In this document: positions 1 to 64,000 of the stretch, piece after piece
Position numbering within the stretch: position 1 is the stretch's first letter
Layout of the letters: every line of letters starts with the position of its first letter
Source of the DNA: Paenibacillus sp. FSL R7-0273
GTDB lineage: Bacteria; Bacillota; Bacilli; Paenibacillales; Paenibacillaceae
NCBI RefSeq assembly: GCF_000758625.1
Contig: NZ_CP009283.1
Location: forward strand, 4,227,501-4,291,500
DNA length: 64,000 nucleotides
Direction: 5' to 3'
Program-made: the position numbers and the translations under genes
The notes under the pieces: model-generated
Databases searched by the model: none
What the model was told of the DNA's origin: nothing
What the model saw: the letters and a program-made list of their open reading frames with translations, nothing else

Positions 1-1304
1 GCCAGATTGCCGAGCGCTGTCGATTCCGTAGGGCCAGCCAGTACTTCCCGGCCGATTATATCGGCAGTCAGCTGGCACAGCAGCGTGTTGTTCGCACCAC
101 CGCCGACGATCTGCAGCACCTCTACCGGTCTGCCGGTCAGCTGCTCCAGCTCGCCCAGATAACTGCGGTACGAGAGCGCCAGGCTGTCAAAGATGCAGCG
201 GGCAAGCTCGCCCGGCGTTTGCGGGACAGGCTGGCCGCTCTCTGCACAGGCAAGGCGGATCTCTTCAATCATGTTGTCCGGATTCAGGAACCGCGGATCG
301 TTGCACGGAATCAGGCTGCGGTAGCCCTCAGCTTCTGCGGCAAGCTCAGCCAGTTCAGCGAAGCTGTAACGCTCTCCGTCCAGTCTGCGTACCTCCTGGA
401 TCAGCCAAAGTCCCATAATATTCTTGAGGAAACGGTAGGTTCCAAAAGCGCCCCACTCATTTGTGTAATTCGCCTGCATTGCCGCCTCTGTATTGACCGG
501 ATGATCCAGCTCAACACCGAGCAGCGACCATGTTCCGCTGCTGATGTAAGCAGCAGTACGGTCATCCTGCACAGGCACGCCTAATACAGCCGAGGCCGTA
601 TCATGTGTAGCCGCGCAGATAAGCTCGCAGTCCGGCAGATCATACTGCTGCTTCAGGTCATCCCTGAGGCTGCCGAGCACTTCGCCGGGCTCAGTAAGCG
701 GAGCAAACTGCTCTCTCTTAAGATGCAGCAAGGACAGCAAGTCTGCATCATACTCACGATCAGCGAGATTGAGCAGCTGTGTTGTCGAAGCATTTGTAAC
801 TTCGTTAATCTTCCGGCCGGATAATCTATAGTAGAGATAATCCGGAACAAGCAGAATCTGGTCCGCTGCAGCCAGCTCTGTAGCGTCATGGGCGTACAGC
901 TGATATAACGTATTAAAGGTTAACTGCTGAATCCCGGTCTTGGCATACACCTGTTCCGGCGAAATCAGCTTGGCTACTTCCTCCATTACACCGTCAGTAC
1001 GGCGGTCACGGTAGGCATATACCTCCTGCAGCCGGTTGCCCTCAGCATCCAGCAGTACATAATCCACAGCCCAGGTATCAATACCCAGGGTACATTTGGT
1101 AATGCCGGCTGCCTTGGCCTTCTGCAGGCCGCGCAGAATTTCCTCAAACAAGTAATCAATATCCCAGAAGCAGGAACCGTCCCGTTCGGTAAAACCGTTG
1201 CTGAAACGGTGAATTTCCTCCAGCGAGAGAATTCCGTCTGCAATGGTGCCGAGCACAAGCCGCCCGCTGGAGGCGCCGATATCGACGGCGATATGATAGT
1301 TCAT
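1..1304 (-). CDS. rhaB: Rhamnulokinase, C-terminus outside window
   Basis: Phosphorylates L-rhamnulose to L-rhamnulose-1-phosphate with ATP in the cytoplasm. About 434 codons are visible from an ATG at 1304; the frame stays open to the window edge, so only a short C-terminal piece is missing. The start has the FGGY-kinase ATP-site pattern AVDIGASSGR (residues 6-15), then GIDTWAVDY, SSGTWSLLG and, near the edge, IVGGGANN, all typical of RhaB. A GGAGATTCC ribosome site precedes the ATG. It lies 30 bp downstream of the lactaldehyde reductase gene and is very probably cotranscribed with it from the promoter near 2690. Rhamnose assignment rests on family resemblance plus this pairing. Confidence 0.93.
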   Translation of the reverse strand, partial: MNYHIAVDIGASSGRLVLGTIADGILSLEEIHRFSNGFTERDGSCFWDIDYLFEEILRGLQKAKAAGITKCTLGIDTWAVDYVLLDAEGNRLQEVYAYRDRRTDGVMEEVAKLISPEQVYAKTGIQQLTFNTLYQLYAHDATELAAADQILLVPDYLYYRLSGRKINEVTNASTTQLLNLADREYDADLLSLLHLKREQFAPLTEPGEVLGSLRDDLKQQYDLPDCELICAATHDTASAVLGVPVQDDRTAAYISSGTWSLLGVELDHPVNTEAAMQANYTNEWGAFGTYRFLKNIMGLWLIQEVRRLDGERYSFAELAELAAEAEGYRSLIPCNDPRFLNPDNMIEEIRLACAESGQPVPQTPGELARCIFDSLALSYRSYLGELEQLTGRPVEVLQIVGGGANNTLLCQLTADIIGREVLAGPTESTALGNL

Positions 1305-1334
1305 AGGGAATCTCCTCATCTAAAAAATAATAAT

Positions 1335-2486
1335 CTAGAGAATTTTACGGAACAGCGCGATAACTTCTTCTTTGGTCGGAATGAACGGATTGCCAGGTGC
1401 ACAGGCGTCCTTCATGGCATTTTCAGCCAGCAGATCAAGATCCACTTCGTCAACGCCGAGCTCAGACAGCTTTGCCGGAATACCGACTTCCTTGGACAGC
1501 TCCTTAATCGACTCAATAACGAAGTCTGCACATTCTTTATCGGATTTGCCTTCTACCTGAAGGCCGATTGCCTTAGCGATAGCCCGGAATTTCTCAGGTA
1601 CATATTTGGCATTCTCTTCTTCTACATAAGGGAGCAGCATCGCGTTACACACGCCGTGCGGCAGATCATATACACCGCCGAGCTGATGCGCCATTGCATG
1701 CACATAACCGAGTCCGGCATTGTTGAACGCCAGTCCGCCCAGGAAAATCGCATAAACCATCTGTTCACGTGCTTCAATATCATGGCCGTTCTTTACCGTT
1801 TTTGCCAGGTTGCCGAAGATCAGCTCAACAGCCGCCAGTGCAGTAGCATCCGTGACAGGATAAGCGCCCGGAGTTACCAGTGCTTCAATCGCATGAGTCA
1901 ATGCATCCATACCGGTTGCGGCAGTCAGTGCAGCAGGCTTGTCGACCATCAGCTCAGGGTCATTAACGGAAATGGTGGCGATGCTGTTCTTATCGACCAT
2001 TACCATCTTTACCTTGCGCTCTTCGTCAGTAATAACGTAGTTAATTGTAACTTCACTTGAGGTTCCGGCAGTTGTATTAACCGCAACAATCGGCAGTGAT
2101 TTGTTCTTGGATTTGTGTACACCTTCATACTCGGCGATATGTCCGCCATTGGTAGCCACGATTCCGATCGCTTTGGCCGTATCCTGCGGTGAACCTCCGC
2201 CGATCGAGATCAGATAATCACATTCATGCGATTTAAGGAAATCCACGCCGTCATGAACATTTTTACAGGTCGGATTCGGTTTCACTTCATCATATACCAC
2301 ATACTCAATTCCGGCTGCATCCAGCACGGACAGCAGCTTACCGGCAATTCCGCTCTTCACCAGGAACTTATCGGTTACTACCAGCGCTTTCTTCAGATTC
2401 AGCTCTTGAATGTATGGAGCGATTTCCTGCAGACAGCCTTTGCCCATAATGTTAATAGAAGGAACATAATATACACGGGTACTCAT
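1335..2486 (-). CDS. fucO: Iron-dependent alcohol dehydrogenase, probable lactaldehyde reductase
   Basis: 383 residues, normal for group III iron-containing alcohol dehydrogenases. The NAD-binding turn GGGSPQD is at 96-102, and the metal ligands expected from E. coli FucO are present: D194, H198, H263 and H277. In rhamnose breakdown the aldolase yields L-lactaldehyde, which this enzyme would reduce to 1,2-propanediol with NADH. Position as first gene of a unit with rhaB supports that role over the related 1,3-propanediol dehydrogenase (DhaT), which sequence alone does not exclude. A ribosome site AGGAGGCTGG precedes the ATG. Confidence 0.85.
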   Translation of the reverse strand: MSTRVYYVPSINIMGKGCLQEIAPYIQELNLKKALVVTDKFLVKSGIAGKLLSVLDAAGIEYVVYDEVKPNPTCKNVHDGVDFLKSHECDYLISIGGGSPQDTAKAIGIVATNGGHIAEYEGVHKSKNKSLPIVAVNTTAGTSSEVTINYVITDEERKVKMVMVDKNSIATISVNDPELMVDKPAALTAATGMDALTHAIEALVTPGAYPVTDATALAAVELIFGNLAKTVKNGHDIEAREQMVYAIFLGGLAFNNAGLGYVHAMAHQLGGVYDLPHGVCNAMLLPYVEEENAKYVPEKFRAIAKAIGLQVEGKSDKECADFVIESIKELSKEVGIPAKLSELGVDEVDLDLLAENAMKDACAPGNPFIPTKEEVIALFRKIL

Positions 2487-2628
2487 TGATTGACCAGCCT
2501 CCTGATAATGTTGTGTTACATAATACCTGGTTATCTTCTTCTCTATAAAAGGTTATCCCGGCTGCGGCACCTCAGGCTGGTCTCTGTAGGATTCGCAGCG
2601 GACCTTGCTCAGGCGCTTAATCTAATGA

Positions 2629-2643
2629 AGCATGCGCTTTCAA
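2629..2643 (-). promoter_or_regulatory. Candidate cre (CcpA) site of the rha unit
   Basis: On the minus strand this reads TTGAAAGCGCATGCT and matches the degenerate consensus WTGNAANCGNWNNCW at all 15 positions. It lies about 20 bp downstream of the predicted -10 box, where bound CcpA would act as a roadblock. CcpA binding is inferred. Confidence 0.6.
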
Positions 2644-2663
2644 AGAGAAAATGAACACTCTTA

Positions 2664-2692
2664 TCGTAGCTCTATAATTCTGTGTTGTCAAC
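2664..2692 (-). promoter_or_regulatory. Predicted SigA promoter of fucO-rhaB
   Basis: Minus strand TTGACA (2692-2687), a 17-bp spacer, then TACGAT (2669-2664). It points towards the lactaldehyde reductase gene and predicts a leader of roughly 170 nt. The -35 box is perfect and the -10 box matches four of six positions. Confidence 0.6.
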
Positions 2693-2732
2693 AAATAAAA
2701 TATTATTTATGTTGTTTTTATTTGTTTACTGT

Positions 2733-2808
2733 TTGCAAAACGCAGATTATAATGAATATAATAATGATTTTTGTGTGGTTTTCGTCTAATTTATTGCAAA
2801 ACACAGAT
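2733..2808. promoter_or_regulatory. Direct repeats, candidate DeoR operators
   Basis: TTGCAAAACGCAGAT (2733-2747) and TTGCAAAACACAGAT (2794-2808) differ at one base and are 61 bp apart, about six helical turns. They lie between the two divergent genes just upstream of the DeoR regulator, so they are candidate binding sites for it. A weak palindrome (CAACAAATAA with TTATTTATGTTG) sits at about 2689-2714. Confidence 0.45.
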
Positions 2809-2873
2809 ATTCAGGTCTATATTTATAGATAACGATTGGGATTCAGAGTATAGCTCCGGAAAGGTGATTACAA

Positions 2874-3629
2874 ATGCTGGCTGCCGAAAGACGCAACAGA
2901 ATTATAGATCTTGTCCATCAGGATAAAAGAGTGCTGGTTTCCGACCTGAGCCGCATGTTCGAAGTAACGGAAGAAACGATCCGCAGGGATCTGGAGAAGC
3001 TCGAAAAGGACGGAATTGTCAGCCGGACTTACGGGGGAGCCATGCTTAACAGGCACACCAACGAGGACCTTCCTTTTGTAACCCGTAATGCGCTCAATAC
3101 GGACATCAAGCGCAACATCGCGCTCAAGGCGCTCGATCTGATTAATGACGGGGATACCCTGATGGTAGACCCCAGCTCGACCTCTTTTGAATTCCTGAAA
3201 CTGCTGGGCAATAAAAACAATCTTACACTCATTACGAACTCAATTAATATTTTGCAGGAGTTCGCGAATTCCGGAATGAACATTATTTCCACCGGCGGTT
3301 CCCTGCGCCACCGCTCTCTCTCGCTGGTTGGCCCGGTCGCCCATGATACGATCCAGCGCTACAATGTGGATACGGCCGTAATCAGCTGTAAGGGGATTGA
3401 TATGGACCGGGGGATTACCGATTCCAACGAGCCGGAATGCGAGCTCAAGAAATATATGCTGCGGCAGGCGGAGAAGGTTGTGCTGCTGGCGGACCATACG
3501 AAGTTTGACAAGACCGCTTTTACAAAGCTGGTGGAGCTGAACCGGATTGATGTGCTGATTACCGACCGCAAGCCGTCGGACGCTTGGCTCAAGCGGCTGG
3601 CTGAGGAGAATATTGAGGTTCTGTGCTAA
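2874..3629 (+). CDS. rhaR: DeoR-family repressor, probable rhamnose regulator
   Basis: 251 residues. The N-terminal DeoR helix-turn-helix (about 5-60) includes RRNRIIDLV and ETIRRDLEKLEKDG. The C-terminal DeoRC sensor domain contains NDGDTLMVDPSST and STGGSLRH, the usual phosphosugar-binding region. It is divergent from fucO-rhaB. In Bacillus, rhamnose genes are controlled by a DeoR-type RhaR, so the same role is inferred here. The ATG follows AAAGGTGATT. A bidirectional terminator separates it from the convergent cysteine desulfidase gene. Confidence 0.8.
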   Translation: MLAAERRNRIIDLVHQDKRVLVSDLSRMFEVTEETIRRDLEKLEKDGIVSRTYGGAMLNRHTNEDLPFVTRNALNTDIKRNIALKALDLINDGDTLMVDPSSTSFEFLKLLGNKNNLTLITNSINILQEFANSGMNIISTGGSLRHRSLSLVGPVAHDTIQRYNVDTAVISCKGIDMDRGITDSNEPECELKKYMLRQAEKVVLLADHTKFDKTAFTKLVELNRIDVLITDRKPSDAWLKRLAEENIEVLC

Positions 3630-3671
3630 TGTAAGTAAACGTGTTTCTTCTATATAATATGTGCATCCAAA

Positions 3672-3708
3672 AAAAGGACATCTCCCTCTTCCCGGGAAAT
3701 GTCCTTTT
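3672..3708. terminator. Bidirectional intrinsic terminator
   Basis: AAAAGGACAT (3672-3681) pairs with ATGTCCTTTT (3699-3708), flanked by A and T tracts. It lies between the convergent genes ending at 3629 and 3732 and can serve both. Confidence 0.85.
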
Positions 3709-3731
3709 AAGTGCAGCCGCCTAAGCTGCTA

Positions 3732-5012
3732 TTAAGCTTTGGACAGCATAATATTGAGTATCGTCTCATCCGTGGCGGCAAGACCCTCCTGGACGAGCCG
3801 TTCCATGTTGCGGATGGTGTCCTCTACCTTTTCAAAAATAACCCCGTCATTGTCTGTCGGTGATATATTATTCATTGCCAGTGTCGCCGCCTGGATTGCG
3901 GCATTGGTGGCGGTGGAGATTTTGAGCGCACAGGTGGATTTGGCCCCGTCACAAATCATGCCGGACAAGGAAGCAATCGTATTCTGGATGCCATGCTTGA
4001 TCTGCTCCAGGCTGCCGCCCATCAGGTAGATGATCCCGCTGTTCGCTCCTACTCCGCCGGCAATCCCTGAGCCGCACAGCGGCGAGAGCCGGCCGATGTA
4101 ATGCTTCACATGAACGGTAACCAGATTGCTCAGCGCAATGGCCCGGGCCAGCAGCTCATCACTTTTACCCATAAGCTCGGCCAGCTTAATAACAGGCAGT
4201 GTAGCTGCGATCCCCTGATTCCCGCTGCCCGCCGTCGTCATGACCGGCATCGCGCTGCCGTCCATCCGCGCATCGGAAGCCGCAGCTGTTGCGGCGATTA
4301 CGGAATTGGCCACATCGTTGCCGAACAGATTAACGGTGGAGCGCTGGCTCATTTTTTTGCCGACCTGAAGACCGTAATCCCCCCGCAGGCCCTCATCCGA
4401 AATCGCCTTATTCATTCTGGCGCCTTCCAGCAGAAACTCCAGCTCCGCGAAATCTGTATTACAGACAAACTCATAAATCCCTTCCAGAGAAACGGCGTAG
4501 TCTTCGGGACTTAGCTGCTCGTCCTCCCCGCAATCTCCCTTATCCTTCTGGATATCTATAGGAACTCCATCCTTCTCCAGCAGAACGATATTCGTATGCT
4601 CCTTGGCAACCACCGCTGTTGCCCGGTGATTCGCGCTCTGTACCCTGGCTTCTATATACAGCTTCTCCGGAGTATCCTTCAACTCCACCGAGAGCAGCTT
4701 ACGGTCTATAATTGCATTAGCCTGACTAAGCTCATCAGCCGTCAGCCCTGAGAGAATCTCCAATTTTCTGTGAGAGCGGTGGATTACAGCACCAAGCGCA
4801 GCCGCAATCGGCAGCCCGGTCTGACCTGTTCCGGGAATGCCCACACCCATAGCGTTTTTAACAATATTGCCGCTAAGGAACAGCTGAATCCCTGTAATCT
4901 CCTCCTGAAGCAGCTCTGCCGCCAAAGAGACCGCATAGGCTACCGCAATCGGCTCCGTACAGCCTTCCGCCGGAACGATTTCTTTTTTCAATACATCAAG
5001 TAAGCTAACCAT
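3732..5012 (-). CDS. L-cysteine desulfidase family protein (CyuA/YhaM-like)
   Basis: 426 residues of the serine dehydratase alpha-chain / UPF0597 family, whose characterised members are iron-sulfur enzymes splitting L-cysteine to pyruvate, ammonia and sulfide. Visible signatures are EGCTEP near residue 16, GVGIPGTGQTG, PLCGSGIAGGVGA and MICDGAKSTCALK; the conserved cysteines are the likely cluster ligands. No signal peptide or membrane segment, so cytoplasmic. The ATG follows GGAGGGATCC. It appears monocistronic, between a convergent regulator and the orphan response regulator upstream. Other members may act on different amino acids, so the substrate is not certain. Confidence 0.8.
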   Translation of the reverse strand: MVSLLDVLKKEIVPAEGCTEPIAVAYAVSLAAELLQEEITGIQLFLSGNIVKNAMGVGIPGTGQTGLPIAAALGAVIHRSHRKLEILSGLTADELSQANAIIDRKLLSVELKDTPEKLYIEARVQSANHRATAVVAKEHTNIVLLEKDGVPIDIQKDKGDCGEDEQLSPEDYAVSLEGIYEFVCNTDFAELEFLLEGARMNKAISDEGLRGDYGLQVGKKMSQRSTVNLFGNDVANSVIAATAAASDARMDGSAMPVMTTAGSGNQGIAATLPVIKLAELMGKSDELLARAIALSNLVTVHVKHYIGRLSPLCGSGIAGGVGANSGIIYLMGGSLEQIKHGIQNTIASLSGMICDGAKSTCALKISTATNAAIQAATLAMNNISPTDNDGVIFEKVEDTIRNMERLVQEGLAATDETILNIMLSKA

Positions 5013-5126
5013 ATAGGATCCCTCCTTTTCTCTGTCTGAACTATCTCTATATACTACATCAGACCGGGGGCTGAGGGAACCGTTTATTCGTCCGGCAGGC
5101 TGGAAGTTACTGTGTGCTTAATTCCC

Positions 5127-5801
5127 TTATCTGCCCGCCTCAAGCCGGTAACCAAGCCCGCGGACAGTCTCAATCCGGAACCCGGCCGATTCGGCGAACC
5201 GCTCACGCAGACGCTTAATATGTACATCCACCGTACGGTCATCCCCGGAGTAATCCATTCCCCAGATCTGCTCAATCAGTTGTCCGCGCGTGAACACTTG
5301 TCCGGGAGTGGAGGCCAGCTTGTACAGCAGTTCGAACTCTTTTAACGGCAGTGTCAGCGCTTCTGTACCCCGGATTACCTTATAGGTCAGACGGTCAAGT
5401 ACAATATCACCAAGTGAAACGGTTTGTGTGGAGCCGATTTTATAACGCTTCAGCAACGCCCTTACCCGGACAGTCAGCTCAAGCGGATCAAAGGGCTTTG
5501 TCAGATAATCATCTGTACCGAGCTCGAAGCCCTTCACCTTCTCCCAGGTCTCCCCTCTGGCCGTCAGCATCAGCAGCGGAAGGTCCGGGCTGGCTTTTCT
5601 CAGCTCTTTGCATAAGGTCCACCCGTCCATCACCGGCATCATTATATCCAATACGACCAGATCAACCGGCATTGAAGCATATACATCCAGCGCCTCCCTT
5701 CCGTCGGCAGCCTCTACAGCAGTAAATCCGTCATTGCGCAGAAACAGACAGACAAGCTCGCGTATGTTCGCATCGTCGTCTGCAACCAGTATGGTAGCCA
5801 T
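5127..5801 (-). CDS. OmpR/PhoB-type response regulator without adjacent kinase
   Basis: 224 residues. The receiver domain (1-115) has the acidic pair D8/D9, the phosphoacceptor D52 in VVLDIMMP, T80 and K102 in LTKPFD. The winged-helix output domain (130-222) contains LPLKEFELLYKLA, FTRGQLIEQIWG and DRTVDVHIKRLR. Family members usually precede a sensor histidine kinase gene. Here only 114 bp separate the stop from the next gene, a cysteine desulfidase, and neither side encodes a kinase. It is therefore an orphan regulator or one whose partner lies elsewhere. The start has an AGGAGGATTC ribosome site. Confidence 0.9.
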   Translation of the reverse strand: MATILVADDDANIRELVCLFLRNDGFTAVEAADGREALDVYASMPVDLVVLDIMMPVMDGWTLCKELRKASPDLPLLMLTARGETWEKVKGFELGTDDYLTKPFDPLELTVRVRALLKRYKIGSTQTVSLGDIVLDRLTYKVIRGTEALTLPLKEFELLYKLASTPGQVFTRGQLIEQIWGMDYSGDDRTVDVHIKRLRERFAESAGFRIETVRGLGYRLEAGR

Positions 5802-5891
5802 CTGAATCCTCCTCTTTACCGGGCTTATTTCAAAGTAATTATTATACTATACAAGAGCTTACCTTTCATGTATTCTGACTGCCGGATCATC

Positions 5892-5944
5892 AAAAAGCGC
5901 CAAATCCCCATTCCCGCTCAGGGCTTGGAGACTTGACGCTTTTG
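5892..5944 (-). terminator. Intrinsic terminator after gnd
   Basis: The arms AAAAGCGCCAAATC and GACTTGACGCTTTT pair with two mismatches, and a T tract follows on the minus strand. It sits just downstream of the 6-phosphogluconate dehydrogenase gene. Confidence 0.75.
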
Positions 5945-5969
5945 CATCGTACAGGCCGGACCTGGATGC

Positions 5970-6863
5970 TTAATTCTTTTCAACTGCATGCCCGCCGAAC
6001 TCATTACGCAGCGCAGCAACCACCTTGCCGGTAAAAGTGTCCGTCTCAAGCGACCGGTAGCGCATCAGCAGCGACATCGCAATAACCGGTGTGGCTGCCT
6101 GCAGGTCAAACGCTGTCTCCAGCGTCCATCTGCCTTCGCCGGAGGAATGCATAACACCCTTAATGTCATCCAGCTTGGCATCCTTCGAGAAGGCGCGCTC
6201 TACCAGCTCCATCAGCCAGGAACGGATGACCGATCCGTTATTCCATACGCGGGCTACCTGCTCGAAGTCAAAGTCGTAGCCGCTTTTCTCCAGAACCTCA
6301 AAGCCCTCGCCGATGGCGGCCATCATGCCGTATTCAATCCCGTTATGGACCATCTTCAAAAAATGGCCGCTGCCGGACTTGCCCGCATACAGGTAGCCGT
6401 TCTCCACAGAAGTGTCACGGAACAGCGGCTCGGCAACTGCCCAGGCCTCCTCGTCTCCGCCGATCATATAGCAGGCACCGTTGCGGGCTCCCTCCATACC
6501 GCCCGAGGTGCCTGCATCCAGATAGTAGATCCCGGATTGTTCCAGCTCATCGTGGCGGCGGATCGATTCCTTGTAGTGTGAATTGCCCGCTTCTATAATA
6601 ATGTCCCCTTTGGACAAAAGCGGGGTCAGGTCAGCGATTACAGAATCGACAAACTGGTGCGGCACCATAATCCAGGCAATCCGCGGTGCATCCAGTTTAT
6701 TTACAAGCTCAGCCAGGCTTGCTGCTCCAGCCGCCCCTTTGCCGCCAAGCTCGGCTACCGCATCAGCGTTTACATCGTACGCCACAACCTCATGTCCATG
6801 CTCCAGCAGGTTCTGGCCAAGATTCAAGCCCATTTTACCCAGTCCGATTAATCCGACTTTCAT
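5970..6863 (-). CDS. gnd: 6-phosphogluconate dehydrogenase, short NAD-type (YqeC-like)
   Basis: Oxidatively decarboxylates 6-phosphogluconate to ribulose-5-phosphate. At 297 residues it is the short form, not the ~470-residue form. The Rossmann motif GLIGLGKMG is at 4-12. YD at 29-30 places an acidic residue after the second strand, which in this family goes with NAD rather than NADP use. Substrate and catalytic motifs are GTSGGMEGARNG (118-129) and GHFLKMVHNGIEYG with K170 and N174. It lies 63 bp downstream of zwf in the same direction, making an oxidative pentose-phosphate unit. Cofactor preference is inferred from sequence. Confidence 0.9.
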   Translation of the reverse strand: MKVGLIGLGKMGLNLGQNLLEHGHEVVAYDVNADAVAELGGKGAAGAASLAELVNKLDAPRIAWIMVPHQFVDSVIADLTPLLSKGDIIIEAGNSHYKESIRRHDELEQSGIYYLDAGTSGGMEGARNGACYMIGGDEEAWAVAEPLFRDTSVENGYLYAGKSGSGHFLKMVHNGIEYGMMAAIGEGFEVLEKSGYDFDFEQVARVWNNGSVIRSWLMELVERAFSKDAKLDDIKGVMHSSGEGRWTLETAFDLQAATPVIAMSLLMRYRSLETDTFTGKVVAALRNEFGGHAVEKN

Positions 6864-6926
6864 ACGATATCCCTCCGGTTATATTCTTAATTGATTATTG
6901 TCAGTCCATCCTTAACTCCAGCTATC

Positions 6927-8465
6927 TTACGCCCCGGCGCGGATCGCCTGCTCATCCACTCTGCCGGATGCTTCAGCACTCCCGTCCGTTTCACCTTCAG
7001 GCTCATCCAGCCACCAGTGGTCTTCGCCCAGCAGCTCATCCGCTGCAGCCGGACCGTATGAACCCGCAGCATACGTATGGAGCGGAAGCGTGCCTTCCTC
7101 TACGGCCTCAATAATCGGCTGCACCCACTGCCAGCTCAGCTCCACCTCTTCCCAGTGCGCAAAGAAGGTCGCATCTCCAAGCAGCGCATCATAGATAAGG
7201 TTCTCATAGGCTTCGGGCAGATCGGGATTGGCCGAATCATGTCTTATGCTTACCGGCTCAAGCGCTCCGTGCTGGCGCGGATTTTTGGTATTCAGCTGCA
7301 GTGAAATACCTTCACCGGGGCCGATTTCAATGATCAGCAGATTCGGCTCAAGCGGAAGCTTGCCTCTGTTAACGTTATGAGAATCATTAAACGGTTCCTT
7401 GAATTCAATAACGATTCTGGTCGATTTCTCCTTCAGCCTTTTGCCGGTGCGGATATAAAATGGTACTTCACTCCACATCGGATCATCAATCCACAGCCGT
7501 GCGGCAATATACGTATCATTCTGTGAGGAGGACTCAATGCCCGGCTCGCTAAGGTAGGCTGGCACCGGCTTACCTTTAATTTGCCCTGCACCGTATTGCC
7601 CGCGCACCACATTCTGTGCCAGCTCGTCTTTCAGCAGCGGACGTACGGAGCGGATAACATGGCGTTTTTTACTGCGGACATCGTCGGGACTGCTGTCCTT
7701 GGGCAGCTGCATCGCCATCATCATCAGCAGCTGTAGCATATGGTTCTGGAACATGTCGCGCAGCGCACCGGATTTGTCATAATAGCCTGCCCGCTCCTCC
7801 ACTCCGACAGTCTCGGCAGCCGTGATCTGGACGTTAGCGATGTATCGGTTCTGCCACAACGCCCGGAGCACCGGGTTAGAGTACTTGAGCACTTCGAGGT
7901 TCTGGACCATCGGCTTGCCGAGGAAATGGTCGATCCGGAAGATTTCTTCTTCACGGAAAGCCGCATTCAGACTCTCATTAAGCTCCCGTGCGGACTGCAG
8001 ATCCCGGCCGAACGGCTTCTCGATAATCAGACGTTTCCAGCCTGTGGTATCTCCCAGACCGCTGTCGTGAATATTAGCGGCAATCGGTCCGAAAAATTCC
8101 GGACCCACCGACAAATAGAACATCCGGTTGCCTGAAAGTCCAAGCTTCGCTTCCCGCCGCTGCACGTGGGCCAGCAGCTTTGTGTAATCCTCCGGACGTC
8201 CAACGTCCAGCACGCTATATTCAAAAGCCAGCAAAAAACGCTGCAGCTCCACCGAATCCTTTACAGGACGGCGGGAAAAGGTACGCAGCGAATCCAGCAC
8301 CTGCGCCTGGAACGTTTCGTTGCTAAGCTCTCTTCTGCCCAGGCCAATTACGGAGAGAGGACCGGAAAGCTTGCCATCGGCAAACAGATTATAGAGCGCC
8401 GGATAGATTTTGCGTTTCGCCAGATCCCCGGTAGCGCCAAACAGTACAAAGGTAGATGATTCCAC
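6927..8465 (-). CDS. zwf: Glucose-6-phosphate 1-dehydrogenase
   Basis: Oxidises glucose-6-phosphate to 6-phosphogluconolactone, the first oxidative pentose-phosphate step. 512 residues. The dinucleotide-binding motif FGATGDLAKRK lies at about 9-19 and the active-site motif RIDHFLGK at about 177-184, followed by the conserved EKSTRIVIEFK region. I prefer the GTG at 8465 to the ATG at 8471, because the ATG abuts the GGGAGGA ribosome site whereas the GTG has a normal spacing of about seven bases and gives the usual N-terminus MESSTFVLFG. It is the first gene of a unit with gnd and is divergent from an HxlR-type regulator. Confidence 0.93.
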   Translation of the reverse strand: MESSTFVLFGATGDLAKRKIYPALYNLFADGKLSGPLSVIGLGRRELSNETFQAQVLDSLRTFSRRPVKDSVELQRFLLAFEYSVLDVGRPEDYTKLLAHVQRREAKLGLSGNRMFYLSVGPEFFGPIAANIHDSGLGDTTGWKRLIIEKPFGRDLQSARELNESLNAAFREEEIFRIDHFLGKPMVQNLEVLKYSNPVLRALWQNRYIANVQITAAETVGVEERAGYYDKSGALRDMFQNHMLQLLMMMAMQLPKDSSPDDVRSKKRHVIRSVRPLLKDELAQNVVRGQYGAGQIKGKPVPAYLSEPGIESSSQNDTYIAARLWIDDPMWSEVPFYIRTGKRLKEKSTRIVIEFKEPFNDSHNVNRGKLPLEPNLLIIEIGPGEGISLQLNTKNPRQHGALEPVSIRHDSANPDLPEAYENLIYDALLGDATFFAHWEEVELSWQWVQPIIEAVEEGTLPLHTYAAGSYGPAAADELLGEDHWWLDEPEGETDGSAEASGRVDEQAIRAGA

Positions 8466-8609
8466 TTTCATTCCTCCCGTTATTATATAAATTATATTAG
8501 GTTACTATTAATTACTCATAAACTTAACAAAACTCATCATACGCCTGCAAAATCCATTCGTCAACCTCAGATCGACATTTACGAAAAGTACTTATTTTCA
8601 CGAAGTTTT

Positions 8610-8624
8610 AACTATGTTATAGTT
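8610..8624. promoter_or_regulatory. Palindrome at the HxlR gene promoter
   Basis: AACTAT-GTT-ATAGTT is a perfect 6-bp palindrome containing a TATAGT -10-like box about 40 bp before the HxlR regulator gene. It may be an autoregulatory operator; the -35 region is weak. Confidence 0.35.
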
Positions 8625-8663
8625 AGCAGGATATTATTAATAACTCCTAAGGACGGATGTGCG

Positions 8664-8978
8664 ATGGATCAGGAAATCAGGCCGCTACTTGCCAAAGTGG
8701 AGCATGCCTATCATATAGTCGGGAAAAAATGGGTCAATTTCATCCTTCATGTACTGATGGAAGGCCCCAAACGGTTCAGCGAGCTGCATACTCTCATTCC
8801 GGATCTGAGCAAACGCATATTGAACGAACGGCTGAAGGAGCTGGAGGGCTGCGGGCTGCTTACCCGGACCGTCATACCGGACCGGCCGGTGCGGACGGAA
8901 TATTCGCTGACCGCGAAGGGCCGGGAGCTTGGGGCAGCGCTCAGTCATGTGGAGAAGTGGGCGGTTAAATGGCTGTAA
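8664..8978 (+). CDS. HxlR-family winged-helix regulator
   Basis: 104 residues, full length for the family. The HxlR core runs from about 12 to 98 with GKKWVNFILHVLMEGPKRF, LIPDLSKRILNERLKELE and TEYSLTAKGREL. Members are dimeric DNA-binding proteins that often respond to electrophiles or redox stress. The only cysteine (about 54, EGCG) is not at the N-terminal position used by redox HxlR proteins. It is divergent from zwf, separated by about 200 bp, so control of zwf is possible but unproven. Confidence 0.88.
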   Translation: MDQEIRPLLAKVEHAYHIVGKKWVNFILHVLMEGPKRFSELHTLIPDLSKRILNERLKELEGCGLLTRTVIPDRPVRTEYSLTAKGRELGAALSHVEKWAVKWL

Positions 8979-9110
8979 GCTGGTGGACTTATTAGGCATG
9001 TGCCGGGGATGGGAAACTTACAGGGGAGGAACCAGAGGAACCGTGAATACACTTCACTATTTCCGGGTAGCCTGAATTGATGCGGATGAACAACCCCTGG
9101 TATGATCGTT

Positions 9111-9161
9111 AAAAAAGAGGCAGCCAGAGACATACATAATGTCCCCGGACTACCTCTTTTC
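9111..9161. terminator. Long imperfect hairpin, probable terminator
   Basis: AAAAGAGG pairs with CCTCTTTT, with inner pairing of GACAT and ATGTC. It is the first hairpin after the HxlR gene and is bounded by A and T tracts. Confidence 0.6.
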
Positions 9162-9175
9162 AATATAGATCTTTG

Positions 9176-9530
9176 TTCGGCTCAGCCGCCAACAACGGGA
9201 TTTTTACCGTTATTTTCAGCATATTGCTCGCTTCAGCCGCTAACAACGGGATTTTTACCGTTATTTTCAGCACATTGCTCGGTTCAGCCGCTAACAACGG
9301 GATTTTTATCGTTATTTCCAGCATATTGCTCGGTTCAGCCGCTAACAACGGGACTTTTACCGTTATTTTCAGCATATTGTTCAACTCAGCCGCTAACAAC
9401 GGGATTTTTACCGTTATTTTCAGCACATTGTTCAGTTCGGCCGCTAACAACGGGATTTTTACCGTTATTTTCAGCACATTGCTCGGTTCAGCCGCCAACA
9501 ACGGGATTTTTACCGTAACTACTCGTAAAC
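9176..9530. repeat. Seven tandem 51-bp hairpin repeats
   Basis: The core AACAACGGGATTTTTACC recurs at 9191, 9242, 9293, 9344, 9395, 9446 and 9497, exactly 51 bp apart. Each unit contains a small hairpin (AACGG, 8-nt loop, CCGTT) and a spacer such as CAGCACATTGCTCGGTTCAG. Because 51 is divisible by three, several frames stay open, but most differences between copies would change the amino acid and no ribosome site precedes them. I therefore read the array as non-coding. Function unknown. Confidence 0.85.
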
Positions 9531-9572
9531 TGCTCACTCATTCTGCTGTGAGTGCAGGGTGCATAGACCTAA

Positions 9573-9609
9573 TAAAAAATAAGGAGCAGGACATCGCATA
9601 CCGCTCCTT
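9573..9609 (-). terminator. Intrinsic terminator of the SLH-GH43 gene
   Basis: AAGGAGC (9581-9587) pairs with GCTCCTT (9603-9609), followed on the minus strand by a run of six T at 9580-9575. It lies 26 bp past the stop of the arabinanase gene. Confidence 0.8.
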
Positions 9610-9634
9610 CTCTTTCTTTTCACAAGCCAGCCTG

Positions 9635-12600
9635 CTAAAGATCAGCCGAATGGTAGTCAGCCAGCACCGCTTCCGGTGTAAGCACATTATTATACAGCTT
9701 CAGCTCGTCGATCAGGCCCTTGAACGGTACATCCCAATAATTAACCCCTAGCGTGAAAACCCCGTTGCTGCTCTTAAAAATATCCGGGAATCCGCTGCCC
9801 GAGAACTTCTCCTCCCCGTTAATATACAGCTTGACCGTCCCGATGTTGACCGTGAAAGTGACATGCGTCCAGGTTCCCGCAGGAATGATGTAGCCTGCAG
9901 TTGCCTCGTAGGCCGCATTTGACCAAAGCATAGTAGCTTCCGAAGGACCCTTCGGCACCAGACTGATCCAGCTGCTGCTCGAGCTTGCCCCGAAGAAAGC
10001 CGTTGTAAAGGCCGTTAGCTCGTCCGGGTTTAGCCACAGCGAGACTGAATATGTGTTGCTGTTAATCAGCCCGTCCGGCAGCCTGATTCCGGAAGCTCCG
10101 TCAAATTGGGCAGCCTGGCCGATTACCCCTTCTCCGTAAGTAATACTGCCGACAGTAGCATTGCCAACCAGCGCCCCCGTTACCCTGCCTTCACCTGCAA
10201 GCTGGAGCGAATCCTTTAGGTCTCCGTCAAAAGAATACACTGCGACCCGGCCGTCCGTAACCTTTACCGTATAGCTTGCGGTTACATGGCCGCCGTCTGC
10301 GGAAACAGCGGTAATGACTGCTTCACCTGTTGACTTGGCGGTCACTGCTCCGGTAGCTGCATCAACTGCAGCGATTGCAGGTGAACTTGAGGTCCAGGAC
10401 AGAGACCGGTTACCGGCATTGAGCGGAAGAATAGCGACGGCAGGAGTATAGGTATTGCCGACAGCGATACTTTTCTGCACATCAGCAAAGGTGATCTCGC
10501 TCACCTTCACATTGGCATCCGGCTCACCGTTCACCAGCCAGCCTACGGCTTCGGGTGTCAGCGCTTTTTCATATATGCGGAGCTTATCGATCTGTCCTTT
10601 GTATGGGATATCCCAATAGTTGACCCCAAGGGCAAAGACACTATCATTACCTGCAAACAGGTCGGTATAGTTCGCACCTGTATATTTCAGCATTCCGTTC
10701 AGGTAAAGCTTAACGGTTCCTGCATCATAGGTGAAGGCGATATGCGACCACTGGCCAACCGGAACCTGCAGCCCGGCATCAGCATCCAGCCAGGTTTCAC
10801 TGCCGAACCAGACCCGGGTGGTCGCCCCGCCGTTGCCGTAAGGCAGCAGGCTCATCCAGCTGGCAGGGCTTTTGGCTCCGAAGAACGCCGGTGTAAAAGC
10901 GGTCAGCTCCTGCGGATTCAGCCACAGGCTGAATGTATAGGCGCTGCCGTTAATCAGCCCGTCTGGCAGCCGGACACCGGAATTGCCTTCAAGCTTGAGC
11001 GACTGCCCGTCCTGGCCGGCTGCATACGCAACCGTTCCATCTGTCGTGTTCAGCAGCTTGCCGGTTACGGTGCCGTCAGCCTGCCTGCCAGCGCTCTCCG
11101 CCAGACTGTCTTCAAAATCATATGCAGCCACAAGCCCGTCCTCAAGCAGCGTCCCGCCCAGCTGAATAACCACTGCAGTGAACGTCTTCGTGACTGAAGA
11201 ATCGCCAAGCCTCAGGGTTGCAGTCAGCTGCACCTCGGCATTGCCGCTGCCTGCCTGCGGCCGGGTAACCTTACCGTCTGCCGCAACAACAGCAGGATTT
11301 GAGGATGTCCAGGTAATGAGAGCCCCTTGCACACCGGACACCGGCAGCTTCAGGTCTTTATAGACCTTGCTGGTATCACCAAGCGTCAGGCCGCGGGCAA
11401 TATTGTCCACCAGCTCTTCATTACTAAGCTGCCTGATGGCACTGCCCCAGACGGATACGCCCTGGCCGGACATCGCCGTAAAGACAATAACCTGTTCGTT
11501 CCGGGTGGAATCCCACTGCTTTACGAATACCCCTTTGTACAGACGCTGCACCGTACGGCCGTTCTCTGTTTCGTTAATCAGCAGATGGGCATAATAATCG
11601 CCTGTCAGCTCCCAGGTTCCGCTTACCGCCCCTGCCAGCGTGCCGTCCTCTAGCAGTTGGACATTTACAGTCGGTTTGATTGTACCTGAGGTATCCTTGC
11701 CGTGATTAACGAACTGGTACGCACCGACGACATCTGCCCGTTGAAACTTGGCTAGTGTCTCGCCGGAATAACGGTGCGGAGCCACAACCGGCCAGGCATC
11801 CTCATTCATGAACATCTGGTGCACCCGGACCTCATGGGTCTCCCCGCGCATCGGGAACCTGGTATGGAAGAAGTTGAACAGCTTGCCCAGCCCTTCATCA
11901 TAAAACACCGAATTATGGCCGGAGGACACATAACCATATGCCGGGAAGTCCGTCTCGCCGTTCAGATTACTGAACAGGAAATTTCCGATCAGCTTGTTGC
12001 CGATGCCCGAATGATCCCCATCCGTCGCCAGTACAGCATTCTGCCCCGCAGCATCCATGTAGGGCCCGTCCGGGTTCACTGAGCGGAACAGCCGCATATT
12101 GTAGCCGCCGTCAGCAGCCAGCCCCCCGTAGGTTACATACAGATAGTAATATCCGGTTATGCTGTCATAGACGATATAAGGCCCTTCGCCGGATTTATAA
12201 TTACCGCCGGATATCTTGGTTCCGAAATAACGGTCGATCATTCTGCCGTCTGCCGTAGTTCCATCCTTGCCAGGGTATACCGGCTGTCCGGTAGCCGGAT
12301 TAACCTCCAGCACGAATATTCCGCCAGACCAGGAGCCGTAGGTCATCCACAGCTTGCCTTCCTTGTCATAGAACAGCGTCGCGTCAATCGCATTGGTAAA
12401 TTGCTTGTTGTTGTACGAGCCGTTTGCATTGAACCACGCCGGATTCATGTCTTCCAGCGTTCCATTGCGTATCAGTGCCTGGATGTTGGTATTAGTCCAC
12501 TTTTTATTGACTGTACTGTCGGCATCATACTGCTCATCGAGTGTGAAGCCGGAGTAGATTACTGTTCCGCCGTAAACATACGGGCCTTCAATGTTCTGCG

Positions 12601-14425
12601 AGACGGCAAATCCGATTGCAGAACGGATATAGGTGGAGGAGGCGCTGTAATAGATCATGTAGGCACCCTTCGTGCCATCCCCGTTGACATATTCCGCATT
12701 CCAGAACACATCCGGTGCCCAGACAGAGAAGCCGCCCTTGCTGTCAGCGTCATTTTCTCCGGCCCAGGCAAAGGATTCCGCCAGATTGGCAGACAGATCA
12801 CCGTAAAGCGCATTATCCGGTGTCTTGTAGCCGTTGGTGAACGTACTCCAGTTCAGAAGATCCTGCGACTTGGCTGCCTCAATATGCGAGCCGAAAACAT
12901 AATAAGTCCCTCCGTCCCTCACTACCGAAGGATCATGTACGGATACGTTGCTGAACACCGGTGCAGCGGGTACCGGGGTAGGTACCGGAGTAGCCGCCGG
13001 CGTTGGTACCGGGGTAGCTGCCGGCGTTGGTACCGGGGTAGCTGCCGGCGTTGGCGAAGCTTCGGGACCTGGCGACGGCGCCGGTGATCCGGTGCTTCCG
13101 CCGTCAATTACCGGAGCTGGAGTAGCTGCAGCTGTCGGCACCGTTGATTCCAGCCTGATTAACCCGCTGAATTTCGGATCATAGCTTACCTTACCGGTGC
13201 CCTGAACCGTGATCTGTCCGCTCAGATTAGGGATCAGATTCCTGATCTCGCTTCCAGCCTCCGCACGCAGCGCTGCCATCCGGTTAAGCGTCAATTCCGC
13301 GATCAAGCCCCTTACCAGCACAAGCTCCGGCCCGCCCGATGCATTGATTACAACAGAATCGAAGCTGCCGCTAAGCTCGATACGCGACCCCGCAGGCAGG
13401 GCGGTCTCAAGCTTCACCCGGTTAAAGCCAGCTCCGCTCAGTGCCGTATCTTCTTCCAGTCTGACGCCGGACTCAGCTGTTACATCCGGCACGGCGCTGC
13501 TGCCCTTGAGTACAATCCGCAGCTTGCCATCCGGCTTGTCTGCAATTAGCGACGCTGCTGAGGTATTGTTCAGCACCACACTGTTTTCTCCTCCGCCGCT
13601 GACGATTATTTTGCCGGCAACCTTCACATTGTCGAGCAGGATGTCGCCTGCCGCAATCCCTTCCGTAAGATACAAATTGCCTGTAATTTCAGTATCCTTA
13701 AGTGTCACACCCGCTGTACTGATCACCATATTCTTCGCCGTCCGCTGAGTATAGCTGCCGCTTTGCAGAATCATCTCACCGGACAGCTTCCCGATCATCC
13801 GCACAGCTTCTGCCCGTGTTACCGGACGTCCGCCTTTAAAGCTGCCGTCCTCATAGCCGCTGAGGAATCCCCCGCTCAGCAGTGTGTTAACTGCTTCTCT
13901 GCTCCACTCGGGTAGTGTTCCGGCATCCTGCGGTGCCGCAGCTGCAGCAGCGGCATCAAGCCGGAACAGCCGGTACAGCATGACTGCCGCTTCCTGGCGG
14001 CTGACCGTCTGCAGCGGACGGAAGGTACCGTCACTATAGCCCGATACATATCCTGCAGTTACCGCCTTCATTATTTCGCTGTAATACGCCCCGCCCTGCT
14101 CCACATCACGAAAGCCGTCTGCAGCTGCCATAGTCTGCAGATTAAATACCCGGTTAACAAGGGTAACCCATTCCGCCCGGGTGATGCTTTGATCCGGCTT
14201 AAACACACCTTTTCCGTAACCCGTCAGCAGCCCCTTGTCCACCCAAGTCTGCAAATCACCGGCAGCCCAGTGTTCTGCATAGTCAGGAGCTGTTGCCGCC
14301 TGCTGCTGTCCGGCGGAATTATTGTCCTTCCCGGTTCCCGTAGCCCCCAATGCAGGGGAAGGAACGAGCAGGAGCAGAGCAAGAAGAGAAGCTGTTAATC
14401 TGCCAGTGCGTTTTTTCAAAAGCAT
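9635..14425 (-). CDS. Cell-surface SLH-anchored GH43 endo-arabinanase, multidomain
   Basis: 1596 residues, predicted to hydrolyse alpha-1,5-arabinan at the cell surface. Order: signal peptide (1-28); three SLH motifs (about 47-95, 105-153, 170-215) that bind cell-wall polymer; a beta-rich stretch (about 225-425) I cannot assign; a Pro/Thr linker with repeated ATPVPTPA (about 430-490); a GH43 five-bladed propeller (about 493-890) with catalytic D498, D681 and E747; a beta-barrel-like domain (about 898-998) typical of this arabinanase type; a bacterial Ig-like domain (about 1003-1088); then LamG-like, Ig-like (Big_2) and LamG-like domains to the end. The two LamG domains are clearly related. 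The ATG abuts GGAGGG; the TTG at 14419 has better spacing and may be the true start. Confidence 0.92.
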   Translation of the reverse strand: MLLKKRTGRLTASLLALLLLVPSPALGATGTGKDNNSAGQQQAATAPDYAEHWAAGDLQTWVDKGLLTGYGKGVFKPDQSITRAEWVTLVNRVFNLQTMAAADGFRDVEQGGAYYSEIMKAVTAGYVSGYSDGTFRPLQTVSRQEAAVMLYRLFRLDAAAAAAAPQDAGTLPEWSREAVNTLLSGGFLSGYEDGSFKGGRPVTRAEAVRMIGKLSGEMILQSGSYTQRTAKNMVISTAGVTLKDTEITGNLYLTEGIAAGDILLDNVKVAGKIIVSGGGENSVVLNNTSAASLIADKPDGKLRIVLKGSSAVPDVTAESGVRLEEDTALSGAGFNRVKLETALPAGSRIELSGSFDSVVINASGGPELVLVRGLIAELTLNRMAALRAEAGSEIRNLIPNLSGQITVQGTGKVSYDPKFSGLIRLESTVPTAAATPAPVIDGGSTGSPAPSPGPEASPTPAATPVPTPAATPVPTPAATPVPTPVPAAPVFSNVSVHDPSVVRDGGTYYVFGSHIEAAKSQDLLNWSTFTNGYKTPDNALYGDLSANLAESFAWAGENDADSKGGFSVWAPDVFWNAEYVNGDGTKGAYMIYYSASSTYIRSAIGFAVSQNIEGPYVYGGTVIYSGFTLDEQYDADSTVNKKWTNTNIQALIRNGTLEDMNPAWFNANGSYNNKQFTNAIDATLFYDKEGKLWMTYGSWSGGIFVLEVNPATGQPVYPGKDGTTADGRMIDRYFGTKISGGNYKSGEGPYIVYDSITGYYYLYVTYGGLAADGGYNMRLFRSVNPDGPYMDAAGQNAVLATDGDHSGIGNKLIGNFLFSNLNGETDFPAYGYVSSGHNSVFYDEGLGKLFNFFHTRFPMRGETHEVRVHQMFMNEDAWPVVAPHRYSGETLAKFQRADVVGAYQFVNHGKDTSGTIKPTVNVQLLEDGTLAGAVSGTWELTGDYYAHLLINETENGRTVQRLYKGVFVKQWDSTRNEQVIVFTAMSGQGVSVWGSAIRQLSNEELVDNIARGLTLGDTSKVYKDLKLPVSGVQGALITWTSSNPAVVAADGKVTRPQAGSGNAEVQLTATLRLGDSSVTKTFTAVVIQLGGTLLEDGLVAAYDFEDSLAESAGRQADGTVTGKLLNTTDGTVAYAAGQDGQSLKLEGNSGVRLPDGLINGSAYTFSLWLNPQELTAFTPAFFGAKSPASWMSLLPYGNGGATTRVWFGSETWLDADAGLQVPVGQWSHIAFTYDAGTVKLYLNGMLKYTGANYTDLFAGNDSVFALGVNYWDIPYKGQIDKLRIYEKALTPEAVGWLVNGEPDANVKVSEITFADVQKSIAVGNTYTPAVAILPLNAGNRSLSWTSSSPAIAAVDAATGAVTAKSTGEAVITAVSADGGHVTASYTVKVTDGRVAVYSFDGDLKDSLQLAGEGRVTGALVGNATVGSITYGEGVIGQAAQFDGASGIRLPDGLINSNTYSVSLWLNPDELTAFTTAFFGASSSSSWISLVPKGPSEATMLWSNAAYEATAGYIIPAGTWTHVTFTVNIGTVKLYINGEEKFSGSGFPDIFKSSNGVFTLGVNYWDVPFKGLIDELKLYNNVLTPEAVLADYHSADL

Positions 14426-14467
14426 ATCCCTCCATTACTAAAATTGGCCTTACTCAGCCATTACGAA

Positions 14468-14482
14468 TAAAAACGCTTACAA
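14468..14482 (-). promoter_or_regulatory. cre-like site upstream of the arabinanase gene
   Basis: The minus strand reads TTGTAAGCGTTTTTA, matching WTGNAANCGNWNNCW at 14 of 15 positions. It is about 45 bp upstream of the start codon, consistent with carbon catabolite repression of a polysaccharide-degrading enzyme. A weaker 13/15 match lies at about 14557. Confidence 0.45.
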
Positions 14483-14662
14483 GAGGTATTTTAAAAAAAG
14501 TTTCTGTTTAGTCTTTGTTTTATTTTAAATAATAATAAACAAAAACCCGCAAGAAACTCTGTAACCGCTTTTATTCTATAGCGTACATGCTATATTAGTC
14601 AATTCAAATTTTTAAATAATATGAATCTTTTTATACTTTTATTTATTAATTATAAATTCATG

Positions 14663-14708
14663 AAAAAGAGCAGCGGCCCGCCCGGATAATTGGGAGAAGC
14701 GCTGCTCT
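14663..14708 (-). terminator. Intrinsic terminator of tetR-type gene
   Basis: AGAGCAGCG (14667-14675) pairs with CGCTGCTCT (14700-14708). On the minus strand a T tract follows. It lies just downstream of the TetR gene ending at 14757. Confidence 0.8.
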
Positions 14709-14756
14709 ATTCGTCTGTTTTTTTCTTTTAACCTTTAGCTGAATGTGTACCGCTTC

Positions 14757-15443
14757 TTACTGCTTCGCCTGCTCCTGTATCACCTGCTCGATCCCCAGCA
14801 GAATGATCTTCAGGCCGAACTCAAACGCCTGATCGGTTCCCATCAGCTCGAACAGCCCGGTCGTAAACATCCTCCGGAACAGCCCCGCATCCTTATCAGT
14901 CATTGTGTCCAGCAGCTGAAGCATCTCTTCACCCGGGAGCGCTTCATGATCCTTAATCATAGCGGAGACATTGCGCTCGTGCTGATAGCTGTCCAGAACG
15001 AAAAAGAACACATAGTTCATCATCGTGGTAGCTGCCTGCATTTTTTGCTCAGGCTCAAGCGGCGTCTCTTCGACGCAGAGCAGCATCCGGTTGGTGAACC
15101 GGATCAGATCCGGCTCATGCGGCAGTGTCATCATCATCAGCTGGGTGGAGCAGGGATACCGGCTAAGCACGCTGCGTACCGTTACGGCGAGTCCCGCCAG
15201 CTGCCCTTTCCAATCCCCTTCAGAGCGGTATTCCCCCAAAATGATTTTGGAAATCTGATTGGCCAGGCTTTGGTACAGATTCTGTTTGCTCTTGAAGTAC
15301 CAGTACAGGGAGGGTGCCTGAATTCCCACTCTGTCCGCCAACCGTCTCATGCTGAATTTTTCGATGCCATCTTCTCCAAGAAGCTCCCATGACGCTTCCA
15401 AAATCCGGTCCTCGGAAATCTGAGGCTGCTGCTTTTTCATCAT
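14757..15443 (-). CDS. TetR-family repressor of the divergent MATE pump
   Basis: 228 residues. The N-terminal helix-turn-helix (about 10-55) contains ILEASWELLGEDGIEKFSMRRLADRVGI and SLYWYFKSKQ, resembling TetR-class regulators with a large ligand-binding C-terminal domain. It is divergent from a MATE efflux gene, and the intergenic region holds three copies of one 13-bp motif, so it very likely represses the pump and itself until a drug-like ligand binds. Two adjacent ATGs (15443, 15440) follow GGGCGG; which is used is uncertain. The ligand is not predictable. Confidence 0.88.
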   Translation of the reverse strand: MMKKQQPQISEDRILEASWELLGEDGIEKFSMRRLADRVGIQAPSLYWYFKSKQNLYQSLANQISKIILGEYRSEGDWKGQLAGLAVTVRSVLSRYPCSTQLMMMTLPHEPDLIRFTNRMLLCVEETPLEPEQKMQAATTMMNYVFFFVLDSYQHERNVSAMIKDHEALPGEEMLQLLDTMTDKDAGLFRRMFTTGLFELMGTDQAFEFGLKIILLGIEQVIQEQAKQ

Positions 15444-15458
15444 TATCCGCCCTTTTAT

Positions 15459-15540
15459 CTAACAGTGTAAGTTTATGCTTTACAAGTCCATAAGCCCATG
15501 ATATCATCTAACACTGTAAGGTTCAATCTAACACTGTTAG
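15459..15540. promoter_or_regulatory. Three TetR-type operator copies
   Basis: CTAACAGTGTAAG (15459-15471), CTAACACTGTAAG (15508-15520) and the perfect palindrome CTAACACTGTTAG (15528-15540) lie between tetR and the MATE gene. Two copies are near the pump start and one near the regulator start, a layout that suits repression of both genes. Confidence 0.75.
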
Positions 15541-15572
15541 GCAAAAATCAAAACAAGAAGGTAGTGATCCAA

Positions 15573-16925
15573 ATGGATGCTGAAAACCTCCATTATTTCG
15601 AGAAAGCCCCTGTCGCAAAAGCCGTGGCCCATTTCGCCGTACCCATGATGCTGGGTATGTCGATGAGTGTCATCTACTCCATCCTGAATGCTTATTTTAT
15701 CGGAACACTCCACAATACTGCGATGTTAACTGCACTTGCACTAACCCTGCCGCTGTTCGCTATCCTTATGGCGCTGGGGAACTTTATCGGCATGGGCAGC
15801 GGTACCTTCATCTCGCGTCTGCTGGGTGAGAAAAAATACAATGACGTAAAGCATGTGTCCTCATTCGCTTTTTACAGCAGCCTGGCACTCGGCCTTATCG
15901 TCATTGCCGCCGGTCTCCCGTTCATCCATTCCATTGTCCATAGCCTGGGGGCAACGCCAGAATCCTTCGGCTTCACCAAGGACTATGTCACCGTTATGCT
16001 GATCGGTTCACCCTTCCTCGTATTATGCTTCACACTGGAAAACATTGTGCGCTCAGAAGGCGCAGCCGTTAAGTCCATGGTTGGCATGATTCTCAGCGTT
16101 GCTGTTAATATTATTCTCGATGCGCTGGTTATCTTTGTATTCCATTGGGATGTGATCGGCGTTGCATCAGCGACAGTGATCTCCAACCTCGTGGCGAGTA
16201 TATATTACGCTTACCATATGAGATTCAAGAGCCCTTTTTTAACAGTCTCGATACGGTGGTTTAAGGCTTCCAGAGAAATTGTCAGCAATGTTATTAAAAT
16301 CGGCGTTCCCGTCTTCATTATGAGTGTCTTCATGGGGGCAATGTCGCTTATTCTCAACCATTATCTTGTGGAATATGGCGATGCTGCCGTAGCCGCTTAC
16401 GGCATTTCATCCCGTCTGCTGCAATTTCCGGAGTTTATTATTATGGGGTTATGTGAGGGAGTTGTGCCGCTTATCGCTTTTTCTTTTACGGCCAACAGAT
16501 TGCGGATGAAGCAGACCATCGGATTCACAGTCAAAAGCATTGTCATGCTCGCAGTCGCCTTCGGCCTTATCGTCTATCTGATCTCCGGCCATTTAATCGG
16601 CTTGTTCACTAATGACCCGCAGTTAATTGAGATGGGCAGCTACATTCTCCACGTGACCTTCCTGTCCCTGTTCATTTCTGGCACGACAGCGTTGTTCACG
16701 GGGATCTTCCAGGCAACAGCGCAAGGGACTGCCGCATTTATTATGTCAATTATCCAAGGCGCTACGCTCATTCCCGTGCTCTACATCGCCAACCGGATGA
16801 ATGGCTTTCACGGCGTGGTCTGGTCACTTGTTATTGCAGATGCTGCCGCGTTCCTTGTCGGAGCCGGGATGCTGTATATTCTGCGGAATAAATTGCAGCC
16901 GGATCTGGAGAGCCTGGCACAGTGA
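15573..16925 (+). CDS. MATE-family multidrug efflux transporter
   Basis: 450 residues with about twelve hydrophobic helices in two related halves (PMMLGMSMSVIYSILNAYFIG near the start, VPVFIMSVFMGAMSLILNHYLV in the second half), as in MATE antiporters that export cationic drugs using H+ or Na+ gradients. The start at 15573 is chosen because it follows AGAAGGTAGTG at good spacing; an upstream in-frame start would run through the operator repeats. It is divergent from a TetR repressor. A bidirectional terminator follows. Substrates are unknown. Confidence 0.9.
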   Translation: MDAENLHYFEKAPVAKAVAHFAVPMMLGMSMSVIYSILNAYFIGTLHNTAMLTALALTLPLFAILMALGNFIGMGSGTFISRLLGEKKYNDVKHVSSFAFYSSLALGLIVIAAGLPFIHSIVHSLGATPESFGFTKDYVTVMLIGSPFLVLCFTLENIVRSEGAAVKSMVGMILSVAVNIILDALVIFVFHWDVIGVASATVISNLVASIYYAYHMRFKSPFLTVSIRWFKASREIVSNVIKIGVPVFIMSVFMGAMSLILNHYLVEYGDAAVAAYGISSRLLQFPEFIIMGLCEGVVPLIAFSFTANRLRMKQTIGFTVKSIVMLAVAFGLIVYLISGHLIGLFTNDPQLIEMGSYILHVTFLSLFISGTTALFTGIFQATAQGTAAFIMSIIQGATLIPVLYIANRMNGFHGVVWSLVIADAAAFLVGAGMLYILRNKLQPDLESLAQ

Positions 16926-16944
16926 GGGATGCTTGTTCAGGTAA

Positions 16945-16989
16945 AAAAAAGCCCGCTTCAGCCAGATGCTTGGCGAATACGGGCTTTCT
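16945..16989. terminator. Bidirectional intrinsic terminator
   Basis: AAAGCCCG pairs with CGGGCTTT, with inner GCCA/TGGC pairing, flanked by A8 and a T-rich tract. It separates the convergent MATE and GNAT genes. Confidence 0.85.
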
Positions 16990-16993
16990 CTTT

Positions 16994-17413
16994 TCAAATG
17001 GTAAGGTCGAGCTTCCTGGTAAGCAGAATTTCGAGCGGCTGCGAATCAAGGATCAGACAGCCTGCATCTGTATAGCCTAATTTTCTGTAAAAATGCTGGG
17101 CTCCTTCGTCCGCCTGGGTAGAGGTCATCACCATGTTGAAGCCCTTTTGCTTCATCTGTTCCTCCCAGAACCGGACAACCTTCGCCCCTGTCCCCTGGCC
17201 CCGAAACGGCTCATCGATCCAAAGCAGGTTCATGAACGGGATGTTGTCCCAAAAGTAGCCATACCTCATCCAGCCGATGTTACTCCCATCCTCGTGCCGC
17301 AGGATATAGATTTCATTTCCGTTCATTTTAGCCGGTATCAGGTCTGCGGGGATATGCCGGTCACGGTCTCTTATGTATTCATAGTCAGCTTCTGTTGCGA
17401 AAGCGATGTGCAT
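16994..17413 (-). CDS. GNAT-family N-acetyltransferase
   Basis: 139 residues, a complete single GNAT domain. The acetyl-CoA-binding loop is visible as EPFRGQGTGAKVVRFWEE (about 67-84), and QHFYRKLGYTD is the typical C-terminal part. GNAT enzymes transfer acetyl groups from acetyl-CoA to amines; the acceptor cannot be read from the sequence. The ATG follows AAAAGGGGC. It is convergent with the MATE gene. Confidence 0.85.
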   Translation of the reverse strand: MHIAFATEADYEYIRDRDRHIPADLIPAKMNGNEIYILRHEDGSNIGWMRYGYFWDNIPFMNLLWIDEPFRGQGTGAKVVRFWEEQMKQKGFNMVMTSTQADEGAQHFYRKLGYTDAGCLILDSQPLEILLTRKLDLTI

Positions 17414-17509
17414 TATTTTGCCCCTTTTATTTAGTTATAAGTTCCATATAGTTAGACTAGGATTACCAAAATTTGTTGCGGAGCTCTTAACCTGAGGGTC
17501 GATATAGCG

Positions 17510-18283
17510 TTAGCCAAAGGAAGTTCTGGAAGCAGCCATTGCATTTAAGGCGTTCTCAAAATAGCTATATACTTCATCTGCAATTCCCAGAAACTCTTCA
17601 ACAGGTACATTACTATCCAAGTAACAAGCATACAGATAATCAACTAAAGCGGAGTCAATCTCACAATAGTTTAATATGGCATTCTTCATCTCAATAATGT
17701 CATCTTGCCATACACCTGTACCTGTATCTTCTAGAACCAAAGAGTATAATGCACGAATTAATCTTTTAGAGTAACCTTTAATATATCTGATTTCCATTGT
17801 GTTATCACTGGCATTAGAAAGTAAACTATGTATACGATCTACTTCCTCCTTAGTCTCTATATTTAAGTCTAAAATGAACGCTGGAGAAATCATTATCGGT
17901 GGTACTTTTTCACCAACGTCCTGACCATATATGCAAACACAAATGATCTTTATCCAAAAACCCCACTCATTCGGTTTACTTAATACATCGTCAATCGGGC
18001 AAACTATCGTATCAATCTTAGTTACTACCGGATATTCTTCCAATAGTCTGTTTTTAATATTTGACAATCTTTCGTAATCAATATCTTTGGGATTTGCACA
18101 TACAATAGTAAAGTCTGCATCTGACTTAAAAGGTTTAGCAGTTCCTTTTGGAATTGAGCCACACATATAAATGCTATGAATCTTACCTTCAAATTCAGTA
18201 AGTATATTATCTATATACTTATCAACAAAATCCTTATATTCACTTTGTATTACAACTCTATTTATAACCTTTTCTAATATCAT
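17510..18283 (-). CDS. Nucleotidyltransferase-domain protein, resistance-enzyme-like
   Basis: 257 residues from the ATG at 18283, which follows AGGAGG with seven-base spacing. The nucleotidyltransferase motif CGSIPKGTAKPFKSDADF (about 42-59) has the GS-x-SDxD pattern that binds metal and NTP, as in aminoglycoside nucleotidyltransferases and related minimal enzymes. The C-terminal half is helical. It is AT-rich relative to the flanking core genes, like the next three genes, suggesting acquisition. An antibiotic-modifying role is possible but not demonstrated. The stop codon TAA is embedded in GGCTAACG, reminiscent of the repeat found after the neighbouring genes. Confidence 0.75.
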   Translation of the reverse strand: MILEKVINRVVIQSEYKDFVDKYIDNILTEFEGKIHSIYMCGSIPKGTAKPFKSDADFTIVCANPKDIDYERLSNIKNRLLEEYPVVTKIDTIVCPIDDVLSKPNEWGFWIKIICVCIYGQDVGEKVPPIMISPAFILDLNIETKEEVDRIHSLLSNASDNTMEIRYIKGYSKRLIRALYSLVLEDTGTGVWQDDIIEMKNAILNYCEIDSALVDYLYACYLDSNVPVEEFLGIADEVYSYFENALNAMAASRTSFG

Positions 18284-18423
18284 ATAGACTCCTCCTAAGA
18301 ACTTCTTCGTTCGTACTGTGCGATCCCCCATGTTTATATTAAACTAATTTTATACTTTTATGGTAATTTTATTTGAAAGGGTTGAATAAGCACACTTTCT
18401 TTTATTAGACAATATCTTCGTGC

Positions 18424-18479
18424 TGTGCAGCAATCACTATGACCCTCGATGAAAAAAGGTGTATTAAGCTAACGGGCAG
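18424..18479 (+). repeat. Cassette-type repeat, copy A
   Basis: A 47-bp segment (about 18424-18470) is repeated imperfectly at 19745-19792. It ends in TTAAGCTAACGGGCAG (18464-18479), which recurs exactly at 18971-18986. The following AGTTGAAATA resembles the right half of the later copies. Confidence 0.7.
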
Positions 18480-18570
18480 AATAGTTGAAATATATGGTAA
18501 TATTACATTGAGAATAAGTTGCCTAGGTAACAAGGGTGTCATCTTTTAAATAAATGAGAGGAGTAGGGTT

Positions 18571-18954
18571 ATGGTTAGTAAAGAAATAAGGGACATAATT
18601 GAAAATTATCTTGAAGCATACAATTCATTTGAAACTGAAAGAATGGTTGAACTCTTAGATAGTGACATAAAATTCAGGAATATTTCCAATGGAGAAACTA
18701 CAACGGAGACCAGAGGAATACAAGCATTTAGGGAATTGGCAGAACAGTCGTCAACGATGTTCTCTAGTCGTCGCCAGACAATTACCGATTACAGTGTTAT
18801 AAATGACAAAGTAGAGGTCGGAATCGATTATGAAGGTATTCTTGCCGTGGATTTTCCTAATGGATTAAAGAGTGGAGATAAGTTGCAATTAAAAGGCAAG
18901 ACAACATTCAAGATTAATGAAGGGAAAATATCGTTGATTGAAGATTATAGTTGA
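18571..18954 (+). CDS. SnoaL/NTF2-like small protein
   Basis: 127 residues matching the nuclear-transport-factor-2-like fold: N-terminal helices (EIRDIIENYLEAYNSFETERM), then strands with FRNISNGE, the helix RGIQAFRELAEQ and a final KGKTTFKINEGKISLIEDYS. These are small dimeric proteins with a ligand cavity, acting as isomerases, hydrolases or binding proteins; no catalytic set is identifiable. A good GAGAGGAG site precedes the ATG. The gene is AT-rich and is bracketed by an exact 16-bp repeat (18464 and 18971), the second copy 17 bp after its stop. Confidence 0.75.
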   Translation: MVSKEIRDIIENYLEAYNSFETERMVELLDSDIKFRNISNGETTTETRGIQAFRELAEQSSTMFSSRRQTITDYSVINDKVEVGIDYEGILAVDFPNGLKSGDKLQLKGKTTFKINEGKISLIEDYS

Positions 18955-18970
18955 GTACACCACACGTTTT

Positions 18971-18998
18971 TTAAGCTAACGGGCAGGTTCGCTTAATG
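18971..18998 (+). repeat. Cassette-type repeat, copy C
   Basis: TTAAGCTAACGGGCAG is identical to 18464-18479. Its outer TTAAGC pairs with GCTTAA at about 18991-18996, making an imperfect palindrome 17 bp after the NTF2-like gene. Confidence 0.7.
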
Positions 18999-19072
18999 AA
19001 TACAGAGATTAATCTTCCTCATAGCAAAAATTAAGTAAGTCGTTAGTAAATTGTTAAAGCGAGGAAAAGATT

Positions 19073-19588
19073 ATGTTAAAAACCGATGAATTAATCATTC
19101 GAAGAATGAATGAAACAGATTATGAACAATTAACATCGTGGCTTAATAATAAGGATGTTATTGAATTTTATGGTAATTCAAATGACCCATTTGATTTAGC
19201 TCGAGTCATTGAAAAATATGAACCTAGAGTTAAGGGACTTCATATGGTAAAGCCATGTATTGTGCAGTATGAAGAAACTCCAATTGGATTTATGCAATTT
19301 TATGAATTGAATCCATCGAAATTAAAAGAATACGGATACAACACTAATGAACATGTATTTGGGATGGATCAATTCATTGGAGAATCCAATTTTCTTGGTA
19401 AAGGTATAGGAACAAAAATGGTTAAATCTTTAACCGAGTATATACAAAAGAAATTAAATGGTTCCATAATTGTTATGGACCCACACATCTTAAATACTAG
19501 AGCAATAAGTTGTTATGAGAAGTGTAGTTTTGTGAAAAAGAAGGTTATTTCAGGGGAATTTTGGTTAATGGAATGCAAGAAAAAGTAA
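19073..19588 (+). CDS. AAC(6')-like GNAT acetyltransferase
   Basis: 171 residues. The pattern MDQFIGE, LGKGIGTKMVKSL, VMDPHILNTRAISCYEKCSF is characteristic of the AAC(6') aminoglycoside acetyltransferase branch of GNAT enzymes, which acetylate the 6'-amine of aminoglycosides. Many chromosomal relatives have unknown or weak activity, so resistance cannot be claimed. The ATG follows GCGAGGAAA. The gene is strongly AT-rich. A palindromic repeat begins 6-11 bp after the stop, matching the layout of its two neighbours. Confidence 0.75.
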   Translation: MLKTDELIIRRMNETDYEQLTSWLNNKDVIEFYGNSNDPFDLARVIEKYEPRVKGLHMVKPCIVQYEETPIGFMQFYELNPSKLKEYGYNTNEHVFGMDQFIGESNFLGKGIGTKMVKSLTEYIQKKLNGSIIVMDPHILNTRAISCYEKCSFVKKKVISGEFWLMECKKK

Positions 19589-19594
19589 GTTGTT

Positions 19595-19629
19595 TATTTA
19601 ACTAACGAGAAAAGTTAGTTAAATAACAC
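19595..19629 (+). repeat. Cassette-type palindrome, copy D
   Basis: TATTTAACTAAC (19595-19606) and GTTAGTTAAATA (19614-19625) are perfect 12-bp inverted arms with a 7-nt loop. The right part GTTAGTTAAATAACAC recurs with one mismatch at 20497-20512. No T tract follows, so it is not a typical terminator. Confidence 0.7.
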
Positions 19630-19954
19630 AGCAATAGCCTATGTCTTTGTTTCTCCTTCTGAGCTGCCGCGATAGGCTGAGTTTTCTCCCCGTACTTTCC
19701 CTCCCTTAATGCGCAGTATGCGTCTACTGCTGTTATTTCCGTACTGCGTAACAGTCACTATGAATCTTGATGAGAAAAGAGATCATTAAGCTCCCATGGA
19801 AGAACGTACTTAATTCCATAATTTATGGTGCGGCGCTAGTGCTACATGTATGGATAATAGGCAGTAAAGTTTAACTATAATAGTACTTTCCTAATCTTGA
19901 GGATGAAATTGAAGTAATATTATTTATATCAAAAATCAAAGGATGGGATTTTTA
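19626..19954. other. Gene-free stretch inside the cassette region
   Basis: About 330 bp without a supported gene. It contains distant inverted arms AGCCTAT and ATAGGCT (about 19636 and 19670) and the second copy of the 47-bp repeat. A long 5' non-coding part precedes the YhbS-like gene; no clear promoter was recognised. Confidence 0.5.
19745..19792 (+). repeat. Cassette-type repeat, copy B (partial)
   Basis: Aligns with 18424-18470, sharing TCACTATGA, a GATGA-AAAAG block and ATTAAGCT, with one gap and scattered mismatches. It then diverges, lacking the AACGGGCAG end. Confidence 0.6.
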
Positions 19955-20473
19955 TTGATAATAAGGTCAGAACAATTAAGTGATTATGGTGAAGTATTTA
20001 AATTGAATTATTTGGCTTTTGGAAATAGGGAAGATGAATCTAAATTAATTGAAAGCATTAGATTATCTGAGGGTTTTATCCCTGAATTATCACTTGTAGC
20101 GGAAGAAAATGAACAAATAGTAGGTCATGCTTTATTTAGCAAAGCTGAAATTGTTGATGAAGAAAATTGTCATGAGGTTATTGTTCTTGCCCCTCTTGCA
20201 GTATTGCCAAGCAATCAAAAAAGAGGGATTGGTGGTAAACTGATTCAAGAAGGCTTAAAAAGATGTGTAGAACTAGGTTATACATTTGTATTTTTAATAG
20301 GACATCCGACTTATTATCCGAAATTTGGATTTAAGCAAGCGAGAAACTATGGATTTGAACTAAAGCAATTTGACGTGTCTGATGACGTTTTTATGGTCCT
20401 TGAATTAACTGAAGGAAATATAAAAACAACAATTAAGGGTGAGTTTAGGTTCCAGAGTCATTTCTTTAATTGA
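19955..20473 (+). CDS. YhbS-like GNAT acetyltransferase
   Basis: 172 residues from a TTG at 19955, giving the usual start (M)IIRSEQLSDYGEV; the in-frame ATG at 19943 directly abuts AAAGG and is a poorer choice. Conserved parts are LAPLAVLPSNQKRGIGGKLIQEGL (acetyl-CoA loop) and FLIGHPTYYPKFGF, typical of YhbS-type N-acetyltransferases of unknown acceptor. The gene is AT-rich. A repeat (20497-20512) follows 24 bp after the stop and a strong terminator lies at 20541-20573, so it ends the cassette-like series. Confidence 0.78.
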   Translation: MIIRSEQLSDYGEVFKLNYLAFGNREDESKLIESIRLSEGFIPELSLVAEENEQIVGHALFSKAEIVDEENCHEVIVLAPLAVLPSNQKRGIGGKLIQEGLKRCVELGYTFVFLIGHPTYYPKFGFKQARNYGFELKQFDVSDDVFMVLELTEGNIKTTIKGEFRFQSHFFN

Positions 20474-20496
20474 AATTCATTCCGCAAACAGGACAC

Positions 20497-20512
20497 GTTA
20501 GTTCAATAACAC
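20497..20512 (+). repeat. Cassette-type repeat, copy E
   Basis: GTTAGTTCAATAACAC matches 19614-19629 at 15 of 16 positions and lies 24 bp after the YhbS-like gene. It is the last copy in the series. Confidence 0.65.
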
Positions 20513-20540
20513 TGTTCCAGTCTAATGACCCGCTGATCCA

Positions 20541-20573
20541 GTCAACCTATACAGGATAATAGGTTGACTTTTC
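20541..20573 (+). terminator. Intrinsic terminator
   Basis: GTCAACCTAT (20541-20550) pairs perfectly with ATAGGTTGAC (20559-20568), followed by TTTTCT. It terminates transcription from the three-gene AT-rich series. Confidence 0.85.
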
Positions 20574-20609
20574 TCACCTTCCTATCCCCTCCTTGCTGCG
20601 CTGTTGCGC

Positions 20610-20780
20610 CTACCACTCACCAGCAATCTCTTTTAAGATAATCCTGTTGTACTCACCATCAGAGACTGTATATAGTCCTCGTTTGTGATCATCTTGAATT
20701 CCACAAACGTCGAACGAATCGCCAATACAATCTGCATACCAATATGTTTGTTCCGTTACTTTTCTGATGGTAACTCTCAT
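20610..20780 (-). CDS. Small unknown protein, 56 residues, phage-like islet
   Basis: The ATG at 20780 is preceded by AAGGAGTCC at proper spacing; the stop is at 20610. The protein begins MRVTIRKVTEQTYWYADCI and ends RIILKEIAGEW. It is soluble, with a mixed acidic and aromatic composition and two cysteines. The ATG follows directly after the TAA stop of the next small gene upstream, so the two are translationally coupled. I do not recognise the family; compact size and neighbours suggest a phage-derived protein. Confidence 0.6.
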   Translation of the reverse strand: MRVTIRKVTEQTYWYADCIGDSFDVCGIQDDHKRGLYTVSDGEYNRIILKEIAGEW

Positions 20781-20906
20781 TTATTGGACTCCTTCCTCAA
20801 AATCACATTTTGGATTCTGGCACTCTCCCCAACAGGAATCCGGACCTTCGTCCCTGCCCCACTGAGGAACCATGTGCCATCCGCAACCAGGGCATAAGGA
20901 TGTCAC
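20781..20906 (-). CDS. Tiny zinc-ribbon-like protein, 41 residues
   Basis: Starts at a GTG (20906) placed directly after an in-frame TGA, and ends with TAA immediately before the ATG of the following small gene. It has CPGC at residues 5-8, CWGEC at 25-29 and a further cysteine at 34, a plausible zinc ribbon, and ends CDFEEGVQ. Cysteine spacing and tight coupling with the downstream gene argue that it is real, although it is very short. It may be the 3' part of a larger decayed gene. Confidence 0.5.
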   Translation of the reverse strand: MTSLCPGCGWHMVPQWGRDEGPDSCWGECQNPKCDFEEGVQ

Positions 20907-21063
20907 TCACGGCTGCCATCCACCTAATTCCACAAACCTTGCTCTCCCTCTGCCAAGATCGGCTGCGGAAGCTGCTTAACGTCAGCCAGCCCCGGGTCTC
21001 AAAACGTTTCTCGCCAATCACTATCATCGTTGCCCAAGGCTGCTTTATGGTTATAGCCTTCAT
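20907..21063 (-). pseudogene. Decayed ASCH-domain gene, frameshifted
   Basis: The ATG at 21063 has a fine AGGAGGCGG site and begins MKAITIKQPWATMIVIGEK, the typical N-terminus of ASCH-domain proteins (RNA/ligand-binding fold). After RFETRGW at residue 26 the ASCH sequence is lost. Shifted frames then read ADVKQLPQPILAEGEQ and RFVELGGWQP before the TGA at 20907-20909. This looks like a deletion joining two small genes plus a frameshift. Confidence 0.55.
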
Positions 21064-21119
21064 GACTGAACCGCCTCCTAATCATCTTCTAAAACCAAAA
21101 TCGAAGATTTCCTAATGCT

Positions 21120-21287
21120 TCAGCCGCTGTCCTCACCCTGCTGGATGTAAAAGCCACACGTCTGTTCAGAGTAAGCTATAACCCCGTCTGGCCAACTTGG
21201 TAAGCAAACGGCAAGCCTGCGGCGTTGGAGATGTAATGGCCTTTCTGCAGCAATGTCTTTACCGCGGAATATGATCTCTTTGCTCAA
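21120..21287 (-). pseudogene. Frameshifted small phage-like gene
   Basis: From a TTG at 21287 (AAGGAG 11 bp upstream) one frame reads SKEIIFRGKDIA. A second frame continues QKGHYISNAAGLPFAYQV, and the first resumes with DGVIAYSEQTCGFYIQQGE before the stop at 21120. Two compensating single-base shifts would restore one protein of about 55 residues. The family is not identified. Confidence 0.45.
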
Positions 21288-21330
21288 TTGCTTATCAGCT
21301 CCTTTAGGGTGCGCTTAAATCTAGCAAATG

Positions 21331-21336
21331 GTATAA
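21331..21336 (+). promoter_or_regulatory. TATAAT box upstream of tiny membrane ORF
   Basis: TATAAT preceded by TGG, 24 bp before the TTG of the 28-residue ORF. The -35 region is weak, so this is a tentative promoter. Confidence 0.4.
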
Positions 21337-21359
21337 TGCAAAAATTGGGGGTGTAGACT

Positions 21360-21446
21360 TTGGATAGTAGTTATTGGATAGTAATCTTTATACTTTTAGT
21401 TGGGGCCATCTCTCTGGCTCTGGTCAACAACAAGCGCAAAAAATAG
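21360..21446 (+). CDS. Tiny predicted membrane protein, 28 residues
   Basis: TTG start at 21360 after GGGGGTGT at suitable spacing. It encodes one hydrophobic helix (WIVIFILLVGAISLALV) followed by a basic tail NNKRKK, so it would insert once with a cytoplasmic positive end. A TATAAT box lies upstream and a strong terminator starts six bases after the stop, making a complete mini-transcription unit. Function unknown; it resembles small membrane toxins or regulators only in architecture. Confidence 0.5.
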   Translation: MDSSYWIVIFILLVGAISLALVNNKRKK

Positions 21447-21451
21447 TTTTT

Positions 21452-21484
21452 GGGAAGGGGAGGGGCGCTAACCTTCCCCTTTTA
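21452..21484 (+). terminator. Intrinsic terminator of the tiny ORF
   Basis: GGGAAGG (21452-21458) pairs with CCTTCCC (21472-21478), followed by CTTTTA. Confidence 0.75.
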
Positions 21485-21705
21485 CAATTCAGATATTGGT
21501 GATGGCCGGTACCAGCAGGACTCGCAATAACTCCCAGCCTCATCATGCCCGGTGTATATTTCATCCTCACATTCTACACAGCCGAGGTCTTGATCTTCAT
21601 CGGGGAAATCTTCGTCTTCAAAATCCGGCAGTCATCATCGTCATATTCTTCATCCTCGACCATGATTCGGGCATCGGCCCATTCCATGCCGCATCTGCTG
21701 CACAC
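21482..21705 (-). pseudogene. Frameshifted zinc-finger-like acidic protein
   Basis: From a GTG at 21705 (GGAG upstream) the frame reads CSRCGMEWADARIMVEDEE and then runs off frame near 21630. The next frame continues LPDFEDEDFPDEDQDLGCVE and CESCWYRPSPISEL to a TAA at 21482. One missing base in the acidic region would restore a protein of about 75 residues with two CxxC pairs. It is either a pseudogene or, less likely, a frameshifted product. Confidence 0.55.
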
Positions 21706-21866
21706 AATATCTCCGCCGATTTAAGCCCCGCTATGTTAACTGCTGCTCGGAGAAACAAATCCTAGCCTTAGGTCTGGTACAACTCCATTCCATAGACTGT
21801 TTTGAGCCTTCTCTTCACTACGTATAATGAAAGTAATTGAAAAACGTGAGAGGAAGGACAGGGAAA

Positions 21867-22586
21867 ATGAATGATAAAGTGTATAGTAGGCCGATTGGAG
21901 TGCTGGATTCCATACAAGTTCCTCTACAATCACAATCTAAACCACGCAAACGTGGAGGAAGTCCCAAGACCTATCGGAGTATTTTGTATTTCTTAATATC
22001 ATTGCCAATCACGATTGTCTATTTCGTGTTTATGGTGACAGGGCTAGCGTTATCCATTGGATTAACACCAATTTTCATCGGCATTCCCTTGTTTTTTGCA
22101 GTAGCTAAGGGATTAGATTACATCGTAAAATTTGAACAAGAGCTAGTAAGATCATTGCTGGATATTCCTAGATTGACCGAGGAACACAGATCAGATATGC
22201 AGAAGGAGGCAGCAGGCTTCCTTCAACGAATAAAGTTGGGTTTTCATGGTGCGGATTTTGCTCGTAACATTATGGTGATTATGATGCGGTTTGTTTCGAG
22301 TATTGTCTTCTTTTCACTTACGGTAGCGATGGTAGCGACCGCATTAAGTCTGATTACACTACCTGTACTTCATCAGATTTTTCTGCAAACGATGGATTTG
22401 AACATTCTTGAGAATAATGTGTTCGCTTTGTTTAATATCCACTGGACATTACCTCAACAGTACATTTCTTATGTTGTAGCTGGATTGGTCGCTGCCGTGA
22501 TCGCATCTTGGGCGATTCGGTTGCTTATGGATGTACAGCGTAGAATGCTGCTTGTACCTTACGAGGAAGCAGCACAACAGTATTAA
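21867..22586 (+). CDS. Membrane sensor-domain protein
   Basis: 239 residues from the ATG at 21867 (site AGGAAGG). A basic N-terminal segment is followed by four hydrophobic helices: SILYFLISLPITIVYFVFMV, LALSIGLTPIFIGIPLFFAV, a pair around IVFFSLTVAMVATALSLIT, and ISYVVAGLVAAVIASWAI. This is the arrangement of the putative sensor domain often found in or beside two-component kinases. Here it stands alone without a kinase or ABC partner, followed by its own terminator. Role unknown. Confidence 0.7.
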   Translation: MNDKVYSRPIGVLDSIQVPLQSQSKPRKRGGSPKTYRSILYFLISLPITIVYFVFMVTGLALSIGLTPIFIGIPLFFAVAKGLDYIVKFEQELVRSLLDIPRLTEEHRSDMQKEAAGFLQRIKLGFHGADFARNIMVIMMRFVSSIVFFSLTVAMVATALSLITLPVLHQIFLQTMDLNILENNVFALFNIHWTLPQQYISYVVAGLVAAVIASWAIRLLMDVQRRMLLVPYEEAAQQY

Positions 22587-22601
22587 TAGTAATGAAGAGG
22601 G

Positions 22602-22650
22602 TTGTCCCTAAACCATGAAATGGTTATCTGGGACAGCTCATTTTTTTAGT
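22602..22650 (+). terminator. Terminator after sensor-domain gene
   Basis: GTCCC and GGGAC with inner AACCAT/ATGGTT form a hairpin followed by a T7 tract. Confidence 0.75.
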
Positions 22651-22824
22651 GCGCCCATTATGAGTGCTATCTTGCATTAATGTCCCGAATGGGAAGGTAT
22701 TTTCACAGTTTGCCTCAAAGCGACATAAACCTCCACTTAATTTTTTTACTCAAGAGCTCTATAGTTCAACGTATTGAATAATCCGGTGAGTATCTCCAAG
22801 CCCCTGTTCCTTTTCCGAAATCCC

Positions 22825-22995
22825 TTATCCGCTGCAATTCGGAACGGGCAGCGCGACAGGTATTTGAATTAGTGTGATTAGGGTAAGCAGCATGGCTGCG
22901 TACTCTGAACTGTATCCAAAGTTACGGGCGATTGGTGAAATCCAAGCCGTCAAGCTGTAGAAAATGCTGGCCATGAAGCCAAAAACAAGGTGAAT
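22825..22995 (-). pseudogene. Fragment of a CynX/NimT-like MFS transporter
   Basis: The minus frame reads FGFMASIFYSLTAWISP, NFGYSSEYAAMLLTLITLIQ and then a stop, matching the N-terminal half of the second domain of CynX-type transporters. Flanking frames are broken and the rest of the gene is absent. Together with the LysR remnant to its right it marks a deleted divergent regulator-transporter pair. Confidence 0.55.
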
Positions 22996-23143
22996 AGAAT
23001 CGCTCTTTTGTTACCCAGCGGTAATCTGAGAGCCGGAAAATTAACTTTTTCGATTAAGCGCCATCCAGAAGATTCGAGCAATAACGCCCGGAATAGCCCG
23101 GCAGGACAAGGCCAAAGATAGATTATGCTGACTCTGAGTATAG

Positions 23144-23413
23144 ATTTTAGAACTGACTACTGTCATGGAGGTGGGTTCTGCTTCTTCCCTGCTGCAGCTG
23201 GTTTCGGCCGGCATTGGTGCCACCATACAGCCAAGAGAGCTGCTGAAACAACATTCGGGCTGGTCCGATATTGTATCCATTCCGATTGCTGCGCCAGCGC
23301 CTATCCGCCACCTGGAGCTGACATACTATGTGGATCGGTTCATCAGTAAAGCCCAGCAGCAGCTGTCAGAATGGATGATTGACTTTTTTAAAGCCAGATC
23401 TTCTTTGTCGTGA
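23144..23413 (+). pseudogene. C-terminal remnant of a LysR-family regulator
   Basis: About 90 codons remain. EVGSASSLLQLVSAGIGATI and LELTYYVDRFISKAQQQL are the end of a LysR substrate-binding domain. The DNA-binding helix-turn-helix and about 200 residues are missing, and a stop codon lies just upstream in frame, so it cannot act as a regulator. Confidence 0.7.
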
Positions 23414-23468
23414 TGTGGCTAACAACATAAGAGCAGGTCAACTAATCTGCCCTGTAGTTGAACAAAAG

Positions 23469-23500
23469 CAGCCGATCACATTGATCAGCTGCTCTTCTGG
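23469..23500. terminator. Hairpin after LysR remnant
   Basis: AGCAGC-CGATCA pairs with TGATCAGCTGCT, followed by a short T-rich tract. It is probably the original terminator of the LysR gene. Confidence 0.5.
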
Positions 23501-23541
23501 GAGGCATTATTGAGCTAGCGATATTAATGAAGTGAGAGATA

Positions 23542-23997
23542 TTATTTATCAAATTCTCCTCTGCGGGGTGAATAAGGACCCGTGATTTCAATAACATTTC
23601 CATCAGGGTCTGTCAGTTGAAAGTAATAATACGGACTAACGTTATTAATATACTTGATACTGGTCAATTGCTCACTAAGATTCAACTGTTTTATCCGGTC
23701 TCTTTCTTGTTCCAAATTTTCTGTCCAGAGATTCAGTACAAACTTATGTGTATTCTCAGCTTCAACTATTGCAACTAAATTATCAAACTCCTCTATATAC
23801 TTCCCTTTTCTAACCGTTAAATTTGGATTTCTTGCATCAAAATAACCATTCATAATAGATATATTCTTCCCGTCAAACTCAAACTGAGCAAATCGCTCCA
23901 TATTTTGAGAACTTACCGGCATTTCTAATAATTTCTCATAGAAGCTAATGGACTTGTTAAAATCCCTTACTATTAAATAAACAGAACCTAAATGCAT
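23542..23997 (-). CDS. VOC-superfamily (glyoxalase-like) protein
   Basis: 151 residues from the ATG at 23997; the ATG at 24003 overlaps the GGAGGG ribosome site and is rejected. The fold signature HLGSVYLIVRDFNKSISFYE at the start and FQLTDPDGNVIEI near the end are the two halves of a vicinal-oxygen-chelate domain with H2 and the glutamate of VIEI as metal-ligand candidates. Members are glyoxalases, dioxygenases or drug-binding proteins. The substrate is unknown. The gene is AT-rich, in the accessory zone. Confidence 0.8.
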   Translation of the reverse strand: MHLGSVYLIVRDFNKSISFYEKLLEMPVSSQNMERFAQFEFDGKNISIMNGYFDARNPNLTVRKGKYIEEFDNLVAIVEAENTHKFVLNLWTENLEQERDRIKQLNLSEQLTSIKYINNVSPYYYFQLTDPDGNVIEITGPYSPRRGEFDK

Positions 23998-24080
23998 ATA
24001 CATCCCTCCAAAGGGTTGATCTTTAAATGTTAAACATAGTCATATTTCAGGAAAAATATTACATAGAAGGAAATCTGCTT

Positions 24081-25679
24081 TTAAATAGATTTCACGTTTC
24101 CTTTTGCAAGGTACTGTTGCCATTTTAATGCAATATCTATCCGAGATTTGGTGCTTAGCTCTGAATAAAAGCATTGGCCTTCACGAAATTCCGGTACGGG
24201 TTCATAGGCGATGCCGGTTAAACGCTGAAGGGCCTCACATCTGGCACCAAAAGTGGATACCTTCAGCTTCCGGGCATCATTGAGCATGCCATAAATTAGC
24301 GGTTTTATGAAGGACGGATGCTTTATTGTTGAAGCCAGCTTAATTGCACAATACTGAATATTGAGATCTTCATCATTAAAAAGATCGATTACGCGACTGG
24401 TCACACCCTCCCACATATCCTCTCTATTGCGCAGGCAAAACAATGCGGCCATCTTAACATAACTGCTCTGATCATTAAGAGAAAAACGTATTTCCGTATA
24501 TGTAAGATCCGATGCAGCAGCTAATCTACATAGAGCAGCAGCACGAACTTTAGGAGACTGTGCATGCATAATGAGAGCCTTCAATTGGTCTATTGACTCT
24601 GCAGAAATTGCTTCACCGTATGAGGAAAGAATACTTGAAACTATCTTAATATCACTCTGAACTGAGGCTGACTGATCAAATCTCTGGAATTTATCAGCCG
24701 TTGTAAAAGATTTGCCTGGATATTTAGACGCCGCCTGTAAGTCCACCAGCCCGGCTCCTGCTTCAAACCACTCCGCTTTATATTTCGCCGTCTGGATCAT
24801 TGCTGTCTCCACCTGGCTTGCTGTCCACTCCGGATTTGCTTGCCAGATACATGCTGCACAGCCAAGGATAACCGGTGCGGCATAAGAGGTTCCCTCTGTT
24901 CTGGAATAGCCGTCAGGAAGATTATCGAATTGAACAGTGTAGTGATTCTCATACTCTTCAGCGGATTGAAAAGGAGTGGGAAGTACAATGTTTTCAGCTG
25001 GAGCCAGAATCTCAGGGATTCTTTTTCCTTCGAATGTGATCCCATGGCAGCCGTGATAAGAACTAATCTCATCTGTACAATGAGGAACAATCACTCCACC
25101 AACGGATAAAACAGAGGGTGAAGATGCTGGTCCGCTGCATGTCAGCTCCTTCGTATTACCTGAAGCGACAACAATGAGCAGCCCCTCCTTAGCCAGCTGC
25201 TCACAATGAACTTTTATCGGATCTGCCTGCCAAGGCAAGAGCCCTGTATCTATCGTATAGGCAATCGTTAGGACGACCCCGCGAATATTATATTTCCGCC
25301 AATTATTTGACAGCCAGCGCAAAGCCATGACAAATTTCTTTTCTGTCTCCTCCACTGTAGGCAATGGCCCGGTCTCAATTAAGAATAAATCAGCCTCGGG
25401 TGCTGCGCCGGAGAAAAATCCCGAGGATAGTGATCCCGAACCCGCAGCGGCTGCTGACGTCATTAGCCCATGGCAGCTTTTCCACGGCGCTTTGCCCGTT
25501 TGAAATAATAATGGTTTAGTATCGGCCGATACAGCATTCACAAAATATGTATGTCTTCGATCATTAGCCGTTATATCCGGATGAGGCGGAAAGTATCCAT
25601 CAACCACCGCAATAGCGACGCCTTTTCCTGTGAGATGCGCTGGAATACCCAGAAAATTTCTAATTGATGCCCATTCCAT
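24081..25679 (-). CDS. Cytoplasmic-type subtilase with repeat-like C-terminus
   Basis: 532 residues from the ATG at 25679 (GGAG upstream). The S8 peptidase domain (about 1-325) has the complete triad: D27 in AVVDGYFPPHPD, H70 in CHGLMTS, S265 in EGTSYAAP, plus the oxyanion N175 in ASGNTKE. There is no signal peptide or prodomain, so it probably acts inside the cell. The C-terminal third (about 360-500) is helical and repeat-like (SPKVRAAALCRLAAASDL, SSYVKMAALFCLRNRED, DLNIQYCAIKLASTIKH), as in HEAT-type scaffolds. Such repeats may recognise a partner or substrate. It is divergent from a GNAT gene by about 90 bp. Biological role unknown. Confidence 0.8.
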   Translation of the reverse strand: MEWASIRNFLGIPAHLTGKGVAIAVVDGYFPPHPDITANDRRHTYFVNAVSADTKPLLFQTGKAPWKSCHGLMTSAAAAGSGSLSSGFFSGAAPEADLFLIETGPLPTVEETEKKFVMALRWLSNNWRKYNIRGVVLTIAYTIDTGLLPWQADPIKVHCEQLAKEGLLIVVASGNTKELTCSGPASSPSVLSVGGVIVPHCTDEISSYHGCHGITFEGKRIPEILAPAENIVLPTPFQSAEEYENHYTVQFDNLPDGYSRTEGTSYAAPVILGCAACIWQANPEWTASQVETAMIQTAKYKAEWFEAGAGLVDLQAASKYPGKSFTTADKFQRFDQSASVQSDIKIVSSILSSYGEAISAESIDQLKALIMHAQSPKVRAAALCRLAAASDLTYTEIRFSLNDQSSYVKMAALFCLRNREDMWEGVTSRVIDLFNDEDLNIQYCAIKLASTIKHPSFIKPLIYGMLNDARKLKVSTFGARCEALQRLTGIAYEPVPEFREGQCFYSELSTKSRIDIALKWQQYLAKGNVKSI

Positions 25680-25765
25680 AATTTCAACTCCAAACAATGA
25701 GATATACTACTTTCAGCATACTTTCTGATATAATGGCAAGTATTAAAAAATGAAAGGTAGATTAG

Positions 25766-26305
25766 ATGCTTAAAGGTGATAATATTTTTCTTAGACCACT
25801 TATTCTCCCAGATGCTGAGGAACTACTACTTTTGCAAAATAAAAACCGCTCTTTTTTTTCAAATTATTCCACTACCCGTTCTGCTAACTACTGGTCTTTA
25901 GAAGCACAGCAGGCATTAATAGAAAAAAGGGAGCAAAATAAACAAAAAGATATTGAATACTATTTTGGCATCTATGACAATAACGCTCATAAGCTCATTG
26001 GCACCATCAGTTTATTCCAGGTTGTGCGCGGAGATATTCAAAGCGCTTTCATCGGATACTTCTTAGATCAAGAACAAAACGGCAAGGGTTTTGCCACAGA
26101 ATCCGTTAAGTTAATTGTTAATTATGCTTTTAATACTCTCCACTTGCATAGAATTGAAGCCGGAGTAAAGCCGCACAACATTGGTTCTATGAGAGTTCTA
26201 GAAAAAGCTGGTTTTCACAAGGAAGGAATATCCGTAAAAAATGTTAAAATCAATGGGATTTGGGAAGATCATCAGATGTTAGCTATTATTAATCCTAATG
26301 ATTAA
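25766..26305 (+). CDS. RimJ/RimL-type GNAT acetyltransferase
   Basis: 179 residues. Typical parts are LFLRPL-like start (NIFLRPLILPDAEELL), GTISLFQVVRGD, AFIGYFLDQEQNGKGFATES (acetyl-CoA loop) and HRIEAGVKPHNIGSMRVLEKAGF. This subgroup acetylates N-termini of ribosomal proteins or small amines; the substrate is not inferable. The ATG follows GAAAGGTAG. It is divergent from the subtilase gene and convergent with the chromate transporter gene. Confidence 0.85.
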   Translation: MLKGDNIFLRPLILPDAEELLLLQNKNRSFFSNYSTTRSANYWSLEAQQALIEKREQNKQKDIEYYFGIYDNNAHKLIGTISLFQVVRGDIQSAFIGYFLDQEQNGKGFATESVKLIVNYAFNTLHLHRIEAGVKPHNIGSMRVLEKAGFHKEGISVKNVKINGIWEDHQMLAIINPND

Positions 26306-26329
26306 GGGTACTAAATCTAGTCCCTATGT

Positions 26330-27535
26330 CTACAGCCAAGCCATAACAGTCCCTCCCAACGCCCCCGTTAACACAACGATCCAAGGCGGCAGCTTCCAAT
26401 AGACCAGCATACTGAACAATACCGCGGCAAAAGCAAAATCAGCAGGCGCCAGAATGGAGCTTGTCCAAATCGGCTGGTAAAAGGCAGAGATTAATATGCC
26501 TACTACGGCTGCGTTCACGCCCATTAAGGCACCCTTGGCTTTTGGATTCCGGCGCACACTATCCCAAAAAGGCAGGGTTCCCAATACTAACAAAAAGGCC
26601 GGCAGGAAAATAGCCGCTGTCGCAAGCAGCCCCCCGCCCCATCCATTCATTACAGCACCCAGATAGGAGGCAAAGGTAAACAACGGTCCCGGAACAGCTT
26701 GTGTTGCCCCGTATCCTGCGAGAAAGGCCTCTTCGCTCACCCAGCCGGCCGACACAAATTCCCGTTCCAGCAACGGCAGGACAACATGCCCTCCGCCAAA
26801 CACCAGAGCGCCTGAGCGGTAGAAGCTGTCAAACATGGCAATCCAGCGGACCTGCGTCGCTTCTCTTAAGACCGGAAGAAGAAGGAGCAGCCCGAAGAAT
26901 ACTGCCAAGCATACTGCTCCCAAGCTGCGCTTAACCGGAAAACGGACCCTGCTGTCTGAATCAGCCGCTTCTTTGCTGTAGATCAGAAATCCCACCAGTG
27001 CAGATATCATAATCATTCCAACCTGAGTATACACCGTTTGCCATAATAAGGTAATCGCCATTGCCAATAACGCTATCGCTTTTCTTTTTAGATCGGGAGT
27101 CAGCTTCTGGGCCATGCCGATCACCGCGTGGGCTACAACGGCGGCAGCTACTATTTTCAAGCCGTGAATCCAGCCTGCGTTCCCTATATCCAAACCCTGA
27201 AGCATCAAGGCTAACAGCATTAAGACAAAGACAGAAGGCAGCGTAAAGCCGAGAAAGGAGATTATTCCTCCAAGCACACCAGCCCGCATAATCCCCATTC
27301 CAATGCCCACCTGGCTGCTGGCCGGACCCGGCAAAAATTGGCACAAGGCTACTAAGTCAGCATAGCTTTTTTCGTCCATCCATTTTCTTTTGCGGATATA
27401 TTCTTCATGAAAATAACCCAGGTGGGCAATTGGGCCGCCAAAGGAGGTAAACCCCAGCTTCCCGGATACTATTAAAATTTCGAGTAAGGATTTCAATAAA
27501 CCTTGTTCATTCACTGCCGGCTTGTTCACCTTCAT
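26330..27535 (-). CDS. chrA: ChrA-family chromate ion transporter
   Basis: 401 residues, the long two-domain form. The N-half begins with GKLGFTSFGGPIAHLGYFHEEY and contains QFLPGPASSQVGIGMG. The C-half carries the related FDSFYRSGALVFGGGHVVLPLLE and ATQAVPGPLFTFASYLGA. About ten membrane helices. CHR-family transporters export chromate, giving resistance. Long-form proteins without a chromate-linked cluster may have another physiological anion. No regulator is adjacent. Confidence 0.88.
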   Translation of the reverse strand: MKVNKPAVNEQGLLKSLLEILIVSGKLGFTSFGGPIAHLGYFHEEYIRKRKWMDEKSYADLVALCQFLPGPASSQVGIGMGIMRAGVLGGIISFLGFTLPSVFVLMLLALMLQGLDIGNAGWIHGLKIVAAAVVAHAVIGMAQKLTPDLKRKAIALLAMAITLLWQTVYTQVGMIMISALVGFLIYSKEAADSDSRVRFPVKRSLGAVCLAVFFGLLLLLPVLREATQVRWIAMFDSFYRSGALVFGGGHVVLPLLEREFVSAGWVSEEAFLAGYGATQAVPGPLFTFASYLGAVMNGWGGGLLATAAIFLPAFLLVLGTLPFWDSVRRNPKAKGALMGVNAAVVGILISAFYQPIWTSSILAPADFAFAAVLFSMLVYWKLPPWIVVLTGALGGTVMAWL

Positions 27536-27800
27536 TCTCCCTCCGCAATCTGTCTATATAAACCGCAATTACCTATATAACCTCACATGGAGACAATCTA
27601 TCGCTTCCACAGCTAAAGTCCTTTATCAGCAGGGTTCCGGTTTGGGTTGTAAGATGATAGAAAAACAAGCTGCAAATACGGATACTCCTTGCGAAACAGC
27701 TGTAACTCGGTAGGTAATTGCACGGCATCATGAATGAACCGGGTTGAAATAACTGTACTTTCTGCAACTAAACTAGGCTAATTAGCTTCGCTGCAGGTTT

Positions 27801-27883
27801 TAACTGCACTCTATACATTTATATTTGCCGAAAACGCCCCGAACCGGCTTTTTCTCAAAAAATAGATGTATAGAATACAGTTA
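27801..27883. repeat. Imperfect 22-bp inverted repeat
   Basis: The arms 27801-27822 and 27862-27883 match at 19 of 22 positions when one is reverse-complemented (shared TAACTG and CTATACAT). A diverged third arm, TTTTAATTGCACAAACTACA, follows near 27919. Likely an interspersed palindromic element. Confidence 0.6.
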
Positions 27884-28165
27884 TCTCCTTAAAATGACTG
27901 AATTCCCCTGTTTTAATTGCACAAACTACACTTAAAACTCATTTGGCTCCAAACCGACTGACTAAGGTTAGCGCTTTGGCAAGGGAGATCCATCCGCTGC
28001 TCAACGCTTTACCTAAGGCAGGAACAAGAGACGGTTAGTTAGTCTATCAATGACGTTCCATATAGCTTTTGCTTATATAGGATGTTACCTGTACGCAGGC
28101 GTTCCCACAACGGATTAACTGAAAAATGACATTGCCCTAACATTTCTAATACATTTCCAGCAAGT

Positions 28166-28209
28166 AGAAACGGCTTCGCCGTCTTTCAGGGAAGGCGGCA
28201 ACCGTTTCT
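28166..28209. repeat. Compound hairpin
   Basis: AGAAACGG pairs with CCGTTTCT, and GCCGTCTT with AAGGCGGC inside, separated by small bulges. No T tract follows. It may be a repetitive extragenic palindrome. Confidence 0.55.
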
Positions 28210-28314
28210 GCGAGAAATATAAGGATTATTGATAGTGTAGAACATATTAATTCTTATATTTCAAAAAAAAGACCGTCAAACAGACGGCCCTCCCCTTTAA
28301 AGCTTTACAGTTAC

Positions 28315-29229
28315 CTAAACCGTCTGCAGCAGCCACGCCACTGCTTCCTCCTCATTACTAAACGCCCGGAAGGCAGTACCCTTATTCAGCTCCGTGAGAA
28401 GCTCCTTGAATCTGCCTTTATCCGCTTGAGTGCCGGTAATGACCGCCGCGCATCTCACATGGTAATTCATGAATTTCTGCAGCGCTGTTCCCGCTAGACC
28501 TGTACGCAGATTGTAAAATTCCTCCGGCAGGGCCGCTTCATGCAGCAGAACGTTGTAGACATCATGGCCCATGCAGGCGCCGATCAGATCCAGAATATCC
28601 TGTTCTGTACCCAGTCTGCTGTCTGCAGACCGTAATTCTAGGTACCGTTGTCCTTCTCTGGTTATGACTTCAATGTTCATACTCTTCACTTCCGTTTCCC
28701 TGGTAATGGCCTGGCGCACCTCTCCGATCCATTTCAGTTCACTGGTATACGCCGACAGCTGGTTCGCCTCGATCAGTCTCCAGATCATTGCTTCACGCGG
28801 ACTGCGGTCCGGGGCATACTGTCCCTTATCCGCGCGGCCCTGTTCGAGATGGATCAGACTCATGATCTCCTGCTCATAAGCATCCAGCATGGCTAGAATT
28901 TCAGCAGTTTCCAACTGATCGCTCCAGGCAAGCTGAATGAGAAAGGTTTTTCTGGATTCCGGCTGCTCAGGGGCCGACTGTACCCAGTACTTCAGCTCCG
29001 CGCGTCCTTCCGGAGTTATCGTGTACATTTTCTTGGAGGGCGAGCTTTCCTGATGCTGTACTTCGCTGGTGACATATCCATCCTTCAAAAGCTCCACCAG
29101 CGCTTTATAAATCTGATTGTTGTTGCCTGACCAGTACATGAACGAAGAATCCTGAATGATCTTCTTCATATCATATCCGGTCAGGGACTGGCTGCTTAGC
29201 AGTCCCAGAATGGCATAATTAATCGACAT
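28315..29229 (-). CDS. PadR-family regulator fused to DUF4180
   Basis: 304 residues from the ATG at 29229 (GGAG at good spacing; a GTG lies nine bases upstream). The N-terminal winged helix (about 1-85) contains NYAILGLLSSQSLTGYDMKKI and YTITPEGRAELKYW. A helical PadR C-terminal part follows to about 175. The remaining ~120 residues, starting MNIEVITREGQRYLELRSAD, form a DUF4180-type domain (DILDLIGACMGHDVYNVLLHE, MNYHVRCAAVI). DUF4180 is usually a separate small protein, so the fusion may provide ligand sensing. A perfect palindrome sits in its promoter. Confidence 0.82.
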   Translation of the reverse strand: MSINYAILGLLSSQSLTGYDMKKIIQDSSFMYWSGNNNQIYKALVELLKDGYVTSEVQHQESSPSKKMYTITPEGRAELKYWVQSAPEQPESRKTFLIQLAWSDQLETAEILAMLDAYEQEIMSLIHLEQGRADKGQYAPDRSPREAMIWRLIEANQLSAYTSELKWIGEVRQAITRETEVKSMNIEVITREGQRYLELRSADSRLGTEQDILDLIGACMGHDVYNVLLHEAALPEEFYNLRTGLAGTALQKFMNYHVRCAAVITGTQADKGRFKELLTELNKGTAFRAFSNEEEAVAWLLQTV

Positions 29230-29247
29230 TTCACTCACTCCATATCA

Positions 29248-29277
29248 GTAACCTATGTTAATAGTAACATAGGTTAC
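29248..29277. promoter_or_regulatory. 30-bp perfect palindrome, PadR operator candidate
   Basis: GTAACCTATGTTA and TAACATAGGTTAC are perfect 13-bp arms around ATAG, 20 bp upstream of the padR-type ATG. It contains the ATGT/ACAT halves typical of PadR sites and overlaps a plausible promoter (minus strand TTGAAG, 16 bp, TAACAT), indicating autoregulation. Confidence 0.7.
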
Positions 29278-29337
29278 TTCAATCACACAAACATAAAATA
29301 AGCCATGCACCGGAAACGGCGCATGGCTGTCGAGCTC

Positions 29338-30189
29338 TTAATGGCCGGGCAGCCGGATACCGTACCACCCGCTTACTTCACCTTGTCCATATTCATTACT
29401 GCCAGCAGTAACCAGTGTTCCGTCTGACTTAAGGCCAAGGGTGTGGGCGCAGCCTGCGGCTACAGCTACTATATCGTACCAGCCGCTTACCTCGCACTCG
29501 CCATGCTTATTCCAGCCCGCAGCGGTTACAGTGCCGTCCTTGTTAAGACCGACAGTATGATGACTGCCTGCCGAGACCGCCACGGCCCCGCGCCAGCTGC
29601 CCACCTCGCATTGGCCCTCTTTATTCCGTCCTGCGGCTACCACCGTGCCGTCAGACAGTAGCCCTGCGGTATGAAGATATCCTGCAGCTACTGCTACGAC
29701 GCCGCTCCAGCTGCTCACATTACATTGGCCATACCGGTTATTGCCTGTCATGATTAAGCTGCCGCCAGCCTTCAGTCCGGCTGAATGCCAATCTCCTGCC
29801 GCCACAGCCACGATATCCTGCCAGCTGTCCACATTGCATTCGCCTTCCAGATTCCGGCCCGCAGCTACCACGGTGCCATCCGCCTTCAGGCCGAGCGTAC
29901 GGCGCCAGCCTGCGGCTACCGCAACGATTCCGCTCCAGCCGCTCACCTCGCATTGGCCGTGCTTGTTCCAGCCTGCGGCCGTAACAGTGCCGTCTGCCCT
30001 TAGCCCGACGGTATGGGCATTGCCGGTATGCGCATTGCCTGCGGCTACCGCTACAATATCGCGCCAGCCGCCCACATTACATTGGCCGTATTTATTATCT
30101 CCGGCAGCAATCACCGTTCCGTCGGCCTTCAGTCCGGCCGAATGACGATAACCCGCCGCCAGGGAAGGCCAGGCTTGCCTGATAATCAT
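29338..30189 (-). CDS. RCC1-repeat protein
   Basis: 283 residues starting at the ATG at 30189 (site AAGGAGCGGG). Nearly the whole protein consists of about seven repeats of roughly 40 residues with the pattern VAVAAG-HT-GLK-DGTV-AAG-N--GQC-V--W, the signature of RCC1-type beta-propellers. It lacks a signal peptide. The second repeat contains an in-frame five-residue duplication (GNAHTGNAHT). Bacterial RCC1 proteins have no general assigned function; binding of protein or nucleic acid partners is an inference from eukaryotic relatives. Monocistronic, ends near the ABC operon. Confidence 0.82.
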   Translation of the reverse strand: MIIRQAWPSLAAGYRHSAGLKADGTVIAAGDNKYGQCNVGGWRDIVAVAAGNAHTGNAHTVGLRADGTVTAAGWNKHGQCEVSGWSGIVAVAAGWRRTLGLKADGTVVAAGRNLEGECNVDSWQDIVAVAAGDWHSAGLKAGGSLIMTGNNRYGQCNVSSWSGVVAVAAGYLHTAGLLSDGTVVAAGRNKEGQCEVGSWRGAVAVSAGSHHTVGLNKDGTVTAAGWNKHGECEVSGWYDIVAVAAGCAHTLGLKSDGTLVTAGSNEYGQGEVSGWYGIRLPGH

Positions 30190-30294
30190 AAATCCCGCTC
30201 CTTCATCAAGGTTAGCTGCTTCCTCTCCATTTAACCACAATGAACGGTTATTTGCTGCAGGTCTGCCTGATCAGGAGCGGTTCCCTAAACGTCT

Positions 30295-31131
30295 TTACCC
30301 TTTGGTAGCCCCGGCAGCAATGCCCTTAACGAAGTATTTCTGCAGGGCAACAAACACGATAAGCACCGGTACAACCGACATAGCGGTTCCGGCAAAAATC
30401 ATATCCCAGCGCGAGGAGAACTCACCGATATACCGGTAGATTTCGACCACCATCGTCTTCGGCTCGCCCGAAGGCAGCACCAGCATCGGCATCAGGAAGT
30501 CGTTCCAGATCCCGAGCCCGTTCAGCACGACCATACTGGCCGTAACCGGACCCATCAGCGGGAATACAATCCGCCAGAAGATTCCGTAGCGTGAGCAGCC
30601 GTCAATTTCCGCCGCCTCTTCAATTTCCTGCGGAATGCCTTTGACGAAGCTGGTATAGAGCAGACAGCCGAAGCCGACGGCACCGGCGACATACACGAGG
30701 ATCGGACCGGCCAGACTGCCGTATAAGCCGAACATTCTCAGCTCCTTGAACAGCGGGATCATGTAAGCCTGGAACGGAATCATCATCCCGGCCAGGAAGT
30801 ACAGGAACATGAACCGTGTCCAGCGGGTGTTCCGCCGTTCAATCGCGTAGCCGGCCATCGGAATGATCAGCACCTGGGCTACAATGGACACCAGCGTCAG
30901 GATCAGGCTGTTCAGAATGGCACGCGGGAATTCCGTCTCGGTCAGCAGATACTTAAAGCTGTCCAGATAGAGACCCTTAGGGAAGGCGATAGCATCCCGC
31001 ATAATCTCGGCATTGCTTTTGAAGGCTGACATCAGATTGAAGAAGATCGGGAAAAAGAAAATAATAGCCAGCAGCAAGGTAACGATGAACATGGAGATTT
31101 CAGCGATTCTTCTTTTCGTTTGCAGTGTCAT
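30295..31131 (-). CDS. Carbohydrate ABC transporter permease (MalG type)
   Basis: 278 residues, six membrane helices, with the EAA loop EEAAEIDGCSRYGIFWRIVFP that contacts the ATPase. The ATG is one base beyond the stop of the upstream permease, so the pair is translationally coupled. It partners with the MalF-type permease and the binding protein upstream. No ATPase gene is in the operon, so a shared MsmX-type ATPase encoded elsewhere is expected, as usual in Firmicutes. The imported sugar is unknown. Confidence 0.92.
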   Translation of the reverse strand: MTLQTKRRIAEISMFIVTLLLAIIFFFPIFFNLMSAFKSNAEIMRDAIAFPKGLYLDSFKYLLTETEFPRAILNSLILTLVSIVAQVLIIPMAGYAIERRNTRWTRFMFLYFLAGMMIPFQAYMIPLFKELRMFGLYGSLAGPILVYVAGAVGFGCLLYTSFVKGIPQEIEEAAEIDGCSRYGIFWRIVFPLMGPVTASMVVLNGLGIWNDFLMPMLVLPSGEPKTMVVEIYRYIGEFSSRWDMIFAGTAMSVVPVLIVFVALQKYFVKGIAAGATKG

Positions 31132-31132
31132 G

Positions 31133-32065
31133 CTACATCTGCACCTCCCGTTTCCGGAGGAATTTTACTTGTATGACCGTTATCAGCATAATGATCAGGA
31201 ACAGCACCATCGCCAGCGCCGTACCAAAGCCCTGCCGCAGCTCCCCGAAGCCGACTTTATAAATAATATAGGTTAATGTCTCGGTCTCAAAGCCAGGCCC
31301 GCCGTCCGTCATGACGGCAATCTGGTCAAAAATCTTCAGCGCGCTGATCATCGCCAGTACCATACATACTGTCATTGAACCCGCAAGCAGCGGGAAGGTG
31401 ATATGGCGGAACTGCTGGAAGCCGTTTGCCCCGTCTATGCTTGCCGCTTCATTCAGCTCAGGCGGAATGCCCTGCAGCCCGGCCAGATAAATAATCATGT
31501 AATAGCCTGCGCCCTTCCAGACCGTGGACAAAATAATCGAAAGCATGGCGTACTTCGGATTGCCCAGCCAGTCAACCACCCAGCTGCCCAGTCCGATCGC
31601 GTCCAGAATCTGATTGAATACGCCGAAGTTATAATTCAGGATCATCGCCCAGACAAAGCCCATTACAATTCCGCTGAGCAGCGTCGGGAAATAAAAGATG
31701 CTTCTGAACAGGTTGCGGAACCACCGGACCTTATCGACAAGAATGGCCATGGCAATCGCTGCGATATTTTCCAGAATGACGAGGCTGATGGTCATCACCA
31801 GCGTATTCTTAAGCGCGTTGTGCACACGGGGGCTGTGCCAGATTTCCACGAAATTGGCAAATCCGATATACCGCATATCGTCACTGATTCCGTCCCATGA
31901 GGTGAAGCTGAGATAAATGCTGCCTGCCGTCGGCACGATGACAAACAGCGTATAGATCAGAAATGAAGGTAAAATAAACATTAGCGCATACGACTGGAAC
32001 CGCTTCTTTTTCTTGGGCTTTAGCCCCGTTAGCGGCTTGTCTGCTTGCTGAATTGCTGTAGCCAT
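31133..32065 (-). CDS. Carbohydrate ABC transporter permease (MalF type)
   Basis: 310 residues, six membrane helices after a basic N-terminus (KPKKKKRFQS). The EAA loop is LNEAASIDGANGFQQFRHITFP, and the late motif MTDGGPGFETETL is typical of MalF-like sugar permeases. The ATG follows GGGAGGGAG. It lies about 100 bp downstream of the binding-protein gene and overlaps the next permease functionally. Together they form the membrane channel for an oligosaccharide importer. Confidence 0.92.
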   Translation of the reverse strand: MATAIQQADKPLTGLKPKKKKRFQSYALMFILPSFLIYTLFVIVPTAGSIYLSFTSWDGISDDMRYIGFANFVEIWHSPRVHNALKNTLVMTISLVILENIAAIAMAILVDKVRWFRNLFRSIFYFPTLLSGIVMGFVWAMILNYNFGVFNQILDAIGLGSWVVDWLGNPKYAMLSIILSTVWKGAGYYMIIYLAGLQGIPPELNEAASIDGANGFQQFRHITFPLLAGSMTVCMVLAMISALKIFDQIAVMTDGGPGFETETLTYIIYKVGFGELRQGFGTALAMVLFLIIMLITVIQVKFLRKREVQM

Positions 32066-32171
32066 GGATGCTCTCCCTCCCGGAGATGCTTCCCGGCAAG
32101 AGGGCTTGAACCTGCTGGGCAGCAGGTCCCTCCCCCGGGGAGCTTTTTCTTTTTGACAAATACTAATACTG

Positions 32172-33524
32172 TTATTGCTGGTTTGCTTTTACCTGTGCGT
32201 CATATTCGGTATCCGCCTGCTTCATGTAATCGCTGACGTTCTCATCCTTCACGACCAGATCCTGCAGCAGCTTGTAGAACCAGTTGCGGAACTGCGGAGG
32301 AATGAGATTATCGCCCCACCAGTTGTTGATCGCCAGTGATTTGGTAACATTGTCATCTGCAATCAGGTCAAGCGCTACCTGCATCTGCTCCCCGGTTTCA
32401 TAGGTAACCTTCTCTTTGGTGGAAGGAATAGCATTGATGCTCGACAGGTACTTGGCGTATTGCTCAGGGGCAAAGAAGAAGCGGATAAAATCCTTGATCG
32501 CCTCTGTTTTGTCCGCATCCTTGGCTGCTTCGGCAGAAAGCGACCAGCCGGCCGGTGACGGCAGACCGATTACGTTCACTTTGCCCTCACGGTCAGGAAT
32601 CGCATAGAAGCCGAATTCGAAGCTTGGATCCGCCTCCTGAATCTGTGTGAACATCCAGGTGCCGGAGAAGAGCTGGGCTGCTTTACCCGCTACGAGAATG
32701 GACGCCGTCTGGTTGTCCCCGGTGCTGAGCCAGCCTTTATCCACATAGTTAGTGAACAGGTCTTTGAAGTCAGTAATGGCCTGTACAACGTTGGCATCGG
32801 TGAAGCTTACGGTCTTGGCCGTCCTCTTGGAGTTCCAGTCCGGGTCCTTCGAATACACATCATCGATCAGGAACTTGTTCACCCAGAAGCCCATGTGGAA
32901 AATATCCTTGCCGCCGACCACGAGCGGAGTAATCCCGCTGGTCTTCAGCTTTTCCTGGATCGCAAGAAACTCGTCATAGGTTTTTGGGAGCTCGGTGATT
33001 CCGGCATCCGCATACGCTTTTTTACTGTAGATAATGCCCTGCGGCACGTTGACCGACATCGGTGCGTTCCATACCTTGCCGTCTACCTGCGGCGGATTGT
33101 CGAACAGCTCCAGCAAGTCTGACGGCAGCTCGACGATTTTGCCGGCATCCGCAAATACCTGGGTGTCACGGATTTCTACAAGATCAGGGAATTCGCCGAC
33201 CGCATCCTTCGTCTTGAGCCAGTCCAGATAGGCTGCAGAGGAGGTTTCGCTGATATCCTTGATTTTGACATTTGGATTGGCTTCCATGAATGCTTTGACG
33301 GCCTCTGCAATCGCCGCTTTGGTCGCCGGGTCACCGGATGCATAGCCGATGGAGAACTGCACTTCCTTTTTCGCTTCAGTCGTTGCCGCCGGTGCATTGG
33401 ATGAAGAAGCTGCATTCCCGTTGTTAGAAGCATCCGAAGCATTATTATTGCTGCCGCAGCCCGACAGAAGCGCTGTTGCTGCCAGCAGCGTTGCGGACAA
33501 CGCGGTTACTGATTTTTTCAACAT
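32172..33524 (-). CDS. Extracellular sugar-binding lipoprotein of ABC importer
   Basis: 450 residues from the ATG at 33524 (GGGGGT upstream). Signal peptide with lipobox LLSGC, so it is lipid-anchored on the outer face. The family-1 solute-binding fold follows (ASGDPATKAAIAEAVKAF, PLVVGGKDIFHMGFW, NNWWGDNLIPPQFRNW). It is the obvious partner of the two permeases downstream. It is strongly similar to the next binding protein upstream, most alike in their C-terminal halves, so the pair arose by tandem duplication. Confidence 0.92.
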   Translation of the reverse strand: MLKKSVTALSATLLAATALLSGCGSNNNASDASNNGNAASSSNAPAATTEAKKEVQFSIGYASGDPATKAAIAEAVKAFMEANPNVKIKDISETSSAAYLDWLKTKDAVGEFPDLVEIRDTQVFADAGKIVELPSDLLELFDNPPQVDGKVWNAPMSVNVPQGIIYSKKAYADAGITELPKTYDEFLAIQEKLKTSGITPLVVGGKDIFHMGFWVNKFLIDDVYSKDPDWNSKRTAKTVSFTDANVVQAITDFKDLFTNYVDKGWLSTGDNQTASILVAGKAAQLFSGTWMFTQIQEADPSFEFGFYAIPDREGKVNVIGLPSPAGWSLSAEAAKDADKTEAIKDFIRFFFAPEQYAKYLSSINAIPSTKEKVTYETGEQMQVALDLIADDNVTKSLAINNWWGDNLIPPQFRNWFYKLLQDLVVKDENVSDYMKQADTEYDAQVKANQQ

Positions 33525-33598
33525 ATGAACAAGACCCCCTATAATTCTCATGATTGAGTGAAAGAGCCGGAAACAGCAACCGATGTGCGCATCATCTT

Positions 33599-33613
33599 AG
33601 AAAGCGTTTCCTT
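33599..33613 (-). promoter_or_regulatory. cre-like site upstream of the ABC genes
   Basis: The minus strand reads AAGGAAACGCTTTCT, 14 of 15 matches to WTGNAANCGNWNNCW, about 75 bp before the binding-protein ATG. It suggests glucose repression of the transporter part. Confidence 0.4.
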
Positions 33614-33701
33614 GTGATTACAGGATAGCATTCTGCCCTCCAGGGTTGAATGCAGTTTTTTAAGCTCCGTATGCGGTAATTTTAAGTGAATCCGGGCAAC
33701 T

Positions 33702-33724
33702 AAAAAGGAGATCCGCAGATCTCC
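33702..33724 (-). terminator. Intrinsic terminator between the two binding-protein genes
   Basis: Minus strand GGAGATC, TGCG loop, GATCTCC, then TTTTT. It separates the regulatory part (regulator, kinase, first binding protein) from the transporter part. Confidence 0.8.
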
Positions 33725-33736
33725 CCGTATGCCTCG

Positions 33737-35056
33737 CTATTTCCCTATGCCTTCTTCCAGCGCCTGCCGGTCATATTCCCGGTCCGCCTCCTGCATCGCG
33801 CTGAGCACATCGCCATCCTTAACAACCAGCTCCTCCAGCAGCTTATAATACCAGTTGCGGAATTGCTGGGGAAGGGTATTGGCCCCCCACCAGTTGTTCA
33901 TCATCCTGGACTTCACCGTCTGCGGAGCCTTGAGGATGCGCAGCACTTCATTCATTGCCTCGCCTGCCGGGTAAGCCGCCTTGGCTTTGGTCGCCGGAAT
34001 GCCGTTAATGGCTGACAGAAACCGGCTGTACTGGGCGGGCTCGAAAAAGAACTGCAAGAAATCAGTAATCGCCGCACACTTCACCGGATCACGGACGGCT
34101 TCCGCCGAGAAGGACCAGCCCGCGAGCGAAGGGAGTCCGGTCACATTCACCTGTCCTTTACGGTCCGGCACCGCATAGAAGCCGAATTCAAAGGCCGGAT
34201 CAGCGGCCTCAATCGGCGAGAACATCCACGGCCCCGAATAGAGCTGTGCCGCCTTGCCGGTAACGAGGTACGAGACCGTCTGGTTGTCGCCGATGTTCTG
34301 CCAGCCCGGGTCCACATAACGGGTGAACAGCGTTTTGAAATCACTCACCGCCTGAAGCACCCCGGCATCGGTAAAGCTGGCTGCCCCGGCTGTTTTACGG
34401 GCATTCCAGTCCGGGTCCTCGGCATAGACATTATCAATCCAGAACTTGTTGATCCAGAAGCCCAGATGGAAAAGATCCTTCCCGCCGGCCACCAGCGGCG
34501 TAATGCCGGAGGCCTTAAGCTTCTCCTGTGCCGCCAGAAATTCATCATAGGTTGCGGGAAGCCTGGTAATTCCGGCAGCCGCATAAGCCTTTTTACTGTA
34601 AATGATGCCTTGCGGCGGGGTTTCATACAGCGGAGCGTTCCACACCCGGCCGAATACCTCCACCGGCTGGTCCAGCAGCTCTACCAGCTCAGGCGGGAGC
34701 GGGGCGATTTTACCTGCAGCGGCAAAGGCTTCGGTATCACGCATCTCCAGCAGATCGGGAAACTCACCGACCGCATCCTTTATTTTCAGCCAGTCAAGAT
34801 AGGCACTGGAGGAAATTTCACTGATATCTTTAATCTTCACATTGGGATGTGCCTGCATATAAGCGGCAATGACCGCCTTCAGCGCCTGGGTAGTCGCCAT
34901 ATCACCGGCTGCATAGGCAATGGAAAAACTAACCGGCTGCAGCTCCGGCACCTCACCGCCGGCCTTGTCCTGTGAACGGCTGCTGCCGCAGGCTGCAAGG
35001 AGAGCCGCAATAACGAGCATACCGGCTGCTGTTTGAATTCCGCTATTCTTGTACAT
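33737..35056 (-). CDS. Second sugar-binding lipoprotein, linked to the two-component genes
   Basis: 439 residues with signal peptide and lipobox LLAAC. Same fold and many shared motifs with the downstream binding protein (PLVAGGKDLFHLGFWINKFW, NNWWGANTLPQQFRNW). It lies 27 bp after the histidine kinase stop and is followed by a strong terminator, so it belongs transcriptionally with the kinase. Two roles fit: an alternative substrate receptor for the same permeases, or a ligand-delivery co-receptor for the kinase, as for XylFII with LytS in Clostridium. The ribosome site (GCGAGG) is weak and close to the ATG. Confidence 0.88.
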   Translation of the reverse strand: MYKNSGIQTAAGMLVIAALLAACGSSRSQDKAGGEVPELQPVSFSIAYAAGDMATTQALKAVIAAYMQAHPNVKIKDISEISSSAYLDWLKIKDAVGEFPDLLEMRDTEAFAAAGKIAPLPPELVELLDQPVEVFGRVWNAPLYETPPQGIIYSKKAYAAAGITRLPATYDEFLAAQEKLKASGITPLVAGGKDLFHLGFWINKFWIDNVYAEDPDWNARKTAGAASFTDAGVLQAVSDFKTLFTRYVDPGWQNIGDNQTVSYLVTGKAAQLYSGPWMFSPIEAADPAFEFGFYAVPDRKGQVNVTGLPSLAGWSFSAEAVRDPVKCAAITDFLQFFFEPAQYSRFLSAINGIPATKAKAAYPAGEAMNEVLRILKAPQTVKSRMMNNWWGANTLPQQFRNWYYKLLEELVVKDGDVLSAMQEADREYDRQALEEGIGK

Positions 35057-35083
35057 ACCTCGCTTGCGCTCCCTTACTCTAAT

Positions 35084-36841
35084 CTAAGCTCCTTGTTCAA
35101 TCACCGGAAACACCAGGGTAACGGAGGTTCCGATATGCTCCCGGCTGCTGACCGTAAGGCCGTACTCTTCCCCGAAGCTTGTGCGGATGCGCTCATGGAC
35201 ATTTTTCAGCCCGACATTTTTGCTTGGGGCACCCGGGTCCTCCAGGTTCCTTTGAATCTGCGACAGGGTCTCCCTGCTCATGCCGATCCCGTCATCATAC
35301 ACCGTGACCGCAAGCCTGTCCTCCCTCCGCTCTACCGTGATGCCGACGGTTCCCCTGCCCTTCTGGCGCAGGCCGTGCTGCACAGCATTCTCAACAATCG
35401 GCTGCAGTGACAGCTTCAGCACCGGCCAGCTCAGGTCGATCTCCGGCGGAATGTCCTGCTGCAGCATATAACGGTTTTCATAGCGGACTGAAATAATATA
35501 GAAATAATTATGCAGATGCGCAAGCTCGCTGCCCAGGCTGACGCGGTCCTCCCCGTAATCAATAACATATTTCAGCTGATCGGAGAGGGCAAGAATCATA
35601 TCGGCCACTTCCCCCGCCTCCTTGTCCACGGCATTCATCCGGATGACTTCAAGCGTGTTGTACAGATAATGGGGCCTGATCTGGCTCTTTAGAGCGTTCA
35701 GCTCGGTCTGCTTCTGCTTAATCTGGGCGACATAGGCTTCGTCAATATAGATTCGGAGGCGCTCCACCATCCGGTTGAAGCCGTGCGCCAGCCTGCCCAT
35801 CTCGTCATTGCTGTTCACCGTAACCTGGGTGTCCAGATTGCCGGACTCCACAACGGTCATCTGCCTGATCAGCTCACGGATCGGTGCGGCCAGCCGCCGG
35901 GAAAACCACGCCCCCATTACAATCATTACAACTGCGCAAATGGCAATCGCGATATATACGGTGGTCCTGGCCGACAGCAGCTGCTCGAACAGACTGCCGC
36001 GGTGAATCCTGGCGATAACCTGCCCCTCCAGAAAAGGGATGTCCTGACTGAGTGTAATCCGCTCCTCGTCATCAAGGACGGGGTTCACCACTGTGCCTGG
36101 AGCCGCATCCTGATTGCTGAAATACACCCGGTTCTGGCCGTCGAGCAAATAGAGTTCATCCTTGGGTCCGAGACTCAGCTCCTCGCTGAACTGCCGGAAC
36201 AGCGACGTGTCAATGTCCAGAAATAGGGTGCCTACAACCTTAGGCTCACGCGTAACCCGGCCCGAGGTATCGATCAGGGTACGCCCGATGGTGAACACCG
36301 TTTTGCGGGAATCAAAAAAATAATCGTCCGTATGTGCCGGGAACACCGCCACCTTGGCGGGATCTGCAGCCATAGCCGCCAGCCATTCCGGCCGGGCGAA
36401 TGTATCTGCTACCAGCGAGCGGTTCTCCTTCTGCTGCGAGTATACCCTGCCGTCCGAGCTGCGCACAAACTGCACTCCGGTAATATAAGAGTCACTGAAC
36501 AGCAGCGTTTTGAGGAAGCTGTCGATCGGGATCGCATTGATCTGGCCCTGGTCATTGACATTAGCCGTCTGGTTGCGGCTGTAGCTGTCGATATAGCCGT
36601 CGTAACGGCCGGTATACATCAGCTTGGATATTTCATTGTACTGGTTAAAGGCTGAATTCAGATTATAGCCCATATACAGCACCATCTGCTGCAGATTACT
36701 GGTCGTGTAGCGCTCCACATAGCCGGAAAAGGTCTGCACGGAAAAAAAACTGAGCGCCAGCAGCGGAATCAGCCCCACCAGCAGAAAGGACGCCGAAAAC
36801 TTGACAAAAATGCTGCTGCTTCTCCGCCCCCGGTTCAGCAC
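35084..36841 (-). CDS. YesM-type sensor histidine kinase
   Basis: 585 residues from a GTG (36841) with GAGGAGG upstream. First membrane helix at about 14-35, extracellular Cache-like sensor (36-292), second helix (about 294-314), HAMP (315-365), then the His_kinase domain with H391 in IRPHYLYNTLEVI and the ATPase domain with N485 in QPIVENAVQHG. This family pairs with AraC-type response regulators and controls polysaccharide-utilisation transporters. It sits 35 bp after its partner regulator and before a sugar-binding lipoprotein, so it most likely senses the imported oligosaccharide. Confidence 0.93.
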   Translation of the reverse strand: MLNRGRRSSSIFVKFSASFLLVGLIPLLALSFFSVQTFSGYVERYTTSNLQQMVLYMGYNLNSAFNQYNEISKLMYTGRYDGYIDSYSRNQTANVNDQGQINAIPIDSFLKTLLFSDSYITGVQFVRSSDGRVYSQQKENRSLVADTFARPEWLAAMAADPAKVAVFPAHTDDYFFDSRKTVFTIGRTLIDTSGRVTREPKVVGTLFLDIDTSLFRQFSEELSLGPKDELYLLDGQNRVYFSNQDAAPGTVVNPVLDDEERITLSQDIPFLEGQVIARIHRGSLFEQLLSARTTVYIAIAICAVVMIVMGAWFSRRLAAPIRELIRQMTVVESGNLDTQVTVNSNDEMGRLAHGFNRMVERLRIYIDEAYVAQIKQKQTELNALKSQIRPHYLYNTLEVIRMNAVDKEAGEVADMILALSDQLKYVIDYGEDRVSLGSELAHLHNYFYIISVRYENRYMLQQDIPPEIDLSWPVLKLSLQPIVENAVQHGLRQKGRGTVGITVERREDRLAVTVYDDGIGMSRETLSQIQRNLEDPGAPSKNVGLKNVHERIRTSFGEEYGLTVSSREHIGTSVTLVFPVIEQGA

Positions 36842-36876
36842 GGTTATTCCTCCTCATCATTAACAGGTGTGTGCGG

Positions 36877-38481
36877 TCACGGCTTCCAGGACTGCTTGTA
36901 CTCCTGCGGCAGCTTGCCGAATTTCTTCTTGAACATATCGCTGAAATGGCGGGCATTGTTATAGCCGACCTGCTCGGCAATCTCATAGATCATGAGACTG
37001 CTCTGGAGCAGCAGCCTGCGGGCGTGATTCATCCGGACCTCTGTTAAATAGTGCTTGAAGTTCTGGCCAGTATGCTTCTTGAAAAAGCTGCTGAAATAAT
37101 AAGGGTTCATATACAGCATGGCCGCCATTGATTCCAGCGTAATATTCTCGGCGTAGTGCTCCTCGACATAGGCTTTAACCTGCAGCAGCTGCGGCATCTC
37201 CTTGCCGCTCAGCCTGCCAGCCAGCTGACCGAGCAGCTGCTGAACAGTGCTGCAGAAGGCAGCCCCCAGCGCAGCATAGGTTGGAGCGGCGGTGAACTGC
37301 TCCAGCAGCAGCGGACTCGGTCCTTGCTGGGCCGCGGCATCTGCGCTGTATTCGGCAAGCTCCTGCTCCAGCTGCAGCACCGTATTGTAAAGATGTGTTA
37401 CCGCCTGAGCCGGGCTGCCGGCGGAAAGCTGCTCTACCGCGGCAAGCAGCTCTCCGGAGCGCAGCATGCACTCCTCCTTCTCAAGCATCTTCAGCGCTTC
37501 TATCAGCGCCAGCTGAACTTCTGCCAGCCCGGCGGTTGATGACGGCTCATACACGGCCTGAGCCCCGTTATGATCAGCAATGACCCGGTTGAGGCCGGAG
37601 AAATATTTGAATTTGAGCGCTTTCAAAGCGCTGCGGTACGATTCATCAGCCTCCTCAATCCCGCCGGCAGGCCGTCCGACCCCAATGGTCACCTGCAGCT
37701 TAAGAAAGCCGTTGATCTTCTGGTGCAAATCTGCCATCAGCTCCTGCGGCATGTCCGGCTGCTCATGCTGCAGGAGAATGCAGAGCCGCTCCCCCTTGCG
37801 GAATACATAACCGCCGCCGCTGCTTTCCACCGTTTCTTTGATAATGTTCGACAGGGCAAACTCTACGAGCTTCCGCTCATGCTCCTCCCAGCGGGAAGGG
37901 CCGCCGCTGTATTCATCGGTCTCAACTGCACATACCGTAGCATATCTGGTTATCGACGTGTTCCCTATCCGGGCCAGAGCAGCAGCTGCCCCCTTATTGC
38001 CGTCCGTCAGCTGCTCCAGCAGCTCTTCGATCGTGCCGGTGACATTTTTGCGTTCATAGGATTTCAGCATCTCCTTGTTCCGCTCCTCCTCCGACTCCTG
38101 GCGGATCAGCGCGGCTGCCTTGACTGCCGCCTGCTCCAGCTGGCCGGTATTGACCGGCTTAAGCAGATAATCCAGTGCACCATACTGCAGGGCCTGCCGG
38201 GCATAGGCAAACTCCTGGTAAGCACTGATAAATACCACCTTGATCGAGCGGCCTGATTCATGGATGCCGCGTATGATGTCAATGCCGGAGTAGCCCGGCA
38301 TGCTGATATCGCTGATAATCAGGTCGGGGGCGCAGCTGTCGATCAGAGCCTTCAGCTCGATTCCGTCCCTGGCTTCCCCGACAATTTCCAGGCCGAGCGA
38401 ATCCCAGGCGATCAGCTTTTTGAGTCCGCGCAGAATCACCGGCTCATCATCGGCCAATACAACACGTATGCTTCTGTTCAT
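36877..38481 (-). CDS. YesN-type response regulator with AraC output domain
   Basis: 534 residues. The receiver domain (1-120) has acidic D11/D12, phosphoacceptor D58 in IISDISMPG and K105-like KPVN. A long middle region (about 140-420) contains a GGDEF-derived-looking stretch (CAVETDEYSGG, ERLCILLQHEQ, ITIGVGRP-like VTIGVGRPAGG). The AraC DNA-binding domain (about 425-534) includes NPYYFSSFFKKHTGQNF and YNNARHFSDMFKKKFGKLPQEY. It is the first gene of the regulatory unit, with GGAGGGAC before the ATG. Expected to activate the downstream transporter genes. Confidence 0.93.
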   Translation of the reverse strand: MNRSIRVVLADDEPVILRGLKKLIAWDSLGLEIVGEARDGIELKALIDSCAPDLIISDISMPGYSGIDIIRGIHESGRSIKVVFISAYQEFAYARQALQYGALDYLLKPVNTGQLEQAAVKAAALIRQESEEERNKEMLKSYERKNVTGTIEELLEQLTDGNKGAAAALARIGNTSITRYATVCAVETDEYSGGPSRWEEHERKLVEFALSNIIKETVESSGGGYVFRKGERLCILLQHEQPDMPQELMADLHQKINGFLKLQVTIGVGRPAGGIEEADESYRSALKALKFKYFSGLNRVIADHNGAQAVYEPSSTAGLAEVQLALIEALKMLEKEECMLRSGELLAAVEQLSAGSPAQAVTHLYNTVLQLEQELAEYSADAAAQQGPSPLLLEQFTAAPTYAALGAAFCSTVQQLLGQLAGRLSGKEMPQLLQVKAYVEEHYAENITLESMAAMLYMNPYYFSSFFKKHTGQNFKHYLTEVRMNHARRLLLQSSLMIYEIAEQVGYNNARHFSDMFKKKFGKLPQEYKQSWKP

Positions 38482-38670
38482 TCTTGTCCCTCCGTGTATA
38501 TGTCATGCAGCCGTTCCCGGGGATTTTCCCACCACTACTGTACCACAGAAGACCGGGCTGGCAGATGCAGCCTTTTAATGGAAAACCGCAGTTTTTTAAG
38601 CATGCCGTCCGATATGGAACCTCTATGCTCCCGGTAGCCGCATGGAATAATCACGCGGCAGCTTGTATAC

Positions 38671-39447
38671 TTGTACAAAAAAGGAAAGGCGGTCGTTTCC
38701 CTGATTTACTTCATCAAGTTCCTCTACAGCTTTATTCTGCCGCCGGGACTGTTCGTTCTGCTGCTTGCAGCAGCCGCAGCCTGGATGTGGCGCCGGTACC
38801 GCCGCCCCCCGGTATTGGTATTAATTATTACCGTTCTGCTCTACCTGTCCATGATACCGCTGACAGCCGAGCTGCTGATGGGCGGCCTGGAACGTAAATA
38901 TGCACAGCCGTCCCGGATTGATGGCGATGTTATTGTTGTCCTGGGCGGCGGAGCGACGAGCGGCACGCCGGATATGGACGGCGAGGGCAATCTGTCCGGC
39001 GCTGCAGCCAACCGGCTGCTGACAGCAGCGCGGCTGTACAGGGAGACCGGACTGCCTCTGCTCTTCACCGGAGGTCAGGTATATACCGACAGCGGCAATG
39101 AAGCGGATATCGCCAGGCGCCAGCTGCTCGGCCTCGGGATACCGGCGGAGGATATACTGACCGAGAACCAGTCGCTCAATACCGAACAGAACGCTGAGTT
39201 TACCGCAGCGCTGATGAAGGAGCGCGGGCTCAGCCGGCCGGTGCTGGTCACCTCCGGCTTTCATATCGCGCGCGGGATGGAGGAATTCCGCAAGGCCGGT
39301 TTTTCCCCCCAGGCATACCCGAGTGATTATACTGTCAGCCGGGGAGGCTCCTTCTACCTCTCCAAGCTGTTCCCTTCACCCGGTGCCATGCAGTCCACCG
39401 GTGTTGCCTTTAAAGAATACCTGGGCCTGCTGGCAGCCAGGTTATAG
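38671..39447 (+). CDS. YdcF/DUF218-family membrane protein
   Basis: 258 residues. Two N-terminal hydrophobic helices (FIKFLYSFILPPGLFVLLLA and VLIITVLLYLSMIPLTAELL) precede a DUF218 domain with the characteristic DVIVVLGGGA, LLTAARLYRETGLPLLFTGG, LNTEQNAEF and VLVTSGFHIARGMEEF. Relatives (YdcF, SanA, ElyC) are linked to envelope polymer metabolism; the reaction is not established. The assigned TTG at 38671 is uncertain: an AAGGAAAGGCGG site lies downstream of it, so translation may begin about 13 codons later at a non-ATG codon. Confidence 0.8.
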   Translation: MYKKGKAVVSLIYFIKFLYSFILPPGLFVLLLAAAAAWMWRRYRRPPVLVLIITVLLYLSMIPLTAELLMGGLERKYAQPSRIDGDVIVVLGGGATSGTPDMDGEGNLSGAAANRLLTAARLYRETGLPLLFTGGQVYTDSGNEADIARRQLLGLGIPAEDILTENQSLNTEQNAEFTAALMKERGLSRPVLVTSGFHIARGMEEFRKAGFSPQAYPSDYTVSRGGSFYLSKLFPSPGAMQSTGVAFKEYLGLLAARL

Positions 39448-39469
39448 AAGGCCGTGCCGGGATTAAATA

Positions 39470-39505
39470 AAAGCAGTGGTCCCGGGAACCCCCAGCCACT
39501 GCTTT
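39470..39505. terminator. Bidirectional intrinsic terminator
   Basis: AAAGCAGTGG pairs with CCACTGCTTT between the convergent YdcF and YbaK genes. Confidence 0.85.
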
Positions 39506-39519
39506 CTATAGCCGGCAGC

Positions 39520-39993
39520 TTATTTCACCAGCCCGCAGAACACGGCGCTGGTCATCCCGGCCAGCTCCTGCGGATCAAGCTCCATCTGCATGCCGATTTT
39601 GCCTGCACTGACTGCAATGGTGTCGTACAGCTGTGCGGTCTCCTCAATAAAGGTCGGATACAGCTTTTTCATCCCGACCGGAGAGCAGCCGCCCCGTACA
39701 TAGCCTGTCCATTTCAGCAGATCCTTCAGCGGCAGCATCTCGATCTTTTTTTCACCGGAGGCCTTGGCCGCACTTTTCAAATCCAGCTCTTCGCCTACCG
39801 GAATGATGAACACATACAGGTTGGGTCCGCCGTGCGCCACCAGGGTCTTAAACACAGTATCCGGATCCAGGCCGATCTTCTCAGCCACTGCCGTTCCGTG
39901 TATAGCCCCATCCTCATTGTCATACAAGTGCACCTCATAGCTGATGCCCTTGGCATCCAGCATGCGCAGTGCATTGGTTTTGCTGATCTGCAT
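39520..39993 (-). CDS. ybaK: YbaK-type Cys-tRNA(Pro) deacylase
   Basis: 157 residues, full length. The fold signatures TNALRMLDAKGISYEVHLYD, KTLVAHGGPNLYVFIIPVG, DLLKWTGYVRGGCSPVGMKK and the C-terminal VSAGKIGMQMELDP are typical of YbaK, which hydrolyses mischarged Cys-tRNA(Pro) in trans. The lysine in KAASGEKK-like AKASGEKKIEML corresponds to the conserved catalytic-site region. Cytoplasmic, monocistronic. Confidence 0.92.
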   Translation of the reverse strand: MQISKTNALRMLDAKGISYEVHLYDNEDGAIHGTAVAEKIGLDPDTVFKTLVAHGGPNLYVFIIPVGEELDLKSAAKASGEKKIEMLPLKDLLKWTGYVRGGCSPVGMKKLYPTFIEETAQLYDTIAVSAGKIGMQMELDPQELAGMTSAVFCGLVK

Positions 39994-40076
39994 CCTGCTC
40001 CAACCTTTCCAGCCCGTTTATGTATTAAAAGCTATTATACACGCATTCTATTCCCGCTTGAAGGAAGGAGATTTAC

Positions 40077-40823
40077 ATGCGCACTGCATTTGATGCCCAT
40101 ATGCATATCATTGACCCCCGTTTTCCGCTGATCGAGAACCAAGGCTATCTACCTGACGCTTTTACCTGCCGGAATTATCTGGACACTGTCCGGGAGCTCA
40201 AGCTGATCGGCGGCGCCGTTGTCTCCGGGTCGTTCCAGGGGTTTGACCAGACTTATCTAATAGACGCCCTGCAGTCACTGGGTCCCGGCTTTGTCGGCGT
40301 AACGCAGCTGCCCCATGATACAACAGACGAAGAACTGCTTAGGCTGCACAGTTATGGCGTAAGGGCTGTCCGTTTCAACGTCAGGCGCGGCGGGTCAGAA
40401 GACTTGTCGCAGCTTGATTACATGGCCAGAAGAGTCCATGAAATAGCCGGATGGCATACGGAGCTCTATATCGACTCTGTGAATCTGCCTGACATTGCAC
40501 CGGTACTGGCTGCCCTCCCAGCTGTATCAATAGATCATCTAGGCCTGTCGCAGAGCGGTTTTCACCATCTTCTTGACCTTGTTGATACAGGAGTCCGTGT
40601 AAAAGCCACCGGCTTCGGCCGCGTCGAGCTTGATGTACCGCAGGCGCTGCGTGCAATCGCCGCCGTTAACCCGGATGCGTTAATGTTCGGGACCGACCTC
40701 CCGTCCACCAGGGCACGCCGCCCTTACCAGCCTTCCGATATTGAGCTCATTTACGACACACTGGGTGAGGAGCTCGCTGACAAGGTGCTTTTTAGGAACG
40801 CATCAGACTGGTACCTGAAATGA
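40077..40823 (+). CDS. Amidohydrolase_2-family TIM-barrel hydrolase
   Basis: 248 residues. It begins TAFDAHMHIIDPRFPL with the HxH metal motif (H8, H10) of the PF04909 family, whose members include 2-pyrone-4,6-dicarboxylate lactonase and other metal-dependent or metal-independent hydrolases and decarboxylases. Later motifs are VRAVRFNVRRGG, SIDHLGLSQ and LMFGTDLPSTRARRPY. The ATG has an excellent AAGGAAGGAG site. It is followed by its own terminator. The substrate is unknown; an aromatic or sugar lactone is a reasonable guess. Confidence 0.85.
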   Translation: MRTAFDAHMHIIDPRFPLIENQGYLPDAFTCRNYLDTVRELKLIGGAVVSGSFQGFDQTYLIDALQSLGPGFVGVTQLPHDTTDEELLRLHSYGVRAVRFNVRRGGSEDLSQLDYMARRVHEIAGWHTELYIDSVNLPDIAPVLAALPAVSIDHLGLSQSGFHHLLDLVDTGVRVKATGFGRVELDVPQALRAIAAVNPDALMFGTDLPSTRARRPYQPSDIELIYDTLGEELADKVLFRNASDWYLK

Positions 40824-40845
40824 GCAGTTATCCGGCCATAACAAA

Positions 40846-40868
40846 AACCCTTGGGATACCCAAGGGTT
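40846..40868 (+). terminator. Intrinsic terminator
   Basis: AACCCTTGGG and CCCAAGGGTT form a perfect 10-bp stem with a 3-nt loop just after the amidohydrolase gene. Confidence 0.8.
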
Positions 40869-40908
40869 CAGTTATTGTACCGTCATTAGACATATCGGCC
40901 AGGCCGGT

Positions 40909-41160
40909 CTAATCGCGCGGATAATTTATGGCCATAATATCCATGAAAGGAACCTTGAGCAGCTCCTCGTTCGAGCTTACATGCACCTTGCCGGTCCGTG
41001 AATCCATACCGGTAATCTGCCCGCGCACCTCTTCTTCCTTGCCCCATACGGTCAGCAGGATAATGGACTCCTCCTGCATCGCTTCCGTCAGCTGGTTGCC
41101 AAGCTCCTCCAGCACAAATTCATCTCTTGTCGGCCGTTTAGCCACCTTTGCTTTTGCCAC
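40909..41160 (-). CDS. YolD-like small protein
   Basis: 83 residues from the GTG at 41160, which follows GGAGG with six-base spacing; upstream in-frame ATGs lack a ribosome site. It begins AKAKVAKRPTRDEFVLEELG and contains ESIILLTVWGKEEEVRGQI, typical of the YolD family. In many Firmicutes yolD-like genes lie beside Y-family DNA polymerase genes; none is present here, so this is an isolated copy of unknown role. Confidence 0.8.
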   Translation of the reverse strand: MAKAKVAKRPTRDEFVLEELGNQLTEAMQEESIILLTVWGKEEEVRGQITGMDSRTGKVHVSSNEELLKVPFMDIMAINYPRD

Positions 41161-41297
41161 GCTATTCCTCCAGTAAGCCATCCTGAAAATACGGTTATAC
41201 CATCCTATGAATGCTCCTGAATAGTATAACATGTACGCCCCTGTCATTAAACCGCACAGCCGGTTATTTTCTCCCCTCCGGGCACGCTGCACACAGC

Positions 41298-41323
41298 AAA
41301 AAGGAGCCGGCATTGCCGGCTCC
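41298..41323 (-). terminator. Intrinsic terminator of the PL9 gene
   Basis: Minus strand GGAGCCGGC, short loop, GCCGGCTCC, then TTTTT, about 55 bp after the lyase stop codon. Confidence 0.85.
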
Positions 41324-41377
41324 TCCCGTTACAGCAGGATTACACATTGGGTATGTCTTTTCGGGAAGTAACGGCTT

Positions 41378-43342
41378 CTATTGAATGGTAGCGCCGATGT
41401 TAGTGCCGCTTGGCGTACCCGAACCGATCAGATCACTTCCCGAAGCCAGCTTGAGGAAGTTGCCGAGGCTGATCGAGCCGGCCGCATTCCGCACCACCGA
41501 AGGGGTCAGGCTCACGAAATCGGCGCTGCTGGCCACGAGGCCCTTCGCATTGGTGCTGGCTTTATTTTTCCACCATACATTTGTGCTTGAAACATCCGTT
41601 CCGCTGGTCTTATCGCTCGATGCTCCGGCAAAGCTCAGGTTATTCGTGAAGACATGGGTGCCTGCATCAAAAGCAAAGTTGCTTCCGCCATTGCTCCACG
41701 AGGTATTGTTGGTCATTTTGATGGAGCCGGGATTGCTGTTATAGGTGAAGCCGTGCTTTTTGTTCTGGAAGGCAATGCTGTTGGTCACAATATGGTTTAC
41801 GGAAATGGATTCCCCGCCCAGTTTAAAGCCGTTGCCGTCACTGTTGGAGGTTGAGTTCCCGTCAGAGGTTTGGCCGTTTTTGTAAGCAATGCTGTTCTTA
41901 ATGGTTACAACCCCGATTGGACCGGTATCCGTCTTCGTGTACAGATCCCAGCCGTCATCCGTGTTCCAGGCTGCAATACAATTGTCGAATACATTGCCGG
42001 GACCAATGGTCAGCTTGGCGGCAAAGCCGTCGGCATCCTCCCCGTTGTCCGGGTCAAAGTTATCATGGGAGTATACGCCGATAATCTGATTGTAGCTCGG
42101 CCACTCGCTCATGCTGGAGGCAGAAGAGGCATAACGGCTGATCTGCAGTCCGGAGTCCCGGTTATGGTGAGTCTCCACATTCTCAATAATGTTGTAATTG
42201 CCGCCGATAAAGATTCCGTTGTCCCCGGCTCCTTTGACTTCCAGACCCTTAACATGCCAGTAATGGCCGAAAATCTGTAATCCCCGCTCCGTGGATGCAA
42301 AGGCTTGTGCAGAGAAATCAAGGACCGGCTTTTCACTGCCATAGGCGACAATACTCTTGCGCGCACCGGAGGTGCCGCTGTTGTCACGCTCGATGGTTAC
42401 CGGCGAAGAGAAGGAATAAGTGCCGCCGCGCAGGTAAATCGTGCCGCCGGCAGCAACCCGGGTCAAGGCAGATTGCAGCGTAGTGGGACTTCCAATGGTA
42501 CCTGCATTGCCTGCAGCACCGTTAGCTGCAACATAAAGCGCACCGGAAACCGGAGTTGCAGTCGGGACAGCGGTAGGCACAGCGGTAGGTGCAGCCGTAG
42601 GAGCTACAGTCGCAGTTGCAGTAGGCGTAGGTGCTGCTGTTGGCGCTACCGTCGGAGTTGCTGTCGGACTGCTGGTGGGTGCTGCTGTTGCTCCAGGTGT
42701 GGAGGTAGGGACAGCCGTGGTATCGCTTACAATAACATTATCGAACTTGGCCGCCGTCTTGTAAGCAATCAGTCCAACCCCGCCTGAAGCAATAATGTTA
42801 TCGTGTGCATTTAATTGCAGCACATTGTTTACATACATGCTGATCGAGTCACCGCTTAGCTCCAGCCGGATGTTATACACAGTCCCTGTGGTAATGGCAA
42901 AGCCAGTTTTCGAGGCCAGTGTCGTGCTTTCGCCGCCGGATTTCTTGCGGATCTCCAGTGTGCCTCCGTTTGAATTGGATATGGAAGCGGCATAATAATT
43001 ATTCCCGTCCTGGTACCGGCCGCACACATACGTACGATTGTTGCCGTTAAAATTATCGATTTTCACATCAGCCTTGACGCTATAATCGGTCCAGGCGCTG
43101 CTGCCTGCCGAGGTGCGCCCCTCTGAGCTCCCTGATTGGTAATACACATAAGAGCCGCCATCCTGTACTACAGACCAGGTGCCTGTCGTGCTGGTCCAGT
43201 TACCGGCGCTGCCGGACTCAAAATCCTCACTGAAGAGGCTTGCCGCATGAACTGACGGGACACCCCACTGCAGGCCGCCAAAAGCGAGCATAGCTGAAAG
43301 CGCAATACATGCAGTGAAAGCAAATCTCTTTTTTATTTTCAC
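41378..43342 (-). CDS. Secreted PL9-family pectate lyase
   Basis: 654 residues from the GTG at 43342, which gives a textbook signal peptide ending SVHAAS; GGAGG lies 11 bases upstream. After it comes a beta-sandwich, LamG-like domain (about 35-215, DFESGSAGNWTSTTGTWSVV), a Pro/Thr/Ala linker (about 215-275), and a right-handed beta-helix lyase domain (about 280-654). PL9 hallmarks are GEDADGFAAKLTIGPGNVFD with the candidate catalytic lysine of AAKL, the calcium-site aspartates, and NTDDGWDLYTK. It should cleave polygalacturonate or rhamnogalacturonan by beta-elimination outside the cell, feeding the KduI/KduD pathway. Confidence 0.92.
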   Translation of the reverse strand: MKIKKRFAFTACIALSAMLAFGGLQWGVPSVHAASLFSEDFESGSAGNWTSTTGTWSVVQDGGSYVYYQSGSSEGRTSAGSSAWTDYSVKADVKIDNFNGNNRTYVCGRYQDGNNYYAASISNSNGGTLEIRKKSGGESTTLASKTGFAITTGTVYNIRLELSGDSISMYVNNVLQLNAHDNIIASGGVGLIAYKTAAKFDNVIVSDTTAVPTSTPGATAAPTSSPTATPTVAPTAAPTPTATATVAPTAAPTAVPTAVPTATPVSGALYVAANGAAGNAGTIGSPTTLQSALTRVAAGGTIYLRGGTYSFSSPVTIERDNSGTSGARKSIVAYGSEKPVLDFSAQAFASTERGLQIFGHYWHVKGLEVKGAGDNGIFIGGNYNIIENVETHHNRDSGLQISRYASSASSMSEWPSYNQIIGVYSHDNFDPDNGEDADGFAAKLTIGPGNVFDNCIAAWNTDDGWDLYTKTDTGPIGVVTIKNSIAYKNGQTSDGNSTSNSDGNGFKLGGESISVNHIVTNSIAFQNKKHGFTYNSNPGSIKMTNNTSWSNGGSNFAFDAGTHVFTNNLSFAGASSDKTSGTDVSSTNVWWKNKASTNAKGLVASSADFVSLTPSVVRNAAGSISLGNFLKLASGSDLIGSGTPSGTNIGATIQ

Positions 43343-43677
43343 GTTAACATTTACCTCCAGAATAATATATTTTTTCAGAACCAGTTGCAGCTGTTGCATT
43401 ACACTGTCGTTCTTGGCTGTTTCTACTGATGGCTGTATTTAATATTCATCGCATCTCCCCTTTACCAGGCAATATGCAGATTGCTGCAAAAATGAATTTT
43501 TCGCAGTAACCAATCTAATCTCCACTATAAGTAAATTTTTGGAATTGTACAGATGGTTTTTATGTATTTTATTACATATATGTGAAATGTATATATTTAC
43601 ATGGATTTTCAGTATTTCATTACATATCTCGCTCCCCAAAGATAGTCGACAGTTGGGCCTTTTCCCCTGCACAGCGC
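43343..43677. other. AT-rich region upstream of the PL9 gene
   Basis: About 330 bp without a credible gene, holding the lyase promoter region. I found no convincing -35/-10 pair or cre match, only AT-rich sequence. A 77-codon open frame on the minus strand has no ribosome site. Confidence 0.5.
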
Positions 43678-43705
43678 AAAAAAAAGCTACCCAACCGGGC
43701 AGCTT
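43678..43705 (-). terminator. Intrinsic terminator of the SRPBCC remnant
   Basis: AAGCTACCC and GGGCAGCTT pair with one mismatch, followed on the minus strand by T8. Confidence 0.75.
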
Positions 43706-43713
43706 ATAAATGT

Positions 43714-43926
43714 TCAGCTATTGAGATACTGCTCAACCAGCACTGAATACTTCCTGTATTGCTCTTCCCAAGCAGGCTTACGGTTAACCGGCACATTTCC
43801 GTCCAGCAGAGCCTCTATAACATCCAGACAGACATGCCACCCGGCCAAATCTTTGGGGGTATGGTCAGTGAATGTGCCGATGGTTTCGATAAGCAGCAGT
43901 CGGCTGTGCAGATTAAGTGGAATTGC
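43714..43926 (-). pseudogene. C-terminal remnant of an SRPBCC/AHSA1-type protein
   Basis: The minus frame carries LLLIETIGTFTDHTPKDLAG, WHVCLDVIEALLDGNVPV and WEEQYRKYSVLVEQYL, the usual end of AHSA1-like START-fold proteins. The N-terminal two-thirds are missing. The break coincides with the left end of the 162-bp element at 43926, and the original terminator remains downstream. Confidence 0.6.
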
Positions 43927-44087
43927 GCCACCTAATTCATAAAGAACTGCCGGTAATAACGGCATTAGGTGGAAATAGGTATCTTAAATTCGCTTACTTA
44001 CTCCAAAAAGGGCATTACGACCCGAATTAAGTATCCTTTTTCCAGCTAAACGTCCTAAACGTTACAAAATTCGGAAATTAGGTGGCG
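43926..44087. mobile_element. 162-bp MITE-like element with 12-bp terminal inverted repeats
   Basis: CGCCACCTAATT (43926-43937) and AATTAGGTGGCG (44076-44087) are perfect inverted ends. A third half-site ATTAGGTGG lies inside near 43974. There is no coding capacity and no obvious target duplication. It abuts a truncated gene. Confidence 0.55.
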
Positions 44088-44192
44088 AAAATCCAACTAA
44101 TGCAGCCGGGCCATACTAATTATATGATATCCAGGCCGTCCTACCAAAAAGAATAGCAGCCGTACAACACGTTATCAAGTAAGCTGCGGATA

Positions 44193-45881
44193 CTATACCT
44201 TATATTCCGCGAAGCTAACCGGACTGCCGTTAACCGCAGTCACCGTGCCGTTATCCTTACCTGCTTCAAGCCGCAGCAGGTCACCGGTAAAGGTAGTGTG
44301 TGTGATAGAGAGTGCCGCCTCCGCGCCAACGCCCTCTGCCGCAAATACAGGCTTACGTGCTGCCATAGCAGCGGCGAACTCCGTGAGGCTGTTCAAGCCT
44401 GCAGCCGCGGCTTCCTTTGCCGTAACGGCTTCAACCGCCACAGCGCCGTGCTTACCTGCCGCCGTTACCTCCAGATAACCGTCACGGCTCGCCAGCTGAT
44501 ACGTATGCGACAGCCAAACGGCAAAATAAACCTCCTTCACCAGGCCGTAAACTGCCTGTTCCTGCTGCTGCCATTCTCCCTCAGGGAGCACTCCGGCAAT
44601 CGTGTTATCCGTTCCTTCGGGTACAGGGAACAAAGACAGCACCGTGCCTTTATGGTAGAGCACTTCCATGTAAGGACTCTGGTGGCGCGGATCGCCTGCA
44701 CGGTAGCCCTCGCCCGGATGGAAGAAGTACAGCCGGTTGACCTCCCCTTCCCCGCTGACCGGCAGGGAATAGGCCCAGCGGAGCTGTTCATTGTCGAATT
44801 CCTCTACCCGCTCCCATAGGCCGCCTGCCGCATAGCCTTCTGTAATATAAGCGTAGGAATGCAGGAGCGGCTGGGGCTGCGGGTCTCCCGGGGCAACCTT
44901 TTGTGTAAGCCTCTTTACTTCTATAGCATTACGGCGGTCCAGCGCAAGCTCTCTTGCCCCGGCAGGAGCTTCATAGAACAGGAAGCCGGCGTACTCTGTA
45001 CGCGGCATGTCACCGCTAAGCGGAAAGTCGCCGAACTGCACATAATCATGCAGCACATTGCGGTCAGCCGGCACATCATGCGGCCAGCCGCGGGAATGTG
45101 CGCCAACCCATGCCCCGCGTAAATAGAAAGCAGCCCGCTCATGCCACAGATAGTCAAGCATCTCGCTTAGCACAGCCTGTACTGCGCTGTCCTCCTCGAG
45201 TTCCCAGGCACAGGTGAATGCCTGTATCCAGTGCCAGAACCACGGCAGACTGCCGTATTCCGGCATGCCCTGCGCCCGTATATACTGAAGTGTCTGCTCC
45301 AGGCTCTCCAGCCCGTCAGCGCGAAGCTCCTCATCCCCGAACAGCTGGCCGAAGATCAGCTTGGCGGCCGTATACTTGGCTTCGTGGTGACCGTAATGTA
45401 CAACCTCTTTACGGAAAAAGCCGCTGCGGTAAATATGTCCGGCTGCCGTATGGACAGCAACCCTAAGCGCTGCACTGAACTGGCTATTGTAATGCTTGCA
45501 GAACCAGATCAGCAGGCTGCCCATAATTTCTACAGGAAGCTCATGCGGAGCGGCTTCCCGCGGCAGCGGATCAAGCCCGAGCGGCCAGTGGCCGTACAGA
45601 TGTGTGCCCGGCTGCCGGTTCTGCAGCAGCACTGTTTCCAGCAGGACCGTCTCCGCCTTCTGCCGGGCCTGCTCCCGCACGGCCTCCGGAAGCAGTGAAT
45701 CATCTACCGCAGCTGCGAACAGGTAGCATGCATAATAGAAGTTGTTGCGAACATCATTGTGAAACCACAGGCCGCTATCCTTCAGCGGCAGCTCCAATGC
45801 CTCTGCTGCCACCTTTTGTATGATCTCCCGCTGTCTTAGCGCATAGGGATTATCTAATTTGAAGCTTAATCGAGCCGTCAT
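44193..45881 (-). CDS. Uncharacterised 562-residue protein beside kduI
   Basis: No signal peptide, so probably cytoplasmic. The N-terminal ~340 residues look mostly helical (LWFHNDVRNNFYYACYLFAA, YGSLPWFWHWIQAFTCAWEL), suggesting an alpha/alpha-barrel, with conserved-looking His/Tyr clusters (VVHYGHHEAKY, HLYGHWPLGLDPLP). The C-terminal ~200 residues look beta-rich (EEFDNEQLRWAYSLPVSGEG, PYMEVLYHKGTVLSLFPVPEG). This toroid plus beta-sandwich layout is common in polysaccharide lyases and glucuronyl hydrolases. I cannot assign a family. Divergent from kduI-deoR-kduD, it may process an unsaturated uronide. Confidence 0.6.
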   Translation of the reverse strand: MTARLSFKLDNPYALRQREIIQKVAAEALELPLKDSGLWFHNDVRNNFYYACYLFAAAVDDSLLPEAVREQARQKAETVLLETVLLQNRQPGTHLYGHWPLGLDPLPREAAPHELPVEIMGSLLIWFCKHYNSQFSAALRVAVHTAAGHIYRSGFFRKEVVHYGHHEAKYTAAKLIFGQLFGDEELRADGLESLEQTLQYIRAQGMPEYGSLPWFWHWIQAFTCAWELEEDSAVQAVLSEMLDYLWHERAAFYLRGAWVGAHSRGWPHDVPADRNVLHDYVQFGDFPLSGDMPRTEYAGFLFYEAPAGARELALDRRNAIEVKRLTQKVAPGDPQPQPLLHSYAYITEGYAAGGLWERVEEFDNEQLRWAYSLPVSGEGEVNRLYFFHPGEGYRAGDPRHQSPYMEVLYHKGTVLSLFPVPEGTDNTIAGVLPEGEWQQQEQAVYGLVKEVYFAVWLSHTYQLASRDGYLEVTAAGKHGAVAVEAVTAKEAAAAGLNSLTEFAAAMAARKPVFAAEGVGAEAALSITHTTFTGDLLRLEAGKDNGTVTAVNGSPVSFAEYKV

Positions 45882-45994
45882 CTCTTCCCCTCCCAGGGTA
45901 TTATTTCCATCCTATTGTGCACGCTTTCTGTTCATTTAGCAATCACAAAAACCATTAAATAAACTAAAATAAACGTACTAAAAAAGATTATCTC

Positions 45995-46023
45995 TTGCCA
46001 AATGAACGTAAATGGATTAAATT
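45995..46023 (+). promoter_or_regulatory. Predicted SigA promoter of kduI
   Basis: TTGCCA (45995-46000), a 17-bp spacer, TAAATT (46018-46023), 47 bp before the kduI ATG. Five of six and four of six consensus matches. Confidence 0.5.
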
Positions 46024-46070
46024 GTACCTATACGAACGAAAATACGTTAGCGAAGGGGAATGAATACGAA

Positions 46071-46904
46071 ATGGAAAGACGTTTTGCATCGCATCCGAAT
46101 GAAGTGAAGCAGTTTGACACAGAGCGCCTGCGCAAGGAGTTCCACATCCCGGTTATTTTTGCTCCGGATGAACTGAAGCTTGTCCTGACCCATGAAGACC
46201 GCATGATCGTCGGCGGAGCTAATCCGGTGAACGAGGATGTTGTACTTACAACTGATTTGAAGGAGCTTGGGGTTACTTACTTCCTGGAGCGCCGTGAGCT
46301 GGGTGTAATCAACGTAGGCGGTAAGGGTTCTATCGTAGTAGACGGTACTGAATATGAGATCGATTACAAAGAATGTCTCTATGTGGGACAAGGCGCCAAG
46401 GATGTTGTATTCAAAAGCGCTGACAGCGCAAAGCCAGCCAAATTCTATCTGAACTCGGCTCCTGCACACCAGTCCTACCCTACTACTAAAACTACACTGG
46501 AAGAATCCGAATCCGGCGCACTCGGCGGACTGGAAAATTCCAACGAGCGTACGATCCACCGCTTCATCCATACCAACGGCGTACAGAGCGCTCAGCTCGT
46601 TATGGGTATGACCCAGCTGAAGCCGGGCAGCATGTGGAATACAATGCCGTCCCACACTCACCCGCGCCGGATGGAAGCCTACTTCTACTTCGATCTGCCG
46701 GACGATTCGATCGCGTTCCACCTGATGGGCGAACCGACGGAAACCCGCCATATCGTAATGCACAACGAGCAGGCTGTTATTTCTCCAAGCTGGTCTATTC
46801 ACAGCGGAGTAGGTACTCACAACTATACCTTCATCTGGAGCATGGCCGGAGACAACAAGCGCTATGATGACATGGACCCTGTAAGCATGAAAGAGCTGAA
46901 ATAG
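46071..46904 (+). CDS. kduI: 5-keto-4-deoxyuronate isomerase
   Basis: Converts 4-deoxy-L-threo-5-hexosulose uronate, the product of unsaturated galacturonide breakdown, to 3-deoxy-D-glycero-2,5-hexodiulosonate. 277 residues starting at the ATG at 46071, giving the family N-terminus MERRFASHPNEVKQFDTERL; an upstream in-frame ATG lacks support. The cupin metal site matches E. coli KduI: H195, H197, E202 (in SHTHPRRMEAYFYF) and H244. First gene of kduI-deoR-kduD. Confidence 0.95.
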   Translation: MERRFASHPNEVKQFDTERLRKEFHIPVIFAPDELKLVLTHEDRMIVGGANPVNEDVVLTTDLKELGVTYFLERRELGVINVGGKGSIVVDGTEYEIDYKECLYVGQGAKDVVFKSADSAKPAKFYLNSAPAHQSYPTTKTTLEESESGALGGLENSNERTIHRFIHTNGVQSAQLVMGMTQLKPGSMWNTMPSHTHPRRMEAYFYFDLPDDSIAFHLMGEPTETRHIVMHNEQAVISPSWSIHSGVGTHNYTFIWSMAGDNKRYDDMDPVSMKELK

Positions 46905-46938
46905 AACATAACCAATTTCGGAAAGACGAGGCAGGCGG

Positions 46939-47694
46939 ATGAACCCGATACGGCGGCACGAGATGATTATGGAAGTTATGCTGAATCAGAAGGATGTTAC
47001 GGTTAATGAGCTTAGTGACAAACTCCAGGTTAGCGGCAAAACCATTCGCGAGGACCTCAGCAAGCTGGAGGAGCAGGGGCTGATTATGCGGGTGCACGGC
47101 GGTGCTGTGCTGGCCCAAAGCGATCAGTTCGGCATCCTCCCGCTCAAGAACCCGCTGGATAAATATGCCGATGATAAGACGGAGATTGCCCTGCGCGCCA
47201 TTACCCATATCGAGAAGGACGACATCATTGCCCTGGACGGCGGAAGCACGACGCTTGAAATTGCCCGGCGTCTGGACAATATGTCCCTGACGGTTGTTAC
47301 CAATGATGTGTACATCATCAGCGAGCTCGTTCCAAAAGAAAACATCCGTCTGGTCGTTCCCGGGGGGTACCGTGTCCGCAACATGCTGGCCGGTCCTGAA
47401 GCCGTTGCCTATGTCCAAAAGCTAAATATACAGAAAGCTTTCCTGTCGGCTACAGCCGTGCACATCGAGCACGGATTGTCTATCTACACCGGTGATTTGA
47501 TTGATTTCAAGCAGGCGCTGGTATCCACCGCCCGCAAGGTATTCGCCGCCTGCGACCATCACAAGTTCGGACAGACCGCGCTGCGCACCTTCGCTTCCCT
47601 TCAGGAGGTTGATGTGCTGCTTACAGACAGCGGCCTCCCGTCCGAAACGGCAGAGCAGTTCCGCAGTGCAGGCATCAATATTGAAGTCGGGTAA
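46939..47694 (+). CDS. DeoR-family regulator in the kdu operon
   Basis: 251 residues: N-terminal helix-turn-helix (VNELSDKLQVSGKTIREDLS, GLIMRVHGGAVL) and DeoRC sensor domain (DDIIALDGGSTTLEIARRL, VVPGGYRVRNMLAGP). It lies 34 bp after kduI and 37 bp before kduD in the same direction, so it is part of the operon and is likely to repress it until a pathway intermediate binds. In Bacillus the corresponding regulator is KdgR of the LacI type, so the DeoR type here is a lineage difference. The ribosome site before the ATG is weak. Confidence 0.85.
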   Translation: MNPIRRHEMIMEVMLNQKDVTVNELSDKLQVSGKTIREDLSKLEEQGLIMRVHGGAVLAQSDQFGILPLKNPLDKYADDKTEIALRAITHIEKDDIIALDGGSTTLEIARRLDNMSLTVVTNDVYIISELVPKENIRLVVPGGYRVRNMLAGPEAVAYVQKLNIQKAFLSATAVHIEHGLSIYTGDLIDFKQALVSTARKVFAACDHHKFGQTALRTFASLQEVDVLLTDSGLPSETAEQFRSAGINIEVG

Positions 47695-47731
47695 TTCAAA
47701 TAACAGCACATTTAAAGGAGCGAATATTATT

Positions 47732-48487
47732 ATGTCATCATTATTCAGTCTGGCAGGCAAAACAGCAATCGTAACAGGAGCAGCACAGGGCCTTGGTCAA
47801 GGCATTCTGCTCGCATTCGCTGAAGCAGGCGCGGATGTAGTATCCATCTCCCTGAACAGCAGTGAAGAGTCCGTAAAAGCTGCAGAAGCTTACGGCGTAA
47901 AAGCACTCAGCATCGAAGCTGACCTGAGCGATCACAGCAAGCTGCAGGGCGCTTTTGACCAGGCTCTGGAACTGACCGGCCACGTTGACATTCTTGTTAA
48001 CTGCGCAGGCATGATCCGCCGTACTCCTGCTAAAGACCACAGTGAAAAAGACTGGTTCGACGTAATCAACCTTAACCAGAACACTGTATTCCTGCTGTCC
48101 CAGATCGCCGGCCGCCACTTCATCGAAAGAGGCACTGGTAAAATCATCAACATCTGCTCCATGCTGTCCTACCAGGGCGGCATCAACGTTCCAGGCTACA
48201 CAGCAAGTAAACATGCTGTTGCCGGTCTGACTAAGGCATTTGCTAACGAATGGGCACAATTCGGCCTGAACGTTAACGCAATTGCTCCAGGATACATGGC
48301 TACTGAGAACACAGCTCCTATCCGTGCTGACCAGAGCCGTTCCGATTCAATCCTTGACCGTATTCCTGCAGGCCGTTGGGGAACAGCTGAAGATGTTAAG
48401 GGCCCTGCTGTATTCCTGGCATCTGCTGCTTCCGACTACCTGAACGGCCACGTACTGGCTGTAGACGGCGGATGGCTGGCCAGATAA
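47732..48487 (+). CDS. kduD: 2-dehydro-3-deoxy-D-gluconate 5-dehydrogenase
   Basis: 251-residue short-chain dehydrogenase reducing 3-deoxy-D-glycero-2,5-hexodiulosonate to KDG with NADH. The cofactor motif TGAAQGLGQG is at 15-24, NCAGMIRR at 90-97, and the catalytic S143, Y156 and K160 (GYTASK) are present, as is the KduD-like end YLNGHVLAVDGGWLAR. The ATG at 47732 has AAAGGAG upstream. It ends the operon before a strong terminator. Confidence 0.94.
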   Translation: MSSLFSLAGKTAIVTGAAQGLGQGILLAFAEAGADVVSISLNSSEESVKAAEAYGVKALSIEADLSDHSKLQGAFDQALELTGHVDILVNCAGMIRRTPAKDHSEKDWFDVINLNQNTVFLLSQIAGRHFIERGTGKIINICSMLSYQGGINVPGYTASKHAVAGLTKAFANEWAQFGLNVNAIAPGYMATENTAPIRADQSRSDSILDRIPAGRWGTAEDVKGPAVFLASAASDYLNGHVLAVDGGWLAR

Positions 48488-48532
48488 TATCTCTTCATTC
48501 CTCCGAATGAAGGAGCTTTATCACATACACTT

Positions 48533-48567
48533 GCACCCGCATGCCACAGGCATGCGGGTGCTTTTTT
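48533..48567 (+). terminator. Strong intrinsic terminator of the kdu operon
   Basis: GCACCCGCATGCC and GGCATGCGGGTGC form a perfect 13-bp stem with a 3-nt loop, followed by T6. Confidence 0.92.
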
Positions 48568-48594
48568 GTAAAGTAATGAATTCAGGTTTAACGG

Positions 48595-49680
48595 TTAATC
48601 GAGAGACAGCAGCTCTTGTCTGATCAGCTCAGCCGCCTGCTGGTTCAACGGATTCTGCGCATCCAGAGCGATATTGGCTGTGATGATGATTAATCCCTTG
48701 TTGTAATAAGTCTGCTTGTTAAAAATATCCATTACAGCCCTAAGCGGGACAAAGGTCCGCCCGTTTCTGATCTCAACCTTCGGGACAACCGTCTTCTGAT
48801 TCAGATATACAACAGTGGCCTCCAGCTTTTTCGTATTGACCTCGATGCGGGCACCGAACTTATCGGAAATAAATTTCAGCGGGACCATTGTTGTATTGTT
48901 GCGGATATACGGCACCACACTTGAGTTCGCACTGTCTATTGCTGCCGCACTGCCTTTAACCAGCACAGCCGATTGCCCGATGGACAGGACAACAGCATCC
49001 TGTAAAATATCATTTACCAGTCTGTCTACAGCCGGCTCCTCTCCTGACTGCTGGCATGGGCTCCCCTTGTACAGCACCATATACTCAGTAATAATATCCA
49101 CCGCACCCTGTCTCAGATCCTTGGTCAGCTCCGCATCATTAAGCACCGGTTCCGTGATAACCCAGCTGCAGTCCATATTCTGCTGTGAAGCCGCCAGTGC
49201 ATGGATTAAGGCAACAGTCTGGCTGTCCGGCAGCGCCTTCTGCGCTGCAGTTATCCATGTAATATCCGGGTCGAGATAATGATCCAGCACCTTCAGATAT
49301 CCGATAACAAACAGCTGCTGGGCACTCATAGCAGACTTATCCAGTGCTGCAGTTGACTTCCCGTACACCAGCTGCGCATATTCCTCCGCATGCTCCCTGT
49401 CGGACCACGCCAGGTCTGAATACAAGGCATTAATAGCTGCCGCCTTCACATCCAAGGGATTGCCTGATGAAGCCAGATAGTCAGCTACTGAACGGGTGAG
49501 ACCCTTTTGCTCGGCGGCCGCGACGATATTCACATCCAGATAAGCCTTATAAATAGCTGTTGAGGTGACCGGGGAATCCGCATAGACCCTTGTAGCGGCA
49601 GTGCCGGCAAATAGTCCGGAGAACATAATGGCAGAAGCAAGAATCAGCCTGCTCAAACGTGAGGTTAATAGAGTATTCAC
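48595..49680 (-). CDS. Secreted stalk-domain (copper amine oxidase N-like) protein
   Basis: 361 residues from the GTG at 49680; this fits GGGAGG at seven-base spacing, while the ATG at 49686 overlaps the site. Signal peptide ending VYADSP. A helical N-terminal region of unknown type (about 40-235) with several cysteines is followed by the stalk domain (about 245-335: VPYIRNNTTMVPLKFISDKF, NGRTFVPLRAVMDIF). The stalk domain is common on cell-wall proteins of Paenibacillus, and has no enzymatic role. Function unknown. Confidence 0.8.
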   Translation of the reverse strand: MNTLLTSRLSRLILASAIMFSGLFAGTAATRVYADSPVTSTAIYKAYLDVNIVAAAEQKGLTRSVADYLASSGNPLDVKAAAINALYSDLAWSDREHAEEYAQLVYGKSTAALDKSAMSAQQLFVIGYLKVLDHYLDPDITWITAAQKALPDSQTVALIHALAASQQNMDCSWVITEPVLNDAELTKDLRQGAVDIITEYMVLYKGSPCQQSGEEPAVDRLVNDILQDAVVLSIGQSAVLVKGSAAAIDSANSSVVPYIRNNTTMVPLKFISDKFGARIEVNTKKLEATVVYLNQKTVVPKVEIRNGRTFVPLRAVMDIFNKQTYYNKGLIIITANIALDAQNPLNQQAAELIRQELLSLD

Positions 49681-49853
49681 AAACATACCTCCCTGATGAT
49701 GAATGAAATGGACAAAGCATTGCCCGCATATCAAAAGCTATGCTATATTTAGCCGATGAACAGCGGGCTGTCTATATTACTTAACCACAAGTCCTTCAAG
49801 CAATCTTATGTCAGGACTACAACATACACTTACATAGCAAAGGGGTAACCTGC

Positions 49854-50477
49854 ATGAACGATGAATTACTCACTACGTTTGATGAATACGGGAATATTAC
49901 AGGTTCTGCTCCCCGCGATACCGTACACCGGCTCGGGCTCTGGCATGAGACCTTCCACTGCTGGCTGATCAGCCGGGAAGCTGACGGCGGCTTGTCCATC
50001 TGGCTCCAGCTGCGCAGCCAGGAGAAACGGGATTATGCCGGCCTGCTGGATATAACTGCCGCAGGACATCTGCTTTCCCATGAAACTCCGCAGGACGGCA
50101 TCCGCGAGCTTGAAGAGGAGCTTGGGATTTCAGTTCCCTTTGCGGCATTGCATCCGCTGGGCATTATTCCATATACCATGGATACAGCGGGCTTCCTTGA
50201 CCGTGAACGTGCGAATGTCTTTATACTCGAAACAGACTTGCCCCTGGAGGCCTTTAGACTGCAGCCTGAAGAGGTAGCCGGCCTCGTCACCGCCAGCTTC
50301 ACAGATTTCTGCAGTCTTTGGGAGGGCTCCAGCAGCTCTATACGGATCAGGGGCTTCCGTATGGAAGGTGCACGCCGTATACCAATTGACGAAGATGCCG
50401 GTATACCCTCCTTTGTTCCGCATGAACCATCCTATTACAGGAAGATCATCGCCGGCATTTCTGCTGCATTTGCTTAA
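49854..50477 (+). CDS. Nudix hydrolase, IPP-isomerase-like subgroup
   Basis: 207 residues. The Nudix box is GHLLSHETPQDGIRELEEEL followed by GI (about 72-93), with the REXXEE glutamates present; LLTTFDEYGNITGSAPRDTVHRLGLWHETFHCWL is shared with isopentenyl-diphosphate isomerase-like Nudix proteins such as YfcD. Substrate unknown: nucleoside or isoprenoid diphosphates are possible. The start ATG follows AAAGGGGTAACC. It is closely followed by an MFS gene in the same direction. Confidence 0.85.
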   Translation: MNDELLTTFDEYGNITGSAPRDTVHRLGLWHETFHCWLISREADGGLSIWLQLRSQEKRDYAGLLDITAAGHLLSHETPQDGIRELEEELGISVPFAALHPLGIIPYTMDTAGFLDRERANVFILETDLPLEAFRLQPEEVAGLVTASFTDFCSLWEGSSSSIRIRGFRMEGARRIPIDEDAGIPSFVPHEPSYYRKIIAGISAAFA

Positions 50478-50518
50478 TTATACCAAATCACATCCGAGAT
50501 AATGGAGACTTTACTGTA

Positions 50519-51793
50519 ATGAATAAGATTCGGCTCAGCAAATCCTTTTACTACTTATGGGGCACCCAGTCGGCGGCAAATGCTGCGGATGTCCTCTATA
50601 TTATGGCTTTAACTGTGCTGGTACTGGACCATACCGGCAGCCTGATCTCGGCGACGCTGGTCCCTCTGTTCCGCTCACTCTCACAGATGCTCAGCGGCCT
50701 GCTCGCTCCCCTGCTCATCGAACGGTTTAAGCTGTCCCGCCTCCTCCTGCTGTCGCAGTCTGGCCAGTTTGTATTCTTTGCCGTTATGGCAGCCTATCTC
50801 GGAATGCAGGGCAGCCATGCTTCACTGCCCATTGTGTTCCTGCTGATCTTTGCAATGTCCTTCCTGGACGGCTGGACCGTCCCTGCCCGCAATGCACTCG
50901 TCCCGCGGCTTACCCCTTCCCGTGAAGGACTGCTGCGGGCCAACGGCCTGTTATCCGTCAGCGATCAGGTCGTCCAGTTCGCCGGCTGGGGTCTCAGCGG
51001 CCTGATTATCATCTGGATCGGAACCTCCTCCACTCTCCTGCTTACTGCTGTAATCTACGCGCTAGCTGCCCTGTTCACCTTGCAGATCCGGGAGCCGGAA
51101 TCCGGCAATGCAGGCAAAGAGACGTCTGACGGCGGCAGCGGAGACAATGCTCCGAAGGGCTCCGGGTGGTTGGTACTGAGTGAAGGCTGGAAAATCATCT
51201 GGCGTACCCCCGCTTTAAGAGCACTTACCGCTATTGATGCGATCGATATGCTCGGAGGCTCGGTCTGGGTCGGTGCGTTCACGCTTATTTTTGTCCAGCA
51301 GGCTTTGGGACAGGGCGAAGAATGGTGGGGATTCATTAACGCTGCTTATTTTGCCGGCACCATCGGCGGAGGACTGCTGGTCATTTCGGCTGTGCGCCGG
51401 ATCGGCAGCAGACTGCTGCGGTTTATGCTGATCGGCATGGCCGGTTACGGACTGCTCACTTTCCTGTACGCGGTCAATACAAACCTTATCCTTGCGCTTG
51501 TACTTGTCCTTCTGATGGGACCCTTTGCGGAGCTGAGTATCGTAACCCGCCGCACCCTTGTCCAGCACAGCGTGAACAGTGAGCAGCTGCCGAAGGTATT
51601 ATCCGCACAGGCGACAGTGCTCCACCTGTTCTTCTGCATCTCCCTGCTGGGAATGGCCTGGGCGGCTGAAACGTTCGGTATCGTCAGGCTGTATATTTTT
51701 GCCGCTTGCCTGACCTGCTCTGCAGTGGCCGTTGGAATAGTCTACGCCAAATCACTGCGGAAGGTTGAGGACACTGAGCTTCCCGGGCATTGA
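50519..51793 (+). CDS. MFS-family efflux-type transporter
   Basis: 424 residues with about twelve membrane helices and a central hydrophilic loop (about 200-225). Features such as SFYYLWGTQSAANAADVLYI, LIERFKLSRLLLLSQ and VPARNALVPRLTPSREGLLRANGL match the MFS_3/enterobactin-exporter type drug-export subfamily. It follows the Nudix gene by 41 bp, probably in one transcript. The exported compound is unknown. A bidirectional terminator follows. Confidence 0.88.
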   Translation: MNKIRLSKSFYYLWGTQSAANAADVLYIMALTVLVLDHTGSLISATLVPLFRSLSQMLSGLLAPLLIERFKLSRLLLLSQSGQFVFFAVMAAYLGMQGSHASLPIVFLLIFAMSFLDGWTVPARNALVPRLTPSREGLLRANGLLSVSDQVVQFAGWGLSGLIIIWIGTSSTLLLTAVIYALAALFTLQIREPESGNAGKETSDGGSGDNAPKGSGWLVLSEGWKIIWRTPALRALTAIDAIDMLGGSVWVGAFTLIFVQQALGQGEEWWGFINAAYFAGTIGGGLLVISAVRRIGSRLLRFMLIGMAGYGLLTFLYAVNTNLILALVLVLLMGPFAELSIVTRRTLVQHSVNSEQLPKVLSAQATVLHLFFCISLLGMAWAAETFGIVRLYIFAACLTCSAVAVGIVYAKSLRKVEDTELPGH

Positions 51794-51814
51794 AATCTGA
51801 CGGATCAATAAAAT

Positions 51815-51868
51815 GCAAAAAGATGCGAAGCATCCGGCTTATTACCATCCGGACGCCTTCGCACCTTT
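51815..51868. terminator. Bidirectional terminator-like hairpin
   Basis: GCGAAG and CTTCGC, with inner ATCCGG/CCGGAC-type pairing, lie between the convergent MFS and FlxA-like genes. Confidence 0.6.
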
Positions 51869-51879
51869 GTATGTTCCGC

Positions 51880-52257
51880 CTAAATCAACGCGTTAAAATG
51901 GCCCTCCGAGTCTACCGTCGCCGTCCGCGGGTCTGTCATGCCGATTCCCCGGAAGGCTCCCTTCCATTCCGTGCGTCCGAGTGTGCTTGCGTTCTGCGCG
52001 GGTGAGGGGATACTTTCAGCTGATGCCGTGCTGCCGATTTTTTGCGCGAGCTGTACCTCGATCAGCCGGATTTGCCGCTGCAGCTGCTCACGGCGGTTAA
52101 CCGTAGCCGCACCGCCCGGCGCTGCGTTCACCTTCTCCAGCTCCATCATCAGCCGGTCCCGCTGCTTCTCCATGGAACTCACATCGCTCTGCGTACCGCC
52201 GTAAGCCGATATTACCTGTACCGGGCTGATACCTGTTACGTTCTGCATGCCCATCAT
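51880..52257 (-). CDS. FlxA-like coiled-coil protein
   Basis: 125 residues from the ATG at 52257 (or 52254), both after GGAGGGG. A central coiled coil (about 25-75: EKQRDRLMMELEKVNAAPGG, NRREQLQRQIRLIEVQL) matches the FlxA family, whose E. coli member is flagellar-regulon linked but whose function is unclear. The C-terminal tail is low-complexity. No flagellar genes nearby. Confidence 0.65.
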   Translation of the reverse strand: MMGMQNVTGISPVQVISAYGGTQSDVSSMEKQRDRLMMELEKVNAAPGGAATVNRREQLQRQIRLIEVQLAQKIGSTASAESIPSPAQNASTLGRTEWKGAFRGIGMTDPRTATVDSEGHFNALI

Positions 52258-52322
52258 CTTCCCCTCCGTTTCCCCGGCTGCCACTCTGATTCAGCCTGTT
52301 TTGAAAGTCCTATTTATACCTA

Positions 52323-53258
52323 TTACCCGATATGATCAGACATGACAACAGTGTTGTTAATCACATTTTTATCATGGTGCGTCCCCGCACTATCACCCTT
52401 TTGCAAGAAAAGTACACTCAGCCTGTTCACAGCCTCCGCATGCTCCATCGTCAAAGAATGGCTGGCCCCGGCAATCAAGTGGGTCTCCAGATCAGGAATT
52501 AGTCCCTTGGCTTTAGCCATCGCCTTCCCGGCAGGATAGATGACCTCCTTATCGCCTATCAGGAGCAGGGCAGGAACTTGAAAGTTACTGAATTCCTTCC
52601 GGTCAAAGACAGAGGGCATCAACTGCAGAAGCGGCTTTGCATGGCTGTAGCCCGAGATTACCTGATCGCGAAATACAGGGTGCAGCGGCTCGCCTTTGCC
52701 TGAAAACCATAAGAAGGCCTGATCGATCCACTTTTCGGTGTGAAACAATAATGCCGGATAGATTTTTGCAAAAAACTTCAGGCTCATTCGGTGGAACGTT
52801 CCGGCAGGGGCATACAGCAGCAGCTTTAACACCCGTTCCGGATGCGCGAGCGCAAAATTCACTGCCAGGAATCCGCCCATCGAATGGCCGGCCACATCTG
52901 CCCTTGAACACTGCAGCGCATCCAAAACCTCAAGCAGCCACTCATTGGCAGCCTTCCGGTTTTTTATTGCGGCAGCCGGTTTGCTTTTTCCGAAATCGCC
53001 CATTACATCGACCGCATACACGCACCGCTCTTGAAGCAAAGCCTTAATGTTGGGATACCACATCGTGCTGCTCATGGTCATACCATGGAGAAGAATCAGC
53101 GGCTGCTTATCTGAATCACCGAAACAGGTCACATATGTATCTCCGAATGCCGTCGCGATATAGCGTGACGTCCCTTTTAAATCAAAATGCTCCAGGCATT
53201 TGGCATAGTAATGATAGTATTCTTCTTCGGCTGCTTTACTCTTAAAAATAGATCCCAT
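52323..53258 (-). CDS. Alpha/beta-hydrolase with a G9 ribosome site
   Basis: 311 residues. The nucleophile elbow is AGHSMGG (S in GHSMG), the oxyanion region LILLHGMTMSS, the acid GDKEVIYP and the histidine GASHSLTMEHAE. It resembles esterases, lactonases and haloperoxidases; the substrate is not readable. The start ATG follows a run of nine G on the minus strand (53262-53270) that functions as the ribosome site. Such a tract may vary in length. It lies between the FlxA-like gene and a Nudix gene in the same direction. Confidence 0.85.
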   Translation of the reverse strand: MGSIFKSKAAEEEYYHYYAKCLEHFDLKGTSRYIATAFGDTYVTCFGDSDKQPLILLHGMTMSSTMWYPNIKALLQERCVYAVDVMGDFGKSKPAAAIKNRKAANEWLLEVLDALQCSRADVAGHSMGGFLAVNFALAHPERVLKLLLYAPAGTFHRMSLKFFAKIYPALLFHTEKWIDQAFLWFSGKGEPLHPVFRDQVISGYSHAKPLLQLMPSVFDRKEFSNFQVPALLLIGDKEVIYPAGKAMAKAKGLIPDLETHLIAGASHSLTMEHAEAVNRLSVLFLQKGDSAGTHHDKNVINNTVVMSDHIG

Positions 53259-53282
53259 AAGCCCCCCCCCGCATTTGACGAA

Positions 53283-53765
53283 TTATATCGTTCTGTTTAA
53301 TTTCACTTCAAAATCCGGCTTAGTAACATAATCCATATAGTGCGTTTTCCCGTCAAAATCGAGATAAGCCTGATAACGCGCGCGGATAGCCGGGGCAGTA
53401 ATCAGCTCAAGCACCTGATCCTTAGCGACCCAGCGGCAGTCTGAGGTCTCATCGGAGGTACGCAGCTCCCCGCCGACAGGCTTGCAGATAAAATCCAGCA
53501 TTACTTTCGTCGGTACAGTAGTCACACCGTCATACCATTTATGAACACCCGTGTTGGAAACAACCCCATATAGCTGTGAGACGGTTACGTCTATTCCGCT
53601 TTCTTCATGGATCTCCCTGATCAAGGCATCCAGCAGATTCTCTCCGATCTCCACCTGTCCTCCCGGGCACACCCAGCCTCCCCGAAAAGTCTTCACCAAA
53701 AGAATTTGCCCTTCCTCATTCTCCACAATCCCGCTGACCGCAACAATATGCGTTGGCCACACCAT
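53283..53765 (-). CDS. Nudix hydrolase
   Basis: 160 residues from the ATG at 53765; the ATG at 53771 overlaps the GGAGGA site. The Nudix box GGQVEIGENLLDALIREIHE followed by ESGI is complete with REXXEE glutamates. The mutT-like N-terminus VSGIVENEEGQILLVKTFRGGWVCPGGQ binds the nucleotide diphosphate. The exact substrate is unknown; ADP-ribose or oxidised nucleotides are typical. Upstream of the hydrolase gene by about 25 bp and possibly cotranscribed. Confidence 0.88.
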   Translation of the reverse strand: MVWPTHIVAVSGIVENEEGQILLVKTFRGGWVCPGGQVEIGENLLDALIREIHEESGIDVTVSQLYGVVSNTGVHKWYDGVTTVPTKVMLDFICKPVGGELRTSDETSDCRWVAKDQVLELITAPAIRARYQAYLDFDGKTHYMDYVTKPDFEVKLNRTI

Positions 53766-53864
53766 ACACATTCCTCCCTATTGATCAAAAGTATTATGCA
53801 GAGCCTTATGTATCCCATTATATTCGCGGGCAATTTCAAAAAACCTCTCCGTTGTGCGGCCAAT

Positions 53865-53922
53865 ACAGACAGAAGGACTGTCCCCCCTCACCGATGGTGT
53901 GGAGTACAGTCCTTCTGTCTGT
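53865..53922. repeat. Near-perfect 17-bp-arm hairpin
   Basis: ACAGACAGAAGGACTGT and ACAGTCCTTCTGTCTGT are perfect inverted arms around a 24-nt loop with a second CCTCACC/GGTGTGG pairing. There is no T tract, so it is not a standard terminator. It lies between the Nudix and catalase genes. Confidence 0.75.
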
Positions 53923-53968
53923 GCACTGCTTACTATATTTATCTGCTTGTAAAAGCTTGGGCAGCCTT

Positions 53969-54823
53969 TTACAGGCTTTCCATTCCCTTATTGACGAGGT
54001 AAGGACCCGAGCCTAACGTGGAATGCTGATGATCTGCCGGCTGCGCCAGCATAGGCGCACCACCCTGCGGAACCGGCTTCGAGACATATTCGAAATCGCC
54101 GGTTCCATCCGGCAGCGGCCCGCTGGCCCAGCTGCCCTGACTGCTCTCCTCACCCTCAGAGAGGTTAAGGAACTGGCGCGTCGCCGGTTCAACCGTCAGC
54201 TCGCGCGGGAAGGAGGCCGGAGCGATAATTCCCTCCATCTCCTCAATCTCGGCGATTGCCGCCTTCCACTGGTTCTGGTGCAGAATGTCACGCGAGATCA
54301 TAAAGGAGAGCATATCGCGGATGCCGGGGTCGGTGGTCTGCTCATACAGACGCACGACCTGCACCAGCCCTTGGGACTCTGCGTTCAGGTTGGCTCTGAA
54401 ATCGGCCAGCAGATTGCCGCTGGAGATAATATATTTACTGTTCCACGGATAACCGTTACTGTCGGTCGGAGCTGCCCCCATACCGGAAACGATCAAATGC
54501 TGCGGGTTGGTTCCGCCAAGCACGGCTGCAACCAGCGGGTCCTGAGCAGCAGCATCCAGCTCGGCAGCGGGAGCACCGTCCAGCAGCTGGGCGATCATCG
54601 TACACAGCATCTCAACATGTCCGATTTCCTCGGTTCCGATATCCAGAAGCATATCCCGGTATTTCTGCTCCGCCCGGCAGTTAAAGCCCTGGAACAGATA
54701 CTGCATCATAACTGACATTTCACCGTATTGGCCGCCCAGCACCTCCTGGAGTTTACGGGCATACACCGGGTCTGGTCTCTCAGGCTTTGCCCGGTACTGG
54801 AGTTCCTTGATGTGATAAAACAT
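53969..54823 (-). CDS. Manganese catalase-family protein (CotJC-like)
   Basis: 284 residues from the ATG at 54823 (AAGGAGGATG upstream). The di-manganese ferritin-like core has QYGEMSVMMQYLFQGF, GTEEIGHVEMLCTMIAQLL and SRDILHQNQWKAAI, with E, H and E/H ligands in the usual positions. The family includes catalases and the spore-coat CotJC. Small size and the upstream collagen-like gene suggest a spore-coat setting. A role in peroxide breakdown is inferred. Confidence 0.88.
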   Translation of the reverse strand: MFYHIKELQYRAKPERPDPVYARKLQEVLGGQYGEMSVMMQYLFQGFNCRAEQKYRDMLLDIGTEEIGHVEMLCTMIAQLLDGAPAAELDAAAQDPLVAAVLGGTNPQHLIVSGMGAAPTDSNGYPWNSKYIISSGNLLADFRANLNAESQGLVQVVRLYEQTTDPGIRDMLSFMISRDILHQNQWKAAIAEIEEMEGIIAPASFPRELTVEPATRQFLNLSEGEESSQGSWASGPLPDGTGDFEYVSKPVPQGGAPMLAQPADHQHSTLGSGPYLVNKGMESL

Positions 54824-54903
54824 AGTATGCATCCTCCTTGTCCATGTTTGGTGTCTGATTTGTCCTAATTCCATTACCCGCATCACCAGGAATTAATCAG
54901 AAG

Positions 54904-54932
54904 CAAAAAAAGAACAGTCCGCAGACTGTTCT
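54904..54932 (-). terminator. Intrinsic terminator after collagen-like gene
   Basis: Minus strand AAGAACAGTC, TGCG, GACTGTTCTT, then T-rich, just after the collagen-like gene stop. Confidence 0.8.
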
Positions 54933-54946
54933 TCCAGCCGTCAGCC

Positions 54947-55339
54947 TTAGAAGCAGGTGAACGAGCTAACCCGGTTCAAATCTATACCGAAGTATCCCCA
55001 GAAAAATCCGTACCATCTGAACCCTGCGATAGAATTACGCCCGACGAATACCGGGTAGAACCAGAACTGCTCGCCGTTGTTCAACCAGACGTAGGTGTTG
55101 CGGAACAGGCAGCGTCTGATCCCGCCGGGATCGACGGCATATGCGGTGGCGGACATTTGCGGTACGAATTGCGGCGGCGGTGCCGTTGGTGGCTGAACCC
55201 CTCCCGGGCCTCCACCCGGTCCACCGGGTCCACCGGGGCCTCCCGGGCCTCCTGGCCCTCCGGGCCCTCCAGGTATACCAGGTCCACCCGGGAATCCCGG
55301 AAAGCCTCCGCCGGGTCCCGGCGCTGGAAAAAATCCCAT
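54947..55339 (-). CDS. Collagen-like Gly-X-Y protein with aromatic C-terminus
   Basis: 130 residues. After GFFPAPGPGGGFPGFPGG the N-terminal third is almost pure Gly-Gly-Pro/Gly-Pro-Gly triplets (about 10-50), a collagen-like stretch, followed by a Pro-rich linker and a C-terminal aromatic, cysteine-containing domain (EQFWFYPVFVGRNSIAGFRW, SFTCF). No signal peptide is evident. Such proteins are typical of spore surface layers in this group. It lies upstream of the Mn-catalase gene with its own terminator between them. The ATG follows AAGGAGCG. Confidence 0.75.
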   Translation of the reverse strand: MGFFPAPGPGGGFPGFPGGPGIPGGPGGPGGPGGPGGPGGPGGGPGGVQPPTAPPPQFVPQMSATAYAVDPGGIRRCLFRNTYVWLNNGEQFWFYPVFVGRNSIAGFRWYGFFWGYFGIDLNRVSSFTCF

Positions 55340-55465
55340 ATGTGATCGCTCCTTCCAATTGTTTAGGCATAATCATCATATGCATCCGCGGATGGATCGC
55401 TTGGGCGGATGCCCTGTTAAACACCCCGGACCGGCCGCTACAGCTTAAAGACAAGAGAAAAAAAT

Positions 55466-55504
55466 AAACCGGCAGCCCCGCTTCTCGCGGGACCGCCGGT
55501 TTCA
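55466..55504 (-). terminator. Intrinsic terminator of degV gene
   Basis: Minus strand AAACCGGC with GCCGGTTT and inner CCCGC/GCGGG pairing, then T-rich. Confidence 0.8.
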
Positions 55505-55540
55505 TATGCAAGGCTGTTGCCTTAAAGCAAGGCCTTAGCT

Positions 55541-56431
55541 TTAGTGTGCAGGCTCCATCTCCATATCCGGAGCTGTAATGCTGTTAACGGCTGTGCTGTT
55601 GATCCATGAAAGCGCAAGTGTGCCCTCGCCCATGTGAACGCCTACAACGGGAACAAACGTCATGATTTCAGTACGGATAGAGGGTGAGATTTCCTTAATG
55701 ACCGACTCCAGGCTCAGCGCCTCTTCAATATTGTTGGCATGCATAATGCAAATATCCTGGATCTGCCGGATATCCTTACGGAGGGTCTCCAGCAGGACCT
55801 GCTTCGTCTTCTTGTAGGTGCGGATTTTGTCCACAACGACAATTTTCCCCTCATCGAACTTCAGCAGCAGATGTATCCGCATCAGCTGGCCCAGCAGCAG
55901 CTGGGAGCCGGAGAGCCGCCCGCTGCGGTGCAGCTGGCTCAGGCTGGCCGGAATCAGATAGAAGGACATCTCTTTAATCATATCCCCGATTCTATCCTTA
56001 ATCTCCAGTGCAGAGCAGCCTGCCTGCTGCCAGTGAACACCGCGGCGGATCATCTCACGAATCGGATAAGCACCTACCCTGGAATCAATACCGATGACAT
56101 CAACGCCGGCGATGTCTGCCGCCTGCATCGAGGTATGAAACGTACCGCTTAGCTCGGAGGAGCAATGAATCGCAATAATCTCGTCATACTCTTCCTTCAG
56201 ACGCTCGTATAGCTCTACAAATTCACCGATCGGCGGCTGGGAGCTGCCTGCCTTATCGCTCTTACGCATTTTTTCATAGAATTGATCAGCGCTGATATCT
56301 ATATTTTCCTTATAACATTCATTATCAATAATTAGACGTAAAGGGATAATGTAAACATGGTTATTCTTGGCGAATTCAGAATCAATGGTGCTCGTGCTGT
56401 CGGTTACCCAGGCGATGGATTTCATAGTCAT
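55541..56431 (-). CDS. DegV-family fatty-acid-binding protein
   Basis: 296 residues, complete. Family motifs: AWVTDSTSTID at the start, SSQPPIGEFVELYE, IHCSSELSGTFHT, DSRVGAYPIREM, and GVHMGEGTLALSWI near the end. DegV/FakB proteins bind fatty acids for phosphorylation by FakA; two fak genes are not near. The start may be the ATG at 56431 or 56425. Lipid binding is inferred from family. Confidence 0.9.
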   Translation of the reverse strand: MTMKSIAWVTDSTSTIDSEFAKNNHVYIIPLRLIIDNECYKENIDISADQFYEKMRKSDKAGSSQPPIGEFVELYERLKEEYDEIIAIHCSSELSGTFHTSMQAADIAGVDVIGIDSRVGAYPIREMIRRGVHWQQAGCSALEIKDRIGDMIKEMSFYLIPASLSQLHRSGRLSGSQLLLGQLMRIHLLLKFDEGKIVVVDKIRTYKKTKQVLLETLRKDIRQIQDICIMHANNIEEALSLESVIKEISPSIRTEIMTFVPVVGVHMGEGTLALSWINSTAVNSITAPDMEMEPAH

Positions 56432-56674
56432 TACTCTCTTTCGTGAGGGATTTGATATTATTCGGAAGCGGCAGCCTTAATGATCTGCTTATGCGTAAAT
56501 TATACAGGAAGCCAGGCGTCCGTATAGCGTTTACGTGAATATCCCTGCACTTTTTTTCAACTAAATTCGACATATCATCACATTATATATGATAGATATA
56601 CCTATTAATGAACAGGCAGACTATGTTATGTAAATACAAAAAAATGGATAAACACCTGCTGTTTCTTAAAGAAA

Positions 56675-56703
56675 AGAGCCGCACAATTTCTGTGCAGCTC
56701 TTC
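56675..56703 (-). terminator. Intrinsic terminator after the VOC gene
   Basis: Minus strand AAGAGCTGCACA, loop, TGTGCGGCTCTT then TTCTT. Confidence 0.75.
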
Positions 56704-56710
56704 CCGGTAT

Positions 56711-57133
56711 TCAGCCTTCAAGCTCTGTATAAATTTGAAAGGTTACACCGAATTTATCTGTTACATCCCCAAACCCGGGGCTGAAGGCTTCCTCGCTAAA
56801 AGGTAAATTGACTGTACCGTCTACACGCAAAGCTTCATATATTTTTCTTGATTGCTCTACATCGTTTGTGGTAATGCAAATGGTTACACGCTTTCCATTT
56901 TCAACCGGAGTACCGCCAGGAGCATCCGAGAACATGAGCTCCGACCCGCCGATTTTCAGCTTGGCATGTGCCACAAGACTCCTCAGATCATCCGTAAACG
57001 TATCAGGCATGTCCGGCATTTCACCGTAAGTAGTAATAGAGAGAAGCTCCGCACCTATGGCCTGTTCATAAAAGTGAATCGCTTCCTTTGAGCGCCCCTC
57101 CAAAGTAATATAGGGGGTAAGTTTTACTGACAT
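56711..57133 (-). CDS. PhnB/YjdN-type VOC protein
   Basis: 140 residues. Start SVKLTPYITLEGRSKEAIHF YE-like first half and GFGDVTDKFGVTFQIYTELE second half match the PhnB-type VOC family (phosphonate-independent glyoxalase-like). The ATG follows AAGGAGGAAC. It lies 97 bp downstream of an ECF sigma gene in the same direction and is a candidate member of its regulon. Substrate unknown. Confidence 0.85.
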   Translation of the reverse strand: MSVKLTPYITLEGRSKEAIHFYEQAIGAELLSITTYGEMPDMPDTFTDDLRSLVAHAKLKIGGSELMFSDAPGGTPVENGKRVTICITTNDVEQSRKIYEALRVDGTVNLPFSEEAFSPGFGDVTDKFGVTFQIYTELEG

Positions 57134-57230
57134 GATATGTTCCTCCTTGAGTTTGAATGGAATCAGATTTGTGATTCATTAGTATAGACGTTTCCGCAGC
57201 CGGAAAATCATCGGTAGGAATATCAAATCC

Positions 57231-58190
57231 TTAATTTCTTTTAAGTTCAGGAGGTAATCCGAAGCGGGCAAATAATTCAGAATCTATGAAGTGATGAATA
57301 TGGGCAATCTTACCCTGGCTGATCTCCAGGACATGAATGGCCCACGGCGTTAAAGGCCCTTCTGCTCCAGCCGGAGCATACTGGGCAAAAGCGGGGCTAT
57401 TCCCGTTAGCACGGACCGGCACCAGCCTGGACCCCAGACAATGGCTGCGTGTTATACTGTAGAACGATGATAGATCCGAGCTGCCGCGCACCCACATTGT
57501 AAACGGCGGCATGGACAGGCTTCCGTCTCCGTTAAACAAGGCTATTAATGCTTCGATATTGTACTGTTCAAACGCTTCTACATAACTGTCGATCAGCTCC
57601 GCGTCTGCTTCGGCAGCTCCCTTCTTCAATTCCTCTGAGCGGAGATCCGACCGGTTAACCGCCGCCCTTGCCCGCTGCAAGGCACTGTTGACAGCTGCTG
57701 TGCTCATCCCCAGCGCGTCTGCGGATTCTCCCGCCGACCAGCGGAAGACATCATTCAGAATCAGTACAGCGCGCTGCCGGGGCGGCAATAGCTGAAGTAT
57801 GGCGATAAAGGATAACCGGATGCTTTCCCTGCTTATCAGGATATCAGCCGGGTCTGCGCCATCACCGGGGGCCGGCCAGATCCAGGAATCCCGGGGCAGG
57901 CTGTCCCGGGGCTCGGCTACAGTAGCTGCCGGTTCCGATATATCCATCGGAAGCGCCCGGCGTTTGGCAGACCTCAGCCTGTCCAGACAGATGTTGGTAG
58001 CAATCCGGTATACCCAGGCTCTGCGCGAGGAATGATCTCTGAGCTGATCCCAGCCCTGCCAGGCACGGAGCATCGTATCCTGGACCGCATCCTCCGCCTC
58101 AACAATCGACCCCATCATCCGGTAACAATATCCCGTTAATTCAGAACGCATCTCCTGGAGCAGGTCTAACTCAGCTTGCTTTTGGCTCAT
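57231..58190 (-). CDS. ECF sigma factor with SnoaL-like C-terminal domain
   Basis: 319 residues. Sigma region 2 (about 10-80) contains CYRMMGSIVEAEDAVQDTMLRAW, region 4 (about 125-180) contains LLPPRQRAVLILNDVFRWSA and ALGMSTAAVNSALQRARA. The C-terminal ~110 residues (EAFEQYNIEALIALFNGDGS, IHVLEISQGKIAHIHHFIDS) form an NTF2/SnoaL-like domain, as in the sigma groups that carry a ligand-sensing tail instead of an anti-sigma factor. No anti-sigma gene is adjacent. ATG after GGAGGGGGG. Confidence 0.88.
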   Translation of the reverse strand: MSQKQAELDLLQEMRSELTGYCYRMMGSIVEAEDAVQDTMLRAWQGWDQLRDHSSRRAWVYRIATNICLDRLRSAKRRALPMDISEPAATVAEPRDSLPRDSWIWPAPGDGADPADILISRESIRLSFIAILQLLPPRQRAVLILNDVFRWSAGESADALGMSTAAVNSALQRARAAVNRSDLRSEELKKGAAEADAELIDSYVEAFEQYNIEALIALFNGDGSLSMPPFTMWVRGSSDLSSFYSITRSHCLGSRLVPVRANGNSPAFAQYAPAGAEGPLTPWAIHVLEISQGKIAHIHHFIDSELFARFGLPPELKRN

Positions 58191-58319
58191 CTACGTATCC
58201 CCCCTCCAGGAAACTATAAACGCTAACCGGATTATTTTCCACCCATCAATAAAAGGACCATTCCCCTCACCAGAAGATGCGGAGCATGGTCCTTTAACTG
58301 CTTATCCAGCAGCTTCATA

Positions 58320-58589
58320 TTAGTCAAGAAGTGATGTAAACCCAATTGCAGCAAGCAGCAGCACACCGATGCCCAGCAAAATGCCTCCTATCAGAGAATA
58401 TCTGGCCTCCTGTTGAAACGACGCAGTACCGGGCCCTCCGGGCGCAGGCGGACCAGGCTTTGCAACCACGCCTTCCTGACCTGTACGCCGGCCGGTACGC
58501 CGCCTTTTGTAACCTATTATCAGCAACACGGCACCGAGCAGAGACAGGAAGCTGCCTGGATAAACGAATGCCATCCACAGACCACTCAT
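58320..58589 (-). CDS. Small two-helix membrane protein
   Basis: 89 residues from the ATG at 58589, which follows GGAGGGG. Two hydrophobic helices (FLSLLGAVLLIIGY, SLIGGILLGIGVLLLAAI) flank a basic Pro/Gly-rich loop. I do not recognise the family. Confidence 0.65.
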   Translation of the reverse strand: MSGLWMAFVYPGSFLSLLGAVLLIIGYKRRRTGRRTGQEGVVAKPGPPAPGGPGTASFQQEARYSLIGGILLGIGVLLLAAIGFTSLLD

Positions 58590-58682
58590 GTTACCCCTCC
58601 TTGTTTGGCTGTCTTTCTTAATACTAAACACTGCTGCGTTTAGCCAAACAGGAAATTCGGATTGCTGAATCAAAATCAGTAA

Positions 58683-58711
58683 TTGTACCACATATTGGGA
58701 ATGTGTATACT
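58683..58711 (+). promoter_or_regulatory. Promoter with operator-like spacer, AAC(3)-type gene
   Basis: TTGTAC (58683-58688), a 17-bp spacer, TATACT (58706-58711). The spacer reads CACAT...ATGTG, an inverted repeat that could bind a regulator. Confidence 0.6.
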
Positions 58712-58762
58712 GATGTAAGGAATAGAAATTAAGGGCACTGCTTCGCTAGCATCGCTAGAGAC

Positions 58763-58792
58763 AACCCCGCTACTTGTAGCCGGGTTATTTTT
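58763..58792 (+). terminator. Leader terminator (attenuator candidate)
   Basis: AACCC-c-GCTAC, tt, GTAGC-c-GGGTT, followed by ATTTTT. It lies inside the leader, between the promoter and the ATG at 58831, so full-length transcript requires readthrough or antitermination. Confidence 0.7.
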
Positions 58793-58830
58793 CGTTTCTT
58801 AAATTAACTGATAAGGCGGCGATTCCGATT

Positions 58831-59631
58831 ATGTTCCCGGACGAAACAAGACCCCTCCTCACCAAAGAAGACCTCATCGGACAGTTCAAAAACTGCGGGC
58901 TCATGGCTGGACAAAATGTTATGGTTCATTCTTCATTAAGTAAGCTTGGTTTTGTTGTAGGCGGAGCCGAGACGCTCATCCGCGCTCTTCTTGAAATCGT
59001 AGGAGATGAAGGAACGCTGATGATGCCATCCCAAACCTGGAAGAATCTTGACCCTTCCACAGGTGTGCACTGGGAGGAGCCTGCAGAGTGGTGGCCTGCC
59101 ATCAGGGAGCATTGGCCCGCCTATGATAAAGAGGTTACTCCGGCAATTGGTATGGGAATTGTAGCCGAGATGTTCCGTAAATGGCCGGGGGCCAAAAGAT
59201 CCGGTCACCCTGCCCGCTCTGTAGCAGCAGTGGGCAAATACGCTGATTACTTAACGGAAAACCATGATCTGAGCAACATTTTCGGGGAGGACTCGCCGCT
59301 GGATAGACTGTACGGTCTGAAGGGTCATGTGCTTTTGGTTGGTGTCGGATACGATAAAAACACGTCACTGCACCTGGCGGAAACGCGGGCAAATTTCCCC
59401 GGCAAGAGGTTTAGCGAGGAGAGCAGCGCCATGCTGGTTAACGGGAAGCGCGAATGGGTTACTTACAGGACTCAGGCCGTGGACGATGAGGATTTTGTCC
59501 GGCTGGGGCAGATTTATGATAGCGAAAAGAGTGTCACGATTCATAGGATCGGAAACGCAGATGTCCGCCTCCTGGAGCAGCGCCCCTTGGTTGACTGGGC
59601 TACAGCATGGATGGAGTGCAACAGGGTCTAA
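58831..59631 (+). CDS. AAC(3)-type aminoglycoside N-acetyltransferase (YokD-like)
   Basis: 266 residues of the antibiotic N-acetyltransferase family PF02522. Key parts: GLMAGQNVMVHSSLSKLGFV near the start, GDEGTLMMPSQTW, SGHPARSVAAVGKYA, FGEDSPLDRLYGLKGHVLLV and the C-terminal ETRANFPGK. Members acetylate the 3-amine of aminoglycosides or related substrates; several chromosomal members such as YokD or FrbF have other substrates, so resistance is unproven. The leader carries a terminator-like hairpin, an arrangement used to induce antibiotic-resistance genes. Convergent with an ArsR gene. Confidence 0.85.
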   Translation: MFPDETRPLLTKEDLIGQFKNCGLMAGQNVMVHSSLSKLGFVVGGAETLIRALLEIVGDEGTLMMPSQTWKNLDPSTGVHWEEPAEWWPAIREHWPAYDKEVTPAIGMGIVAEMFRKWPGAKRSGHPARSVAAVGKYADYLTENHDLSNIFGEDSPLDRLYGLKGHVLLVGVGYDKNTSLHLAETRANFPGKRFSEESSAMLVNGKREWVTYRTQAVDDEDFVRLGQIYDSEKSVTIHRIGNADVRLLEQRPLVDWATAWMECNRV

Positions 59632-59708
59632 TGTTAAAAGATTAGACTCCATTGTTGTAAAACTCGCAGTTATTTGTGGTAAGGTTCACCGTATCGCTCT
59701 AATGACGA

Positions 59709-59743
59709 GAAGAGGGCACCCATATTGGTGTCCTCTATCTTTA
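59709..59743. terminator. Bidirectional terminator-like hairpin
   Basis: AGAGG-g-CACC and GGTG-t-CCTCT form a stem between the convergent AAC(3)-type and ArsR-type genes. Confidence 0.7.
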
Positions 59744-59751
59744 ACTTTGTG

Positions 59752-60447
59752 TCACATTGATTTTATATCCAGCAAAAATACTTCTTTGAAGCCCTTTTCA
59801 CCCTCAGCAGTAATTTGTATCGCGCGTGTTCCAGGCAGACGTCGGACCCATTTCAGCTCTAAAAACCGCTCCAGCAAGGCATTTCCTAATGCTCCGGCAA
59901 GGTGATGACGTCTTTCACTCCAATCCAGGCATTTGTGGGTAAAAGCACGGCGCTTCTTCTTAACCCTATCTAAGTCAATTTGAAGGTCTGTAAAAAACTT
60001 CTCCCCATTCTCAGTAATAGCAAACCCTTCTTTTTCCTCACACAAAAGATCCGTTTTAAGCAGTGCATCGGTTAATCGCACCCCTAAACTCCCGGCGAGA
60101 TGATCATAACAGGTTCTTGCGTAACGCAGCGCCTTGTCTTCTGAAGATTGCTTTAACGACTTTATTTCAACCGGCGGCGCAATGGATAATAAAGTTTCCA
60201 TGACCCGGGCAACCTCCTGATCGCGGATTCCATAGTATCGATGCCTGCCTTGCTTCTCAACAGCAACTACATTCGCATTGACCATTTTCGCCAAATGAAA
60301 GCTTGCTGTCTGAGGCGTAATTCCCGCCATATATGCCAGCTCACCTGCTGCATGGAATCTCCCGTCCAGTAAGACAGTTAATATTGCCGCGCGTGAAGCT
60401 TCACTTACCAGAGTAGCGATCATAGCTGCGTTTGATTGTGCTTTCAT
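59752..60447 (-). CDS. ArsR-family winged-helix regulator
   Basis: 231 residues from the ATG at 60447 (GGAGG, six bases). Winged helix (about 10-90): AILTVLLDGRFHAAGELAYM, TPQTASFHLAKMVNANVV. No cysteine metal site is apparent in the winged helix; a longer C-terminal part (about 110-231) with DLLCEEKEGFAITENGEKFF is typical of ArsR proteins paired with a divergent enzyme. It is divergent from a flavin reductase gene and probably represses it. Confidence 0.85.
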   Translation of the reverse strand: MKAQSNAAMIATLVSEASRAAILTVLLDGRFHAAGELAYMAGITPQTASFHLAKMVNANVVAVEKQGRHRYYGIRDQEVARVMETLLSIAPPVEIKSLKQSSEDKALRYARTCYDHLAGSLGVRLTDALLKTDLLCEEKEGFAITENGEKFFTDLQIDLDRVKKKRRAFTHKCLDWSERRHHLAGALGNALLERFLELKWVRRLPGTRAIQITAEGEKGFKEVFLLDIKSM

Positions 60448-60457
60448 TTTGGCCTCC

Positions 60458-60507
60458 ATTGTGTAATCCATACTTCGATGATCGTGGAACTATTTATATT
60501 ATACAAT
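60458..60507. promoter_or_regulatory. Separated inverted repeat between arsR-type and flavin reductase genes
   Basis: ATTGTGTAAT (60458-60467) and ATTATACAAT (60498-60507) are inverted with nine of ten matches and a 30-bp spacing. A -10-like TATTATA box overlaps the right arm. Candidate operators of the ArsR-type regulator. Confidence 0.45.
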
Positions 60508-60542
60508 TTAGGCAGGATGTATAGAATAGGAGGACAAACAGA

Positions 60543-61163
60543 ATGGATAACACACAGCAGATCCCAACCGCAGAAACGATACAGCCTAAGATTTTATATT
60601 ATGGAACTCCTGTAATCTTGCTGAACACATCTAATGAAGATGAAACAGTAAATATTAGTCCGATTTCATCATCTTGGGCATTAGGAGACTGTATTGTACT
60701 GGGGGTTGGTCTTGGGGGAAAAGCAATTGAAAATGTAGAACGGCTCCCCGAGTGCGTAATTAATATTCCCGGGCCTTCGCTCTGGGAGAACGTTGAACAG
60801 CTAGCCCCCTACACAGGGAAAAATCCAGTCCCTGAGTGTAAGAAAGCGTATGGGTGCTCCTATCAAAAAGACAAATATGCTGCCAGTGGACTAACGCCCA
60901 TAGCATCTATGACGGTTAAACCCACAAGAATAATGGAATGCCCCTTACAAATTGAAGCAAGAGTTAAAAGCATTCGGATACCCGATTATTCGACTACATT
61001 TGCCATTATTGAGACCCAGGCTGTTCATGTCCATGCCCACAAGGATATTATTATTAATGAAAATCATATCGATCCCCAAAAATGGAGTCCGCTAATCTAT
61101 AATTTTCGTCATTATTTTGGTCTGGGTAAGCAGCTCGGAAAAACCTTTAGGTCTGAAAACTAG
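60543..61163 (+). CDS. Flavin reductase-family protein
   Basis: 206 residues of the FMN-binding split-barrel family that reduces flavin or binds FMN (NTSNEDETVNISPISSSWALGD, CVINIPGPSLWENVEQL, YNFRHYFGLGKQLGKTF). The ATG follows AGGAGG at good spacing. It is divergent from an ArsR-type regulator, and this gene pair is common in Firmicutes. The physiological partner is unknown. Confidence 0.85.
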   Translation: MDNTQQIPTAETIQPKILYYGTPVILLNTSNEDETVNISPISSSWALGDCIVLGVGLGGKAIENVERLPECVINIPGPSLWENVEQLAPYTGKNPVPECKKAYGCSYQKDKYAASGLTPIASMTVKPTRIMECPLQIEARVKSIRIPDYSTTFAIIETQAVHVHAHKDIIINENHIDPQKWSPLIYNFRHYFGLGKQLGKTFRSEN

Positions 61164-61167
61164 ATAA

Positions 61168-61206
61168 AAAGACCCGCCCAGCCATCCACCGGCCGTGCGG
61201 GTCTTT
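61168..61206. terminator. Bidirectional intrinsic terminator
   Basis: AAAGACCCGC and GCGGGTCTTT form a perfect 10-bp stem between the convergent flavin reductase and GH42 genes. Confidence 0.85.
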
Positions 61207-61212
61207 CTCTTA

Positions 61213-63285
61213 TTACTCCGCTTGACGCTTCAGTATTGCCAATCCGTTCACCGGCAGCTCAAGCTCTGCAGGAGCCTCAGTGCCTGTCTCCAGATCGGTA
61301 TAATCGCGTCCGTCCAGCTTCACGGTCTGTGCTTCGCCGCTGAAGTTCTGTACGAATACAAAATCGTTCTCTCCGTCTGTACGCAGCTGTGCAGTTACAC
61401 CTACAGGCAGCTCCGATTCCAGTGTACGGGTAATTCCAAGCTTAGCAGTGATGGCAGCGTACAGCTCCACATAGAACGCCAGGTCCTTAACACGGGTAGC
61501 CAGATGGTAGGCTTCACCTGCGCCAAGCTTGTTAACGGTCAATGCCGGACGTCCGGCATAGAAGTCGGTGCGGTAGTGGCCGAGTGCTTCAGCACCCTCC
61601 AGGTGAATCAGCTCAGCAATCTCATGTGCATCATAATCGCCGGACAAGCCCAGGGCATTGCCATTTTCCATTACCAGGCCGTTCAGATCACGGCTGTGCA
61701 GTCCTTCTGTCTCTTCCGCCCAGATGCCCAGCGTCTTGCGCAGCGGACCAGGGAAGCCTCCCAGATGGCACAGATCTGTCTCGCCTACAACGCCCGACCA
61801 GTAGGTTGCCAGGAACGTACCGCCCTGCTCTACATACTGCTCAATGTTCTGTCCATCTTTTTCGCTGATCAGGTACAGCATCGGTGCGATTACCAGCTTA
61901 TAGCGGGACAGATCGTCACCGGAGCCGACGATGTCAACCGGAATGCCCTGCTCCCACAGCGCACGGTAGTGCTGCAGTACAGTCTCTTCGAACTTCAGAC
62001 CGGAATTGCGGATCCCTTGGGCATCTTTAATTGCCCAGCGGTTGTCCCAGTCATACAGAATCGCTGTCTGTACAGGAGTAGAGGTGCCGACCACATCGGT
62101 CAGACCTGCCAGAACCTGGCCTACTTCGGCTACATCCTTGAATACACGGGTCTCGCCATGTCCGCTGTGATCCAGCACGGCACCGTGGAACTTCTCACTG
62201 GAGCCGCGGCTCTTACGCCATTGGAAGTACTGCACGGAATCCGAACCGTGTGCAACCGCCTGCAGGGAAGACAGCTTGTGCATGCCCGGACGCTTCAGCT
62301 TGCTGACCGTCTGCCAGTTGGTAAGGGAAGGCGTGCTCTCCATCAGCAGGAACGGCTTATGCTTGAAGGTGCGGAACATGTCATGGTGCATCGCTGTCCA
62401 GGCAGCCAGACGGGCATCATCGTTATCCTCAGTATAGCCCCAGTCCGGGTAAGCATCCCAAGAAACTACATCAAGAATTTTGGCCATTTCGCGGTAGTCG
62501 ATACCGTCGATGTTATGCATATTGGTCGTAATCGGCAATTCCGGATTGTAGTCACGCACTGCAGACATTTCATGGCTGCAGAAATCAATCGTCTGCTCAC
62601 TGACAAACCGGCGCCAGTCCAGATTCAGGCCGTGCACCTGAGTCTCACCGTGCGGAGCCGGAGATTCGATCTGCTCCCAGGCAGTATACGTGTGACTCCA
62701 GAAGGTCGCCCACCAGGCATGGTTAACCTCTTCCAGACTGCCGTTATATTTCACTTTGAGCCAATCTCTGAATGCGTTCTGACAGTAATCACAGTGGCAT
62801 TCGCCGCCGAACTCATTGGAGATGTGCCAGCCGATAACTGCAGGATGGTGAGCGTAACGCTCTGCCAGCTTGGAGTTAATCAGTGCTGTCTTTTCCCGGT
62901 AGACCGGAGAAGTGAAGCAGTGATTGTGGCGGACGCCATGCAGATTACGTACACGGTTGCGTTCTATACGCAGAACTTCCGGATATTTAGCGGACATCCA
63001 GGCCGGACGCGCGCCGCTCGGAGTCGCCAGGAAAGCATAAATACCGTTCTCGGCAAAGGTATCCAGTACATGATCCAGCCATTCAAAGGTGAAGACGCCC
63101 TCTTCCGGCTCCAGGGACACCCAGGAGAATATGCCGACGGACATCACGTTACAGCCTGCCAGCTTCATCAGGCGGATATCCTCTTTGAAAATTTCAGGGT
63201 ATTTCAGCCATTGCTCGGGATTATAATCGGCTCCATGCAGCATGACCGGGGCCTTGCTGCTGATCGCAGGTAATTTAAGACTCAT
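61213..63285 (-). CDS. GH42 beta-galactosidase
   Basis: 690 residues, typical length. The TIM barrel has the acid/base E158 in HISNEFGG and the nucleophile E316 in LLMESTPS. The cysteines C123, C163, C165 and C168 match the zinc cluster of GH42 enzymes (Thermus A4 type). A trimerisation domain and small beta-barrel follow. No signal peptide, so intracellular, hydrolysing imported galactosides (galactan or arabinogalactan oligosaccharides, lactose). The start ATG has GAGAGGATG 14 bases upstream. It is divergent from an AraC regulator. Confidence 0.95.
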   Translation of the reverse strand: MSLKLPAISSKAPVMLHGADYNPEQWLKYPEIFKEDIRLMKLAGCNVMSVGIFSWVSLEPEEGVFTFEWLDHVLDTFAENGIYAFLATPSGARPAWMSAKYPEVLRIERNRVRNLHGVRHNHCFTSPVYREKTALINSKLAERYAHHPAVIGWHISNEFGGECHCDYCQNAFRDWLKVKYNGSLEEVNHAWWATFWSHTYTAWEQIESPAPHGETQVHGLNLDWRRFVSEQTIDFCSHEMSAVRDYNPELPITTNMHNIDGIDYREMAKILDVVSWDAYPDWGYTEDNDDARLAAWTAMHHDMFRTFKHKPFLLMESTPSLTNWQTVSKLKRPGMHKLSSLQAVAHGSDSVQYFQWRKSRGSSEKFHGAVLDHSGHGETRVFKDVAEVGQVLAGLTDVVGTSTPVQTAILYDWDNRWAIKDAQGIRNSGLKFEETVLQHYRALWEQGIPVDIVGSGDDLSRYKLVIAPMLYLISEKDGQNIEQYVEQGGTFLATYWSGVVGETDLCHLGGFPGPLRKTLGIWAEETEGLHSRDLNGLVMENGNALGLSGDYDAHEIAELIHLEGAEALGHYRTDFYAGRPALTVNKLGAGEAYHLATRVKDLAFYVELYAAITAKLGITRTLESELPVGVTAQLRTDGENDFVFVQNFSGEAQTVKLDGRDYTDLETGTEAPAELELPVNGLAILKRQAE

Positions 63286-63472
63286 AGTAGTAGATTCATC
63301 CTCTCATCATCTTCCGTGTTAGGATGGGACTTTTCTCTGATTACATTCACTCAGCATCCTTGTCCAAATCACGGATAATCATTTATACTATTTATAATAA
63401 AGGATAAATGCTGCGAGACAGTAGGAATAAACTCGCGACTGCATAGCACAAAATGAATATGAGGTGTCCACT

Positions 63473-64000
63473 TTGCTTCCATTTTCTTTAGTAGAGCTGC
63501 CCCGCCAGCCTGATGAATTCCCGCTCTATCCCTACTCTGTAGGCCACCATATCCAGTATCATCATGTCCGCCCTGCCGGGTTCCCCGTGCATCAGGTGTT
63601 CCTGATCCGCAGCGGCAGCGGGCTGTTCCGCGATCTTACGGACGGCACAGAAACGGTGCTTAGTCCGGGGATGGTATTTGCATTCCCGCCGGACCGCGGG
63701 CATGAATATTATCCGCTGTCCCATGAGCCGTGGCATCTGGCTTTTATCGGCTTTGACGGCGGCCAGTCTGCCGCAGTATTAGAGGGGCTGCGCCTGCTGC
63801 CCTCTGTGCCTGTAAGGACTGAACGGTTTGAAGAATGCTGGGACATGATCGCCGGAATCTGGCATACCGTTGACCGGCATAACGCCGCCCGGCTGGATGA
63901 GCATACCATGCAGGAGCTGTCCATCACCCTGTATAGGCTGCTTCTGATGCTGCGCCGCGGGGATTCCTCCCTTAATCAGACCGAACGTCCGGAAACCGAA
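63473..64000 (+). CDS. AraC-family regulator, N-terminal part
   Basis: 176 codons visible from a TTG at 63473 (GAGGTG seven bases upstream); the frame is open at the window end. The N-terminal cupin-like sensor (about 10-110) is recognisable: YPYSVGHHIQYHHVRPAGFP, VFLIRSGSGLFRD, SPGMVFAFPPDRGHEYY. The DNA-binding domain must lie beyond the edge. Divergent from the GH42 gene, it probably activates it in response to a galactoside. No clear operator repeat was found, but the intergenic region has TTTATACTATTTATAAT. Confidence 0.85.
   Translation, partial: MLPFSLVELPRQPDEFPLYPYSVGHHIQYHHVRPAGFPVHQVFLIRSGSGLFRDLTDGTETVLSPGMVFAFPPDRGHEYYPLSHEPWHLAFIGFDGGQSAAVLEGLRLLPSVPVRTERFEECWDMIAGIWHTVDRHNAARLDEHTMQELSITLYRLLLMLRRGDSSLNQTERPETE

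Follow-up and report, generated by a model that had tools for sequence, protein, structure and literature searches.

What kind of gene array does this locus hold, and how do its genes move? In the 64,000 nucleotides of Paenibacillus DNA analysed here (the window), three AT-rich genes stand in a row, each followed by a related palindromic repeat. A reading made from the letters alone, which we call the sequence-only reading, had proposed that these are mobile cassettes in a Firmicute, belonging to an unknown or undescribed class. Our analyses support this proposal, and the tests that came with it turned out in its favour. The window probably holds a worn gene-cassette array, built of single foreign genes, whose units are delimited by two types of short core (L and R), the units having likely been moved by a dedicated Xer-like recombinase that is encoded between the same cores.

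Cores, spacers and genes of the window

The repeats were found where they had been reported. The 16-mer TTAAGCTAACGGGCAG has identical copies at window positions 18464 and 18971, GTTAGTTnAATAACAC occurs at 19614 and 20497, and related sites lie 3' of the stops at 18954, 19588 and 20473. An exact 16-mer repeat inside 18424-20512 was seen in 7 of 2000 two-base block shuffles. In the 7.29-Mb genome there are three exact and six two-mismatch copies of the 16-mer, and the backwards-read pattern has none. The genes had rightly been called AT-rich, with a GC content of 30-35% against 50.5% for the window, and Pfam agrees on a cargo of two GNAT enzymes and an NTF2-like protein (Acetyltransf_8, Acetyltransf_9 and SnoaL_2). 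The reported 47-bp repeat at 18424 and 19745 needs more qualification: its copies are equal at 30 of 47 positions in an ungapped comparison, while 36-69 nt pieces of the element do recur, with 88-92% identity, in the same genome and in four stretches of other genomes.

By following copies of the 16-mer we recognised the complete form of the site at C1:5.30-5.33 Mb. The full site is about 80 bp long and consists of an L core (CTAAC-GGGAAAC-GATAG, approximately TTAAGCTAACGGGAAACGATAGTTCAATAA), a covarying hairpin (e.g. GCAGCCGATC...GATCGGCTGC) and an R core (CTAAC-GGGCAG-GATAG, approximately TTCAACTAACGGGCAGGATAGTTNAAT); the 16-mer is the left part of the R core. Each core has two arms of about 10 nt around a centre of 6-7 nt, with CTAAC in the left arm and GATAG in the right arm of both L and R. 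Their centres differ, GGGAAAC in L against GGGCAG in R, which is odd if L and R recombine together and counts against our model. The middle stem varies in sequence and keeps its pairing: 130 cells show changes on both sides, compared with 37.4 in shuffles, and the covariation score is 0.278 against 0.036-0.078 for slid versions, in an alignment that was fitted to the structure and is hence biased towards pairing. A search for TAACGGGCAG plus GTTAGTT within 20 nt gave zero matches in the genome, because the 3' arm is mostly GATAGTT.

With these cores the window can be read from left to right. A nucleotidyltransferase gene (PF01909; 17510..18331, minus strand), identified by Pfam and by its relatives, is a truncated copy of a mobile unit. 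On the plus strand, sequence comparison places a second type of spacer, holding the first copy of the 47-bp repeat, at 18376..18463, ahead of the R core at 18464..18486 that contains the first 16-mer copy and forms the left boundary of the SnoaL unit. The SnoaL/NTF2-like gene follows at 18571..18954, with relatives of 93.5% identity in genome G205 (locus L097) and 86% (L134). In G205 the gene is followed by TTTTTTAAGCTAACGGG-AAACGATAG, an L core. The window has the same bases as far as GGG, after which come CAGGTTCGCT, which is of R type, and the next gene. This second 16-mer copy (18969..18993, plus strand), with an L half and an R half joined at GGG, reads as a putative crossover scar.

Further along the plus strand lie the GNAT gene with the Acetyltransf_8 domain (19073..19588), which the sequence-only reading had described as AAC(6')-like, an L core some 12 nt 3' of its stop (19600..19626), the second 47-bp repeat copy with an eroded R core (19745..19800), the Acetyltransf_9 gene (19943..20473) and its L core (20485..20512), which has three mismatches against the typed consensus. 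At 20540..20573 (plus strand), where the hairpin of a site would stand, an inverted repeat followed by T was read directly from the letters, and no R core comes after it. A worn but nearly full-length site had been overlooked at 23433..23532 on the minus strand. It has a worn L core, the hairpin and an R core, scores 51.7 bits with a covariance model built from five sites (R1) and 59.3 bits with one built from 82 sites (R2), and lies about 10 nt 3' of a VOC/glyoxalase gene (23542..24003, minus strand; Pfam). Abutting this site is an 82-aa open reading frame (23165-23413, plus strand) that looks by eye like the end of a LysR-type regulator; the gene may have been cut by an exchange.

Control stretches of equal size from the window each contained no L-type match and between 0 and 3 loose R-type ones, so little weight attaches to the weakest of the single matches. 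Rfam has no match in window positions 14000-26000. The likeness to integron cassettes, one small gene with a site at its 3' end, stands for the layout of the array and needs amending for the site, which in full is two cores around a hairpin. The copies in the window are worn or recombined remnants, not intact cassettes, and its own pieces are probably no longer full substrates.

Arrays and shared units across genomes

Searched with R1, this genome gives 26 matches at E <= 1, among them weak ones and places matched on both strands; the majority fall into three regions, at 5.25-5.33 Mb, at 4.246-4.251 Mb (in the window) and at 3.455-3.463 Mb. A search of other genomes had been suggested from the start; it found a match at E <= 1e-4 in 80 of 100 genomes of the genus. 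With R2, 175 of 296 genomes and 24 of 48 genera of the order match at E <= 1e-5. In a class-wide sample 21 of 299 genomes match, all of them Paenibacillaceae.

A simple scan of 82 stretches chosen around matches found 211 complete sites, against three in reversed sequence. Both orientations occur together in just 2 of the 69 site-bearing stretches (our own count). An open reading frame of at least 60 aa on the same strand ends within 400 nt before the L core at 185 of the 211 sites, in 81 cases at -20 to +29 nt; on the other strand the figure is 120 of 211, with a median of 182 nt. The middle hairpin, with a T run after it, stands just 3' of gene ends and looks like a terminator. A 13.9-kb contig (L089) illustrates the arrangement well, as unrelated genes and sites alternate along much of its length; some of its genes are on the other strand and one stretch has transposase-like fragments. 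An array stretch elsewhere contains an Rfam T-box leader (L078:17312-17516, 93.8 bits, cut-off 93), and a T-box-like sequence below the cut-off lies ahead of a nucleotidyltransferase gene in L166.

The sites also tend to follow replication. Among the matches listed for 20 genomes placed by dnaA, 75 of the 81 sites outside the terminus region are oriented with the leading strand, a count that left out 49 near-terminus sites and used rounded lengths for six genomes. A tie to single-stranded DNA is only suggestive, because genes in such genomes tend to run likewise, and the bias may simply follow gene orientation.

Evidence that genes are exchanged at the sites comes from near-identical genes elsewhere whose boundaries fall at cores, as the cassette proposal had anticipated. 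Units common to different genomes run from an R core to an L core: their first bases follow immediately on CTAACGGGCAG, their last ones are CTAACGGG, and the DNA on either side is unrelated. Examples are L090:301-1521 and L127:1274-2494 (96%), L082:17304-17987 and L086:6498-7181 (96%), and L080:9332-10259 and L089:12518-13449 (91%). Further shared stretches end away from cores, e.g. long matches between G304 and G141 that represent ordinary synteny or repeats. Of 59 other relatives, 18 have the nucleotidyltransferase gene of the window with 90-94% identity, among them two from other families of the order; the long matches to the neighbouring MATE gene have 76-86% identity. Copies from seven other genomes were compared, and five (G246, G006, G039, G058 and G040) are whole R-core-to-L-core units between differing sites. 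The other two have a different leader and no R core at the start, which does not fit our model.

The orthologous locus provides a further comparison, and here too the expected gain or loss was found. Two relatives (G087 and G077) lack the block at 17414..26330, which includes all the cassette-like genes and others: their matches to 14.5-17.4 and 26.3-27.5 kb of the window are 30 and 186 nt apart, where the window has 8.9 kb. Wider stretches around these empty loci (L247 and L248) contain no R2 site at E <= 0.01. The block also carries genes of ordinary GC content and is therefore more than cassettes. Three other relatives (L217-L219) have the MATE gene with other neighbours and are thus uninformative on the block.

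Do genes and sites travel together? For 21 cross-genome pairs with a common gene before the site, the mean site identity is 0.79 (0.77 without two syntenic pairs), and for 18 pairs with a common sequence after the site it is 0.77 (0.75 without two syntenic pairs), compared with 0.72 (sd 0.08) for random site pairs; the pairs are not mutually independent. Genes that are 97.5, 96.2, 95.9 and 94.4% identical precede sites that are 64, 77, 64 and 52% identical, respectively. Some pairs with site identities of 0.90 and 0.93 look co-inherited, contrary to the model. Gene and site thus seem to be largely independent, and from this independence exchange would appear to occur at both cores.

A tyrosine recombinase between the cores

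The sequence-only reading saw no integrase and recommended a search for a distant tyrosine recombinase. There is one in the same genome, an Xer-like protein encoded about 1 Mb from the window, inside the main site cluster (C1:5294539-5295381, minus strand; 88% identical). It belongs to a family that stood out when ten array-bearing genomes were searched with Pfam for tyrosine recombinases: this one family lies inside the arrays of G065, G096 and G035 in four copies, two of them partial. The whole proteins have 280-289 aa and score 116 bits with PF00589 (cut-off 27.1). Tyrosine recombinases are recognised by the residues R-K-H-R-H-Y, and motif comparison places these at R138, K162, H229, R232, H255 and Y264. 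Within the order the family is present in 68 of 296 genomes, spread over 17 of 48 genera, and some hosts have several copies per genome. A total of 328 proteins match at E <= 1e-40. Among the 120 listed, the named ones are called tyrosine recombinase, integrase or XerD and come mostly from Paenibacillus.

The gene is often flanked by cores, at steady distances. In an ungapped scan around 32 copies, for which reversed controls gave 0 and 3, an L core stands no more than 220 nt before the start in 19 copies, and 18 have an R core at most 120 nt beyond the stop. At least one core is present in 26 copies and both in 11; the six copies with neither speak against our model. Where both cores are present, the recombinase gene takes the place of the hairpin. 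Sites occur in 61 of the 68 genomes with the recombinase and in 114 of the 228 without it (Fisher p = 1e-9, not corrected for phylogeny), and the latter group is a point against the model. Within 20 kb around copies we counted 11 sites in G209 and 6 in G068 (E <= 0.01), all on the recombinase strand. About 60 nt before the recombinase start, L198 and most of the loci L184-L204 have an inverted repeat (AAAACCTCTCCTTAGAAGC...GCTTCTAAAGGGGAGGTTTT in L198) that abuts the start codon and covers the likely ribosome-binding site. Some transposon leaders block read-through expression in a similar way, and judging by its position this one may do so too.

Other tyrosine recombinases near some arrays also count against the model. 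These are a family of 356-361 aa in G070, G067 and G047 and a tandem set in L182, which we set aside in favour of the 280-aa family, the one found beside the cores. The tandem genes (L182:3584-7337 in G047 and G067:C19:730917-733482) presumably recall Tn554-type elements.

A second lineage is found on plasmids. Nine plasmid records of other genera have homologues of the recombinase, seven of them about 50% identical. On CP053689.1 the recombinase adjoins eight small genes, all on one strand. Between these genes stand palindromes of the form AACTAAC-TGATGC-GTTAGTT as well as TGGCAG cores, in some cases with a hairpin in the middle. This record (L222) is labelled Arthrobacter citreus (Actinomycetota), the other eight plasmid matches being Bacillales, and its organism label may be wrong. 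L- and R-type cores flank the recombinase in either direction in four of seven plasmid loci; among the remaining three, an R core alone is present in one and an R-like core in another, and the third has no core, which is evidence against the model. The cores of the Bacillaceae plasmids have centres other than those of Paenibacillales (R, e.g. GGGGCAG; L, e.g. GGGTGC or TGATGC). On the Peribacillus simplex plasmid pSHB26 (L220:5873-8840) there are two consecutive tyrosine recombinase genes, the second of which is the homologue, with an R core 30-40 nt after its stop. Across the class, 34 of 398 genomes, belonging to 23 of 145 genera, encode homologues. At 18 chromosomal loci outside the order, a core of exactly this shape is upstream in five and downstream in one, six in all against 0.5 expected from shuffles; most of these loci lack such cores nearby, a weak outcome that is unfavourable to the model.

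Mechanism, alternatives and known systems

The recombination act, the role of the enzyme and the descent of the hairpin sites are all inferred from sequence. The recombinase would bind the arms (CTAAC/GATAG and flanking bases) and swap strands in the GGG centre. An R x R exchange would then move a gene with its following site, an L x L exchange would move it with the preceding site, and an L x R exchange would move a gene alone or a spacer alone. Together these exchanges would shuffle genes and spacers independently, as seen. The 80-bp hairpin sites would be short, recombinase-less versions of the recombinase element, and the hairpin may serve as a terminator, as a folded recombination substrate, or as both. 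We are evenly divided on the larger proposal: a third cassette system that is native to Bacilli and had an origin separate from those of integrons and dif modules, in which an IS-like Xer-type element (L core-recombinase-R core) sheds its recombinase and leaves hairpin sites, and the single genes between them become exchangeable units.

The sites could instead be dispersed terminator-like or MITE-like repeats, with adjacent genes shuffled by ordinary homologous recombination. The hairpin and T run just after gene ends, the conserved pairing, the independent swapping of sites and genes and the many site-bearing genomes without a recombinase would all agree with this, and the sequence-only reading had itself named sites that are always terminators of unrelated genes as a finding against cassettes. 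The terminator-like part of that objection holds, but it fails to explain exchange at the cores. Units end at core centres, including the place where an L half meets an R half at GGG between unrelated flanks; L and R match over only some 10-20 nt, which is short for homologous recombination, and arrays contain a recombinase gene that has the same cores on its flanks. We therefore regard dispersed repeats as unlikely.

A canonical integron, or an attC cluster lacking an integrase (CALIN), would explain the one-orientation single-gene array with a palindromic site per gene, the tyrosine recombinase and the typical GNAT, NUDIX and VOC cargo, and integrons have been reported from some Firmicutes (PMC8618304). 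However, the array recombinase, which alone was scored, reaches 84.1 bits with the IntI model TIGR02249 (cut-off 265), and its alignments to XerD and XerA are better than that to IntI4; moreover, sites often travel apart from their gene and the recombinase lies inside an L-R unit. The IntI score and the partial independence of gene and site led us to reject the canonical form, and this explanation as a whole is extremely improbable. It is also very unlikely, if slightly less far-fetched, that host XerC/XerD act on dif-like cores, as in the dif modules of Acinetobacter, with the array recombinase as a passenger. Cores with a 6-7 nt centre between two arms of about 10 nt, module exchange at the centre and sites in genomes without the recombinase are what such a process would give, yet the L and R cores face the same way with no alternation, a recombinase that falls below the XerC/XerD cut-offs lies beside them, and differing recombinases go with differing core centres.

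Exchange by the dedicated recombinase, which we prefer, likely makes this an undescribed gene-swapping system, which would be integron-like in operation. We found no description of such arrays within open-licence PubMed Central papers, which is not proof of absence. Integrons are the textbook route by which bacteria capture and reshuffle single genes, and the origin of their cassette sites is an open question. If the larger proposal is true, this would be a living example of attC-like cassette sites born from an integrase's own element, and a large mobile-gene pool in Paenibacillus and its kin. Such an origin could be put to the test in a separate Gram-positive system whose recombinase lies inside its own site and whose short sites resemble deletion products of that element. 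The system would also account for many genes of Paenibacillus that are strain-specific and encode acetyltransferases, nucleotidyltransferases, NUDIX or VOC proteins. For experiments it offers a clear handle, consisting of the two core sequences and a single enzyme of about 280 residues.

The boxes of attC sites are RYYYAAC and GTTRRRY. By eye, CTAAC fits these partly, and the 3' arm is mostly GATAG rather than GTTAG in Paenibacillales, with GTTAGTT in CP053689.1. Cassettes of integrons enter at attI, beside the integrase gene; what stands near the recombinase stop here, in 18 of 32 copies, is an R core. Integrons are single-gene arrays in one orientation with a palindromic site per gene, a tyrosine recombinase and adaptive cargo (PMC8618304). 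The arrays described here share the tandem one-orientation layout, mostly of single genes with a site after each, the tyrosine recombinase and the adaptive cargo. Besides the low IntI score, they differ in having two different cores per site, in the placement of the recombinase between an L and an R core, and in that gene and site often part ways (site identity 0.77-0.79 against 0.72 at random).

The best NCBIfam matches of the recombinase are to XerC, XerA and XerD, all below the cut-offs (183.7 of 335, 180.9 of 220 and 180.9 of 330 bits), and its nearest solved relatives by sequence are 4a8e (115 bits), XerD 1a0p (109) and XerA 5hxy (86); it differs from these proteins in being embedded in arrays, with several copies in some hosts. 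REP/BIME palindromes are mobilised by a RAYT/Y1 transposase, and the exchange of whole gene units speaks against this likeness. The dif modules of Acinetobacter plasmids are genes between short two-armed sites (pdif) with a 6-nt-type centre, and they shuffle independently (PMC13141974), just as genes here are bounded by such sites. The arms of a pdif site are those of XerC and XerD, with a 6-bp spacer between them. Neighbouring sites of dif modules are inversely oriented, with C and D alternating, and sit on Rep_3 plasmids of Acinetobacter, whereas the cores here all face one way, have a hairpin between L and R and a dedicated recombinase gene, and form chromosomal arrays. The simplest account is that the system functions like integrons and dif modules and is, by the features tested, a member of neither.
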